From positions 151,229,501-151,293,500 of the forward strand of contig JAZBRS010000026.1 in NCBI GenBank assembly GCA_037176725.1: a DNA stretch of 64,000 bases. The letters are read 5' to 3'. The notes below the pieces were generated by a model. That model saw only the letters and a program-made list of their open reading frames with translations. It had not been told where the DNA came from and made no database searches. The stretch is from Posidonia oceanica. Its lineage: Eukaryota; Streptophyta; Magnoliopsida; Alismatales; Posidoniaceae. This document shows positions 1 through 64,000 of this stretch, one piece after another; positions within the stretch are counted from its first letter, which is position 1, and the number at the start of each line of letters is the position of its first letter. Both the position numbers and the translations under genes were made by a program.

Positions 1-2939
1 CCCTGAAACCATCCAAGACCTCACCCTAAAACCATCCAAATGCAGGTCCAAATCCACACCTCTCCCTCTCTCTTTCCCTCCAAAACCAGCCAAAGCTTAA
101 CCTAGAATCACACCCCTTTCCCAAGCCCAAAAACTAACCAAAAACCATATGAAAACTCACCATCCCTGACTTAACAAACCCACCAAAAATCCTAGAAACT
201 TTCAAACCAAAACCACCCCCAAAAACCCTAGAAAACTTAGGCAAAACTACCCTTTTTCTACACCTCAAAACCCTTCCAAAACTTTCACAAAACCAAACCA
301 AAACCTTGGGAGCAAGACTAGAGACTCTAGACTACACACCCACCAAATTTCACTCCTTTTTGAAACCTCTAAGACCTCCATTTACCCAAATTATCCTTTT
401 CTCTCTCTTGGATTATTCTTTTCTCTCTCCTCTCTCTCTCCTGATTATCCTCCTTTTCACCCCCCTTTTCTCTCCCTTTTTTGTCTGGCTGTGGGCCCCC
501 CATGTGCTCCTATCTGTTCTCAATCTTATTCCTATTTTTATCTTATTTTTACCATTTTCTTTGATTTTCAAAAAATTACTTTCCTTCAACTCCTCTCTTT
601 CCTATTTATCCCTCCATTTATCCCTTTTCCTCTCCTTTCTAATTTCCTCTTCTCCTCTCTTACTAAACCCCTAAAAAACCTTTAAAAACATTTAAAATTC
701 TAAAACAAAAGAGAAACAAGTCAAAATCCTAAAAATAAATAATTAAAAACTTAGACAAACAATCAAAAACAAAAACCTAACTAAATCCAACTCAAACCAG
801 AAACCAAGAATGCAAGCTAAAAAATGCAAAACAAGCAAAAAGAAAATGCTATAAAATCAAAGAAAAAACCAAGATATAATCAAAACAAGCTAGAGTAAAA
901 ACCCTACTAAAAACAATCAAAAAACAAATCCTAAAAAAAAGAAAACAACTTAAAATACTAAGGCAAGTAATCAAAAAAGGGGGAAAACTTAACTTAACAA
1001 TTCTAAAAGAAACAATTTGAAAACTTAATTGAAAAGGAAAAAAAACAAACAATCAAAAATTTGAAAATGCTTAATTAAACAAGAAAAACTTAACTAAAAA
1101 TATTAAAAGAATCCAACAAACAAAATCAAATTTAAAGCAAAACTTAAACAAAACCCTAAAAAAGATTAAAATCGAAGGCTAAAACTCCCCCTAATTAACT
1201 TAAAAACGATCTTTAAAAAACCTAATCAAAAATTCCAAAGACTTAACAAGAAAAACATAACTAAAAGAAAATTTAAAAACTCAACAAACATTTAAACAAA
1301 AAATCAAAAACCACTTAAAAGAAAACTCAAAATCCTAATCAAAACTAAAATTCCTTAATCCTAAAATCGTAATTAAAAACAACCATTAAAAAACCTAATC
1401 TAAAAATCCTAACTTGGGCAATCACCTTAGAGTCTTTTTATTTTTATTCCCATTTTATTTTAATTTATTCCTTTTTATCCTTCTTCTTTCTCCTCTTTCT
1501 TTCTTTTTCTTCCTTCTTCCCTTTCTTTTTTACCTCTCCTTCTTTCGGTCCAGCCCATTTGACCCAACTCTTCCCCTCCTTCTTTCCTTATTTCTTTATT
1601 TCTTTTTTTTTTGCTTTAAGCCCACAGCCCATGCGTTTTCCCCTCCTCTTTCCCTCCTTCTATTCTTCTTCTTCTTCTTCCATTCTTCTCCCTCTCTCTC
1701 AGATGAAAACGACAGACCTCCTTCCCCTCTTTTCAAACCTTGCCTGACACCACCATGGACTTCCCTCCATCACTCCCATACCCTGTGGCCGAAGACCAAC
1801 GCCATCACCCCTTCCATGCTCTGCCATTGATGGCAGAAACCCATTCCTTTGACCACAGACCCCATCAAATTCAATGGAGAGGGAGGGGATCAAAACCAGA
1901 TTTTCCTCTTCACAACCCATCTTTTTTGGATACACTCTGAAACCCAAGCAACCACCTTCCTTTCCCCACTTCCAGAAGCCAAAAACCACTACGAACCACC
2001 TCTGAATCGGCCTCTGAAAAGCCTCAGCACCCAACTCCATCAGACCGACCTTCTCCATTGCAAATCCACCACCACAAGCCTCCTAAAATCCCAGAACTTG
2101 GCACTTAGACTCACCAAGTAACCACCTTCCCGAGCCACCCAAAATCGCATCCAGAAACCTCCCACACTCCCCACATTCCACTACAAACACTTGGGTTCCA
2201 TTTTTGCCCGAAAACTTCAAACCTCCATAACTCCCTCCACGCTCAGTGGAATTCACTTCCGTTTCCTCCCACGCACTCCCCAGACAACCACCTAGCCGCC
2301 CGTACCCTTGGCTCGACCTGGAATGCCGCACATCGCCGTACCCACCTCAGCCTTCACAACAAGAGGTCGACTGGACCAGATCTTGCTCCAGGCTGTGGAG
2401 CTTGCTTCTGGAAGCTCCGTCACCCTCCTTGGACCTCCGGCGACGTCCCCGAGCCTCCCCAGCAGCAGCAGCCGCCGCTCCACGTCATCTCCACTCTCCT
2501 CTGGCCGGCCGAAAGCCACCTAGGTGGGTGGCCCTCTCCAGCGCGCGTGAGGGGTGAAAGAACCCTCCTCCGGATTCTCCTCTTCCCCCTCTTGCTCCTC
2601 GGCTTTTCCCCGAGGCTTTTCGTCGCCTGTGCCGCCCGCACGACCTCGCCGAAGTCCTCTTCTTCTCCGGCGCTGGTCACCGGTGCTCCAATAGCAGCTA
2701 CACTCCCACGCGTCTCCGTCGCCGCCGACGCCTCGCCGGACCTCCTCCACCTCCACCACACCACGCCGCACACCCCCGCACCATTCCCGCGCCGCGCCGA
2801 AGCCTCCTCTGCCGGTCCAGAGACGTCGCCGGCGAAGCTCCGGCCTCCCCTGTGAGCACACCTCTGTTGCGTTTTTTTTTATTTTTTATTTTTCATTAAC
2901 TTAGTTAGTTTTACTTACATTGCATTATCATCATTATAA

Positions 2940-3830
2940 CTTTCTAATATTGCATCTAAGTCCTGCTCAGTTTATGATCTGTTTATATATTGAATTGAAA
3001 TCATATTGAATTGCAATTAAAGTCTACATTCTTGCCTATTTGCACTGTCATCCACATGCTGTTTATTTTCTTATGTTGTCTTTTAAATTGAGCCCTGCAT
3101 GTTTCTGTTATTACATATTGGTCCTTTGTTGTTGTGGTTTAATTGTATTTCTTTAGATCTAGTCCAGTAAGTTGTTATATTTGCATATCAGTCCGTTCTT
3201 GGTTCAACATAACTTGCTATGCTTTACTGTTTGCCCCAGCATGTTTTTATTTTTGCACTTAGGTCCTTGAGTTGTTAAATGCTACTTAAATGCTTGCTGT
3301 TACCTTATTAAATTGCTGTTAAGTCCTGATCTTTGCATTATTTGCATCATGGTCCTCTGATCTGTTATCAAGTATTCTGTTTGCATCCTTCATTTACTGC
3401 ATTGCATGCTTAGCTCTTGCTTCCTAATTTTGCACATAGGTCCTCTGCATCATGCATAGCATGCATTTAGCTTGCATTTTTCTTACAAAATTGCATTTCA
3501 ACCCCTGCATGTTTTAAAATTGCATATAGATCCTCCATATGATTGCAAAGCTTATTCCAATGCATGTTTACCTTATTAGGTTGCATTTTGAACCTTGCAT
3601 CTTGCAAAATTACACTTAGACCCCTCAATTCCCAAAAGTCTTGCATAACAAGCCTCAAACTTTTCAAAATCTTTGCATTTAGACCCCCATTCTTTCAAAA
3701 ATTGCATTTAAGTCCCCAATTTTCTGAAAAATCATCCTTAGGTCTTTTCTTGCATTTTGCATGCATCGCACTCATGCATTCTTGCATTTTTGCATTCCTT
3801 GCACACACTTAAACACCCTTAGCTCCCATT
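2940..3830 (+). repeat. Degenerate motif array, GCATTTAGGTCC type
   Basis: Within LTR A1, variants of TTGCATTTAGGTCC recur every 30-60 bp with poor spacing. The same kind of array occurs inverted in the element 2 LTRs at about 11180-12070 and 33030-33930, as GGGGCTAAAATGCAATTT variants. It is a property of this LTR family. Short ORFs across it are accidental. Confidence 0.6.
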
Positions 3831-4497
3831 CACAGGGGAGGACCTGTTTTGCACACCCCTAGGACCTCCTTTACACTTAGATCCATTCTTCTCCCCTGTT
3901 CTGGCCCCTCTGCCTTGAAGCTGGGATATCTTCCGATCCGACCGTTGGATCTTCTCAACCAAGCTACCTGGACGACCCCGGCGAAGCGCTCTTCAGCATG
4001 GACCAAGCAGATCTCAGATCAGGCTTCAGATTTCCTAGGTAAGTCCTCCTGAACCCCTGCACAGCATTCATTTGCACACCATTTGCATTGCATGATCGTT
4101 TTCGCTTTCTGTTTCCTCGAACATGTAGAACAGGACTTCCTCCTCTTATCTATCAGCTCTGCTCCCCTTTTTTCGTGTATTCCCAAGTGCTTTGTGTTGT
4201 GTTTCCCCTGGATTCACCACTAATCACGACTTTCTTCCCCCTTTTTCACGATCTGATCGCACTGCAAGCTTTGGACAGCGTGCGAGAAATATCATGGGAC
4301 GGTTTAGTGGGAAACAGTTGCAAAATGGAGGTGATCCTTCCACTTGCTTATTCTTCCCATTGTAGGTCTTCACACCTACTCTGCGTGACCCTTAAACAGT
4401 GTCTGTTCTCATACACGCACTGTTTGCTTCTCCTTTCGCTTCTCTTGTCCCCTCTCTTTGCATTTGCATCTGCATGGCTTTGTCGATTTTTTATTCC

Positions 4498-4935
4498 GCT
4501 TTGCTTTTGGCACCGTTTCGCGTGCCAGCTTTGTTTTTGGCACCGTTTTGCGTGCCCGCTCTGCTTTTGGCACCGTTTCGCATGCCCGCTTTGCTCTTGG
4601 CACCGTTTTGCGTGCCCGCTTCGTTTTCTGGCACCGCTTTGCGTGCCCGCTTCGTTTTTTGGCACCGTTTTGCATGCCCGCTCTACTTTTGGCACCGTTT
4701 CGCGTGCCCGCTTTGCTTTTGGCACCGTTTTGTGTGCCCACTTTGCTTTTGGCACCGTTTCACGTGCCCGCTCTGTCTCTTGCGCCGTTTTGCGCACTGT
4801 TTTGTTTTTGGCACCGTTTTACGTGCCCGCTTTGCTTTTCGCACCGTTTTGCGTGCCGATCTTGTTTTCTTGCACCGTTTTGCATGCCGCTTCCGCTTCT
4901 CGCATTGTTTTGCGTGTCTTATGCCGTTTTCCTTT
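4498..4935 (+). repeat. 30-bp minisatellite in LTR A1 (GGCACCGTTTTGCGTGCCC)
   Basis: About 14 head-to-tail copies of a 29-31 bp unit contain GGCACCGTTTyGCGTGCC, in which GGCAC and GTGCC can pair around an 8-nt loop. A more degenerate array is present in the element 2 LTRs (about 10080-10380 and 31930-32230, minus orientation). A related shorter one is in LTR B1 near 43805-43970. The periodic Cys/Phe-rich or Arg/Lys-rich ORFs over this stretch are products of the repeat period and are not annotated as genes. Confidence 0.8.
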
Positions 4936-5580
4936 GCATGTCGCCTGCATTGCTTGGTTTTACCGTCGTTTTGCTTTTTCGCTTGCATTTGCATATAGGG
5001 CAGTGATGCTTACTGCCTGGAGTTCTCACGAGCCAGGTTTCGCCCGGTTCGGAACACAGACAGCGCTGCTGAGCACTTAGACTGCACGTTTACTTTCCTG
5101 CATTGCATCCCACCACTTAGAGCACACCTTTAAGCATTCATTCAGGCATTCATTGGCATTTAGGCATTCAAACCTGCATTTCCCTGCGTATGCGAGCGTA
5201 AGCCTAGAAAGACCGATTCTCGGGCGTGTCGAGGGTGCCTAACACCTTCCCCGCACGTAACAGGAGTCCTTGCCCAGTCTTTTGGCCCGTAATGACCATA
5301 TTGCCCTTATCCTAGGCATGAGTCATCTCATTTGCATCCATTTGCATCTGTTTTCCTTCGCATTGCTTTGCTTTGCATTTCTTGCTTGGTTTGGCGTGTT
5401 AACTCACGCATTTCCCCCGGTTTTCCTTGTCTCCCGATAATAGACACGGTGGCGACTCTGAATTGTCTTATCTTCTTCTTTTCTTATCTTTTCTCCTCTG
5501 TTTTAAGTATTTTCGAGTTGAGCCCTCCTCCTCGGACTTAGCCGCTAATAGTAAGCCTGATTCTGATTGGGATTACTACA

Positions 5581-8332
5581 AGGACATGGAGAAAACATCC
5601 TTCATCACCCCTTGGGGTGTCTTCTGCTACCAGGTTATGCCATTTGGGCTGAAAAATGCTGGCGCAACCTATCAAAGGGCCATGACTACACTTTTCCACG
5701 ACCTCATGCACCAAGAAGTTGAGGTCTACGTGGATGATATGATTGCCCAGACCAAAGAGCTTGAGGATCACCTTGCCTGTTTAAGGAAACTCTTTGACTG
5801 CTTAAGGAAGTACAAGCTGCGCCTTAACCCCAGCAAATGCGTATTCGGGGTATCTTCTGGCAAGCTTCTGGGCTACATTGTTAGCCAGAGGGGGATTGAG
5901 GTGGACCTGATGAAGGCAAAGGCCATCGTGGACATGCCACCCCCCAGGACAGAGAAAGAAGTCCGAGGCCTGCTTGGACGTCTGCAGTATATCAATCAGT
6001 TCATTGCACAGCTCACGCCTATATGCGAACCAATCTTCAAGCTCCTAAAGAAGAATGAACAGATTAATTGGAGCAAGGAGTGCCAAGCTGCCTTTGACAA
6101 GATCGAACAGCTTCTGACCACGCCTCCTATTTTGGTCCCTCCCGCGCCAGGGAGACCTCTGCTTCTCTACCTCTCTACCACGCAGCATTCCATGGGCGCC
6201 GTCTTGGGCCAGCATGATGAATCTGGTGGAAAGGAGCATGCAATTTATTACTTGAGTAAGAAATTCAATGATTGCGAAGCCAGGTATAGCACAATGGAGA
6301 AGACCTGCTTATCCCTTTTCTGGGCTGCACAGAAGCTAAGGCACTACATGATGGCATACCCAGTCTGGCTTCTATGCCGACACGACCCCATCAAGTTCCT
6401 CTTCCAGAAGCCAGCAATGGTAGGCAGATGCGTCAAGTGGCAGGTATTGTTGTCTCAGTACGACATCACCTTTGTCACGCAGCGAGCCATGAAGGGCTAA
6501 GCCATGGTAGATCACCTTGCAGACTTTCCTTTGCCTGAATACTAGCCTCTCCAGACACAGTTCCCGGATGAGGACATCCTCTTTGCAATGGAAGACCTTG
6601 GCGAGGAGGACCCTGAAGACTTAGAGCATTGGCAGTTGTACTTTGATGGTGCTGTCAACAAGAAGGGTTGAGGCATAGGCACAGTGCTGACCACGCCATA
6701 GGGGCAGATGATCCCCTTTGCAAGGAAGCTGACCTTCACATGCACTAATAATGAAGCAGAGTATGAAGCATGCATTTTGGGATTGAAGGTCGCGCTTGAG
6801 CATGAGGCGCAGAAGCTGCATGTGCACGGCGATGCCATGCTGGTAATTTCCCAAGTGAATGGCGACTGGAGAACAAAGGATCCAAAGCTTGTGCCATATC
6901 ACGAACACCTGCTGAAGCTGATAGAAGAATTTGCAAGCATCCGCTTCTCGTACATGAACAGGGCAAGGAATGCGTACGCAGATGCGCTAGCAACCTTGGC
7001 ATCCTGGCTCAGTATACCTGAAGACCGAGTAGTGGATGTATCAGTTACATGCATGGAGCAGCCTGCGCACTGCATGAGCATAGAGGAGGCGGATCCGGTG
7101 GAAGAGCAGCCTTGGTATTGCGACATCGAAGCCTTCCTGGAGTCTGGCAGCCACCCACCTGGCACCTCAGCAGTAGATAGAAAGACATTGGCGCATCTGG
7201 CATCGAAGTATGTGTTAGGGGCCGGACAGTTATATAGAAGGTCATACAGTCAGATGCTCCTGCGTTGCTTGAGCAAGCAAGAGGCCGACACGCTTATGCT
7301 CCAAGTTCATGCAGGGACTTGTGGTCCGCATATGAATGGTGTGCTGCTGGCCAAGAAGATCATATTGCAAGGCTATTTCTGGTCAACCATGGAGGCAGAC
7401 TGCTACCAATTTGTGCGTAGATGCCACAACTGCCAGATCCATGGTAACCTTATGCACGCCCCCCCGCAGGAATTGCATAGCATGTCCTCGCCATGGCCCT
7501 TCTCCACCTAGGGGATTGACGTCATCGGTGCTATACACCCTGCTGCATCGAATGGTCATCGCTTCATTCTAGTAGCGATAAACTATTTTACTAAGTGGGT
7601 GGAAGCAGCCTCCTACAAGGCGGTCACAGCCGCGATGACAGAGAGGTTTATCAGAAATAACATTGTCACCCAATATGGGGTCCCGCACACAATCATCTCT
7701 GACAACGGCTTGAACTTTATTAGAAAGAGGATCGAGGAATACCTGCAGAAGTATCAGATCAAGCATCACAGATCCTCACCATATCGGCCGCAGATGAATG
7801 GAGCAGTCCAACAAAAACATTGTGAAAATAATGAAGAAGATGGCAGAAACCCACAAAGACTGGTATGACAAGCTCCCGTATGCACTTTGGGTGTACAGGA
7901 CATCAGTGCGGACCTCGGCAGGAGCCACCCCGTACTCGCTGGTGTACGGCATGTAGGCAATGCTGCCTGTCGAAGTGGAGATCCCTTTGCTGCGAATCCT
8001 GCGAGAAGTAGAGCTGGAAGAAGCAAAATGGGTCGAGGACCGCTGCGCCCAGCTCAACCTGATTGATGAGCACAGATTGCAAGCAATGCACAACGCTCGC
8101 TGCTACCAGAAGCGGATGGCAAGAGCATACCTGAAGAAGGTGCGGCCTAGGAGCTCTCGTCTTGCGAGCCATCCACTTGCCAGACGGTCGAGGCAAATTC
8201 CGACCCAACTGGCATGGCCCTTTTGTGGTCAAGCAGGCATTCTCAGGCGGCACAACAATTCTTGAGGACATGGACCAGACTGGGCAGTCAGAGCCGGTCA
8301 ATGCATGCTACCTCAAGAAGTACTATCAGTAG
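5581..8332 (+). pseudogene. Element 1 pol remnant: RT (C-terminal half), RNase H, archaeal-type RNase H, integrase
   Basis: Pol makes the cDNA and integrates it. The reading starts inside RT and includes YVDDMIAQTK and the LNPSKCVFGV thumb region. A gypsy-type RNase H follows without the usual first Asp (LYLSTTQHSMGAVL). Next come a second RNase H (LYFDGAV, NNEAEYEA, HGDAMLVISQ, AYADALA) and an integrase with H2C2 finger (HAGTCGPH ... CHNC) and the first two catalytic Asp (GIDVIG, SDNGLNF). The frame is constant to about 7806 apart from stops near 6498, 6543, 6669, 6702 and 7509. An 8-nt deletion at about 7807 removes the catalytic Glu codon and shifts the frame. A stop follows at about 7953, and there are more indels near 8150. 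The end, CYLKKYYQ then TAG, matches element 2. Confidence 0.9.
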
Positions 8333-9428
8333 ACCTGCCCTTGCCTTGCAAAACGTTCTTTCCCGTCCTATCCTTTGCATCCTCTTTTCCCTTGTACATC
8401 CTTCTGCATTCCAATCCTGTCCCTCTGCATTCCTGCACTCTTTGCACATATTCCTGCATTTCCACCTTTTTCAGCATATCTCAAGCAAAAACCTACAAAT
8501 TCTCAGCAAAAATCATGCATTGCATCTGGCCCGATGATGAAATCGGATGTGCTTGCCTGCTCTGGAAGGAGTCTACCCTGCCTCACCTGACACTACTTAG
8601 GCATCTTAGCTAGTGAGGGAGCCACCTTTCAAATGAGAACAAGCGAAATAACCAAATCCCTTAGGACTTGCACCTCCCGAGGGAGATAAAATGCTAGGGT
8701 GTGAGCAAGAGTATGAGCCATAAAAGAATATGTCTGAGCATGGGTATAAAAGAAAAGGGCAAATAGAAGGCGAAGGCAGAAGCAGGCCCTAGAGATAGAG
8801 GCGTGTAGCATAACCCTGTCCCTCCGAATTGCTTCGGAGATGGCCCACCATTTCGCACCTGGGAGCCTACAAACCCACCTCAAACCCCAGCGCCCAATAC
8901 CTCTAAGCCAGGGATAGCAGAAGCCTGCAAAAAAAAAGAAGAGAAGAAAACGAAAAGAACAAAAAAAAAAAGAAAGTAGCAAGGAAAAAAGGAGGAAAGA
9001 CAAAAGTCGACTCCAGAAAGAAAAAAGCAAGCAGCGCAATCCCGCCCCTTTACCTATCTTAGAGAGGAGCTAAAGTTCGCGCTTGGGGAATACACAAACC
9101 CCGCAGAGCCTATAAACCTAACAAGGCCTAGCAAGCAGCTCCCCAGCTTCAACCAGTTGCCCATTACCTCCAAGTTAGGGATAGGGGAAACCTACATGCT
9201 TATGAGGGAGCAAAAAGATGCAAAAGGAGTAGGTGTAGGTCCTTGAGAGTTTGGCCTGGAGCCTGTCCTCACTGCCCACCACCCACGCACTGCAAATATC
9301 CCTCTCCTAAGCGCCACCAGCAAGTTAAGAGTTTGAGTAGAGTCCAGTGAGTCAAGGACCCCTCTTTCCCTCTGCAGTAGGCACTAAGTACTCCATATGC
9401 TGAGGGCCACAGCATATAAGCAAAAATC
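8333..9428 (+). other. Element 1 post-integrase spacer
   Basis: No gene is seen. The stretch aligns in order with the reverse complement of element 2 from about 21190 to 20110, for example GGAAGGAGTCTACCCTGCCTC here against GACTCCTTCCAGAGCAGG at 20940. It holds A-rich tracts at 8930-9010. The last five bases, AAATC, are the left copy of element 2's target duplication. Confidence 0.7.
9424..9428. repeat. Target site duplication of element 2, left copy (AAATC)
   Basis: AAATC directly precedes the TGTAGCG terminus and recurs at 37122-37126 after the other LTR. A 5-bp duplication is usual for Ty3/gypsy integrases. Confidence 0.95.
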
Positions 9429-12400
9429 TGTAGCGATCCCGATCGGAACCAGGCTCGCTATTTAGCGGCGATTGAGATCCGAGGAAGAGGCTCAACTCGA
9501 AAAACACTTAAAATCGAGGAGAAAAAGGAAAGATAAGACAAATCAGAGTCGCCACCACGTCTATTAACGGAAGACGAGGAAAACCGGGGTAATGCGTGAA
9601 TTAACGCGCAAAACCGAGCAATAAATGCAAAGCAAAGCAATGCAAAGGAAACAAATGCAAACAAATGCAAATGAGATGACTCTAGCCTAGGATAAGGGCG
9701 GTACGGTCATTGCGGGCCAAAAGACAGGGTAAGGACTCCTGTTACGTGCGGGGAAGGTATTAGGCACCCCCGACACGCCCGAAAATCGGTCTTTCTAGGC
9801 TTACGCTCGCATACGCAGAAAGATGCAGGATTGAATGCCTATGTGCCTATGAATGCCTAAATGAATGCTTAAGGAGTGCTCTAAGTGGGAAGAAACGATG
9901 CAAGGAAGTAAACGTGCTCTCTAAGTGCTCAGCTGCGCTGTCTGCGTTCCGAACCAGGCGTAACCTAGCTCGTGAGAACTCCAGGCAGTAAGCATCACAG
10001 CCCTACATGCAAATGCAAGCGAGAAAACAAAACAGCGCGAAAACCATGCAATGGGATCGACATGCAAGAGAAAACGGCGCGAAACACGCAAAACGAGGCG
10101 GGAAGCGAACAACGCACGCAAAACGATGCAAAAGAGCGAAATCGCCACACGAAACGAGCGGAAAACAAAGCAGCGTGCAAAACAAGATAAGAGAGCAAGA
10201 AGGTACGCAAAACAGGACGAGAAAAGAGAATGGTACGCAAAACGGGCGAAAGAATAAAACCGGCACGCAAAACGAACGAGAAGGCAAGACAGTGCGCAAA
10301 ACGAGACAAGAAAACAGATGGGCACGCAAAACGGAGCGAAAACGAGGGCGGGCACGCGAAACGGTGCCAAAACAGCGAAGCAAAAACCTCGAAAAAGCCA
10401 TGCAAATGCGAGGATGCAGAAAGAGATTAAAAGGGGTCGAAGGGGAGGCAAGACAACGCGTGTATAAGAACAAACGCTGTTAAGGACCACTCAGAGTAGG
10501 TGTGAAGACCTACTGAGGGGAGAAGGGGCAAATGGAGGGATTACCACCTCTTTGCGACTGTTTCCCACTAAACCGTTCCACGGTGTGTCTCGCATGCTGC
10601 CCAAAGCTCGCGATGCGATCGGATCGTGGAAAAAGGGGAAGAAAGTCACATAAAGTGGCAAATCCAAGGAGAACGCAACACGAAGCACACAGAGAAACGC
10701 GAAACGAGGATTTGAATAGACAAGCAGAAAGGGGAAGTCCTATTTTACATGCTCAAAGAGACAGAAAGCGAAAACAGGGAAAACTGTGCAAATGCCATGC
10801 AAATGAATGCAATGCAGGGGTTCAGGAGGACATACCAGGAAATCCGGGAACCTGATCTGAAATCTGTCTAGTCTATGCTGAAGAGCGCTTCGCTGCGGTC
10901 GCTTGGGCAGCTCACTTGAGAAGATCCAACGGCCGGATTGGAAGATATCGCAGCTCCAAGGCAGAAGGGCCAGAACAGGGGAGAAGAACAGATCTAAGTG
11001 TTCAGGAGGTCCTAGGGATGTGCAAAAGGGGCCTCCCAAGTGAAAGGGAGCTAGAAGTGCTTAGTGTGTGCAAGAAGATGCTAAAATGCAAGACTAAATG
11101 AGTGCAGGATGCATGCAAAAGCAAGAAAAGCAAAGAGAAGTAATTTGAGAAAAACCAGGAGTTCAGAAAGCATTTTGAAAAAGAAGAGGGGCTAAAAGTG
11201 CAAATTTCCCAGAGAACAGGGTCCCAGGGAGGATTTTGAAAACAGGGGAAGGCAAGGGTCTATTTGGCAAAAAACTGGGCTCAGAAAGGTGTTTTGAAAA
11301 GAAGGTATGCTTTGAAAGAGATTTTGAAACCAAAAGGGGTCAGAGTGCAATTTTGAAAAAATCTAGGGTCTAAGATGCAAATTTTCCAGAAAACAAGGTC
11401 CTGGGGAGTCTAGGGGTACTAATGGAAGGTCTGTATGAAATTTGGTAGGCATAGGGGCTAAAATGCAACCTAGGGGCAAAATGGTCTTTTCACATGATTT
11501 TTAAAGCATGCAGGGACCTAAGTGTGGTTTTGCAATCATGCAGGGGTTGAAAATGCAATTTAGTATGGAAAGCATGCTCTGAAAATTAAATGACAGGACC
11601 ACAGTGCAATTTCTGGAAAATATGGGGTTAAAAATGCAATGCAGTAAGTTAAAATGCATGCAGCACAGTTACTGTCCATTTAAAATGGACCTAACTGCAA
11701 ATATGATAAAGTAGAGGGGCAAATATGCAATGCAGTATGCAAAATAAGGAAATAAACCCTAAGTTACTATAATGCATGGACTAAGATGCAAAAACAGTAA
11801 AATATAGGGGTCCAGAATGCAATACTACATGGTAAAATAAATGCATTTAAGTTAAATGGTCTACTGCAGGACCAGAATGCAATAATGGAAAATACAGGGG
11901 CTAAAACACAAATATTTATAACTGAACAGCACAGTAAACGGACTGGATTGCAAATACAGAAAAGCAGAAACATTTAGAGCAATTTAGCATGATTTTAAAT
12001 CAAAAACATAGCAGATTAAATGAAATAAGGATTGAAACGCAAAAATAAGGAAACTTAGGACAGACATGCAATATTTACCCTAAAACTATATAAACTGAAA
12101 AATAAGTAAACAGTGTTGATCGTCGACGGCGACGAACACTGTAGCACGAAGCTTCCAGAGTTCGTGCCGTCGACAGGGGAGGCTGAGGATGCGCGGGAAG
12201 GCGGAGAGCAACGTCGGCGGTTGTCCGGAGCTCCGGGGGTCGACTGGAACTCGCTCTGCTGGTCGGAATGTCCGGAGGAAAAGCAGCCGGCACCGGAGAA
12301 GGAGGACTGTCCGGCGAGCTGAAGACGGAGCAGGAGGTCCGGAAAGCCTATTCTAAAGGCTGGGGAAGCAAGAGAAGAAGGAGAGGAAGCTAGGGGAAGC

Positions 12401-15255
12401 AGTGATTACCTCTTCCCGCGCCTGAGTCGTCCCCCCGACGTCAGTGACTTCAGCTGTCGCCGGTGGAGGCCGCCTGGTTGCTGCAGACGTTGCCGGCTGC
12501 TCGCGGAGGTTGGAATCACTTCGAAACGTCCCTCCGGTGCTTCCTGATCAACCGGACCGAAGTTCTGCAGCTCAGGTAACGTTTTGGCTTTTCTGGTTTC
12601 AGCGGATGCTGCCGGAGGTCGAGGGAGGTGTCCGCTGCTCGTCGGCTTGGATGGAGCGTTCTGGGAGATTGCTGGGGGTGCGGGGAGTGGTTCTGGGTGG
12701 TTGAATTGTTTTTTGGGAGGCTGTAGGTGGAGATTGGAAGGCGGCTGGTTTTCTGATCAGTGAGTGGCGTAAGTGTTTGTGGTGGAGTTTGGAAGCTGTG
12801 GTGAGCGGTTGGGTTCGAGGCCGGGGGCTTTAGAAAGGTGGAGGCCTGGTGAGTGACTGGGTGAAGTTTGGGGGAGAGTTGCGGGCTAGAGTGATGGGAA
12901 TTGTGAGAGAATGGAGCTGGGTTGCAGGTCTGGTGATCAGGGTGTCTCTGGGTGGTTTTAGGTGGTTTCAGTGGGTGGAATGGCCGGAGAATGAGGCTGG
13001 GAAATGGCTGGGTTTTGGGTGAACTTGGGGGAGCAACGGGGAGAAGTGTGGAGGCTTGGAGTGGTATTGGGGGATTGGAAAAGAAAGAAGGATGCTTTGC
13101 TGATATTTTCAGAGAAGAAAAGAAGAGGACTGGATGGGGGGATCGGGCTCTGATGAGGGCTTCTCTCCGGGATGCCCAGAACTCACAAACACTCTCTTTT
13201 CACTCCGGAATTGGAAGAGGATCAGGGGAGAAGGAAGATCGCACAGAAAGGAAGGAAAATTCGGATTTTGGTCTCTGGTTTGCTGGTGGTCTCTCGTTGC
13301 TTGCTTGCTCACTGACGGTTTTTCTGATGATCCTCTCGATGAAGGAAAGGATGGGAGGCTTATATCTGGGGAGGGGAGGCTGCTGGCGCGCTGGGAGTTT
13401 TTGAAATCCACCGGCGGCCACTACAGCAGAGAAGACCGGTGTCGTCCGACTCCGGAAAAACCGCTGAGACGAGGAAGAGGCGGCGAGCTGCTGTAGATTG
13501 ACACGATGGAGGACTCAAATTCGAATGGAGGAGGGAATCCTGTTGCTGCAGCTTCGCGGGAGAATCGGCCGGAGAAAAAAAACGCAGAGGAAGATTGAGG
13601 AAGAAGAAGAAGGGTGGGGAAGGCCGGACTGTGGGCCGAGAAAAAAACGAAGAAATAAAAGAAAAAGGAAACGGGCTGGATTGAGCCCAGTAAAGAAAAG
13701 AAAGAATAAAAAAGAAAAGTAAGAGAGAAGGAGAGGGTAGAATGGGGAAATAAGATAGGTAAAAATAAACTAAAAATAAATAAAAATATTAGAAGAGTTG
13801 TGCTGTAGATTAGGATTTTAATTAAGATTTTTAATGGTTATTTTGAGTTGATTAATGTGTTTTGGGCTTGATTAGGGTTTTAGGGCTTTGGTTTTGTTCT
13901 TAATTGGTTTTTACTTGATTAAATGTTTGTTAAACCTTTTTTAAATTGTTTTAAAAATTGTATTTCCCTTGTTGGACACTTAGGATATTAATTAGGATTT
14001 TTCAGGATTTATTTCGTATTATTTTAGGGCTGGTTTTAGATTTTAAAGTTGTAGTCTTCTTAGGGTTTTTCTTTCTTAAGTCTTTTAAGTTATGTCTTGA
14101 TTTTTTATTTAAGGATTTTTCTTGAAGTTTTTAGTTGGATTTTTTTGGTTTGATAGGGTGTTTTTGAGCTTTTCAGATGTGTTTTCTTTTCTTTTTTTTT
14201 TAATTAAGTTTTTACTTGTTTTTCTTATGTTCGTTAGGTTAAGTCTTTTGCCTTTCTTAATTACTTGTTCTAGTATTTGATTTTTTAATTCTTCTTTTTG
14301 GGTTTGTTTTTTAATTCCTCTGATGGGTTTTTACCTTTGGTGGTTCTTGATTTTATTTTAGCTTTTTCTTTGATTTTTCAGTGTTTTCTTTTGATTTGTT
14401 TTGCACTTTTTAGTTTGCATGCTTGGTTTTCTTTTTAGCTTGCTTAAGTTAAGTTTAAGTTGTTAATTACTTGTTTAACATTTTTTAATTGTTTTTCTTA
14501 GTGCACTGATTTGTTTGTTTTATGTTTTGAGATTTTACAGATTTTTATGGGTTTTTGTGGATTTTTGCAAAAGGGAGAAAAGGAGAAGAGAAGGAGGGAA
14601 GAAATGGAATAAAAAGGGGAATAAAAGGGGAAAAGATAGGTTGGGGGAAAATGATTTTTTTAAAATTCAGAAAGAGTGTTAAAAATAAAGTAAAAATCAG
14701 GATAAAATAGAGGAGGGATAGAAGCACAGAGGGGGCCCACAGCCAGACCCAAAAAAGGATGAGAAGGGGGGAAAAAGGGAGATGATAATCAAGAGAGAGA
14801 GAGGAGAGAGAAAATGATAATCCCGGAGAGAGAAAAGGATAATTTGAGTGAAAGAGGGTCTTAATGGTCTCGGAATGGGGTGAAAATTGGTGGGTGGGTA
14901 GTCTAGGTTTTGAAGTCTTGGGTCTGAAATTTTGGTTTGATTTTAAGGAGGTTTTGGAGGAGTTTCAAGGTGTAGAAAAAGGATAGTTTCACCTAAGTTT
15001 TCTAGGGTTTTTGGGAATGGGTCAGGCTTGGAAAATCCTAGGTTTTTGGGTAGGTTTGTTGAGTGGATAGTGGTGGGTTTTCCTATGAATTTTGGTTAGG
15101 TTTTGAGGTTGGGAAGGGGGGTAGAGGTTTAGGCCAAGACAGGCTGTTTTTGAAGGGTTGAGAGGAGGACTAGGGTTAGGGTTTGGTTGGGGTTTGATCC
15201 AGCAATCAAGCAGAGGGCTCTAAGGGTCTAGGCCTGTCAAGATGGGGTGTCAACA
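9429..15255 (-). repeat. Element 2 3' LTR (type A, 5827 bp)
   Basis: On the minus strand it starts TGTTGACACCCCATC and ends GGGATCGCTACA. It is nearly identical to 31283-37121. Differences seen by eye include positions near 10063, 10150, 10177, 10185, 13203, 13419, 13471, 13523, 14287, 14656, 14787 and 14871, plus absence of a 12-bp duplication near 13195. It contains the U5 block shared by all LTRs of the window at 9726-9800 and the PBS-like motif at about 9545-9557. Confidence 0.97.
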
Positions 15256-15322
15256 GATGCCCCTCCCTGAGCGAGGGCGAGCGGAGCGCGGCCGCTGCTC
15301 AGGGTTGACAAGACACCCCATC
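15241..15322 (-). promoter_or_regulatory. Inverted repeat enclosing the polypurine tract and 3' LTR start
   Basis: GATGGGGTGTC (15241-15251, LTR terminus) pairs perfectly with GACACCCCATC (15312-15322, inside the element). CCCTGAGC (15265-15272) pairs with GCTCAGGG (15297-15304). GTCAAC (15249-15254) can also pair with GTTGAC (15304-15309). The polypurine tract lies unpaired between the stems. A matching structure occurs in element 1 at 41091-41166 with changed but still complementary bases. Confidence 0.75.
15256..15269 (-). promoter_or_regulatory. Polypurine tract of element 2
   Basis: On the minus strand CAGGGAGGGGCATC abuts the 3' LTR start TGTTGACA. The polypurine tract primes plus-strand DNA synthesis. 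Element 1 has the same tract directly before its own 3' LTR (41141-41154). Confidence 0.88.
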
Positions 15323-15824
15323 TGACCGGCGGGAGCAGCGGGTTGCTATGGGCATGAGCTACTTATTCGGCGGATGCACCGAAGATCATAGCCCGTTGCC
15401 GCAATGCAAGATGCCAGTGCAGATGGATGCTGTGCTGTGTGTGATATGCTAAATGCGATGCAAGAGTTAGTATAAAAGTTAGTGCAGCTGTAAGAAAATG
15501 CTGATGCTGTGCAAGTGATACTGATGATGCTAAAATGACATGCAGTGCTAGCTAAGAAAGTGCAGAGATGGTGCAAGAAAATGGTAAAAAGGCGCGATGT
15601 GGTGCGAATGTCTGGCAGGGAGGGCAGACTTGCACGACAAAGCGAAGGAAAACAGGGTGCAGCTGGTCCCCGCCCGGGGAGCAAGCTAGCAGGAAAGAAG
15701 GGCGCGAGGGGAGAGAGGCCAACTCTCCCATCGCAGAAAGGGGGTGCGTGATCTCGTCTTCCTGGGACAAGGTCACGCCGAAAAGGAGAAAAAAAACGAT
15801 AAGGTGACGGGCTTATCGTCCGGA
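15323..15824 (-). other. Element 2 spacer between polypurine hairpin and inverted-repeat array
   Basis: About 500 bp without a recognisable gene. GC content is mixed. Short ORFs here show no family features. Confidence 0.5.
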
Positions 15825-16850
15825 TAGTTTACGGTCCTATCAACCGGGAGCGACAGTTTACGGTCCTGTCAACCGGAGCAGTTGTGAGTGATAGTTACTG
15901 GATATCAGCCGTATAACATGGTTGTGGGTGATAGTTTAGGAGTATCAGCCTAACGACAGTTTACGGTCCTGTCAACCGGTGGATAGTTTACAGACCTATC
16001 AACTGGAGGATAGTTTACAGACCTATCAACTGGAACCCACAAACCATGAGTGATAGTTACTGGATATCAGCCGTATAACGCAATGCCGGATAGTTTACAG
16101 TCTATCATCTGGAACGACAGTTTACGGTCCTGTCAACCGGCGGATAGTTTACAGTCCTATCAACTGGTGGATAGTTTACAGTCCTATCAACTGGAAACAG
16201 CATTGCGAGGGACAGTTACTGGATGTCAGCCGTATAACATCATTGCGCGTGGTAGTTTACAGTCCTACCAACTGGTGGATAGTTTACAGACCTATCAACT
16301 GGAGCGACAGTTTACGGTCCTGCCAACCGGTGGATAGTTTACAGACCTATCAACTGGAAACACGCAATGATGAGGGATAGTTACTGGATATCAGCCGTAT
16401 AATGCAATTGCGGGTGATAGTTTAGGAGTATCAGCCTAACGACAGTTTACGGTCCTGTCTACCGGTGGATAGTTTACAGACCTATCAACTGGAGGATAGT
16501 TTACAGTCCTATCAACTGGAAACCGCAATTGCAAGGGACAGTTACTGGATGTCAGCCATATAACGTAATTGCACGCGGTAGTTTACAGTCCTACCAACTG
16601 GAGCGACAGTTTACGGTCCTGTCAACAGGCGGATAGTTTACAGACCTATCAACTGGAAAAGTGCAATTACGAGGGACAGTTACTGGATGTCAGCCGTATA
16701 ACACAACTGCGGGCCAACCATGGATCGGCCAGAAGATAGTTTAGGTTATCAGCCTGAGAGTGATTGATTGTTGATAGTTTCGGATATCAGCCTAGCACGA
16801 GTTTGATAGATTGATAGTTTCGGATATCAGCCTAGCACGAGTGATTGATT
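15825..16850 (-). repeat. Multi-branch inverted-repeat array with covarying stems
   Basis: More than 25 copies of a 19-bp module are present in which the ends are complementary: GATAG-TTTACAGAC-CTATC, GACAG-TTTACGGTC-CTGTC, GGTAG-TTTACAGTC-CTACC, and shorter GATA/TATC or GACA/TGTC versions. The modules sit in five blocks, each closed by its own outer stem: 15917-15929 with 16035-16048; 16080-16086 with 16200-16206; 16238-16250 with 16360-16372; 16404-16415 with 16521-16532; 16565-16574 with 16661-16670. The outer stems differ between blocks but remain complementary within each. Blocks are joined by a linker hairpin, GATAGTTACTGGATATC or its GACA/TGTC form, followed by AGCCGTATAAC. The array is non-coding and lies in the element 2 3' untranslated region. 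Confidence 0.92.
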
Positions 16851-16859
16851 GATTGATAA

Positions 16860-17780
16860 GAGGGGGCAAGATCATGATGAGAATGATAAGATATCGGACT
16901 TATCGGCCGGCAAAGAGGGGATGAGGTAATGATGAGAAATTAATCTAAAGAGGGGATGAGATCATGATGAGAAATTAAGCTAAAGAGGGGGGTGAGATCA
17001 TGATGAGAAATTAATCTAAAGAGGGGATGAGATCATGATGAGAAATTAATCTAAAGAGGGAGATGAGATCATGATGAGAAATTAAGCTAAAGAGGGGGGG
17101 GAGATCATGATGAGAAATTAATCTAAAGAGGGGATGAGATCATGATGAGAGATTAAGCTAAAGAGGGGACGAGATCATGATGAGAGATTAAGCTAAAGAG
17201 GGGACGAGATCATGATGAGAGATTAAGCTAAAGAGGGGACGAGATCATGATGAGAAATTAAGCTAAAGAGGGGGGTGAGATCATGATGAGAAATTAATCT
17301 AAAGAGGGGATGAGATCATGATGAGAAATTAAGCTAAAGAGGGGATGAGATCATGATGAGAAATTAATCTAAAAGAGGGGGGTGAGATCATGATGAGAAA
17401 TTAAGCTAAAGAGGGGGGTGAGATCATGATGAGAAATTAATCTAAAGAGGGGATGAGATCATGATGAGAAATTAAGCTAAAGAGGGGATGAGATCATGAT
17501 GAGAAATTAATCTAAAGAGGGGACGAGATCATGATGAGAAATTAAGCTAAAGAGGGGATGAGATCATGATGAGAAATTAATCTAAAGAGGGGGGTGAGAT
17601 CATGATAAGAATGATAAGATATCGGACTTATCGGCCAGCAAAGAAGGGGTAAGGGAATGATGAGAATGATAAGATATCGGACTTATCGGCCGGCAAAGAA
17701 GGGGTAAGGGAATGATGAGAATGATAAGATATCGGACTTATCGACCGGCAAAGAAGGGGTAAGGGAATGATGAGAAGAAA
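16860..17780 (-). repeat. 35-bp minisatellite of element 2 with flanking GATAAG hairpins
   Basis: About 20 copies of a 34-36 bp unit with core GAGATCATGATGAGAAATTA run from about 16925 to 17605. Forms ending ATCT and AGCT tend to alternate. Each contains the palindrome ATCATGAT. The array is bordered by units with GATAAG-ATATCGGA-CTTATC hairpins at about 16884, 17605, 17668 and 17729. 3' minisatellites are a known feature of Ogre-like elements. Confidence 0.92.
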
Positions 17781-17784
17781 CCAT

Positions 17785-17811
17785 CCCTATGACGCCAGGA
17801 ACGTCATAGGG
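17785..17811 (-). other. 10-bp perfect hairpin CCCTATGACG / CGTCATAGGG
   Basis: The stem is 17785-17794 with 17802-17811 and the loop is CCAGGAA. Element 1 carries a hairpin of different sequence (GACTTCG / CGAAGTC, near 39283) at the corresponding place. Confidence 0.75.
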
Positions 17812-17852
17812 GAAAGGGGGAGAGAATGATACCGTGGGGCGATCAAAAGATG

Positions 17853-17879
17853 CCCCTGGTGTCGGGATGACACCAGGGG
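17853..17879 (-). other. 11-bp perfect hairpin CCCCTGGTGTC / GACACCAGGGG
   Basis: The stem is 17853-17863 with 17869-17879 and the loop is GGGAT on the plus strand. It lies about 590 bp beyond the PMD ORF. Element 1 has the homologous hairpin at 39201-39228 with one base pair changed on both arms. Confidence 0.85.
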
Positions 17880-17946
17880 TTGGCCAGCGCGTCCATGGCA
17901 TCGAAAGCAGAGAGTGATGACAAGAGTGTCGTGCTTGTCAGACGAG

Positions 17947-18170
17947 TAGTTTGGGGTACCAGCCCGCAAGGGATTCAGCTGAGGGCGATCAGCTGGGGAC
18001 TCAACTGGGGTGACCAGTCGAGAAGGGTGTTAGGTTGACGGACCTTTCGCCGAGCAGTTTGGGGTGCCAGCCCGCGAGGGACTCAGCTGAGGATGAACAG
18101 CTGAGGAGGATAACAGGTTGACGGACCTTTCACCGGGCAGTTTGGGGTGCCAGCCCGCAGAGGATGGTGG
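17947..18170 (-). repeat. Short tandem repeat, AGTTTGGGGTGCCAGCCCGC units
   Basis: Three starts, at about 17948, 18055 and 18137, share AGTTTGGGGTnCCAGCCCGC. The first two are followed by CAGCTGAGG-type inverted motifs and by GGTTGACGGACCTTTC. The period is 107 then 82 bp. They are part of the element 2 3' region. Confidence 0.7.
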
Positions 18171-18470
18171 TCCAGCTGGGGGCAACCAACTGGGGATGCC
18201 GGACAGCGGAGCTGAGTGTCGCGGGCCTGCAGATGCTCTGGGCTCCGGAATGGGTGCTGAGGACTTCGCCGCGCTGGGATGTCTGCAAGTCTGATTAGAG
18301 GGCCCAAGATAATGATGATGATGATATGCAATGCAGCAAAGAGTCTTGATGTGCAAGCAGAAAGCAGAAACAGTTTTTACTGATATGATCTTGATAAGTA
18401 CAATGCCTGAGGCAGGCCAGAAAAGCACAGCACAAACTGAATGAAGACCACATGATGGTCGCACAAGGGC

Positions 18471-19673
18471 CTAGTCAACCCGGGCCTTCTTCGGCTGCCT
18501 GGAGTCGGGGAACAAGGGGCCGCTTGGTGGGACTTCAGTGATTGGCCAGAGCTGTCGGACTTCCGCTTCATAATCAGAAGTGCAGCCAGTACCTCTCACG
18601 GCTGCAACGTCTGTAGATTGGACCCCATGCTGCATCAGACTAGCAAGCTTCTTGGTTGGGGCAGTGGTGCTGAGAGGATAAGTCTGTAGAAGCTCGGGCG
18701 CTGTACTGTCGATGAAGGCGCCCTGCTGGAAGCCGAACTGGCGCATGACCCTGATTGGATGGTACTCTACGCCTGCTGTGAAGCCTGGAAGAATGATCAG
18801 CCGCGTGTCACGCGCGCTGAAGAAGATTGTGAATGGCTCTGCTGCAGAGGGAATGATGCGCCAGATCACAGCGTCGTCAGTCAATGCTGACAGCCTCTCG
18901 TATTCGTCTTTGACGCTCTTGTCTGTTCTGGTACAGGCGCTACTGCAGTAGGCTTCGAAGGCGTGCACTTGAGGGCGCAGGAAGTCCATTTCTAAGTGCG
19001 CGATCAGCCAGACTTGTATAAGTGCTCCGCAACCGTGGAAGTGGCGGCAGCGATGAGAAATGCGGTCCAGCCCGCGATAAGTCTCTGCCAAGACAACTGG
19101 TGCCAGGTCTATATGCTGGGTCACCACAGCTAGCGCAATCTCTGCAACCTCGATGGCTACTGTCAGTCGGCCATGAGTAAAGATTAGTTCGCCCAGAAAG
19201 CGGATGACGAATCCTCGGAGCCACAGCTCATCTCCGAGGTCAGCACGCTTGTTCAAGATATCATCAAAGTGTGCAAGGCGAAGCATAGGCTCTTGTCCAC
19301 TGGTGCAGATTAGCTTCTGTTGGCAGGCTTGAGTGGAGAGTCCAGTCAGTTGGTTCAGGACTCGGAGATATCCGTCGCGCCTCATGAAGACAGGCGGCCC
19401 CAAGATCTTTGAAAAGCCGCAGATCCGACGCACCTCTTCCAATGTAGGTGTCAGCTCAGTCTTGTTGAAGCGGAAGACATGATGCGCCGGCTTCCAGAAC
19501 CTCGCGGCGGCACACAGAAGGTGGCGGCTGACCTCCACATCAGCAGCCTTTAGCAGCTTAGTTGGTATGCCCCACAGGCGCAACTTTTCACAGTCTTGTA
19601 GAGTGAGCCTGCTGATCCATTCTCGCAGGGTTTCCGAGCAGTGTGCGGGAGTCAACAGAGTAGGAAAACCCAT
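18471..19673 (-). CDS. Plant mobile domain-like additional ORF of element 2 (400 aa)
   Basis: I recognise an aminotransferase-like plant mobile domain (PMD) pattern. There is an N-terminal helix-rich part, then FWKPAHHVFRF at about 59-69 and TLEEVRRICG at about 77-86, the usual W-x-x-x-x-x-x-F-x-F ... TLEDV signature. A later stretch has HCRHFHGCGALIQVWL. Domains of this kind are known as passengers in Tat/Ogre elements and MULE transposons; their role is unsettled. The Met at 19673 is chosen because element 1's copy begins at the equivalent residue (MDYPTLVTP there, MGFPTLLTP here). The open frame reaches upstream to 19808. The C-terminus is basic (PKKARVD). The frame is intact, unlike gag-pol. 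Strand and order place it after integrase, so it needs a subgenomic or spliced message; none is visible with certainty. Confidence 0.8.
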   Translation of the reverse strand: MGFPTLLTPAHCSETLREWISRLTLQDCEKLRLWGIPTKLLKAADVEVSRHLLCAAARFWKPAHHVFRFNKTELTPTLEEVRRICGFSKILGPPVFMRRDGYLRVLNQLTGLSTQACQQKLICTSGQEPMLRLAHFDDILNKRADLGDELWLRGFVIRFLGELIFTHGRLTVAIEVAEIALAVVTQHIDLAPVVLAETYRGLDRISHRCRHFHGCGALIQVWLIAHLEMDFLRPQVHAFEAYCSSACTRTDKSVKDEYERLSALTDDAVIWRIIPSAAEPFTIFFSARDTRLIILPGFTAGVEYHPIRVMRQFGFQQGAFIDSTAPELLQTYPLSTTAPTKKLASLMQHGVQSTDVAAVRGTGCTSDYEAEVRQLWPITEVPPSGPLFPDSRQPKKARVD

Positions 19674-21190
19674 TGCACTGGTTGCAGAAGACAGGCTGAT
19701 TGCTGCAAGGCTTGAGGTACCTGCTATCAATAAACAGTCAGATCTCGCAGGCATATAATCTTTGACGATAAGCAGAAGCTGAGATTGAAAGTGTAGCTCT
19801 ATATGCATTCAGCAGTTGATAACAGAACATAGCAATTAAGCACAAATAAACAAAGGGAATTGGCAGCAGTCCGGTGAATGCAGGGGCGAGGGCCGGCAGA
19901 TGATCTGGACCGGCACAGCTTGAGTGTCGTCGATGCGCTCTGCTGGGGAGGAGTACTGCCTCAGGGCCAAAGCGCGTTGCAGAGCGGGAGAGATTGATAG
20001 AAGAGGAAAGGAATGAAAGAAGATGCATGAGTGCAAGATGTTAGTGATATGCTTATGTGGATGAATATTATTGGATGGCTAAGTGTGTTTGAATGGATGG
20101 GTATGCTGGGGTGGATGCTTGAGTGCCCTCAGCGTACGGAGTGCTTTGGTGCCTGCTGCAAAGGAAGGGAGTGGTCCTTGACTCACTGGGCCCTACTTAG
20201 ACTCTCGGCTTATTGGTGGCGCTCCGGAACAGGTTGTTGGCATTATACAGGTGGTGATGTGGTGAGGACAGGCTACTGGCTGCATTCTCAGGACCTACAC
20301 CTATTCTTTCAGCTCTCTCTCTTTTTTTTGAAAGGTTTCTCCCTCATAGGTATGCAGTCTTTCTCTGCCCCTAGCTGGGAGAAGGTATGTGTTTGCTCTT
20401 GGGAGGATGTGGTAGACCCCCTTTTCAGGCTTGACATGCTGGGGATCTCTTAGTAAAGCATGGGGGATAACAGTGCCTGTGTTTTTGGGCTAGCTTTGCC
20501 TTTTTCTTCTTTCTTTTTTTTTTGCTTGCTTTTCTCCTTTTTTTTGTTTTTGTTTTTGTTGTATCTCTTTTTTTCTCTTTTTCTTTTTTTGCTTGATCTT
20601 TTTCCTCTTTTTTTCAGGCTTTTGCTATCCCCATTCTGGTGGCAAAAGAAGGGTGCTTGACATGTAATGGATTCAGGTTCTGGGTCTGCTGTGTGATGGG
20701 TAGAAGGAGCAGGGTTAGACTGCACACCCCTATCTCTAGGGCCGGCTTCTGTCTTCATCTTCTGTTCCTTGGGGGTGCCCAAACCTAGATGTCTATTCTC
20801 ACTTTTTTCAAGCTCACATCCTAACATTTTTTCTCCCTCAGAGGTGTATGTCCTTGTGAGGTTGGGCAGTTCGCCTGTCCTTATTGGTGGTGGCTCCCTC
20901 ACTTGCTAAGACATCTAAGTAGTGCCAGGTGAGGCAGGGTGACTCCTTCCAGAGCAGGCAAGCACTTCCGGTTGTCATCACCGGGCAGAAGATGCAATGC
21001 TTGAGAGAATGACGATGATGATTTGAATAGGGATGCAAGAGTTGAAAGGATGACGATGATGATTTGAAACAGAGAGTCGCAAGAGTTAAAAGAATGACGA
21101 TTATGATTTGAAAGGAGATGAAGCAAGAAGGCGAGAATGAAAATGCAAGTGTAGGTGGGAGAAGGGCATCTGCAACGGGGCCGCTTTCGG
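19674..21190 (-). other. Element 2 spacer between integrase and PMD ORF
   Basis: No gene is recognised. It includes a pyrimidine-rich tract on the plus strand at 20500-20620 and dinucleotide-rich ATGACGATGATGATTTGAA repeats near 21005-21115. Its homologue in element 1 is split between 8333-9428 and 37122-37537. Confidence 0.65.
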
Positions 21191-22861
21191 CTACTGATAG
21201 TACTTCTTCAGATAGCAGAGGTTGACGGGCTCAGACTGCTCGACCTGGTCCATATCTTCAAGGGTTACAGCGCCTCCCGAAAAGATCTGCTTGACCACAA
21301 AGGGGCCATGCCAATTGGGTCGGAATTTCCCTCGACCGTCCGGCAAGTGAATGGCGCGCAAGACAAGGTCCCCTAGCTGGAAGCTTTTGGGCTGGACCTT
21401 CTTCAAGAATGCTCTGGCCATCCGCTTCTGATAGCAGTGAGCGTTGTGCATGGCTTGCAATCTGCGCTCATCAATCAAGTTCAGTTGGACGCAGCGGTCT
21501 TCGACCCATTCTGCTTCTTCCAACTCAGCTTCCCGCAGGATCCCCAGAGAGGGGATCTCCACTTCAACAGGTAACACCGCTTCCATGCCGTACACCAGAG
21601 AGTACGGGGTGGCTCCTGTAGAGGTCCGAATTGATGTCCTGTACGCCCAGAGCGCGTACGGGAGCTTGTCGTGCCAATCCTTGTGGATTTCTGCCATTTT
21701 CTTCAGAATCTTGACAATGTTCTTGTTTGCAGACTCCACTGCTCCGTTCATCTGAGGCCGATAAGGCGAGGATCGATGGTGCTTGATTCTGAGACCTTGC
21801 AGGTATTCTTCGATCCTTTTGGCAATGAAGTTTGAGCCGTTATCAGAGATGACAGAGTACGGGACCCCATATCGGGCAACAATATTGTTTCTGATAAATT
21901 TTTCTGTTGCCGAAGCGGTGACTGTTCTGTAAGAGGCTGCTTCCACCCACTTGGTAAAGTAATCGATCGCTACCAGAATGTAACGATGACCATTTGAAGC
22001 AGCAGGGTGGATGGCGCCAATGACATCGATCCCCCAGGTGGAGAAAGGCCATGGCGAAGACATGTTGTGCAGCTGATGTGGAGGGGCCTTGATGAAGTTA
22101 CCATGAATCTGACAGTTGTGGCATCTACGCACGAACCGGCAGCAGTCGGCTTCCATGGTCTGCCAGAAATAACCTTGCAGCATGATCTTCTTGGCTAGGA
22201 GAACGCCGTTCATGTGCGGGCCACAGGTCCCCGCATGCACTTGAAGCATCAGCGTGTCAGCCTCTGATTTGTTCAGGCAGCGTAGTAGCATCTGATTGTA
22301 TGACCTTCTGTACAGCTGCCCGGCCCCTAACACATACTTTGACGCCAGACGCGCCAAAGTTCTCTTGTCTGCTGCCGTGGTATCAGGAGGAAAGTTACCA
22401 GACTCCAGGAAAGATTTTATGTCTTGATACCAGGGCTGCCCCTCTGCGGGATCCGCTTCTTCTATGCTCATGCAGTATGCAGGCTGTTCAATGCGAGTGA
22501 CTGATACATCCACACTGCTGTCTTCAGAAATGGTGAGCCAGGATGCCAGAGTTGCTAGTGCGTCTGCATACGCGTTCTTTGCTCTATTCAGGTATGTGAA
22601 GCGGATGCTCTTGAATTCTTTCATCAACCTCAGCAGGTGTTCGTGATACGGCACAAGCTTGGGATCTTTTGTCTTCCATTCGCCGTTCACTTGAGAAATT
22701 ACCAGCATGGCATCGCCGTGCACATGCAGCTTCTGCGCCTCATGCTCGAGGGCGACTTTCAACCCCAGGATGCATGCTTCGTACTCTGCTTCGTTGTTTG
22801 TGCAGGTGAAAGTCAGCTTCCTCGCGAAAGGAGTCATCTGTCCTTGGGGCGTGGTCAGCAC
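21191..22861 (-). CDS. Archaeal-type RNase H and integrase of element 2 (556 aa open frame)
   Basis: The second RNase H is readable with NNEAEYEA at about 22-29, HGDAMLVISQ at 48-57 and NAYADALA at 96-103. Its first catalytic Asp (LYFDGAV) lies just upstream of the first Met, between the TAG at 22910-22912 and 22861. Integrase follows: H2C2 finger His209, His216, Cys247, Cys250, then the catalytic triad Asp279, Asp340, Glu376 with D35E spacing. The tail has GDLVLRAIHLPDGRGKF and GPFVVK, typical of the C-terminal SH3-like fold. The frame ends CYLKKYYQ. In the intact ancestor this would be the C-terminal part of one polyprotein. Here it is cut off from RT by a stop and a frameshift, so independent translation is doubtful. 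Confidence 0.93.
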   Translation of the reverse strand: MLTTPQGQMTPFARKLTFTCTNNEAEYEACILGLKVALEHEAQKLHVHGDAMLVISQVNGEWKTKDPKLVPYHEHLLRLMKEFKSIRFTYLNRAKNAYADALATLASWLTISEDSSVDVSVTRIEQPAYCMSIEEADPAEGQPWYQDIKSFLESGNFPPDTTAADKRTLARLASKYVLGAGQLYRRSYNQMLLRCLNKSEADTLMLQVHAGTCGPHMNGVLLAKKIMLQGYFWQTMEADCCRFVRRCHNCQIHGNFIKAPPHQLHNMSSPWPFSTWGIDVIGAIHPAASNGHRYILVAIDYFTKWVEAASYRTVTASATEKFIRNNIVARYGVPYSVISDNGSNFIAKRIEEYLQGLRIKHHRSSPYRPQMNGAVESANKNIVKILKKMAEIHKDWHDKLPYALWAYRTSIRTSTGATPYSLVYGMEAVLPVEVEIPSLGILREAELEEAEWVEDRCVQLNLIDERRLQAMHNAHCYQKRMARAFLKKVQPKSFQLGDLVLRAIHLPDGRGKFRPNWHGPFVVKQIFSGGAVTLEDMDQVEQSEPVNLCYLKKYYQ

Positions 22862-23036
22862 TGCGCCTACGCCTCGGCCCTTTTTGTTGACTGCACCATC
22901 AAAGTAGAGCTACCGTTCCTCTGCTTCTTCAGGATTTTTCTGCTCAGAGCCCTCCATTGCAAAGAGAATGTCTTCATCAGGGAACTGCGTCTGGAGGGGT
23001 TGGTATTCAGGCAGAGGGAGGTCAGCAAGATGGTCG
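22862..23036 (-). pseudogene. Broken junction between RNase H and second RNase H
   Basis: After the 1-nt deletion near 23036 the correct frame reads GDHLADLPLPEYQ, FPDEDILF and EEAEER. It then meets TAG at 22910-22912, just before LYFDGAVNKKGRG. Element 1 has a Gln codon at this place, so CAG to TAG is likely. Confidence 0.8.
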
Positions 23037-26000
23037 CCATTGCTTGACCCTTCATGGATTTCTGTGTGACGAAGGTGATGTCGTACTGAGACAATAACAC
23101 CTGCCACTTGGCACACCTGCCCACCATGGCCGGCTTCTGGAAGAGGAATTTGATAGGATCATGCCGGCATAAGAGCTGCACTGGGTATGCCATCATGTAG
23201 TGTCTCAGCTTCTGTGTAGCCCAGACAAGTGACAAGCAAGTCTTCTCTAGTGTTGTGTACCTGGCTTCGCATTCATTAAATTTCTTGCTCAGGTAGTAGA
23301 TGGCGCGCTCCTTCCTACCAGATTCGTCATGTTGGCCCAGGACGGCGCCCATGGAATGCTGCGTGGTAGAAAGGTAGAGAAGTAAAGGTCTCCCCGGCGT
23401 AGGCGAGACCAGGACAGGAGGCTTGATCAACAGCTGCTTGATCTTGGCAAATGCAGCCTGACACTCCTCGCTCCAGTGAATCTGCGCATTCTTCCTCAAG
23501 AGCTTGAAAATAGGTTCGCAGATGGGCGTAAGCTGTGCAATGAAGCGACTGATATATTGTAAATGCCCAAGCAGACTTCTGACTTCTTTTTCAGTTCTAG
23601 GGGGTGGCATGTCCATGATGGCTTGTGCTTTCAACGGGTCCACCTCAATCCCCCTTTGGCTAACAATGTAGCCGAGCAATTTGCCAGAAGACACCCCGAA
23701 TACGCACTTCTTGGGATTCAGGCGCAGCTTGTACTTCCGTAGACGGTCAAAGAGCTTTCTGAGACAGGCAAGATGATCCTCGGGCTCTTTGGTTTTGGCG
23801 ATCATATCGTCTACATAGACCTCCACTTCTTGGTGCATGAGGTCGTGGAATAGCGCAGTCATGGCCCTCTGATAGGTTGCACCAGCATTTTTTAGGCCGA
23901 ACGGCATGACTTGGTAGCAGAAGACTCCCCAAGGGGTGATGAATGAAGTCTTTTCCATGTCCTCTTCTGCCATTTTGATCTGATTGTATCCAGAAAAGCC
24001 GTCCATAAAGGAGAGCATTTTGTGACCCGCTGTATTGTCGACTAGGACGTCAATGTGGGGCAATGGAAAGTCGTCCTTGGGACTCGCCTTGTTAAGGTCC
24101 CTATAGTCGATACAGATCCGGATTCGACCATCTTTCTTGGGCACAGGTACAATGTTTGCCAGCCACTCAGGATAAAGAACGACCTTCAGAAAGTTGACTC
24201 CAAGCTGCTTCATTATCTCTTCTTTGATCATGAGCAGCCACTGCGGTCGCCATCTTCTCAATTTCTGCTTTACTGGCTTGGCATCCGGATTTAAGGGCAG
24301 ATTGTGCACCACTATCTCTATGTCAAGGCCGACCATATCTTCATAACTCCAGGCGAAGACATCCGCATATTCTTTCAGGAATGCGATGAATTCTGCTTGA
24401 GCCTGGGTGGACAGCTGGGCACTGATGCAAACTTCTCTGACTTCCTCAGCTGTGCCGATGTTGACAACCTCCGTTTCTTCTTCGACATGGAGGTTGGGGC
24501 CTTCTGGGTCGTCGTCATAGGGCCGGAACTCGGGCAAAGGTTCGTCAGTCTCATCTATGCCCGTATCATCCTCTTCTCCATAAGCAACAAGTTCTGAGAG
24601 GATCTCTTTCTCGAAAGAAGGACTTGCAATGCTGAAAGAGTGTATGTGTTCTGCTGCTTGGCCCTGGTGACGCTTCAGGATGGTCACGCTTACTCGAGTA
24701 TTCTTGTAGCCTCGGTGCGCGACCTCCGTCCCAGCAACTCCTTCTGCTGTTTGCTCTGGCCTGACTGGCTCTGCTGAGTGCTCTGCTGATTCCGCTGAGG
24801 GCTCAACTGACTCTGCTGCTGATGTTGCTGACTGCTCTGCTGCTGAGGCTGCTGACTGCTCTGCTGCTGAGGCATTCTGCTCTGTTACTGTTGCATTTAC
24901 TGCTGATGCTCTCCCCTCTGGGTCTTCTAGTGTGCTTGTGGAGGATACGCCAGACTGGCGGCTGATCTGGTTACTGCCGCTCGGTATATTGTTCAGGTGA
25001 GGCATGGGTTGCACAAACCAACTAGACCCGCCTTCTGGTTGAAGAGTGATGAGCTCATCTGGTCTAGGGGAGTCCGGCACTGCTGAGTCTTCTAGGACCA
25101 TGATAGAAGCATGGTCCTCTTGCAGAGGAGGATCCGTAACTACGGCTTTTCCTTTCCTTTCTGCAGCTTGATGGTCTGCCAGGTCTTCTGCTATTGACTG
25201 GAGTTGTTCTTGATAAAGCAACTCTAAGTCGGACATCCAAGAATCGACCTGGGCTTCTATCGCCACTCCTTCTTCTTCGTCTGAGGGGGAGTCGACGTAG
25301 TAGGCGCCGGGGGCCTGCGGCACTGGCCCGGCTGCAAGATGGATCGCCGCCCTTGGGGTCTGCATGATCTGGTTCACGGGCGCGTCCGCTGATGGCAGTT
25401 CAGAAGTAGATGGCCCAAATAGACAAGCTAGCGGTGCTACCGATGGATAAGCTTCCAGGGTCACTGCTGGAGAATAAGCAGGGGTGCTCCTCAGAGGGCT
25501 CAAGGGCCCGGAGAGTGTAGTGCTCAGTTGGCCTTTTGTATCAGGCCGTAACTGAGAGAGTGCAGCCTCTGACGCCATGGGGTCTTGCCATGAGAGCTGC
25601 TGCTGGTTGTCAGGAGAATGCGAAGCGGACTGCGCCAGCTGCATTCCTGAAGATGATGCTGAGGGAGCGGGCTGAGCCGCGCTGCTGACTGAGCTGATAG
25701 ATGGTCCCTCCAGAGATGGGGACAGTGACACTGATGTGGTTGTGACCGCTGGTAGCATGCTTGGTTCTGCCAAGAGGAGTGTCTCTGACTCCTGCACTGC
25801 TGCTGACTGTTCTTGAGAAGCTGGTGTGGCTGGAAAAGGATGAGAACTTGCTTTTGCCACAGGGCCTGCTGAACTGCCTGCTGTTTCTGCCAGAGGGAGA
25901 GCTGAATAAACTGACTGTGGGGCCTCTGCTCTGACCACTGTTTCTGCTGAACTGATTGGGACTGCCTCTGTTGCATCAGACTGCTCCTCATCCGAGTAGT

Positions 26001-26574
26001 AGTCCTCAACACACACCCAATCCTCTGTCGGTGCTGCGGCTTGGTAGTCAGTTGATCCCAGAATTCCTGCACTGGTAAAGTTAGTGAGGTCTCTGGGAAT
26101 GGCTGGTGCACGATCCTTGAGCTGGAAGCAGTGATCTTCGTCGAGCCTTGGTTCGTAGCCGAGACCTTCAGACTTCCTTCGCTCCACTGCTATGATCGGC
26201 TCCGCGATCCCTTGGCCGTGACGCCCGAGTGGCGTACCCTTTGTGTAACCCCATCTGTGACATACATTCTCGACCATTCGAAAGGGGTTACTGTGAACGG
26301 CCAAAGAGTTGACACGTTCAAGATCAGGAATGAAGTTAACTGGCTCGCACCGGTTAACGCGATAGAGGGCTTCAGAAGTCTCAGGGTCAAATGGGATAGA
26401 TTGCGAAGACACGGGAGAGACTGCTTCGATCCGCTCCTTCTCAAAGTTCTCCGCCATGACGACAATGACATCATCACCACGACGGTACTTTATCATTCGA
26501 TGGAGGGTCGAAGGAAGGACCTGATGCTTGTGGAGCCAAGGGCGCCCAAGCAGAAGATTGAAGTTAGGCTTCAA
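22867..26574 (-). CDS. Element 2 pro end, G-patch-like motif, linker, RT and gypsy RNase H (1235 aa open frame)
   Basis: The frame opens within protease (LLLGRPWLHKHQ at about 7-18). It continues through a glycine-rich motif, RWGYTKGTPLGRHGQGI ... GLGYEP (about 107-142), like the G-patch known in Tat proteins. A Ser/Ala/Pro/Glu-rich linker spans about 190-660. RT runs from about 755 to 990 with YPEWLANIVPVPKKDG, CIDYRDLNKA, FMDGFSGYNQI and YVDD at 920-923. The RNase H (about 1060-1178) has LYLSTTQHSMGAVL where a catalytic Asp is expected, so it is probably inactive, as reported for clades that gained a second RNase H. The last 55 residues are out of frame: a 1-nt deletion near 23036 in GCAATGG-GACC shifts it. 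The start Met is only the first in this frame, since translation should enter from gag-pro. Confidence 0.92.
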   Translation of the reverse strand: MKPNFNLLLGRPWLHKHQVLPSTLHRMIKYRRGDDVIVVMAENFEKERIEAVSPVSSQSIPFDPETSEALYRVNRCEPVNFIPDLERVNSLAVHSNPFRMVENVCHRWGYTKGTPLGRHGQGIAEPIIAVERRKSEGLGYEPRLDEDHCFQLKDRAPAIPRDLTNFTSAGILGSTDYQAAAPTEDWVCVEDYYSDEEQSDATEAVPISSAETVVRAEAPQSVYSALPLAETAGSSAGPVAKASSHPFPATPASQEQSAAVQESETLLLAEPSMLPAVTTTSVSLSPSLEGPSISSVSSAAQPAPSASSSGMQLAQSASHSPDNQQQLSWQDPMASEAALSQLRPDTKGQLSTTLSGPLSPLRSTPAYSPAVTLEAYPSVAPLACLFGPSTSELPSADAPVNQIMQTPRAAIHLAAGPVPQAPGAYYVDSPSDEEEGVAIEAQVDSWMSDLELLYQEQLQSIAEDLADHQAAERKGKAVVTDPPLQEDHASIMVLEDSAVPDSPRPDELITLQPEGGSSWFVQPMPHLNNIPSGSNQISRQSGVSSTSTLEDPEGRASAVNATVTEQNASAAEQSAASAAEQSATSAAESVEPSAESAEHSAEPVRPEQTAEGVAGTEVAHRGYKNTRVSVTILKRHQGQAAEHIHSFSIASPSFEKEILSELVAYGEEDDTGIDETDEPLPEFRPYDDDPEGPNLHVEEETEVVNIGTAEEVREVCISAQLSTQAQAEFIAFLKEYADVFAWSYEDMVGLDIEIVVHNLPLNPDAKPVKQKLRRWRPQWLLMIKEEIMKQLGVNFLKVVLYPEWLANIVPVPKKDGRIRICIDYRDLNKASPKDDFPLPHIDVLVDNTAGHKMLSFMDGFSGYNQIKMAEEDMEKTSFITPWGVFCYQVMPFGLKNAGATYQRAMTALFHDLMHQEVEVYVDDMIAKTKEPEDHLACLRKLFDRLRKYKLRLNPKKCVFGVSSGKLLGYIVSQRGIEVDPLKAQAIMDMPPPRTEKEVRSLLGHLQYISRFIAQLTPICEPIFKLLRKNAQIHWSEECQAAFAKIKQLLIKPPVLVSPTPGRPLLLYLSTTQHSMGAVLGQHDESGRKERAIYYLSKKFNECEARYTTLEKTCLSLVWATQKLRHYMMAYPVQLLCRHDPIKFLFQKPAMVGRCAKWQVLLSQYDITFVTQKSMKGQAMATILLTSLCLNTNPSRRSSLMKTFSLQWRALSRKILKKQRNGSSTLMVQSTKRAEA

Positions 26575-26591
26575 GTCGACGACATAGAATT

Positions 26592-29500
26592 CTACGTCGA
26601 AGATGACCGGACCGATAGCCAGAGGATAATCAGAATCCCTAGAGCGTCATGGTGGGTGTTGTCAAAAGCAGTCATTCCCTTCACGGCTGGCGTGATATCC
26701 TCGGCTTTGAATCCGAGCTTGGTTGCTGTACGCAAGGGGCAGACGTTAAGGCCTGACCCGTTATCAACCAGTGTTAGGGGAATGCAGAAGTTTTTGAACT
26801 GCACCGTGACGAATAGGGGCTGGTTGTGATTAATCCCCGCCGGAGGCAGTTCATCACTCGTGAAAGAGATGACCTGGGGCTCCGCGATTAACCCAACCAT
26901 GCTCTCCAAGGCAGAAGGCTCAATGGACTGGGACACACGAGCAGCCTGGAACACACGAAGAAAAGCCTCGCGATGTTCGGCAGAAGTGTGGATCAAATCC
27001 CAGATGGAGATGTCAGCTTTAACCTTCTTAAGCTGGGAGGTTAGGTCTGCTCTAGGTTGGTCTCTCCTAGCAGCTGGAGGGGTGATTCTAGCAGGTTCTA
27101 CGGGGGTAGTGGTAGGAAGCTGGGTTACCATAGGCCGGCTAGGGGCTTGGCTAACTACAAGCTGATCTGGGGCTGGATTTGCTAAGGGTTGGCCTGAGGG
27201 TGGGGGTATAACAGGTCTAGGATGAGTTGGCCTAGTTGCCGGTGCTGGGGGCCTGTAAATCCTCCCCGATCGCGTTACTTCCGCGCACATTTCTGTGGCG
27301 TAGCTGTAAGGGACGCGATGGGTGTCCAAGGTCAAGTTAATGACGACTGGAGCATGTGCTGCGAGCACAGGAGGGGTTACAGGGGGACCTACAGGATACT
27401 GAGGTCTGTTTAAGGGATATGGTTGTTGGGGATGGAAGGCTGGGGCAGGTTGAGGTCTGCTTAGAAGGTGTATGGGAGAACTAGGCTGGGCTCTGGCTAA
27501 AAGGTGTACGGGAGATTGAGCCTGAGGGAGCACGGTGGGAGACGCGCGAGGGCGCTCCGGCCTGGCACGCGGTCGGATCAAATGGATTCCCGACTCGGAG
27601 CCGGCAACTGCCGCCAAATAGAGACTGACTGGGAAAGGCTCAGAGAGGTCAGAGATAAGATCAGAAGGGTCCACTACAGAGGTAGCGGGCCCAGAGGGAA
27701 AGACAGAGTAGACGCCTGAGGTTCCCGCCCTTCCCGGATGAGAGTGCTCCGGTAAAGGTTGGCGGACGATGCCAGAATGCGGGGGAACAGCTGGAGATGC
27801 AGATGCATGGGTGCGTGCTTGAGTGGAAGCCTCGTGCGTGTCGATCACAATCGTTCCCGATTCGATTAGGTCCTGAATTGCGTTCCGCAGGGAGAAGCAA
27901 TTGTCCGTCGAATGCCCGACGCTTCGATGGAAATTGCAGAAGAGGTCCGGCCTAAACCAATGCGGCAGAGGGCTTGGCGGCGGACGAACCTCCGGGAACT
28001 TCAGGAGCGATGCCACCTTTGGCAAGATGACCGTGAGTGGTTCCACCAGTGGGGTGAAATTCCGCCTCTCAGCGGGTGGTCTTCTTTGCCTTGGGTACGG
28101 GCCTTGCTGAACCGGTGCGGCAGGATAGACCGGTCTAGCGGTGGTTGTGATGTGCGGTGTGTGCGGGATCCTAGGTGCAGGAGCGTACACCATCTGAGCT
28201 GGGGCAGGCCGTGACGGCAAGCGAACAGGCACAGCAGGAGAATCGACGAATGCAACAGCGGGTTTCGGCGAGTCCTTCCTCTTCGGGCGGTTGTTGTTGC
28301 TGCCGCTGTTGTTGTTGTTGGAGGTGCTGCTGTTGGCACTGTTGCTGCTTATCACTGCCTGCTTAGCGAACGCAGAGAGAGCTGGGAAGTTGCCACTCCG
28401 CAAAGAACTCTCCACGCGCGCTCCAGCTCTGATGAGTGCCGCAAAAGTAGTGACTGGTTGAATGCTAAGCAAAGCTCCGAGAGACGGCTGCGCCCCTTTG
28501 ATAACGATCTCGATAGATTCCTCGTCAGAGGGTCTATCCCAAACCTGAGAGGCAAGGGCGCGCCAGCGGCCGACGTACTCCCCGAACGGCTCGCCAGAGT
28601 TCTGCTTGATGGCGATCAAGTCCGCCCTCTTTGGGACAAGATCGAGGTTGAAGGAGTATTGTTCCAGGAACGCCTGACTGAGGTCGTTCCAAGTCTTGAT
28701 GGCTGACATATCGAGTGATGTGAACCACTTGAGCGCCGGCCCGGTCAAACTCTTCTGGAACAAGCGGATCAGCAACCTCTCGTCAGCCTGAAGCTGAGCG
28801 AGATCACCGCAATACGCCTTCAAGTGTGCTACAGGGCAGCCCCTACCATTATACTTCTCGAAGTCCGGGATTTTGAACTTCGGAGGGAGCACCGCCTCTG
28901 GAAAGCAACAGAGGTCCCGGAACTGGTAGGTCTGGTGCTCAGTACCCTGCACTAGTCGTAGTGCTTTCTCCAAGACGTCCATCCGGTTATTGATGGGGTC
29001 TGGGATTGCTGCTGTAGGAGAGGGATCAGCAGGGGTAGCGAGCACATACGCCGAATGGGTCGCACCTAAGTGCTCCTCCGGATCTACCATAGCGTCGCCT
29101 AGTGGAGCAACGGGATGGCCGGCGTATCCGTGCTGGGGGATAGTGTATGCAGGAGTGTATGCAGGATGCTGGACTTGAGGGAGAGGAGAAGAATAAATGC
29201 CATGGTGTGCTGGGACAGGGGTAGGATGGCGGAGCACCAGTTGCTGTGCAGGCGGGGTGCCAGACAGCGAGCCAGTGAGGTACTGGGCTCCAGCCGATCC
29301 GAAGGGTTGACCACCAGAAGGAAGTGGAGCATGCTGTGCCAAGTGTTGTGCAGGAGGAGGCGGTAAACGAGCCCCCATCGTCGGAACTGTGAGCAGTTGC
29401 GACGATGGTCGAGGCGGAGGTGCAGAGGTCGATGCAAGGAATGCAGGAACTGGCCTCGGAGGAACCTCAGGGACGACAGAGACAGAAGAAGGACGAACTG

Positions 29501-29951
29501 ATAGAGCCATGCCCTGCAGTCTCTGGGCGAGCTCCATCAGATGCTGGTACTGCGCCTCGGGCGTCTCGCCAGTGGGGACGCTGAAGTGCAGTGCCGGCGG
29601 AGGCTGAGAAACAAGTGGCACGGACACAGACTGTCCAGGAGGGAAGGATTCTACAGAGAAGGTCGCAGCAGCGGTGGAAGGGATGTCGAAAGCGACGTAT
29701 CCCTGGGACGGAGGGGGCAGTGGCGTCTCCGGAGCGCGAGTAACGGCCGTCAAGATAGATTCGGCGACCGGATCCGGAGGAAGGGAGGCTTGCCACTGTC
29801 CCGGGGTGTACTGAGAACCTAGAGACGTCAGAGGAGGAAACCCTGGCGTCGGAGGGGGAACAAGAGGGACAGAGGGAGCAACCAGAGGGGCCGGAACGGA
29901 AACACCCTCCGTGACGGGAGTAAAAGAAGGCTCACTAACGTACTGGGCCAT
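26592..29951 (-). CDS. Gag with N-terminal part of protease, element 2
   Basis: Gag forms the virus-like particle. The Met at 29951 is the first ATG; the frame is open from 30110 but without ATG. From that Met, a Pro/Ser/Ala-rich region covers roughly 1-340. A retrotransposon gag core follows at about 350-500 (FEKYNGRGCPVAHL, LIRLFQKSLTGPALKWF, FGEYVGRWRALASQVWD). A CX2HX4HX4C knuckle is at Cys672, His675, His680, Cys685, where the second Cys of the usual CCHC is His; CNFHRSVGHSTDNC-like knuckles are common in the Tat clade. A second Pro-rich linker precedes protease, with the active-site motif LVDNGSGLNV around residue 1061. The frame is lost soon after (about 26622-26630), apparently by a 1-nt deletion, before the LLLGRPW segment that opens the next ORF. 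The break is inside one domain, so I favour mutation over programmed shifting. Confidence 0.88.
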   Translation of the reverse strand: MAQYVSEPSFTPVTEGVSVPAPLVAPSVPLVPPPTPGFPPLTSLGSQYTPGQWQASLPPDPVAESILTAVTRAPETPLPPPSQGYVAFDIPSTAAATFSVESFPPGQSVSVPLVSQPPPALHFSVPTGETPEAQYQHLMELAQRLQGMALSVRPSSVSVVPEVPPRPVPAFLASTSAPPPRPSSQLLTVPTMGARLPPPPAQHLAQHAPLPSGGQPFGSAGAQYLTGSLSGTPPAQQLVLRHPTPVPAHHGIYSSPLPQVQHPAYTPAYTIPQHGYAGHPVAPLGDAMVDPEEHLGATHSAYVLATPADPSPTAAIPDPINNRMDVLEKALRLVQGTEHQTYQFRDLCCFPEAVLPPKFKIPDFEKYNGRGCPVAHLKAYCGDLAQLQADERLLIRLFQKSLTGPALKWFTSLDMSAIKTWNDLSQAFLEQYSFNLDLVPKRADLIAIKQNSGEPFGEYVGRWRALASQVWDRPSDEESIEIVIKGAQPSLGALLSIQPVTTFAALIRAGARVESSLRSGNFPALSAFAKQAVISSNSANSSTSNNNNSGSNNNRPKRKDSPKPAVAFVDSPAVPVRLPSRPAPAQMVYAPAPRIPHTPHITTTARPVYPAAPVQQGPYPRQRRPPAERRNFTPLVEPLTVILPKVASLLKFPEVRPPPSPLPHWFRPDLFCNFHRSVGHSTDNCFSLRNAIQDLIESGTIVIDTHEASTQARTHASASPAVPPHSGIVRQPLPEHSHPGRAGTSGVYSVFPSGPATSVVDPSDLISDLSEPFPVSLYLAAVAGSESGIHLIRPRARPERPRASPTVLPQAQSPVHLLARAQPSSPIHLLSRPQPAPAFHPQQPYPLNRPQYPVGPPVTPPVLAAHAPVVINLTLDTHRVPYSYATEMCAEVTRSGRIYRPPAPATRPTHPRPVIPPPSGQPLANPAPDQLVVSQAPSRPMVTQLPTTTPVEPARITPPAARRDQPRADLTSQLKKVKADISIWDLIHTSAEHREAFLRVFQAARVSQSIEPSALESMVGLIAEPQVISFTSDELPPAGINHNQPLFVTVQFKNFCIPLTLVDNGSGLNVCPLRTATKLGFKAEDITPAVKGMTAFDNTHHDALGILIILWLSVRSSST

Positions 29952-31262
29952 TGCTGACCTAGAGCGTGTGAGAACTGGGCTGCGACGGGTATTCAAGCGA
30001 TGCTTCCTAAGAAGAGCTATCGTCGCAAGTGCGGATAGCTCGGAAGGGGAATGGTCGCGAACTAAGTCACAAAAGGGGGTCAACGAGGGTCGGTACTCAA
30101 GCTCTGGCAAAGGGAACTTGCTTACCGATCACGCTGACACAACAGAAGGAAATTAGGGTTAGAAACTAGAGGATGAATGCAAATGAGTTAGTTAAGTGGC
30201 GTGAATGATATGCATGCTTTCTAGTATGCCCCCCTCACCTAACTAGTGTGTCCTAGTAAGGTTGTCTACTCCGGGTATCCCTGGATGTACGGGTCACCGA
30301 CTCAGGTCAGAAAAAGTAGGTCCCCTGTCTAACTCCCGGCCCAAAGCTCAGGTAATGACAGGGTGGTGCGTTAGTGGCCTCTACCCCGCCAAAGCGTGGG
30401 TGGTACCCTCTACTAACACCGACACGACCCCCGGACAAGGAGGGGACGGACCGACCAACTTATGCCACGCCCAAAGCAGTGGAACAAGAGGCCGGAATCG
30501 TCCTTCGCAGACTAGTAGGTGGACTCAGAGGAGAAGAATGCATGCCCTATATGATGCTTATGCAAATGATTAGAGTTTTTTATCTTGCACATTTTATTAA
30601 CCAAAAAGGGAGTGAAGGATTGTTTGCAGTCTCTAGTTGCCCCTAGAAGTTCTTTTTACTTGCATTTTTTAGTTAACCATGGGGGAAGCAGACAAGTCTC
30701 TACTATCCTAAGCATGGCAAGTGAGAAAGGGAAGAAAATCAGTCAAAATGGCAAGCAACCATCATACAACACAACAAAAGGCATGTTCATGGCATGTGCG
30801 AGTGTTTGTGAATATGATGGTGAAAAAGAAGCATTCATCAAGTCAAAAGGCACGTACGCATAGTATGTGCGTGTGTAGTGGCATAGCAAGAGTGTAAAAG
30901 AAGCATCCAACATCCAAAAAGCATGTATTTTAGCCAAACAAAGTATGTAGACATGCAATGTGCAAGAATTAAAGCAATAATAAGCAAGTAAGGCAAAACA
31001 AGGTAAAAGTAAGCAGACTGTAAAAGAAATAAGAGTATAAGCAAGACAATAAGTAAATAAACAAGCAAACAAGCGAGGCCAGGTAAAAGAAAGCGCAAAC
31101 CGAGGCGAAAGAGGTGCAAAACCCAAGCAAAGTAGCCACGAAGCGACTTGCTAGGGGTTTGCACAGAAGGGCGAGCAAAACAAGCAAGAAAGGCACACAA
31201 GGTAGACAAAATTACAAAACAAGCGAGCGAAAAGCCGAGAACGAAAGCCGGAGTCTAGTCTA
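29952..31262 (-). other. Element 2 leader (5' untranslated region)
   Basis: About 1.3 kb lies between the PBS and the gag ATG. No second gene is seen. On the minus strand a splice-acceptor-like TTTCCTTCTGTTGTGTCAG ends at 30134, followed after about 8 nt by a donor-like GGTAAGC (30120-30126). Confidence 0.55.
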
Positions 31263-31281
31263 ATCCCCAGCAGAGTCGCCA
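31263..31281 (-). promoter_or_regulatory. Primer binding site of element 2, probable tRNA-Arg
   Basis: On the minus strand, one base after the 5' LTR terminus CTACA, the sequence is TGGCGACTCTGCTGGGGAT. The initial TGG matches a tRNA CCA end. The rest fits a tRNA whose acceptor ends GAGTCG, which I take to be tRNA-Arg, the primer reported for Ogre elements. The isoacceptor was not checked. Confidence 0.82.
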
Positions 31282-31282
31282 C

Positions 31283-34200
31283 TGTAGCGATCCCGATCGG
31301 AACCAGGCTCGCTATTTAGCGGCGATTGAGATCCGAGGAAGAGGCTCAACTCGAAAAACACTTAAAATCGAGGAGAAAAAGGAAAGATAAGACAAATCAG
31401 AGTCGCCACCACGTCTATTAACGGAAGACGAGGAAAACCGGGGTAATGCGTGAATTAACGCGCAAAACCGAGCAATAAATGCAAAGCAAAGCAATGCAAA
31501 GGAAACAAATGCAAACAAATGCAAATGAGATGACTCTAGCCTAGGATAAGGGCGGTACGGTCATTGCGGGCCAAAAGACAGGGTAAGGACTCCTGTTACG
31601 TGCGGGGAAGGTATTAGGCACCCCCGACACGCCCGAAAATCGGTCTTTCTAGGCTTACGCTCGCATACGCAGAAAGATGCAGGATTGAATGCCTATGTGC
31701 CTATGAATGCCTAAATGAATGCTTAAGGAGTGCTCTAAGTGGGAAGAAACGATGCAAGGAAGTAAACGTGCTCTCTAAGTGCTCAGCTGCGCTGTCTGCG
31801 TTCCGAACCAGGCGTAACCTAGCTCGTGAGAACTCCAGGCAGTAAGCATCACAGCCCTACATGCAAATGCAAGCGAGAAAACAAAACAGCGCGAAAACCA
31901 TGCAATGGGATCGACATGCAAGAGAAAATGGCGCGAAACACGCAAAACGAGGCGGGAAGCGAACAACGCACGCAAAACGATGCAAAAGAGCGAAATCGCC
32001 ACGCGAAACGAGCGGAAAACAAAGCAGCGCGCAAAACGAGATAAGAGAGCAAGAAGGTACGCAAAACAGGACGAGAAAAGAGAATGGTACGCAAAACGGG
32101 CGAAAGAATAAAACCGGCACGCAAAACGAACGAGAAGGCAAGACAGTGCGCAAAACGAGACAAGAAAACAGATGGGCACGCAAAACGGAGCGAAAACGAG
32201 GGCGGGCACGCGAAACGGTGCCAAAACAGCGAAGCAAAAACCTCGAAAAAGCCATGCAAATGCGAGGATGCAGAAAGAGATTAAAAGGGGTCGAAGGGGA
32301 GGCAAGACAACGCGTGTATAAGAACAAACGCTGTTAAGGACCACTCAGAGTAGGTGTGAAGACCTACTGAGGGGAGAAGGGGCAAATGGAGGGATTACCA
32401 CCTCTTTGCGACTGTTTCCCACTAAACCGTTCCACGGTGTGTCTCGCATGCTGCCCAAAGCTCGCGATGCGATCGGATCGTGGAAAAAGGGGAAGAAAGT
32501 CACATAAAGTGGCAAATCCAAGGAGAACGCAACACGAAGCACACAGAGAAACGCGAAACGAGGATTTGAATAGACAAGCAGAAAGGGGAAGTCCTATTTT
32601 ACATGCTCAAAGAGACAGAAAGCGAAAACAGGGAAAACTGTGCAAATGCCATGCAAATGAATGCAATGCAGGGGTTCAGGAGGACATACCAGGAAATCCG
32701 GGAACCTGATCTGAAATCTGTCTAGTCTATGCTGAAGAGCGCTTCGCTGCGGTCGCTTGGGCAGCTCACTTGAGAAGATCCAACGGCCGGATTGGAAGAT
32801 ATCGCAGCTCCAAGGCAGAAGGGCCAGAACAGGGGAGAAGAACAGATCTAAGTGTTCAGGAGGTCCTAGGGATGTGCAAAAGGGGCCTCCCAAGTGAAAG
32901 GGAGCTAGAAGTGCTTAGTGTGTGCAAGAAGATGCTAAAATGCAAGACTAAATGAGTGCAGGATGCATGCAAAAGCAAGAAAAGCAAAGAGAAGTAATTT
33001 GAGAAAAACCAGGAGTTCAGAAAGCATTTTGAAAAAGAAGAGGGGCTAAAAGTGCAAATTTCCCAGAGAACAGGGTCCCAGGGAGGATTTTGAAAACAGG
33101 GGAAGGCAAGGGTCTATTTGGCAAAAAACTGGGCTCAGAAAGGTGTTTTGAAAAGAAGGTATGCTTTGAAAGAGATTTTGAAACCAAAAGGGGTCAGAGT
33201 GCAATTTTGAAAAAATCTAGGGTCTAAGATGCAAATTTTCCAGAAAACAAGGTCCTGGGGAGTCTAGGGGTACTAATGGAAGGTCTGTATGAAATTTGGT
33301 AGGCATAGGGGCTAAAATGCAACCTAGGGGCAAAATGGTCTTTTCACATGATTTTTAAAGCATGCAGGGACCTAAGTGTGGTTTTGCAATCATGCAGGGG
33401 TTGAAAATGCAATTTAGTATGGAAAGCATGCTCTGAAAATTAAATGACAGGACCACAGTGCAATTTCTGGAAAATATGGGGTTAAAAATGCAATGCAGTA
33501 AGTTAAAATGCATGCAGCACAGTTACTGTCCATTTAAAATGGACCTAACTGCAAATATGATAAAGTAGAGGGGCAAATATGCAATGCAGTATGCAAAATA
33601 AGGAAATAAACCCTAAGTTACTATAATGCATGGACTAAGATGCAAAAACAGTAAAATATAGGGGTCCAGAATGCAATACTACATGGTAAAATAAATGCAT
33701 TTAAGTTAAATGGTCTACTGCAGGACCAGAATGCAATAATGGAAAATACAGGGGCTAAAACACAAATATTTATAACTGAACAGCACAGTAAACGGACTGG
33801 ATTGCAAATACAGAAAAGCAGAAACATTTAGAGCAATTTAGCATGATTTTAAATCAAAAACATAGCAGATTAAATGAAATAAGGATTGAAACGCAAAAAT
33901 AAGGAAACTTAGGACAGACATGCAATATTTACCCTAAAACTATATAAACTGAAAAATAAGTAAACAGTGTTGATCGTCGACGGCGACGAACACTGTAGCA
34001 CGAAGCTTCCAGAGTTCGTGCCGTCGACAGGGGAGGCTGAGGATGCGCGGGAAGGCGGAGAGCAACGTCGGCGGTTGTCCGGAGCTCCGGGGGTCGACTG
34101 GAACTCGCTCTGCTGGTCGGAATGTCCGGAGGAAAAGCAGCCGGCACCGGAGAAGGAGGACTGTCCGGCGAGCTGAAGACGGAGCAGGAGGTCCGGAAAG

Positions 34201-37121
34201 CCTATTCTAAAGGCTGGGGAAGCAAGAGAAGAAGGAGAGGAAGCTAGGGGAAGCAGTGATTACCTCTTCCCGCGCCTGAGTCGTCCCCCCGACGTCAGTG
34301 ACTTCAGCTGTCGCCGGTGGAGGCCGCCTGGTTGCTGCAGACGTTGCCGGCTGCTCGCGGAGGTTGGAATCACTTCGAAACGTCCCTCCGGTGCTTCCTG
34401 ATCAACCGGACCGAAGTTCTGCAGCTCAGGTAACGTTTTGGCTTTTCTGGTTTCAGCGGATGCTGCCGGAGGTCGAGGGAGGTGTCCGCTGCTCGTCGGC
34501 TTGGATGGAGCGTTCTGGGAGATTGCTGGGGGTGCGGGGAGTGGTTCTGGGTGGTTGAATTGTTTTTTGGGAGGCTGTAGGTGGAGATTGGAAGGCGGCT
34601 GGTTTTCTGATCAGTGAGTGGCGTAAGTGTTTGTGGTGGAGTTTGGAAGCTGTGGTGAGCGGTTGGGTTCGAGGCCGGGGGCTTTAGAAAGGTGGAGGCC
34701 TGGTGAGTGACTGGGTGAAGTTTGGGGGAGAGTTGCGGGCTAGAGTGATGGGAATTGTGAGAGAATGGAGCTGGGTTGCAGGTCTGGTGATCAGGGTGTC
34801 TCTGGGTGGTTTTAGGTGGTTTCAGTGGGTGGAATGGCCGGAGAATGAGGCTGGGAAATGGCTGGGTTTTGGGTGAACTTGGGGGAGCAACGGGGAGAAG
34901 TGTGGAGGCTTGGAGTGGTATTGGGGGATTGGAAAAGAAAGAAGGATGCTTTGCTGATATTTTCAGAGAAGAAAAGAAGAGGACTGGATGGGGGGATCGG
35001 GCTCTGATGAGGGCTTCTCTCCGGGATGCCCAGAACTCACAAACACTCTCTTTTCCTCTCTCTTTTCACTTCGGAATTGGAAGAGGATCAGGGGAGAAGG
35101 AAGATCGCACAGAAAGGAAGGAAAATTCGGATTTTGGTCTCTGGTTTGCTGGTGGTCTCTCGTTGCTTGCTTGCTCACTGACGGTTTTTCTGATGATCCT
35201 CTCGATGAAGGAAAGGATGGGAGGCTTATATCTGGGGAGGGGAGGCTGCTGGCGCGCTGGGAGTTTTTGAAATCCACCGGCGGCCACTGCAGCAGAGAAG
35301 ACCGGTGTCGTCCGACTCCGGAAAAACCGCTGAGACGAGGGAGAGGCGGCGAGCTGCTGTAGATTGACACGATGGAGGACTCAAATTCAAATGGAGGAGG
35401 GAATCCTGTTGCTGCAGCTTCGCGGGAGAATCGGCCGGAGAAAAAAAACGCAGAGGAAGATTGAGGAAGAAGAAGAAGGGTGGGGAAGGCCGGACTGTGG
35501 GCCGAGAAAAAAACGAAGAAATAAAAGAAAAAGGAAACGGGCTGGATTGAGCCCAGTAAAGAAAAGAAAGAATAAAAAAGAAAAGTAAGAGAGAAGGAGA
35601 GGGTAGAATGGGGAAATAAGATAGGTAAAAATAAACTAAAAATAAATAAAAATATTAGAAGAGTTGTGCTGTAGATTAGGATTTTAATTAAGATTTTTAA
35701 TGGTTATTTTGAGTTGATTAATGTGTTTTGGGCTTGATTAGGGTTTTAGGGCTTTGGTTTTGTTCTTAATTGGTTTTTACTTGATTAAATGTTTGTTAAA
35801 CCTTTTTTAAATTGTTTTAAAAATTGTATTTCCCTTGTTGGACACTTAGGATATTAATTAGGATTTTTCAGGATTTATTTCGTATTATTTTAGGGCTGGT
35901 TTTAGATTTTAAAGTTGTAGTCTTCTTAGGGTTTTTCTTTCTTAAGTCTTTTAAGTTATGTCTTGATTTTTTATTTAAGGATTTTTCTTGAAGTTTTTAG
36001 TTGGATTTTTTTGGTTTGATAGGGTGTTTTTGAGCTTTTCAGATGTGTTTTCTTTTCTTTTTTTTTTAATTAAGTTTTTACTTGTTTTTCTTATGTTCGT
36101 TAGGTTAAGTCTTTTGCCTTTCTTAATTACTTGTTCTAGTATTTGATTTTTTGATTCTTCTTTTTGGGTTTGTTTTTTAATTCCTCTGATGGGTTTTTAC
36201 CTTTGGTGGTTCTTGATTTTATTTTAGCTTTTTCTTTGATTTTTCAGTGTTTTCTTTTGATTTGTTTTGCACTTTTTAGTTTGCATGCTTGGTTTTCTTT
36301 TTAGCTTGCTTAAGTTAAGTTTAAGTTGTTAATTACTTGTTTAACATTTTTTAATTGTTTTTCTTAGTGCACTGATTTGTTTGTTTTATGTTTTGAGATT
36401 TTACAGATTTTTATGGGTTTTTGTGGATTTTTGCAAAAGGGAGAAAAGGAGAAGAGAAGGAGGGAAGAAATGGAATAAAAAGGGGAATAAAAGGGGAAAA
36501 GATAGGTTGGGGGAAAATGATTTTTTAAAAATTCAGAAAGAGTGTTAAAAATAAAGTAAAAATCAGGATAAAATAGAGGAGGGATAGAAGCACAGAGGGG
36601 GCCCACAGCCAGACCCAAAAAAGGATGAGAAGGGGGGAAAAAGGGAGATGATAATCAGGAGAGAGAGAGGAGAGAGAAAATGATAATCCCGGAGAGAGAA
36701 AAGGATAATTTGAGTGAAAGAGGGTCTTAATGGTCTCAGAATGGGGTGAAAATTGGTGGGTGGGTAGTCTAGGTTTTGAAGTCTTGGGTCTGAAATTTTG
36801 GTTTGATTTTAAGGAGGTTTTGGAGGAGTTTCAAGGTGTAGAAAAAGGATAGTTTCACCTAAGTTTTCTAGGGTTTTTGGGAATGGGTCAGGCTTGGAAA
36901 ATCCTAGGTTTTTGGGTAGGTTTGTTGAGTGGATAGTGGTGGGTTTTCCTATGAATTTTGGTTAGGTTTTGAGGTTGGGAAGGGGGGTAGAGGTTTAGGC
37001 CAAGACAGGCTGTTTTTGAAGGGTTGAGAGGAGGACTAGGGTTAGGGTTTGGTTGGGGTTTGATCCAGCAATCAAGCAGAGGGCTCTAAGGGTCTAGGCC
37101 TGTCAAGATGGGGTGTCAACA
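31283..37121 (-). repeat. Element 2 5' LTR (type A, 5839 bp)
   Basis: It matches 9429-15255 nearly base for base, with a 12-bp tandem duplication (CTCTCTTTTC-type) near 35050 as the only length change noticed. U3 start is at 37121 and the end at 31283 on the minus strand. The shared U5 block is at 31580-31654 and the PBS-like motif near 31400-31411. Confidence 0.97.
35223..35233 (-). promoter_or_regulatory. Candidate TATA box in 5' LTR of element 2
   Basis: On the minus strand AGATATAAGCC sits in a GC-rich setting, as plant TATA boxes often do. An alternative is TTTATATAG near 33950. The choice is not decided by sequence alone. Confidence 0.3.
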
Positions 37122-37126
37122 AAATC
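37122..37126. repeat. Target site duplication of element 2, right copy (AAATC)
   Basis: AAATC follows the LTR terminus TGTCAACA and equals 9424-9428. Confidence 0.95.
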
Positions 37127-37537
37127 ATACACACATCTACAGCATCTATTGTAAATCATGCACGTATCTACGCATATCAATCATAAACCCTGCATGCATG
37201 CACAGCATCAGTCTTTCCCCTCCTTCTATCTTCCCGCTCTGCAAAACTTGGCTCGACACTGAGATAGTACTTCCGTCAAGCATGCGTCGACCTTCTTCAA
37301 GCTACACTGGTTCAGAGCTCCGACCAACCACTTTCCCCAGCAGAGCTGCCTTTGTCTGAATATGTTTAATATCTGCATTCTGAATGCTAATTGTTGAACA
37401 TGCTAAACTATTAGCTTTGAAATCTGCATCTTTATCAGCTAGTGATTACATGCTTATATCTGATCTGATGAACTGCAACTTTGGTTACAAGTACCTGAGG
37501 TTTCTGCACCAGCAGCCTGCACTTTCCCTCCCGCACA
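37122..37537 (+). other. Element 1 spacer resumed after element 2
   Basis: It continues the INT-to-PMD spacer of element 1. TCTTCCCGCTCTGCAAAAC and the CAGCAGAGC stretch align with element 2 near 19990 and 19940. No gene is seen. Confidence 0.7.
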
Positions 37538-38665
37538 ATGGACTATCCTACTCTGGTCACCCCCATGCACTGCTCAGATGCCCTGCGAGAGTGGGTTGGC
37601 AAACTCACTGAAGCCGACCGCGAGAAGCTGCGCACATGGGGTATCCCGTCCAAGCTTCTGAAGGCAGCTGACGTCAAAGTAAGCCGGCATCTCCTATGCA
37701 CTGCTGTAAGGTTCTGGAAGCCAGCGCATCATGTCTTCCACTTCGGCAGGACAGAGCTGACTCCTACGATGGAGGAGGTGCGCCGGATCTGTGGCTTCTC
37801 CAAGATCATGGGACCTACGGTCTTCATGAGGCACAATGGGTACACTGCGGTCCTAAGCCAGCTGACTGGGCTCTCTACCAAAAGCTACCAGCAAAGATTA
37901 ATCTGCACTAGCGGGCCCACGCCCTTGCTTTGCCTAGCATACTTTGATGCAGTTATGGAAAAGCACGTTGAACTCGGAGACGAGCTGTGGCTCCAGGGAT
38001 TCGTCACCTGCTTTCTAGGTGAACTGATCTTCACGCATGGCCGGATGATAGTTGTAATCAAGATTGCTGAGATTGCACTTGCAGTGGTGACCCGGAAGAT
38101 TGACCTGGCACCAGTCATCCTTGCAGAGACTTACCGCGGGCTGGACTGTGTCGTACACCGCTGCCGCCATTTCCACGGCTGCGGAGCACTTGTGCAGATC
38201 TGGCTAACTGCACACCTGGAGATGGACCTTCTGCGCCCTCAAAGGCATGCCATTGAAACATACTGCAGTAGCGGCCATGCAAGGACCATCAAGAGCGTAC
38301 CAGAAGAGTATCAGAAGCTGTCTGAGCTGACGGATGATGCAGTAACTTGGCGAATCATCCCATCCGCAGCTGAACCCTTCACCGTCTTCTTCGATGCTCG
38401 CGACATGCGACTCGTGGTGCTACCAGGGTTCACCGGAGGTGTGGAGTACCACCCTATCCGGGTCATGTGGCAGTTTGGCTTCCGGCAGGGCACCTTTATT
38501 GATAGCACCGCACTCAGGCTCATGCAGACTTACCCTCTCAGCACAACAGCAGCCACAGTAAAACTAGCAAACCTGATGCGGCATGGAGTCAAGTCTACAG
38601 ACATCGCAGCTGTGAAGGGCTCAGGATGCACTTCTGAGTATGTCGCTGAGGTGCAGGGACTCTAG
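37538..38665 (+). CDS. Plant mobile domain-like ORF of element 1 (375 aa, C-terminus cut by a stop)
   Basis: It is homologous along its whole length to element 2's ORF at 18471-19673: MHCSDALREW, FWKPAHHVFHFGRTELTPTMEEVRRICGF, CRHFHGCGALVQIWL, EPFTVFF, GVEYHPIRVMWQFGF. No internal stop or frameshift was found, while pol of the same element has at least six stops. The frame ends at TAG 38663-38665, where element 2 has a Trp codon (TGG to TAG). The remaining 25 or so codons, including the basic AKKAR end, follow with a further frameshift up to about 38740. It may still be expressed as a slightly shorter protein. Function is not established. Confidence 0.8.
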   Translation: MDYPTLVTPMHCSDALREWVGKLTEADREKLRTWGIPSKLLKAADVKVSRHLLCTAVRFWKPAHHVFHFGRTELTPTMEEVRRICGFSKIMGPTVFMRHNGYTAVLSQLTGLSTKSYQQRLICTSGPTPLLCLAYFDAVMEKHVELGDELWLQGFVTCFLGELIFTHGRMIVVIKIAEIALAVVTRKIDLAPVILAETYRGLDCVVHRCRHFHGCGALVQIWLTAHLEMDLLRPQRHAIETYCSSGHARTIKSVPEEYQKLSELTDDAVTWRIIPSAAEPFTVFFDARDMRLVVLPGFTGGVEYHPIRVMWQFGFRQGTFIDSTALRLMQTYPLSTTAATVKLANLMRHGVKSTDIAAVKGSGCTSEYVAEVQGL

Positions 38666-38740
38666 CCCCTCAACGAGATTCCTCCTGGCCCCCCCAGTTT
38701 CCTGACTCCCGGAAAGCAAAGAAGGCTCGACCTAACTAGG

Positions 38741-39200
38741 CATCTATGCAGTTGCTTGTTTGTTTAGCTCTTTTGAATCATGCTGTATCTTTTTGGCCTA
38801 CTAGAGGCATGTAACCAAAGATTCACTAAATACAAAGAAGTTTCACACCATTTGTTTGTGTTGCGTGCCTTGCCTATTGCATATCTGTTCCTGCCAGGAT
38901 GTTACAGGACCCGCATCAAGCACTTTAGAGCGTTAGCCCATGCAAGCAGCCTAGAGCAGCCCCGCAAGAGATCTAGAGCAATTCCCTCCGCGAGCACCAT
39001 GCAAGCAGCCTCAGTAGGGAGTTGCAACAAAGCTCCCCCACGATCAACATGCACGCAAGAACCTCTGCAGACCCATGCATCGCCACAACCGCCTTTGCCC
39101 AGATCGCTCCGGGCTGGTATCCCTAACTGCTTGTTTGGCAAATATGTTAGTTTTGTCTGCATTTCCTTGCTTTTTTCGATGCTAGGGGCGCTTCAGCTGT
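38741..39200 (+). other. Element 1 spacer downstream of PMD ORF
   Basis: No gene is recognised. The sequence is ordinary in composition with repeated GCAAGCAGCCT words. Confidence 0.5.
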
Positions 39201-39228
39201 CCCCTGGTATCATCCCTGATACCAGGGG
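39201..39228 (+). other. 11-bp hairpin CCCCTGGTATC / GATACCAGGGG
   Basis: The stem is 39201-39211 with 39218-39228 and the loop is ATCCCT. It is the counterpart of element 2's hairpin (17853-17879, loop ATCCC in element sense), with A-T replacing G-C in the stem on both arms. Confidence 0.85.
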
Positions 39229-39279
39229 CATCTTTTTAGCTACCCTCTGGTATCACTCCCTCTCCCCTTTCCTTCTTCT

Positions 39280-40745
39280 TGCGACTTCGCTCTGTGCGGA
39301 CGAAGTCTTTCGCCTATTTCCTCATGCGAGGTCAGGCCCACTTGCTTCCTCGGGCAAGGACAAGTCCTGCTTGGCTCTGTGCGGACAGAGCCCCTGTCTG
39401 TTTCCTCAGGCGAGGATCAGACCTGGTTGCTTCCTCGTGCGAGGACAAGCCTTACGCAGCTCTGTGCGGATGGAATTTCCCTGTTTCCTCGGGCGAAAAT
39501 CAGGCCCGCTTATTCCTCGACCGAGGATAAGCGTATGCATGCCCCACTTGCTTCCTCAGGCGAGGACAAGCCTTTTTCCTTTCTTGCTTGCTTCCTCGGG
39601 TGAGGACAAGCCTTTTTCTTTTTGAGTGGCTTCGCTCCGTGCGAACTGGGTCCCGCTTGCTTGCTTCCTCGGGCGAGGACAAGCCTCTTTCTTCTTGCCT
39701 TCTATGCAACTCCGCTCCGTGCGGACGGGGTCCCACCTGCTTGCTTCCTCAGGCGAGGACAAGCCTTTTTTCCTTTCTTGCTTGCTTCCTCGGGCGAGGA
39801 CAAGCCTTTTTCTTTTCGCGTGGCTTCGCTCCGTGCGGACGGGGTCCCGCCTGCTTGCTTCCTCGGGCAAGGACAAGTCATTTTCCTTTTTTTGCTTGCT
39901 TCCTTGTGCGTCGACGAGCCCCCCTGTGACTTCGCTCCATGCGGATGAAGTCCCTGTCTGTTTCCTCGGGTGAGGATCAGACCCACTTGTTTCCTCGGCC
40001 GGGGACGAGCCCCCGGGTGACTTCACTCCGTGCGGACGAAGTCCCCTATTTGTTTCCTCGAGCGAGGGTCAGACTGCTGCTTGCTTCCTCGGACGAGGAC
40101 AAGCCCCCCTTTGGATTCCATCTGCGCGGATTCCCCCGCTTGCTTCCTCGGGCGAGGACAAGCTCTTCTTGGACCCTGTATGCTCGGAGTCCTTTCCTGT
40201 ATCCTCGTGCGAGGATCAGCCCTTGTGTGGCTTCGCTCCATGCGGACGATGCCCACGCTTGCCTGCCCCCTTTCTTTCTTTCTTGCTTGCTTCCTCGGGC
40301 GAGGACAAGCTCTTCGCAGACCCTGTATGCTCGAAGTCCTGCCCTGTATCCTCGTGCGAGGATCAGCCCTTGCGTGGCTTCACTCCGTGCGGACGATGCC
40401 CATGCTTGCCTGCCCCCTTTCTTTCTTTCTTGCTTGCTTCCTCGGGCGAGGACAAGCTCTTCTCAGACCCCATATGCTCGGAGTCCTGCCCTATATCCTC
40501 GTGCGAGGATCAGCCCTTGCGTGGCTTCGGTCTGTGCAGACGATGCCCACGCTTGCCTGCCCCCTTTCTTTCTTTCTTGCTTGCTTCCTCGGGCGAGGAA
40601 AAGCTCTTCTCGGACCTCGTATGCTCGGAGTCCTACCCTATATCCTCATGCAAGGATTAGCCCTTGCGTGGCTTCACTCCGGGCGGACGATGCCCACGCT
40701 TGCCTTCCCCCTTTCCCTTTCTTGCTTGTTTCCTCAGGCGAGGAC
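39280..40745 (+). repeat. Hairpin-rich tandem array of element 1 (CCTCGGGCGAGG units)
   Basis: About 30 CCTCGnnCGAGG palindromes recur, each followed or preceded by CTCCGTGCGGACGA-type hairpins. From 40141 the array is regular, with a 147-bp unit starting at 40141, 40288, 40435, 40582 and, decayed, about 40727. Outer stems vary in step: GCTTG/CAAGC, GTCTG/CAGAC, ACTTG/CAAGT, CGCTTA/TAAGCG. ORFs of 100-330 residues across it are produced by the repeat and are not called as genes. Confidence 0.9.
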
Positions 40746-41090
40746 AAGTTGCTTCTGTTCCCCTGCAGGCTGGCAGCCCTAACTGCTAGGTTGACAACCG
40801 TTAAATTGTCTAACCCCTTTGCTTGTTGGGCTAGCAGCCCTAACTGCTCGGATGCCAAGCCCATCAGTCTTGTCAAGCGTCCCTTTGCATCAGCACCGCA
40901 TTCTTTTACTAATGGCATTGCATGGTAAATCACTGCATCGGCACGGATTGTATCTACATTAGCATGCATAGCATCAACATCAGCATTCGCATCTACATCT
41001 GCATTGTGGCTCTGAGTCGTGTTTTATGGTGCATCCACCGGGAAAATGACTCACGCCTACAGCAATTTGGCGCTCCTGCCGGCGTCAGAT
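40746..41090 (+). other. Element 1 spacer before polypurine tract
   Basis: No gene. Two copies of GGCAGCCCTAACTGCT or AGCAGCCCTAACTGCT lie at about 40771 and 40832. A run of CATCAACATCAGCATT-like words follows. Confidence 0.5.
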
Positions 41091-41166
41091 AGGGTGTCTT
41101 ATCTACCCTGAGCAGTGGTCTCACTACGCTTGACCTCGCTCAGGGAGGGGCATCTGTAGACACCCC
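41091..41166 (+). promoter_or_regulatory. Inverted repeat enclosing polypurine tract and LTR B1 start
   Basis: CCCTGAGC (41106-41113) pairs with GCTCAGGG (41138-41145). TCTAC (41102-41106) pairs with GTAGA (41156-41160, LTR terminus). AGGGTGTC (41091-41098) pairs with GACACCCC (41159-41166) at 7 of 8 positions. It is equivalent to 15241-15322 in element 2. Confidence 0.72.
41141..41154 (+). promoter_or_regulatory. Polypurine tract of element 1
   Basis: CAGGGAGGGGCATC abuts TGTAGACACC, identical to element 2's tract. This fixes 41155 as the true 3' LTR start of element 1. Confidence 0.88.
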
Positions 41167-44100
41167 ATTCTGAAAGCCTGGAAGTTGGTGGTTTTCTCCT
41201 GTAGGTTCGCTTGGACTCTGGAATGGCACTCCGTTTGACTAACCCATTGCTACCCCAAAACCAAGCCTAAAACCTTACCTAAACCTCAAACCCTCAACCC
41301 AAGCCTTTTTGCATATTTTTAAACCTTTCTAAGCCCAAGCCCAAGCCCATTTCAGCCTTTTGCATCCTAGGTTTGTTGTACGCTGGAATAGGCAGCGTCC
41401 AACGTTGGACGCGCCCTATGCTAGCGTCCAACGTTGGACGCGTTCTGCTCTAGCGTCCAACGACTCGGTTGCAGCAGTGGCTGCTCCGCCTCCTTCGGCT
41501 CACCTCCCGTCCACTCCACCGCTCCTCCGCACTTACTACCCGTCCCCTCTTGCACTCCAAGCCATCCACTAGCTTCCAAGGCCGAGTTACTCCACTTACT
41601 AGCCATCTTTTCTTCCCCAGCCCGTTTTCCGCTCTCTCCGCCCTCACTGCCAACAGCCGCTCTTGTCAGCCACCGCTGCGACTTCGCTGGCCTTCTGATG
41701 TGCCCCTGCCACCCTCCTGACATCCCTCGTGCCTTCCCCTCACTCAGAGCCCCTGCCACAGCCCTGCAATTGCCCGCAATTCTGCCTACAACTCTGCCAT
41801 TTGCACTTGAACCCATGCAGCAACTTCACAAAACAGCCCCCTTCTCCTCATTCTAGCAGTCACCACACTTGCAAGAGAGAAAATTCGACCACTCCAGAGC
41901 GTAGAGCGATCATCCACCTCCGTCCTCGACCTTTCGCCGACCTCTCCGGTGCCCCCAGCTGACCGTGCGACCTCGTCGGAGTCAGCCCTGCCGCTTACTT
42001 CTGCAACGCCGGCGAGAAGCTCAAACCACCATTCCAGGCCACAAATAGGTTGGTCACCTATCCCCTAGGCTCGTGCATGATAGTTTGAGTGGTTCCCCAT
42101 GCTTTCCATGCGTTTTTGCACTGTACACACCCCTCCTCGCCTTGGTTTTCCAGAGGTGAGGAGGAGGAGGTGGGTGGAGCAATCCACCCGCCTAATCTTG
42201 GCACCAAGCATACCACCATGCTTGTTGTCAATCACTCTTGCTTATTAGCAAGTTTTCTTAAAGCTTTGGATCCATTTGGCCACCTCGCTTGGCTGAGAGG
42301 ATCTTCAGTGTGTTGGACACCTAGGTTGGTGCGTCCAACGTTGGACGCGGCCGTAGCCAGCGTCCAACACCCTGTCTTGCCTTCTTTTCCTTTGCTTTTG
42401 CTTTGGTGCTTGCTGTGCTTTGCTATGGCTTGTTTCTGTGAGTCTATGCTGCATGCCTCCTTTACACGTTTTCAGATGCTATGCCATGCCTGTTTCTTTG
42501 TTTTGATCCTAGTTTAGATTATTTTTGCATGCTTTAGGTCTATTTGCTATCTGCCTACGTTGGATGCTTGGATGTTGGTTCATCCAGCGTCCAACATGCC
42601 TGCTAGTCCTTGTTTGCTGCCATGCTTGCACCTTGCCTCTTTTTGGTATTTATTCATGATCCATGTATGCTTAGAGATGCCTGGCCCCTATGGCAACCAT
42701 GCTTAGGCTTGCTAATGTCCTCTTAAGTTGCATGCTATCCTTTACTTGGGTTTTTATCCTTTATTCCTATGCATGTTCTTCCTTTCTTACTTCTCATGGA
42801 TTATATGCTTGGTGAATGCTTCTTTCTTGATCTAGCATGTCTTAAGTAGTTTGCATGCATGTTAGATGGGGTTTAGAGCTGAGCTCCCCCTTGTGCAGGT
42901 GAGTTTGCATCCTACAGGTGTTGGATGCCGGGGACTTCAGCATCCTACGTTGGACACTGTTGTCACCAGCGTCTAACATTCCTGTTCTTCTACTTTGCTT
43001 TTAGATGTTCGCATGTTGCTCTGATCTGTATGCTTGCATGATTCCTGTGTTTATATGCATGCTTAGCCTTCGTTGCAATTGTTCCATAGCTTTCTTAGAT
43101 CATATGCTATTTTTTTTATGCAAGTTCTTGTGTGTTTGTGCCTCCCAGTGCGTTGTACGCTGCTGTTCCTGGCGTCCAACATTGGACGCTGGTTCAGCTC
43201 GCGTCCAACGCTCTGGTTGAGCTTCATGCCTGGCACATGCTGCAGACGGTGGGTTTTTTGGTTGCTTTCGTATCCTATGCTTGCATGCTTAGTCTATGCT
43301 TGTCTACAGTAGCCCAAATGCATGCTCTAGTATTTTATTTGTCATCTGTATGCTTATTTGTCTTGTCTCCCTCTGGCCTGTGTTGGACGGCTGTCTCTCT
43401 GGCGTCTAACGTTGGACGCCATGCCCACGGGCGTCCAACACCCTGCTTGTTCCAGCTGCTGATCCTAACTTGCATTTTGCTCTGAATCCACTTCTGGTTT
43501 GCTGTCCTATTAGCCCTGCATGTCATGCACCCATTTAGCTGCATTTCTACATCAGCATTGCATTCATATAGCTAGAATGCATCCTTTTTTCAAAAGTAGC
43601 ATGCTGTCTGCCTCCAGCAGGTGTTGGACGCCAGCAATGCCAGCGTCCAACGTTGGACGCCGGTGTTGCCAACGTCCAACGCTTGCAGTAGGCTGAACTT
43701 GATTTTAAAACGCCGACTTGATTTCATTCGTCGTTTTCCGTGTTTTATGGCTTCTTATTCGTACTGCTACCCCATGCATGCTGCCTAACCCTCGTTTTGG
43801 TTTTGCACCTCGCTTTTGCATTGTTTCCCGTGCCTTTGCATCGTTTTTCGTGCCCCTGCATCGTTTTTCGTGCCTTTGCATCGTTTTCCGTGCCCTTGCA
43901 TCATTTTCCACGCCTTCGCCTCGTTTTTCGCATTTTCGCACCGTTTCCCGCGCCCACTTTGGTTTATCTCATGCATGTCATTTGCATTGCCTGGTTTCCT
44001 CGCAGTTTTGTTTTATCGCCTGCATTTGCATTAGGGCTATGATGCTTACTGCCTAGGAGTTCTCACGAACTAGGGTTCGCCCAGTTCGGAACACTAGCAG

Positions 44101-44619
44101 CGCTGCTGAGCACATAGATAGCACGTTTATTTCCCATGCATAGCAGGCAGACATTCATTGCATTTAGGCATTTGGCTAGCATTTCCCTGCATTGGCGAGC
44201 GAGATTGCCTAAGAAAGACCGACTCTCAGACGTATTGGAGGTGCCTAACACCTTCCCCGTGCGTAACAGGAGTCCTTACCCTTTCTCTTGGCCCACAAAG
44301 ACCTTTCCTTCATCCTAGGCACGAGTCATAGCATAGCATAGCATAACATCGCATTGTGTTGCATCGCATCCCTTTGCCTCCTCTTTGCATCCGATTTTGC
44401 ATGTCTTTTCATGCATTACCCTCGATTTTCCCTGTCTCCCAATTTAATAGACCTGGTGGCGACTCCGATTTGTCTTATCATTTTCTTTTTCTTCTTTTGC
44501 CAGCGTTTTTGAGTCAAGTTTCTTCCCTCAGATCCTGCTGCATATAGTGAGCCTATTTTGATCGATGCATGCGAGCTTTTGGCATCATGCATGGACGATC
44601 AGAATTCAAGATTACTACA
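41155..44619 (+). repeat. Element 1 3' LTR (type B, B1, 3465 bp)
   Basis: It starts TGTAGACACCCCATTCTG and ends AAGATTACTACA. It carries the 18-bp palindrome GCGTCCAACGTTGGACGC at 41395, 41424, 42331 and 43643, with a one-base variant at 43402. The U5 block is at 44211-44280 and GGTGGCGACTCCG near 44454. It is clearly related to B2 and, in the last 700 bp, to type A. Confidence 0.92.
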
Positions 44620-44856
44620 GCATGGCATGTGTATAAGTGAAGTGGCATAGAATATTTGTGTAAAATAAGCCAAACAACAATCAAAAGGCATGGATTAACA
44701 CGATAATCAAGAAAAACATGGTAATTAAATGCTAAGCTCAGCAAAAGCATGGATTAACATGATAATTAATTGCTAAGCTAAGCAAAGAGTAAGCCACACA
44801 GAAGCAAAAAGGTGGAAAACGAAAGTTGGAGTGTAGTATCCCCAGCAGAGTCGCCA
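44620..44856 (-). mobile_element. Element 4 leader remnant, interrupted by element 1
   Basis: On the minus strand a PBS (TGGCGACTCTGCTGGGGATAC, 44836-44856) is followed by leader-like sequence (AACTTTCGTTTTCCACC), matching the region next to element 2's PBS. The leader stops at 44620 where element 1's LTR ends. The rest of element 4 should be on the left side of element 1, outside the window. Confidence 0.7.
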
Positions 44857-44857
44857 G

Positions 44858-47800
44858 TTCCTATGACCATGCGACCAAACGGATAGATTGCCGAAACGCA
44901 GGTCACGGCAAAAAGATGTAAGAAAACAGGTGTAGACACCCCATTCTGACAGCCCGGAAGTTGGTTGTTTTCTCCTGTAGGCTCGTGTGGACTCTGGAAT
45001 GGCACTCCTTTTTCTAACCCATTTCTGCCCCCAAAACTTAGCCCAAAACCTTACCCAAAACCCCAAGCCTTTTTACACCTTTTTTAAACCTTTTTAGCCC
45101 AAGCCCAAGCCCTTTTACAGCCTTTTGCCAACTGAGTGCATTGTACGCTGGAATAGGTGGCATCCAACGTTGGACGCGTCCTGTGCCAGCGTCCAACGTT
45201 GGACGCCTCCTACTCCGGCGTCCAACGACTCGGTTGCAGCAACGGCTGCTCTGCCTCCCTCGGCTCACCTCCCGTCCACTCCAGCGCCTCCCCGCACTTA
45301 CTACCCATCCCCTCTCACACTCCATGCCATCCACTACCTTCCAAAGCCCAGTTACTAGCCATCCTCTCCATATCAGCACCATTCTCGCTCTCTCTTCTCC
45401 TCACTGCCACCTGCCGCCTCTGTCAGCCACCAGTAGCTCCTTCACCGACCGACTGACATGCCCACGCCTCTTCCTGCCATCCTCGTGGCCTCAGCACACT
45501 CAAAGCCCCTGCCAAAGCCTGCCAATTCCCCTTTGAGCTGCTGCGATTCGATAGCAAACCCAAGCAACCCATTGAACAAAACCAGCTCAACCAACCTTCT
45601 TCCTCAAAAGAGACAGACAAGCTCAGCCCTCTCTCTCTGCAATTCTCCACCTCCAGAGCAAGACCAAGGATCGACCTCCACTCTGGACCCTTCGCCGACC
45701 TCTCCCATGCCCCCAGCTAGCCGCACGAGCTCGCTGGAGTCAGCTGGTCGTCCACTTCTGCAGTGCCGGTGAAGGAGGTCAACACACCATTCCAAGCCGT
45801 GGCGAGGTAAGTTATCTATCCCCATACGTCATGCATGCTAGTATTTTGCATGATTTAAAGCTGTTTGCTTCCTGCCTGCGTTGGACGCCTGGGTGAGCCG
45901 CGTCCAATGTTGGACGCTGGTTCACCTAGCGTCCAACACCTCTGTTAGTTGTAGCTTGCTGCCATGCCTACTCCTTGCTTATTTTTGATATTTGCTTGTG
46001 ACCCATGCTTGCTTAGAGATGCCTGGCCCCTATGGCAACCATGCTTAGGTTTGCTAGGATCTTTTTAAGTTGCTTGCTCCTTTTTGCAAAGTTTTAATCC
46101 TATACTCCTATGCATGCTTTCCTCTTTCTTGCTTTCCATAAGTTAGATGCTTGTTGTGGATGTTCCTTTTTCTCTGGTATGCCTTAGTATGTCTGCATGC
46201 ATATAGGTGGGGTTAGAGCTGAGCTCCCCCTTTAGTACAAGTAAGTTGGCATCCTGTAGGCGTTGGATGCTAGAGACTTCAGCGTCCAACGTTGGACGCT
46301 GCTGTCTCCAGCGTCCAATGTCCCTGCTCCTCTACATGCTTTTGGATGCTTGCATGTTGCTCTGATCTTGCTTGTTTACATGTCTTCTGTGTTTCCATGC
46401 ATGTTTAGCTTCCTTTGCAACTGTTCTTCAGCCTTCATTGGTTTATTTGCTATTTTATGCAAGTTTTCTGTGTGTTGTGCCTCCCAAGGCGTTGTACGCT
46501 GCTGGTGCAGGCGTCCAACATTGGACGCCGGCCTAGCTTGCGTCCAACGTTCTGGTTGTGCCTCTGGCCTGGCACATGCTGCAGCTGGTATGTTTTGGCT
46601 TTTTTATGTGCTCCCCTTGCTTGCATGTCTGCCCTATACTCATCCCCAGTAGCCCAAATGCATGTCCCTATTTTTATTTTGCCTTTTGCATGCTTCTTTC
46701 TCTTGATGTCTTCTGGCCTGTGTTAGATGCCTGTCCCTCTGGCATCTAACATTGGACGCCATGCATAGGGGCATCCAACAACCTGCTTGCTTTGATCTTT
46801 GATCCTGGCTTACTTCTTACTCTGATTCCTCTTCTAATCCTCTATTAGGTTAGTCCTGCATGTTGTGCACCCATTTAGTTGCATTCATGCATCTGTATTG
46901 CATCCATATAGCTAGAATGCACTGATTTCTAAATGTTGCATGCCGTCTGCCTCCAGCAGGTGTTGGGCACTAGCAGTGGCAGCGTCCAACATTGGACACC
47001 GCTGGTGCCAGCATCCAACGCTTGCAGTTGGCTTGGCTCAGTTTTAAAACGCTGATTTTGCTTCGCTCGTCGTTTTTTGCGTTTTATGGCTTCTAATGCT
47101 TACTGCAACCCCTATGCATGCAGCCTAACCCTTGTTTTGGTTTTGCACTTCGCTTTTGCCTCGTTTTCCGCATCTTGCATTGCCTTCCGTTCGTTTGCCT
47201 CGTTTTCCACACCTTGCATTGTTTTCCATGCCTCGCATTGTTTTTCACGTTCTTGCATCTTTTTCCGCACTAGCTTTGCTTTATTGCTTGCATGTCGTTT
47301 GCATTGCTTGGTTTTCCCCGCAGTTTTGCTTTATCGCCTGCATCTGCATTTAGGACTATGTTGCTTACTGTCTAGGAGTTCTCACGGACCAGGGTCCGCC
47401 CAATTCGGAACACTAGCAGCATTGCTGAGCGCATAGATAGCACGTTTATTTCCCATGCATAGCAAGTAGGCATCCCTGGCATTTAGGCATTAGGCTAGCA
47501 TTTCCCTACATTAGCGCGAGATTGCCTAAGAAAGACCGATTCTCAGACGTATCAGGGGTGCCTAACACCCTCCCCGTGCATAACAGGAGTCCTTGCCCTT
47601 TCTCTTGGCTCGCATCGACCTTTTACTTTATCCTAGGCATGACTCATAGCATAGCATAGCTTAGCTTAGCATTGCATCCCTTTGCCCCTCCTTGCATCCG
47701 ATTTTACATATCTTTTCATGTATTACCCTCGGTTTTCCCTGTCTTCCAATTCAATAGACCTGGTGGCGACTCTGATTTGTCTTATCATTTCTTTTCTTTT

Positions 47801-50800
47801 CTTTTGCCAGCGTTTCCGAGTCGAGTTTCTTCCCTCGGATCCTGCCGCATATAGTGAGCCTATTTTGATCGGTGCACGCAAACTTTGGTATCGTGCATGG
47901 ACGATCAGAATTCAGGATTACTACAACAAGCAAAAGCTTAAGAAAAGAAAGCAAAAAACACATTGGAGTCACTACCTAATCTATTAAAATCTGGAGACTA
48001 GGAAAATCGTACGTGAAAACATGCAGAAAAACTCATGCGATTTAAAAATATACGAATTCGACCCGAATGTGTATGACACAAGGTCAATGCGGTCTAGAAA
48101 AAGGGTATGGACTCGTGTTACGCACAGGAAATGTGTTAAGCACCCCCGATACGCCCGAGGAAGTCGGTCTTTCTTGGCCAATCCGCTCTTGTGTGGCTAA
48201 TGTTGGCGTATAACGCCAACTTATGTTCGCCCGAGGGTGGTGTGCAACATGCATTTATAAACCATGCAAAGCTTAGCAAACCATGCCGAAACAGCTAATC
48301 AAAGTAAACATGCCCTGGTGTGATGATAAACAAGTCGAGGAAACAAAACCACGGTGCAAAACTAGAAAACCAGTATTAGACTACATGCCTGATGCTAGAA
48401 CATGCACATGGAAGCGACCAAAGGTGAAAAAATGATGTTTGAATCAAAGTGGAGCTTAAAACCAAAGTGCAGTAGTTTTAAAACAAAGGTAAAAGAATGA
48501 TGTTTGAATCAAAGTGGAGCTTAAAACCAAAGTGTAGTAGTTTTAAAACGTTGGACGCTGAATAGTCAGCGTCTTATGTACCAGCATCTTTTGTAAGATG
48601 CTGTGTTGGAATACTCAGCGTCCAACACAGGGGACAGAAATTTGTAGAAAGGATGCTCATTTGGGAAAACAAGGATTTTAATGCCATATGAAAGCCATGG
48701 ACAAATAAATCAAGCCAGATAATCAGTGCAATAACAATCAAAGCACAGAAACAAAGAGCAAGCATGAAATCTGGATGTTATAGACTCAGGGTGTTAAATG
48801 CTACAATCCCTGCGTCTTACATAAGACACAGGTGTTCATAGCGTCTAACACAGAGAACATAGATTCTGTCAAAACTGGCATGCATTCAGGGACCATTAGC
48901 CATGGAAATCACAAAGCAACTAAAAAAAGGGATAAGGACTTGGCATACATTCAAGAATCAGACCAACATGCTAAAATAGAAGGGTTTTAGGTGCAGATAT
49001 TAAAAATATAGCTCTGGGGCGCAAGACATTGCAACCACCTGCGTCTTACATAAGACGCAGGAAATGTTGCGTCCAACACAGAGAAGGCTGATTCAAAAAA
49101 AAGACTTAGCATTCAATCAGAAAATATGTATCATGCAAACCAGAAGATGACTGAAAGTGGCCCAAATATTGACATGCACTCGTAAACCAAATAAACATTC
49201 CAAAGAAAATGATTTTTTAGATGTTATTTACAAAATATTAAAATGGATTGTAAGACGCTGAGGGAGCTTGCATCTTACATAAGATGCAGGGATCCTTGCA
49301 TCTTACGCCCAAGATAGATATTTTGAAAAAATGAAAAGAATTCCAAGCAAAAATCAACACGTGATCCAAAACATGGTATCCAGACTTCATGAGAAAGCAT
49401 GCATTATATTAATCCACATAGAACAACATCCAAACCACATTTGCAAGGAAGCTTATTTTAAAAAAACAAACAGGGACGTTAGACGCTGTGACAAGGTGCG
49501 TCTTACGTAAGACACACCAGTTTCAGCATCTAATAGATCAGGAAAACTCAGTGCATGATTAAGCATCCAAATTGACTGAAAATGGCAAACTAGTTACCTA
49601 GTAAGCATGAGCAAATGAAAACGAACTCAAACATGCAAAATTTATGCTAAATGGTCTTCTGGATCGCTCCACCCACCTCCAACCTTTGATCACCGGCGAC
49701 CGCTCGCATCACCGGCCGTTGAGACGGCTGGGAGCTCAAAGAATGTGCCTGGCAAGTCGAACGGAGGAGGAGGAGGGTCGGGAAGGTTCCCATGACCTCA
49801 AGCAAGCCACGGCGGCCGAGACGGGGGCTGCCACGCACTCATAGGCCGGCGGCCTCATGCGGGCGGCGAACCCAGCGTCGGACTCCAGGATGCAAGGGGA
49901 AAGGGAATGAATGCATGTAAACTACCTGTAAAACATGGCACATAAAGCTACCACGAACACTCCCATGCTATGGGTGAAGAAAATCCACTTGTGGAGCAAC
50001 CGAGGATGTGTGTTGTGGCCGGCCGGCGTTGGTGACGGCGAACGAACAGCAAGCTCGGAGGGTGGCCAGGAGGCTGGGGAACGCGTGGGAAGCCTTCTCA
50101 CACACGGGGGGAGCACTCAAGATCACTCGAGGTGGCTGGGAAGGCTCTGGTTCTCTCACTCTCTCTTGGAATTGGTTGCTAATGATGCAGAATGGGTTGG
50201 GTTGCTCGGTTTTTGTTCAGTCATGCTCGCACAGGGGGTCCTTGTGGCAGGGCAAGGTGGGGAAGTCATGGCAGGACATGGTGGCATGGGTGCAAGGTCA
50301 TGGGAGGTGTCAGGGGCGGTGAAAGTCAAATGGAGGTGTCAGTCCAGCATGAACGTCATGGGCGGCCGTTTATGCGGGAGAAGAACTGTGTGGACGGTTG
50401 AGGCTTGGATCGGCGGCTCCAGGGTGCGGCACTGGCTCCTAGGCTAAGCTAGGTGACGGGGCAGTCTGTAGGGAGCGGTAGGGCTGGCAGTGAGTGGCTC
50501 TGGGTGAGTCGGAGCTTGAGCCAAAGGCGCTGTCATGGTCGGCGTGTTGGACGCTCAATTGAGCTACGTCCAACGTAGGATGCTGGCACAGGCAGCGTCC
50601 AACGTAGGACGCTGGTCCAGGCAGCGTCCAACGGCCCAGAGATGTTTTAGGGGTGTTTTAGGGATTTTAGGTTTGGCTTAGGTTAAGGTTTAGGCTTAGG
50701 ATTAGGTAGGCTTAGGTGGAGGTTTAGGTGGGGTTTAGGTTAGGATTAGGGTTTGGGTTTAAGTGGGGGTTTAAGTGGGATTTAGGTCTGGGTTTGGGTT

Positions 50801-50914
50801 TGGGCTTAGGTTGGGGTTTAGGTCTAGGTTGGAAGTTGGGTCGACCATGCCACGATCTGAGCAAGCTTCCAGAGAAATCCCCCAACGACCAGTTGTCAAA
50901 ACGGGGTGTCTACA
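44858..50914 (-). repeat. Element 4 5' LTR (type C), split by solo LTR B2
   Basis: Its two parts are 44858-44930 and 47931-50914, about 3.06 kb together. On the minus strand it starts TGTAGACACCCCGTTTTGAC at 50914. The end beside the PBS reads CATAGGAA rather than CA, so that terminus is altered. It holds the U5 block (48104-48176), a decayed PBS-like motif (GGAGTCACTACC, near 47968) and palindromes GCGTCTTACATAAGACGC (49041) and GCATCTTACATAAGATGC (49270). CCTAAACC-rich U3 sequence (50640-50830) is shared in style with the other LTRs. It is inserted in element 3 gag. Confidence 0.78.
44931..47925 (+). mobile_element. Solo LTR of type B (B2, 2995 bp) inside LTR C
   Basis: It starts TGTAGACACCCCATTCTGAC and ends AGGATTACTACA. 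The flanks ACAGG (44926-44930) and ACAAG (47926-47930) agree at 4 of 5 bases. There is no polypurine tract before it and no PBS after it, and LTR C continues across it, so it is a solo LTR. Palindromes lie at 45160 (one change), 45189 and 46282. The U5 block is at 47527-47598. Confidence 0.85.
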
Positions 50915-51229
50915 GAGGCCAACATCGTTGATTAGACCAGCTCCACCTAGAGGTGGGTACCATCCAGCACAACAGGCACATATCACTAGGACTGGGCGCA
51001 TTTCAAACCAACTTGCACCGCCTCTGCCTCCTGTAGAGAGAGTCTTGTCTCCTCCCTGACGAGAATTTGACATTCCCAGAAGAATAGAAGGTGAGTTTGA
51101 TGTCTTGGAGCAGCTCCGGAAGACACAAGCCAAGATATCAATCTATGAGCTGATCAAAGCCTCCAAGAAGCATCGAGACATCCTAATGGAGGTACTTAAG
51201 AAGGCCCAAGTTTCAGAAGACCTGCATGC
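50915..51229 (+). pseudogene. Element 3 gag C-terminal fragment
   Basis: The frame reads GGYHPAQQAHITRTGRI, a TGA at 51057-51059, then LRKTQAKISIYELIKASKKH and EDLH. This parallels element 2's LKKVKADISIWDLIHTSAEH just before protease. LTR D interrupts it at 51230, and the same frame resumes at 53916. Confidence 0.8.
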
Positions 51230-53915
51230 TGTAGTAATCTAGAAATTCAGATCATCCATGCACGATACCAAAGCTCACGTGCACCGATCGAGAGTAGGTT
51301 CACTATATGCGGGTGAATCTGAGGAGGAAACTCGACTCAAAAACACCAAAAAGTGGAGACAAAAGCCAAACAAAATAAAGAAAAGACATAGAGTCGCCAC
51401 CTGATTTATTAAAATGGAAAAATTAGGAAAATTGTAGAAAGAACGTGCAGGGAAAGCCAATGCATTTTAGAAAAGCATGCAAAGATAAATGCAAATGCGT
51501 GACACAAGGTCACTACAGTCTAGAGAAAGGGCAAGGACTCCTGTTACGTGTGGAGAAGGTGTTAGGCACCCCCGACACGCCCAAGGAATCGGTCTTTCTT
51601 AATTGATCCGATTTATATTCACCCTTAAGGCGATATGCAAGATGCAATTAATAAACCATGCAAAGCTTAGCAAACTTGTTTAAAAGCAATTAAAGACAAA
51701 GCATTGCAAGCAGGTGATAAGCAAACAAGAAGCAAAATGAAAGCTATGCGGGTCGAGTAAACAAAACAAGGCGGTCAACAAAGCGGGGCGGCGGCAAGCA
51801 AGCGGCGCAACCCTCTGCCTAAACTGCAGCCAAGTCGCCGCTGAGAGCAGCGACTGACCTGGGTCGCCACTGTGAGTGGCGCCAGGACCAGTCGCCGAGC
51901 TCTCAGGCGACAGAGCCATGCACAGTATTGCCAAGTAGGGACCTTTGCTATAGAAAACAAGGCATGTGGACTATGCGAAATCAAGAACTAAGCATGCAGA
52001 AATACAGATGGCATATCCACGATCAAAAACATGCAGTTGCTTTGCAAAATGGCAACATGGGTCATGAGCTACGGCAGCCTAAAGTCCAGCCAGCGGGCTG
52101 CTGAAAATACAGTTGAGTCGCCTATGTGAGAGGCGGCCCAACTGGTAGTCCATGGCCAAACTTCAAAGCTAGATCTCGCACCCAAAACATGCAAGATTTG
52201 AAAACCAATGATGCAAACATGTAGAGCCATAAAGTACGATTACAATGAAATAAAAATCATGCAAATCGGAGGTCTGGGCAACGAGATACACAAGCGCAAA
52301 GTCCGGCCAGTGATCTGCTTAAGCTGCAAGTTAGTCGCCGCCTAGAGCGGCGTCACCTCTGCAACTCGGCAGACCAAACGGCGGACTTTGGAGCCAAATC
52401 CCGCTCCACACGCAATGCAAAATCAACAACTAAGCATGCAAAGCTAAAGATCAAACAACCAGCAATGCAAGGAAACAAATAGCATGCAAACTAGTGGCCT
52501 AGATCGCCTGGAGCGTCGGCACAAAGATCAGCCGACGACAATTGCAGTTGCAGGTCAGTCGCCACTTGGAGCGGCGTCTGACCTGGCAGTCCGATGGACG
52601 GACTTCAACGACGAACTGCGAGCTCTATGCGATGCGAAAAAGGCTGGGGAGGATCGGGAAATGTTAACGACGTTCCCACGAGTCCAACCACACCTTTGAT
52701 GTGGGAAATGGTGGCTTGGAGCGTTCCAACCACCTTTGCCTCTTTGCACCGCCGTGGCTTGTCGGAGGCCGGCCGTGCGAGTTGCCAATGACCCGACAAC
52801 TTGGCTGGGAAGCGTTGTGGGAGCGAGGGGAGTGCGAGGGAATGCTTGCGGGCTGAGAAGAGGGACAAGCATCCCTTTTCCCGCCTCCACCGGCGGATGG
52901 CCGGCGTTGCCACGCCTCCTCAGTCGTTGGCACGGCCGAGGGCGCAAGGAGGGATGCGGCCTATGCGGCTGTGAAGGGAGGAAGTCCGCGAACATTCCTA
53001 GACCCTCAAACATGCAATGGGGTTGAGGATTCGACCTCAGATGCTTGCCGGAGTTGGCGGACAAGAGGTTGGAGGAAGCTTGCCGGCGATGGTTCGAAGG
53101 GCAATTGCGGGCGCAGAGGGGCTTGGGATTGCTCAAGGAAGGTGGGGATTGCACAAGGAAGCAAGGGGGAATGCACTGGAGCTCTCAAATTGCAAATGCA
53201 GTTGCTGTGCGAATGTGTGCGGTGGCTTGAAGAGTGAGAAAAAATGTTGGGTTCAAGCGGCGGCCATCGGTTTTGTTCAAACGGCTGGCCTCTAGTGCAA
53301 GAAAGGAGGTGCAGTGAGAGGCCGTGAGAGTGGGTTCTACGCCGGTGTTTGTAGGTGAAGTAAGTGGCGAGGTGGACAGCAAGTAAGTGCGGCCGAGCAA
53401 GGACGACGAAGTCGTCGTTTGCAAGCGGCCGGCGAAGGCGGTGGAAGGGTGCTGTGAGTGCAGGTCGGTTTGGCGAGAAGGTGACAGGTGGCAGAGGAGT
53501 TAGTGGAGCTTGGCGGCTAGTGGGTGGCCGGGAGTGCATGAGTAAGTGGCCAAAAGCGACGGGCGGTGAGCGAAGGCGGTGACCGGGAATGGCCGAGGTG
53601 GTGAGCTTAGGCGGCGGTTCTAAGTTGCAGTCCAGTTGCCTGCTGCATTGGCGTCTGACTCAATCGCCACTTGAGGGCGCGACCAGATTCAGTCACCTGT
53701 TGCAATGGCGCCTAAACATGCCACTCAGTAGCTGGGTTGCAAATGGGCTTGGGCTTGGGCTTAAATGCTTAGGCTGAAATTGGAAAAGAAAATAGGTGAT
53801 TTTGGATTGGCTTTGGGTTTGGAATTGGATGATTTTGAAATGGACTTTGCTGTGCCACAACGAACAAATCTCCAGCAATTCTCCAACAAAAGCCTGCCAA
53901 AATGGGGTGTCTACA
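51230..53915 (-). mobile_element. Solo LTR D (2686 bp) in element 3 gag-pro
   Basis: On the minus strand it starts TGTAGACACCCCATTTTGGC (53915) and ends AGATTACTACA (51230). The flanks CATGC and CATGT agree at 4 of 5 bases. The U5 block is at 51528-51600 and the PBS-like motif at about 51390-51400. It contains a family of hairpins with CGCC...GGCG cores at 51833-51855, 51859-51885, 51891-51911, 52112-52142, 52336-52352, 52515-52536 and 52552-52584. ORFs up to 199 residues in it lack family features and follow its GC-rich U3. Confidence 0.88.
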
Positions 53916-55127
53916 CATGTAGAGACCCTAGCAGCAGTTGCAGCTGTAGTTTTCATAGAGCCCACTCTATTCTTCACAGATTCAGAATTAGCTCCTCCTA
54001 AAAGGAGGACTTTACTTTTAAGTGTCACTGTAATGATAAACAATTATAAACTTTCTGGTGTATTGTTGGATACAAGGGCAATCCTAAATGTGTGCTCATT
54101 AGATACCCTTCCCTTAATTGGGCTCAAAGAATCCCAGTTGTGCCTAGTAGCCTTAACAGTATCAGGGTATGATAATAACAAGAAGATGGCTCAAGGCAAG
54201 ATCAATGTCAAAATCGCCATTGGCCCAGTTGAAATAGATACAGAGCTAATAGTAATCGATGCACCAATCTCTTATCGACTCATCTTAGGGCGCCAATGGA
54301 TCGAACAAATTAAAGCTGTCACCTCCCCACGTCACCAATGCATGAAGTTTCCACACCAAGGGAAAATAATCAAAATCATGGGAGATGAGCCAATAGAAGC
54401 CGAGGCACACCCTGTGGCAGTCCCAACCACCACACTAGCATGGCCACTCACCCTTTTAAGCAAGAACCCAGCTACTGAAGCCGGGGACAGTGTAAAACAA
54501 ATTTTCACCCCCCGAAGCCTAGACATGACCTAGTATCATTTCCCAGAGCACATGAAGAAGCCTTGGGAAATCCTCCTCAAGATAGGGTACACCCCTGGGA
54601 AAGGATTGGGTCGACAAGAAAAAGGGATGAAGGATGCACTCAAAACCCCAGAGAAGCACAACGATACAGGACTGGGATACCCAAAGATCTCGATAAGCCA
54701 GTGACGTGGTCATTATCGAACCATTTTATATCAGTTGGGCTACAATTCAAAGACAGATCAGTCCCAGAAGAGGTCATTAACATCTTAGAAGATCCAAAAG
54801 AGACAGAACTGGACTCTTCCCCCTGCTTAGAAGAAGTTCCTAACACCGCTCTCCAAGTGTCAGACAACCTTCCCCACTCTCCAAAGATTCCCCCTCCTCC
54901 AGACATCTTAGCCGACAGCTCCTCTAAAGCTTCCTCTGAGAATGCCAAAGCCAAAGTCATCGACTCTCTCTCCCTCAATGATCTGACCACCCTCTTCAAC
55001 AACCTGTGGCCTTGCCCCTTTGAGCAAGAAGGGGTCGAGGCCATCGACTAATGCCAGATGGCGAGTCGCCTCTACCTGGGAGTCAAACCTAGGGGCAGTC
55101 CCCTAAATCTTGTAAATAATTTCTTTC
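53916..55127 (+). pseudogene. Element 3 protease, G-patch-like motif and linker
   Basis: Protease is recognisable by LLDTRAILNV, where the Gly of the active-site D-T-G is Arg (GGG to AGG is likely), and by YRLILGRQWIEQIKAV. A TAG at 54531-54533 follows. Then comes KIGYTPGKGLGRQEKGM ... GLGYP, the counterpart of element 2's glycine-rich motif. A frameshift near 54700 leads to a linker frame up to 55051 (EEVINILEDP, SLNDLTTLFNNLWP). Confidence 0.82.
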
Positions 55128-57809
55128 TTGCTTTTAATTCCTACATTTTATTTTCGTACAATTTTTCTTTCTGGTAATTTATTTCCTAGTGTAGATAATA
55201 ATGGGGAAAGTAGTCAAGGACATGGCTCGGACGGCCTAACCGCCACCATGTCCTCACAAAAAGTATCTAATAATTCTACCAAGCGTGTAGGCCGAGTCAG
55301 AAAGGAGCCAGTCACCCAAACAGTCAAAGTCTGCCATTATACCACAGCATTCCCACAAGAGGTAGCCACTTCGCACGCCATCTTTCTGATTGAAGAAGTG
55401 TCAAACATCACTGGTAAGAATACTAGAACCTATGAAGTCTATGAACTGGTGGATACAGAATAGGACCCGGATGAAGAAAAATTGGTAGATCTAGCCATCT
55501 TTGATGAAATGATGAAGAAATATGATGAACAGGCTAAGGCTACCATTGAAGAAACAGAGGAAGTTAATCTGGGGACTGAAGAAGATCCAAGACCAGTTCG
55601 AATAAGCTCTACACTCATCTCCGATGAACGAATCAAGATGATAAAGCTACTCAAGAAATATGCCAAGGTATTGGCCTTCTCCTATGGAGAAATGCCCGAG
55701 TTTGAATCACTCCTGGTGGAACATAGACTTCCCCTCAAGCCTGGCGCAAAGACAGCGAAGCAGAAGCTCCGACGTCTGCTGCCTGACCTTGCCCTAAAAG
55801 TCAAAGAGGAGATAGACAAGTTGCACAAGGCAAAGTTCATCAGAGTTGTGGTATATCCAGAGTGGATTGCTAACATAGTCTCAGTCATGAAAAAAGATGC
55901 AAAGGTGCGAGTGTGCATTGATTACCAAGACCTCAATGAAGCTTGCCTGAAAGATGATTTCCCTCTCCGAAACATAGACATCCTTGTAGACAACATCACA
56001 GGCCATGAAATGCTCTCATTCATGGATGGCTTCTTCGGCTACAACTAGATCAAGCTTGCAAAGGAAGATTAGGAGAAGACCTCATTCACTACTCCATGGG
56101 GAACTTACTGTTATGTAGTTATGCCTTTCGAACTGAAGAATGCCGGAGCCACATACTAAAGGGCTATGATGGCAATCTTTTACGACATGATGCATGACTA
56201 CATAGAATGTTACGTGGATGACCTGTTGGTAAAATAAAAAACAAGAGAGGGACACTTTGAAGCCTTAGAAAGAGTACTCCAAAGGGCAGACCAGTACAAT
56301 CTCAAGATGAACCCTAAGAAGTGTGTCTTCGGGGTCACTACCAGAAAGTTATTCAGTTTCATAGTGAGTAAAAGGGGCATAGAAGTAGATCCCGCAAAAG
56401 CCAAAGCTATAACAGCCATGCCACCGCCAAAGAATATTAAGGAGCTCAGAGGACTCATAGGAAGACTGCAATTCATCTGTAGGTTCATCTCCCAACATGC
56501 GAAGAAATGCAGACCCTTCTATGAGCTATTGAAAGGCGGTACAGAATTCAAATGGGATCACACCTGTTAGAAAGAATTTGATGACTTAAAGCACTACCTC
56601 CTCAACCCTCCGGTACTGATTGCTCCAGTCCCCAAGTGGCCATTACTGATTTACTTGGCCGTCACTGATAACTCGGTAGGAGTCGTCCTAGCACAACATG
56701 ATGAAACCAGGAGGAAGGAGAAGGCGGTATACTACCTGAGCAGAACATTTGTAGAATATGAGAGGAAATACTCTCAGATCGAGAGACACAGCTTAGCCCT
56801 AGTGTGGGCCACACAAAAGCTGAGACACTACTTCCTAGCATACAAAGTCTGCTACATAGCCAAGATGGACCCTGTTAAGTATATGTTCAAGAAGCTTGAG
56901 CTGTCCGGAAGGCTAGCACGATGGCAGATGCTCCTCATTGAATTTGACCTGCAATTCGTCACTCAGAAGGCGGTCAAGGGGCAGGCCATCACGGATCAAC
57001 TCGCTGGACTACCCATGTCAGAGTACCAGCCAATCTCAATGGATTTCCCGGACAAGGGAATCCTTGCAATCAGTAGTGTCATCCCACTTGTCAGAGAATA
57101 GACCCTCCATTTCAATAGAGCACTCAACTCTCAAGGTGTCGGGATAGGGGCAACACTCCTCACTCCAGAAGGCATTGTCGTCCCCACTGCTGCGCAACTA
57201 CTTTTCTCGGCAAGCAACAACATAGCAGAATATGAGGCTCTAATCTTGGGGCTACAAATGGCTCTCGATCTAGGGGCAAGAAGGTTAAAGATAGTAGGGG
57301 ACTCACAGCTCGTCATCTGACAAGTCCTCAACAAGTACAAGACCCTCTCACCAAAGCTACAGGAGTATTGCAACTTAGCATGAGCTTTACTAAAGAAATT
57401 TGACAGGGTAGTATATGTGCATACACTCAGAAGCAACAACATCCTGGCAGACTCACTGGCCTCACTAGCATCCTCGCTCCGCTTCAGCGTGGAGGCAAAT
57501 GAGCAACCCATTAATGTACGGAGAATCGGTTCGTCGACAGTGGAACTAGCTACAAAATGGGTACGCAAACTCAAGGACGAAGTAGGCCAGGAAAACATGC
57601 TTCACATAGAGGTCTGTTATCAAGGAGCTACAGAGGTCAATGGCGATGGGAATCCGTGGTATTATGACATTTGGAATTATATACAAGATGGCACCTTCCC
57701 AACATTCACAACTTCCAAGGACAAAGAAGCCCTGAGGAGGATGGCTACCAGGTATTACATTAGAGCCAACACACTGTTCCGGAGGACCCCCATAGGGATT
57801 GAACTCTGA
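55128..57809 (+). pseudogene. Element 3 RT, RNase H and second RNase H
   Basis: One frame holds RT (YPEWIANIVSVMKKDAKVRV, CIDYQDLNEA, FMDGFFGYN, CYVDDLLVK) and gypsy RNase H (LIYLAVTDNSVGVVLAQHDE, again no clear first Asp). The second RNase H (NNIAEYEALILGL, VGDSQLVI, NNILADSLAS) has its first catalytic position as Asn (LHFNRAL). Stops lie at about 55461, 56046, 56070, 56157, 56235, 56568, 57099, 57318, 57381 and 57807. Most replace Gln or Arg codons by C-to-T change. No 1-nt frameshift is seen before the 128-bp duplication at 57734. Confidence 0.9.
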
Positions 57810-57989
57810 TGTGTGGACGCATCAGAAGCCACTGAAATCCTCAAGGAGACATTAGAGCGCTGAGGAGGATGGCTACCAAGTACTACATTAGAGCCAACAC
57901 ACTGTTCCGGAGGACCTCGCTAGGGATTGAACTCCGATGTGTGGACGCATCAAAAGCTGCTGAAATCCTCAAGGAGACACATGAAGGAG
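57734..57989 (+). repeat. 128-bp tandem duplication in element 3 pol
   Basis: GAGGAGGATGGCTACCA begins at 57734 and again at 57862. Each copy runs through CTGTTCCGGAGGACC and TGTGTGGACGCATCA to CTCAAGGAGACA. The 128-bp period is not a multiple of 3 and breaks the frame before integrase. Confidence 0.92.
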
Positions 57990-59032
57990 TTTGCAGGGGC
58001 CACATCAACTCCCAATTTATGGTCAAAATAATCATCAAAAGGGGGTACTACTGGCCTACCATGGAAGCTGAATGCGTAAGTAAAGTCAAAAGGTGCAAGA
58101 GCTGCCAACTGCATGCCAATAAGATCCACACTCTAACCTTAGCACTCCACGCTTTGTCAGCACCATGGCCCTTCTCTATGTGGGCCTTTGATGTGGTCGG
58201 GCCTATTCAGCAAGGAAAAGGCAGCACATTTATCCTCACAGCAATAGAGTACTTCACCAAGTGGACCAAAGCAGAAGCATTCGTGAACATCAAGGCTACA
58301 ACCCTGTGCCGATTTGTCCAACGGAACATCATCGTAAGGTTCGGGGTTCCTAAAGTGTTAGTAACAGACAACGGGCCAATCTTCATCTTGGAGGAGTTCA
58401 CTAGGTTATGCAAAAGATTTGGTATCACTCTACACCACTCCTCTCCTTATTACCCACAAGAAAATAGGCAAGCAGAAGCTACTAATAAGACTTTAATAAA
58501 AATCATTAAAAAGACGGTAGAAGACGCTAAGGGATCAGATTGGTCAGATAAGCTAGTAAATGCACTATGGGCTTTCCGCACCACCGTAAGGACGGCAACG
58601 GGCCAGATCCCTTATGCTTTAGCCTTTGGAATGGAGGCGGTAGTCCCATATGAGATCTTGATCCCCTCATTAAGAGTCCAAATTGACAGGGAAATGTCTG
58701 CCGAGGAAAAGAGGCAAGCATTGCTACTTCACTTGGAACTCCTTGGTGAGAAACAGCTGGCAGCAACCAAACATGCATGTGTCTACCAACAAAGGATAAC
58801 TAAGGCCTACCAAAAGAAAGTAATTGAACGCAAGTTTAATATAGGTGATCTAGTACTCAAGGAGGTGCTACCTTACAATAAGCCCCAACCAAAGGGAAAG
58901 CTGAAGCCAAACTGGGAAGGACCTTACATAGTGGTTACTGCATATCCAGGGAATGCTTATCGATTGTCCCAAAATGGGGCAAATCTCCCTGACCCTTCAA
59001 ATGCAATGCACCTGAAAAGGTACTACCCTTGA
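57869..59032 (+). CDS. Element 3 integrase, intact open frame (387 aa)
   Basis: The H2C2 finger is at His38, His45, Cys76, Cys79. The catalytic triad is Asp108 (AFDVVG), Asp167 (TDNGPIF) and Glu203 (QAEATNKT), with D35E spacing. The C-terminal part has FNIGDLVLKEVLPY and PNWEGPYIV, and the frame ends HLKRYYP. No stop is present although RT upstream has about ten. The first Met lies in the second copy of the 128-bp duplication, so the frame is cut off from the polyprotein. It is best read as a pol fragment without its own signals. Confidence 0.85.
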   Translation: MATKYYIRANTLFRRTSLGIELRCVDASKAAEILKETHEGVCRGHINSQFMVKIIIKRGYYWPTMEAECVSKVKRCKSCQLHANKIHTLTLALHALSAPWPFSMWAFDVVGPIQQGKGSTFILTAIEYFTKWTKAEAFVNIKATTLCRFVQRNIIVRFGVPKVLVTDNGPIFILEEFTRLCKRFGITLHHSSPYYPQENRQAEATNKTLIKIIKKTVEDAKGSDWSDKLVNALWAFRTTVRTATGQIPYALAFGMEAVVPYEILIPSLRVQIDREMSAEEKRQALLLHLELLGEKQLAATKHACVYQQRITKAYQKKVIERKFNIGDLVLKEVLPYNKPQPKGKLKPNWEGPYIVVTAYPGNAYRLSQNGANLPDPSNAMHLKRYYP

Positions 59033-59034
59033 TC

Positions 59035-60169
59035 AGCATGCCTACACCCATAAAGGACCTAAGGCCTAACACTAAGCTAGAAGGGGGTGTCATTCACAAA
59101 GCCTATAGGAAAAAGAATACCCAAGGTAACCCATACTTGGTCCTGTCTGCACATACACTTGCACGAAGAGGTAAGAGAAAGGCAGGCTCGGAGCTAAGGC
59201 ATATCATAAAATCCACTTGCCCTAAATAGCACTGCATCCTAGCGTAAATCTGAGAGGGTGGTGATGGATGAGCATGCCTAACTCGACCTAGAAAGCACCC
59301 AAAAAAAGGGAGTGCACGAAAATGCAGGTACACCGTCATAGCATAAGCCCAAGAGGCAGTGATGGGCGGGTACTCAAAACGGGGTGAGAAAACTGATGAT
59401 GTAAGTGTGCCGTCATAGCATAAGCCCAGAAGGTAGTGATGAGCGAGCACTTGCAGGAAATAACAAGAGAGGAAAACCCCAAAAGTAAGAAAAGCATGAA
59501 CAAAACGGACAAAAGAAAAAAGGAAAGAAACCCCTAGGAATATAGAAGGCGCACTAGGACCGAACCCGACAAGCGAAACATAAGCTCAAGCCAACGTCGA
59601 GAGCTTGCTGTACTTCAAACCTCGCCCATCCTATTTCACTCACAGGCAAAGAGCAAGCAACCTTGTGTAATCCAAGACTGAAAATGTTGAGGGAATGACA
59701 AACCGTTAAGGACTAGTGAGTGGACCAAAGTCCTCAAAAGGCACAGACATGACACAAGGGACATGCCCACGATTGTAGGGACCACTCAAATGACCAAGGC
59801 GAACCCCTAGGCTAAGGCGTAAAGTAGGTACTCCTCTTTCCCCATTAAGAAATCCAAAAGAAAATCAGAAAATCCCTAAATCCAAAAAAAATTAGAAATT
59901 CCCAAAATCCAAAAAAATTAGAAAATCTAAAAATCCAAAAAAATTAGAAAATCCAAAAAAATCTAAAAATTCAAAAAATTAGAAAATCAAACGAAAACCC
60001 TAAAAAGAAGTGCCATCCACCCTACATGCAGGTGAGAACTTAGTAAGTAGGAAAACAAGAACTAGTCTGGCCGGTGATGCAATAATTGACTCACTCGAAT
60101 TTGGAGATAATGTCCTACTCAAGTGTGTCTCACGGCTTGGGTGCGTTTTCTCAACAAAGACACTGCATC
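59035..60169 (+). other. Element 3 3' spacer with short tandem repeats
   Basis: No gene. CCGTCATAGCATAAGCCCA units at about 59333 and 59411 form a roughly 78-bp tandem with flanking GTGATGGGCGGGTACTC variants. An A-rich minisatellite of AATCCAAAAAAATTAGAA units covers 59846-60000. Confidence 0.7.
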
Positions 60170-63100
60170 TATAACGACCCCCAAGTCGTTACCTCTCAAC
60201 TTAGCTAATTTTTTTTTATATATATACTAGCATTCCTGAACAATAAATCTAAATTCTCATAGTAACTATAAAGCAGAAATAAAATAAACTTAAATAACTC
60301 ACTTACCTAGAACCCTTGATGTATGGCAGCATGACTCCTTTACTATATGCACTAGCAACTCCAGCTCCTATCCTGCACCTGCCAAAAACAAAAACAAAAC
60401 ACACATGAGTGACCACTCAATAGGTCACCCAGCACACACCCCGCCAACACACACAAACAGCTCGGCAAGCAACGCCAAGGAAACAGGCGTAACCACGCCA
60501 CAAGCAAACAAGCACAGGCATCTCTTTTGGATGCCACAGTAGGGCATACATCATTGCCCAACAAGCAAGTCTTTAAAACATGCCTTTAAATCACTTTCCA
60601 CTTTTCATTTTAAAACCATTTGCATGCTCAATTCAAAACCATAATGCACACTTGAAATGGCCACTCTTGCCAAATCAAGCCCAAAACCACACAATCTAGT
60701 CCCACACACTCTCTCTGTGTGGACTAAACGACCAACCATGCCTGAATGCCCTCAATTGCATCCAGAACACACACATCACAATAATCACAAAGTCCAAAAG
60801 CCAACGTTGAGACACTACTCAGCCAAACCAAAGCGCCTGACAAGCGCAGGACCTATGCCCCACAGGCGCAGCCACAAGCACAGTCAACCACACACAAAAA
60901 CAAATTGTGTCGTCACTCGGGCCCAAGCGACCGACACCTAGCCACAAGCAGTCCACCGAGGTGTGACCATGGTGACCTTGCACTGCCACGGTCAACTACC
61001 CTGTGGAGGAGTGAACCGTCTTGGCCAACTAGCCTCAAAAGGCCAACCATACACTAGAAGGTCTGTCTTGTCTCTCAGCAAGACACCACCAGCAACGGGG
61101 CATGTGCTCCACCACTCTAGCCAAACACCATAGGGTGCGTCGCAACGCCCTAACTCAGTGCTCCAAACCCCTGGGCTCCTCACCCCCAGGCTCAGTCTAC
61201 AGCAAGCAGTCTCGATACCCGTACTAACTAGGGTATCACGTCCAGCTACTCAAAGGTCTCATACCCCCTGCGTCCGCTGCCACGATACACTATGTACAGT
61301 TAGTATCCTGAGTCCTCGACACCTGGAACAAGCGGAGTGTCATACCTCCAAGTCTAGTCGGTACCTCGACCCGCGGACCTCAGCCTCGGCCTCGTGAACG
61401 ACAATCAAGGAGTATCATACCTCCAAGATCCGACGCACACCTACCTCAGCCTCTTGGTCTCAGGACCTCAACCTAGGCGACGTGCCCGACCACCCAGGAA
61501 TGTCGTCACATCCCCTGGTCTCGGTGACACGACCCTCCAGTATCTTGGTCCGCCACATACAGAAAACACCAGAAAACTCTTTCCAAAACCTTTGCCAAAC
61601 CCATGCATTTTCTTTTCAAAACTCTTTTCGAAAACCATTTCGAAATCCATAAATGACAACTCAAAATACTTCAAAACACAGTACCAAGCACAGTACAAAA
61701 CCACGAGCTGAAATCATAGCTCAAAACTTAGCCTCAATAGCTCCATTGTCGAGCCCAAAACCACATTACAAAACACGACAAAAAGAGAAACCATGGCACC
61801 TTCTGGGCATATCATTTACCCAAGAGACACCAACCAGCAGCAAAGCACCAATCCCGAAGTCCCAAGTTACTTACGAGACCGTGCACCCACACAAATTGCA
61901 CCCAGAACACTAAGTCCTGGTGCCAAGGTCTAATCCTAGATTAACATGTTTCCTAATGTCCATCTAAATCAGTTAGGGAAAACCTTAGCATTTCTAGGTT
62001 GTTTAGTCTTTTAATTCCAACTTTAACCCAAGTGGAATCTTGCTAATTCATTTTAGGCAATTCATAACTCATTCCTAATGATTTGCCTACTTATCATCTT
62101 ATCCTAATGTGTTTTACAAAATACCAATGTCTTAAAAGACAAAAATTCACTTTTATTCTACAAAACTCTATATAAAGCTCAAAATTAGATTCTAAGCCTC
62201 AATAGAAACAGGGCCACCTCCAACAGATCAGACCTGGCCAATTAAAGGCCAAACTCAACAGAATGGACGCCTCCTGGGTGCCTACTAGCGTCCCTTGGGC
62301 GGCAGAAATGCCTGGAAAGTCCGCCAATAAAGCGTGTCGGCCAATCACGCCTCCTAGTGTCGCCAGAATCTCTCGCTAGTAGCCCGCGCTTGGCACCTTC
62401 GCCAGACCCACAAACAGGAAGAATAATCAGTAGAGAACCCATGAACTCCTCTACTCTAAAAACTTGCACCACACCACACACAGGCCACCACAATTCCAGA
62501 AAAAATACAAAATCCTAGCATGAGGTATTATCTATCATAGGAGGTGAAAAACCCAAAAATCCGACATACCAATCTCAACATATAAAATTTCAAAGCCATA
62601 AGGTGCATATAACAAGCACAACAACCCACACCCTATTAAATCCCTAAAATACATTAAAATTCTCTAAAAATTATCTGATCACTACACCATCATCCAACTA
62701 TACTAATCTACACAATCCAAACCTTACTTCACTAAATCTAAGTCAAAAAGTAAGAGAAGGTGGAGTGCATACTCGGAGCATACAGCCACAGCCAATCCTC
62801 CTTCCTTCCCTCCTCTTCTCTCTTCTTCTTTCTTCTCCCATGCATGCATGCCTCCAACCACCAGCCTCCAATCCTTCCTCCATCCCGACAGCAACCCAGA
62901 GATGCCATTCTAGAATGGCGTAGGGCATAGCGCACGTGGTTGCATGCTCGAGAAGCTTCTAGTTTCTTCCTCTCTTATAATCAAATTTTTTGCGCGAAAA
63001 TTGCACAAACCTCCTCCTCCTTCCAACAAACTACAAACATCCCAAAGAACCTCCTAAAATTAAGATAGAGAGGAATAAACACCAATCCATAACGCCCACA

Positions 63101-63297
63101 AATGGAAACTCATAACATTACGGTTCACCAAATCCCAGTCATATCCAATTAATATCCCACAGAAATTCCAAGGTCATCCTTGCAAAAATACCTGATCTCT
63201 AAATACTGCACCTCGCGCTAGCAGTCCGCACTAGAAATCTGTGCTAGCAATCAGCGCTAACTATACCCGCTATTTCCAGAAAAACATGGATGTCACA
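60170..63297 (-). mobile_element. Solo LTR E (3128 bp), Ty3/gypsy type, orientation probable
   Basis: GCATC is duplicated exactly at 60165-60169 and 63298-63302. The insert starts TATAACGACCCCC and ends GGATGTCACA on the plus strand. Read on the minus strand it begins TGTGACATCC and ends GGGTCGTTATA, a form familiar from plant gypsy LTRs of the chromovirus Tekay/Del kind, with the terminal CA changed to TA. An inverted repeat TAACGAC / GTCGTTA lies at that end. No coding domain is found inside, so it is a solo LTR. Clade assignment is a guess. Confidence 0.72.
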
Positions 63298-63302
63298 GCA
63301 TC

Positions 63303-64000
63303 TGTAATGATCTTTAGAGCTTCTACGGATGACTCACAATCGGTGTCCACTAGGCTCCGATTTTCCATCTCTTAGCAGAGGCTAAGACTAATTCCCTCCA
63401 CCTAGTTCCCAAACATATAAAATCAAGTAATATTGATTAAGTGACTACTTTATTTCTTGTACAAGTACAGCTTAGTCAGTCTCTCAAGGAACAGGGAAAG
63501 GTCCACCTGTGATTACTGACATGTGTTATTAAGTGTGCAAGTGTAGAGCTTACAATATGAAGAATGAGCTCATGCCTTGGGCGCTCATACGGTGCGCGAA
63601 GGCACATCCACTTTAACTAAAAGGCAAACCCCGATTTGGCAGGTGAAGGGTTCACTCCCTCACCCGGTTCTTTATTCATGGAACCTCTTTACTTGCCAAA
63701 TCGAGTTGTGGGACGACAGTCCTTTCTCAAGAGTGCTGGTCACACTCGAGGACGGAAAACACTTGACCACAACGAATTGCATTCATTCATTTTGCATATG
63801 TCCATATGGTTTGGGACCAACTGTACCTCACCAACCTAACCTGGCATATGAACCATTCATTGCATTGCATGTTGACCTTGCATTAGCATTATTTGCTTGA
63901 ATCATGCATCCATGCATTATTTCTCATATCATTGGAAGTCGAGCACGAATAGGAGCAATGTTCAACAAGAGTATTAGAGACCCTTAGAATATGTGATCCT
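63303..64000 (+). other. Element 3 3' region resumed, cut by window edge
   Basis: About 700 bp follow the solo LTR. A 107-codon ORF at 63577-63900 has no recognised domain. No polypurine tract or LTR start is seen. Confidence 0.5.

Follow-up and report, generated by a model that had tools for sequence, protein, structure and literature searches.

Hypervariable tandem repeats are known from the 3' untranslated region (3'UTR) of Ogre/Tat retrotransposons, where they lie between the last open reading frame (ORF) and the 3' LTR and vary between families (PMC7004042; PMC6317226). Family-specific repeats have also been described at this site, between pol and the 3' LTR, in the related lineage of Retand elements (PMC11963269). 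The array described here was found in the same kind of element and at the same site. However, the Ogre 3'UTR repeats are treated as seeds of satellite DNA by PMC7004042, whereas the present array is read as a structured domain. The main text of PMC7004042 uses neither the term hairpin nor the term secondary structure, and that of PMC11963269 uses none of the terms secondary structure, hairpin and pseudoknot. Among the literature matches listed, Macas et al. (2009) aside, paired or covarying structure in Ogre/Tat 3'UTR arrays is not described in the portions of the sources available.

The array lies between the coding region of its element and the 3' LTR. This is also the position of the transport elements CTE and RTE. 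The IAP RTE and the musD MTE of mouse are each one compact element, whereas the array groups about 25 similar units into blocks closed by stems. Tobacco mosaic virus has an upstream pseudoknot domain which is made up of few units and is not known to have block-closing stems. In other respects the array resembles these systems. The two mouse elements are structured RNA transport elements acting in cis within LTR elements, the MTE with a pseudoknot (PMC12786077), and the array would be a structured RNA of the same general kind. The tobacco mosaic virus domain, like the array as read here, has pseudoknots in a row within the 3'UTR of a plant RNA (PMC4683447).

Host element of the array

The window, meaning the whole stretch of 64,000 nucleotides analysed, was found by self-BLAST and Pfam searches to hold nested plant LTR retrotransposons. 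The array is carried by element 2, which is inserted within element 1 in the opposite orientation (9429-37121 within 113-41176), element 1 being a plus-strand relative. More related repeats were seen by self-BLAST at 41155-47930. Element 2 is a young insertion with LTRs of 5.8 kb that end in TG...CA and share 99.6% identity over a self-BLAST alignment of 5,840 columns, and it is flanked on both sides by the 5-bp target-site duplication (TSD) AAATC.

The gene order of element 2 is gag, followed by G-patch, reverse transcriptase (RT), RNase H, a second RNase H and integrase, and then by an ORF with a plant mobile domain; the array occupies the 3' non-coding region that separates this ORF from the 3' LTR. 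A second RNase H ahead of the integrase is a mark of the Ogre/Tat lineage. Element 2 has this arrangement of gag/pol domains, very long LTRs, a TSD in the range of 4-5 bp, tandem arrays in non-coding regions and a plant mobile domain ORF, a domain reported in 57% of Ogre elements (PMC6317226). As judged from its domains, LTRs, TSD and arrays, it is assigned to the Ogre/Tat type of LTR retrotransposon. The family is very abundant in the host genome, with approximately 179,000 sites for the linker sequence described below in 2.96 Gb.

A protein-coding role for the array was considered and rejected, as the longest stop-free run between 15797 and 16860 is 48 residues in the sense frames (107 on the antisense, or plus, strand). 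Rfam covariance models gave no matches to 15200-18000 up to E = 1. Relatives were not detected in viral contigs with two DNA patterns and the RNase H/integrase ORF as queries.

Organization of the array

A first-pass annotation of this region had reported modules with the arm pairs GATAG/CTATC, GACAG/CTGTC and GGTAG/CTACC around a loop of the form TTTACnGnC, grouped in five blocks with an outer stem unique to each. All of the sequences quoted in it are present where it placed them. The modules are real, with 19 main modules (nine of them distinct) that align and whose two arms vary together, and so are the five outer stems, including a residual mismatch in block 3 which becomes a G-U pair on the minus strand. 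The array is larger than first described, having a sixth stem, linkers with a stem of their own, a second helix in each module and flanking units (Table 1).

Table 1. Positions within the window of element 2, its array and the neighbouring repeats.
Feature	Position	Strand	Details
Element 2	37121 to 9429	minus	LTR retrotransposon carrying the array
5' LTR of element 2	31283..37121	minus	Self-BLAST; ends and TSD read
Retrotrans_gag ORF	26592..30128	minus	Pfam
pol ORFs	21191..26646	minus	G-patch, RT, RNase H, second RNase H (RVT_3), integrase; Pfam
Plant mobile domain (PMD) ORF	18471..19808	minus	Between pol and array; Pfam
55-bp repeats	17604..17776	minus	With GATAAG/CTTATC pseudoknot-like units (17604-17747)
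35-bp minisatellite	16912..17611	minus	Adjoins array; no pseudoknot-like units in geometry scan
Three GAUA/UAUC units and one GATAAG/CTTATC unit	16733..16909 (16733-16860, 16885-16909)	minus	Between minisatellite and domain
GGCC...CCATGG...GGCC hairpin	16712..16730	minus	6-nt palindrome in loop; just outside closing stem
Whole branched domain	15878..16710	minus	Closed by GCAGTTGTG (15878-15886) with CACAACTGC (16702-16710), 9 bp
Block 5	16564..16671	minus	Arms 16564-16574 / 16661-16671, 11 bp; 3 modules
Block 4	16403..16533	minus	Arms 16403-16413 / 16523-16533, 11 bp; 4 modules
Block 3	16238..16372	minus	Arms 16238-16250 / 16360-16372, 13 bp, one G-U; 4 modules
Block 2	16079..16207	minus	Arms 16079-16088 / 16198-16207, 10 bp, one G-U; 4 modules
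Block 1	15917..16048	minus	Arms 15917-15929 / 16035-16048, 13 bp and one bulge; 4 modules
Linkers 1-6	15890..15916, 16052-16078, 16211-16237, 16376-16402, 16537-16563, 16675-16701	minus	27 nt each
Three pseudoknot-like units	15797..15876 (15797-15822, 15823-15847, 15852-15876)	minus	3' LTR side; geometry scan
3' LTR of element 2	9429..15255	minus	Self-BLAST; ends and TSD read

The domain comprises five blocks, six linkers of 27 nt, five block-closing stems and a sixth stem which closes the whole. Along the sense (minus) strand linkers and blocks alternate, starting with linker 6 and block 5 and descending in number to block 1 and linker 1. The linkers are nearly constant in sequence and have their own covarying stem (GATA/TATC vs. 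GACA/TGTC), with a tentative and weak assignment of a further helix, linker S1 (UACGG with CC-A-GUA). One of the modules of block 2, at 16089-16112, carries a 1-nt deletion.

When read to the first mismatch, and across the bulge in block 1, the closing stems of the window consist of standard pairs on the sense strand at 67 of 67 positions. The pairing of each arm with its own partner ranks first of the 720 permutations of six left and six right arms, the sixth stem included, with a single left arm (L6) scoring higher with the right arm of block 4 (24) than with its own partner (23). The arms of a stem are about 85-115 nt apart and share 18-73% identity between blocks, while the interiors which they enclose are 82-97% identical. 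Since the arms vary together while the interiors stay this similar, plain duplication is a poor fit.

Folding of the minus strand of the array, a check proposed in the first-pass annotation, gave z = -3.74 relative to 20 dinucleotide shuffles, and the antisense (plus) strand also folded better than its 20 shuffles (z = -3.19). Averaged over its pairs, each of the six closing stems has a pairing probability of 0.91-0.99 in the unconstrained ensemble of the window. The mean for the inner stem of the modules (S2) is only 0.20, in a model without pseudoknots.

The sense form of the main module, which is ~25 nt long, is C-CAGU-U-GAUAG-G-ACUG-UAAA-CUAUC. In addition to S2 it has a second helix (S1) which joins the start of the module to the loop and crosses S2 in the manner of an H-type pseudoknot. 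In the window S1 occurs as CAG/CUG and CGG/CCG, and S2 as GAUAG/CUAUC, GACAG/CUGUC and GGUAG/CUACC; a fourth S1 pair is not conserved. The two crossing helices are accompanied by a loop L1 of 1-2 nt and a loop L3 (UAAA) long enough to span S1. Over the nine distinct modules 96.3% of the cells are paired, compared with 24-49% in slid controls, and the module covariation score of 0.290 (0.156 in shuffles) was reached by none of 500 shuffles. Pairs changed on both sides number three in the window modules against 1.8 expected, a count reached by 84 of the 500 shuffles, and additional pair types are less numerous in these modules than in their shuffled versions.

A geometry scan of 15797-16713 returned 22 units on the sense strand vs. 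2.5 ± 1.2 in 20 shuffles and 11 vs. 3.6 on the antisense strand (16 vs. 1.9 and 6 vs. 1.7, respectively, with a stricter threshold), counts whose significance is overstated because the repeat copies are not independent. The energy of a single pseudoknot, a rough value based on stacking values and a penalty, was estimated at -1.4 to -7.0 kcal/mol. In 12 of the 18 modules compared the best nested fold is the more stable of the two, and in six the pseudoknot is. One nucleotide cannot readily bridge five base pairs in a pseudoknot loop. The geometry would therefore suit the sense strand only, since the antisense strand would leave five pairs to be crossed by one nucleotide. The sequence suggests that the modules are better read as H-type pseudoknots than as plain hairpins.

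With regard to the flanking units, S1 is weak or mismatched in two of the four found between the minisatellite and the domain. The two tandem arrays of the 3' region of element 2, namely the minisatellite and the structured domain, differ in kind.

Stems in copies and subfamilies

The linker, with up to two mismatches, was found at 89,228 + 90,163 sites in the genome (9 + 14 for the control), and an exact match to arm R0 with the first linker at 12,842 + 12,861 sites (0 for the control). Twenty-six loci were sampled by linker and 20 by R0 with the first linker, all of them on contig C1 of the same plant genome. The sampled arrays of other subfamilies have the same plan with different arms, the arm pairs including CATAATTGC/GCAATTATG, CGCAAACCC/GGGTTTGCG, CGCAAATGCC/GGCATTTGCG and CATGATTG/CAATCATG.

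Pairing of own arms was the best permutation in all six arrays judged complete (five ranking 1 of 720 and one 1 of 120, from about four subfamilies), these being six of 27 arrays, window included, after trimming of falsely called linkers beyond the closing arm. Within the R0 set, all five arrays with 5-6 linkers and every gap in the range 95-200 ranked first (L099, L103 and L118 of 720; L108 and L116 of 120). Four short arrays (L104, L107, L110, and L112) ranked 1 of 24, although in L107 and L112 a deletion, or linkers that were missed, causes a first left arm to be matched to a right arm from a different block. The other eight arrays, in which linkers were lost or false ones included, ranked second or lower, and three had a single linker and hence no rank. 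Ranks for arrays with decayed or false linkers, which extend from rank 1 to rank 5 of 6 (L076), are uninformative.

A set of 103 adjacent closing stems was obtained from 40 arrays (window included), with the spacing limit of 95-200 as the sole filter, so that falsely called linkers are included. Over the first seven positions these stems were found to have 91.5% Watson-Crick pairs, 1.4% G-U, 1.7% A-C and 5.4% other combinations, whereas partners taken from other blocks of the same array gave 53.3% Watson-Crick pairs. Ten unique, fully paired 7-bp stems show two or three Watson-Crick pair types at each of columns 1-7. There are 25 unique six-pair stem ends; all six of those seen in at least five arrays are fully paired, compared with four of the 19 others. 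The six common types differ in sequence (CGTAAT, TGCAAT, CATGGT, CGCAAA, CATAAT, and CATGAT). In nine diverged arrays, 50 of the 51 closing stems had a mean pairing probability of at least 0.80 (unconstrained, first six pairs), the exception being a stem of L118 at 0.27.

The closing stems thus differ between blocks and subfamilies and yet stay complementary, which argues for selection on an RNA fold. The array is probably a structured RNA domain of the sense transcript of element 2, kept by selection on the RNA of source elements. Selection for a branched RNA fold had already been put forward in the first-pass annotation; the outer stems bear this out between subfamilies, but the sequence of the modules suggests pseudoknots rather than the hairpins drawn there.

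The same annotation had named, as an alternative, a copying process by which inverted repeats are written without selection on RNA, such as fold-back priming or strand switching by reverse transcriptase. Ogre 3'UTR tandem arrays have indeed been ascribed to illegitimate recombination or abnormal strand transfer (PMC7004042). In addition, no excess of G-U over A-C on the sense strand was found in the copies, whether in the 43 aligned sequences described below, in the 103 stems (10 vs. 12) or in unique module windows (55 vs. 63 in S1, 35 vs. 57 in S2), and only the window's own closing stems lean to G-U (2 vs. 0 A-C). As a consequence of this lack of bias, the assignment of the fold to the sense strand rests on loop geometry and the orientation of the element. 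A copying process is nevertheless improbable, as the subfamilies examined have their arms at the same bounded site, with the linker on one side and the first module on the other, and as bulges are kept in the stems of several subfamilies: the bulged pair CATGGTT-G/CAAACCATG occurs in the window, L082, L087, L097, and L098, and the pairs CGCAAGTGCC/GGCCTTGCG and CGCAGATGCC/GGCACTGCG in L082 and L116. Fold-back copying would be expected to erase such bulges and not to halt at 9-13 bp.

Within the window's own subfamily the picture is one of decay. Its arm CATGGTTGTGGGT has 2,886 + 2,944 sites in the genome, vs. 5 + 13 for the reversed control, of which 48 were sampled, all on contigs C1 and C2. 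All six linkers are present in 29 of these 48 copies; the remaining copies show decayed linkers or lack modules or blocks. Linker spacing and arms show the loss of single modules in L008 and L037, the clean loss of blocks at linkers in L012, L040, and L048, and the joining of arms of different blocks in L005 and L019. The 42 sufficiently long copies were aligned with the window (43 sequences) and have a median divergence from it of 2.8%.

Rare variant types, defined as those in fewer than 4 of the 43 sequences and counted per pair, number 85 (32 G-U, 32 A-C, 20 other mismatches, and one one-sided change to a standard pair), with no two-sided compensation among them; they are plain decay without strand bias. 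Rare changes per site amount to 0.30 in S1 and linker S1, 0.06 in S2 and 0.01 in L3, which is read as the decay of methylated cytosines. Paired and unpaired sites did not differ significantly as regards purifying selection over the 43 sequences (Fisher p = 0.16). Among 21 shared variant types, seven are two-sided and paired and, judged by their positions and partners, look like whole-module swaps. The six shared outer-stem variants comprise one G-U, one A-C and four that break a pair. There is no good case of fresh compensation inside this subfamily; clear compensatory change emerges only when subfamilies are compared.

The covariation could in principle be only apparent, with modules or blocks having been duplicated or swapped whole and both arms carried along. 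This outcome, named in the first-pass annotation as one that would speak against selection, applies in part to the window's subfamily, in which exchange of GATAG and GACAG modules would account for the shared two-sided changes, and in which copies differ by the gain and loss of entire modules or blocks. As a general explanation it is quite improbable. The closing arms bracket interiors which are nearly alike, and the first appearance of ten different fully paired stems needs change on both sides. Moreover, the states of S1 and S2 combine in four ways (CGG with GATAG or GACAG, CAG with GATAG or GGTAG), so that the two helices have changed independently.

Selection on the RNA fold is also consistent with the wider sample of modules. 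The five commonest forms of the main module (95 loci) all have a fully paired S2. A second module type has S1 as AGG/CCU or UGG/CCA, and in few copies as CGG/CCG or GGG/CCC, together with S2 as GAUA/UAUC or GAUGA/UCAUC and, in five copies, GGCA/UGCC. Of 342 four-pair windows of this type, 328 have S2 paired throughout, but two common forms are mismatched in S1 (UAGG/CCGA in 103 copies, UGGG/CCAA in 48). Compensatory change is thus seen in S2 and in the S1 core of the main module, alongside common S1-mismatched units and module swaps.

That the fold matters as DNA, in cruciforms or in single-stranded cDNA during reverse transcription, would agree with mismatches free of strand bias and with both strands folding better than shuffles, but it is very improbable, given that arms of 9-13 bp set so far apart should make poor cruciforms and that the loop lengths of the modules appear compatible with a pseudoknot on the sense strand alone.

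Possible function and the array of element 1

If the array acts as a structured RNA domain, the block-specific stems would keep its repeated modules from mispairing, and the need to avoid mispairing among similar modules would explain why each block has a stem sequence of its own. The ~25 units (19 in blocks and six linkers) could then be presented as a multivalent scaffold, and the domain may recruit an export factor or Gag to the full-length RNA. Medicago Ogre elements have introns, and LTR elements need splicing-dependent as well as splicing-independent export (PMC12786077). Such recruitment is suggested by the site of the array, after the last ORF and ahead of the 3' LTR, in a lineage where both spliced and unspliced RNA are exported by some of the elements.

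By analogy, RNA export is tentatively placed first among the possible functions, with more doubt than confidence. Packaging or dimer formation comes next and is unlikely; the CCATGG-loop hairpin adjoining the closing stem looks like a retroviral dimer start site. This hairpin was identified at 31 of the 94 loci, many of the 94 ending short of its position. A role in translation or stability, and equally some other function, are each less likely again. Were the reading as an RNA domain correct, a supposed by-product of replication and seed of satellites would be a functional RNA present in tens of thousands of copies in one genome, and the purpose of Ogre 3'UTR arrays would become directly testable. 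It would also offer a case from nature in which stems specific to each block prevent repeated RNA modules from mispairing.

It is conceivable, with doubt slightly outweighing belief, that Ogre-type hypervariable 3'UTR repeats are in general very large modular RNA scaffolds, in which small pseudoknots or hairpins are set in blocks with mutually distinct stems that diversify under selection against mispairing, and on which elements unrelated in sequence, such as element 1, converge. Element 1 has its own 3' array at about 39280-40760, which gave no BLAST match of at least 150 bases to that of element 2. It too is made up of hairpins, whose arms covary (GCUUG/CAAGC, ACUUG/CAAGU, GUCUG/CAGAC, and GCUUA/UAAGC), and a hand tally of ~6 G-U against ~10 A-C gave no strand bias. 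For 21 unique arm pairs from 26 hairpins, the arms match their own partners with a score of 230, compared with 193.9 ± 7.2 in permutations, a value reached in none of 5,000.
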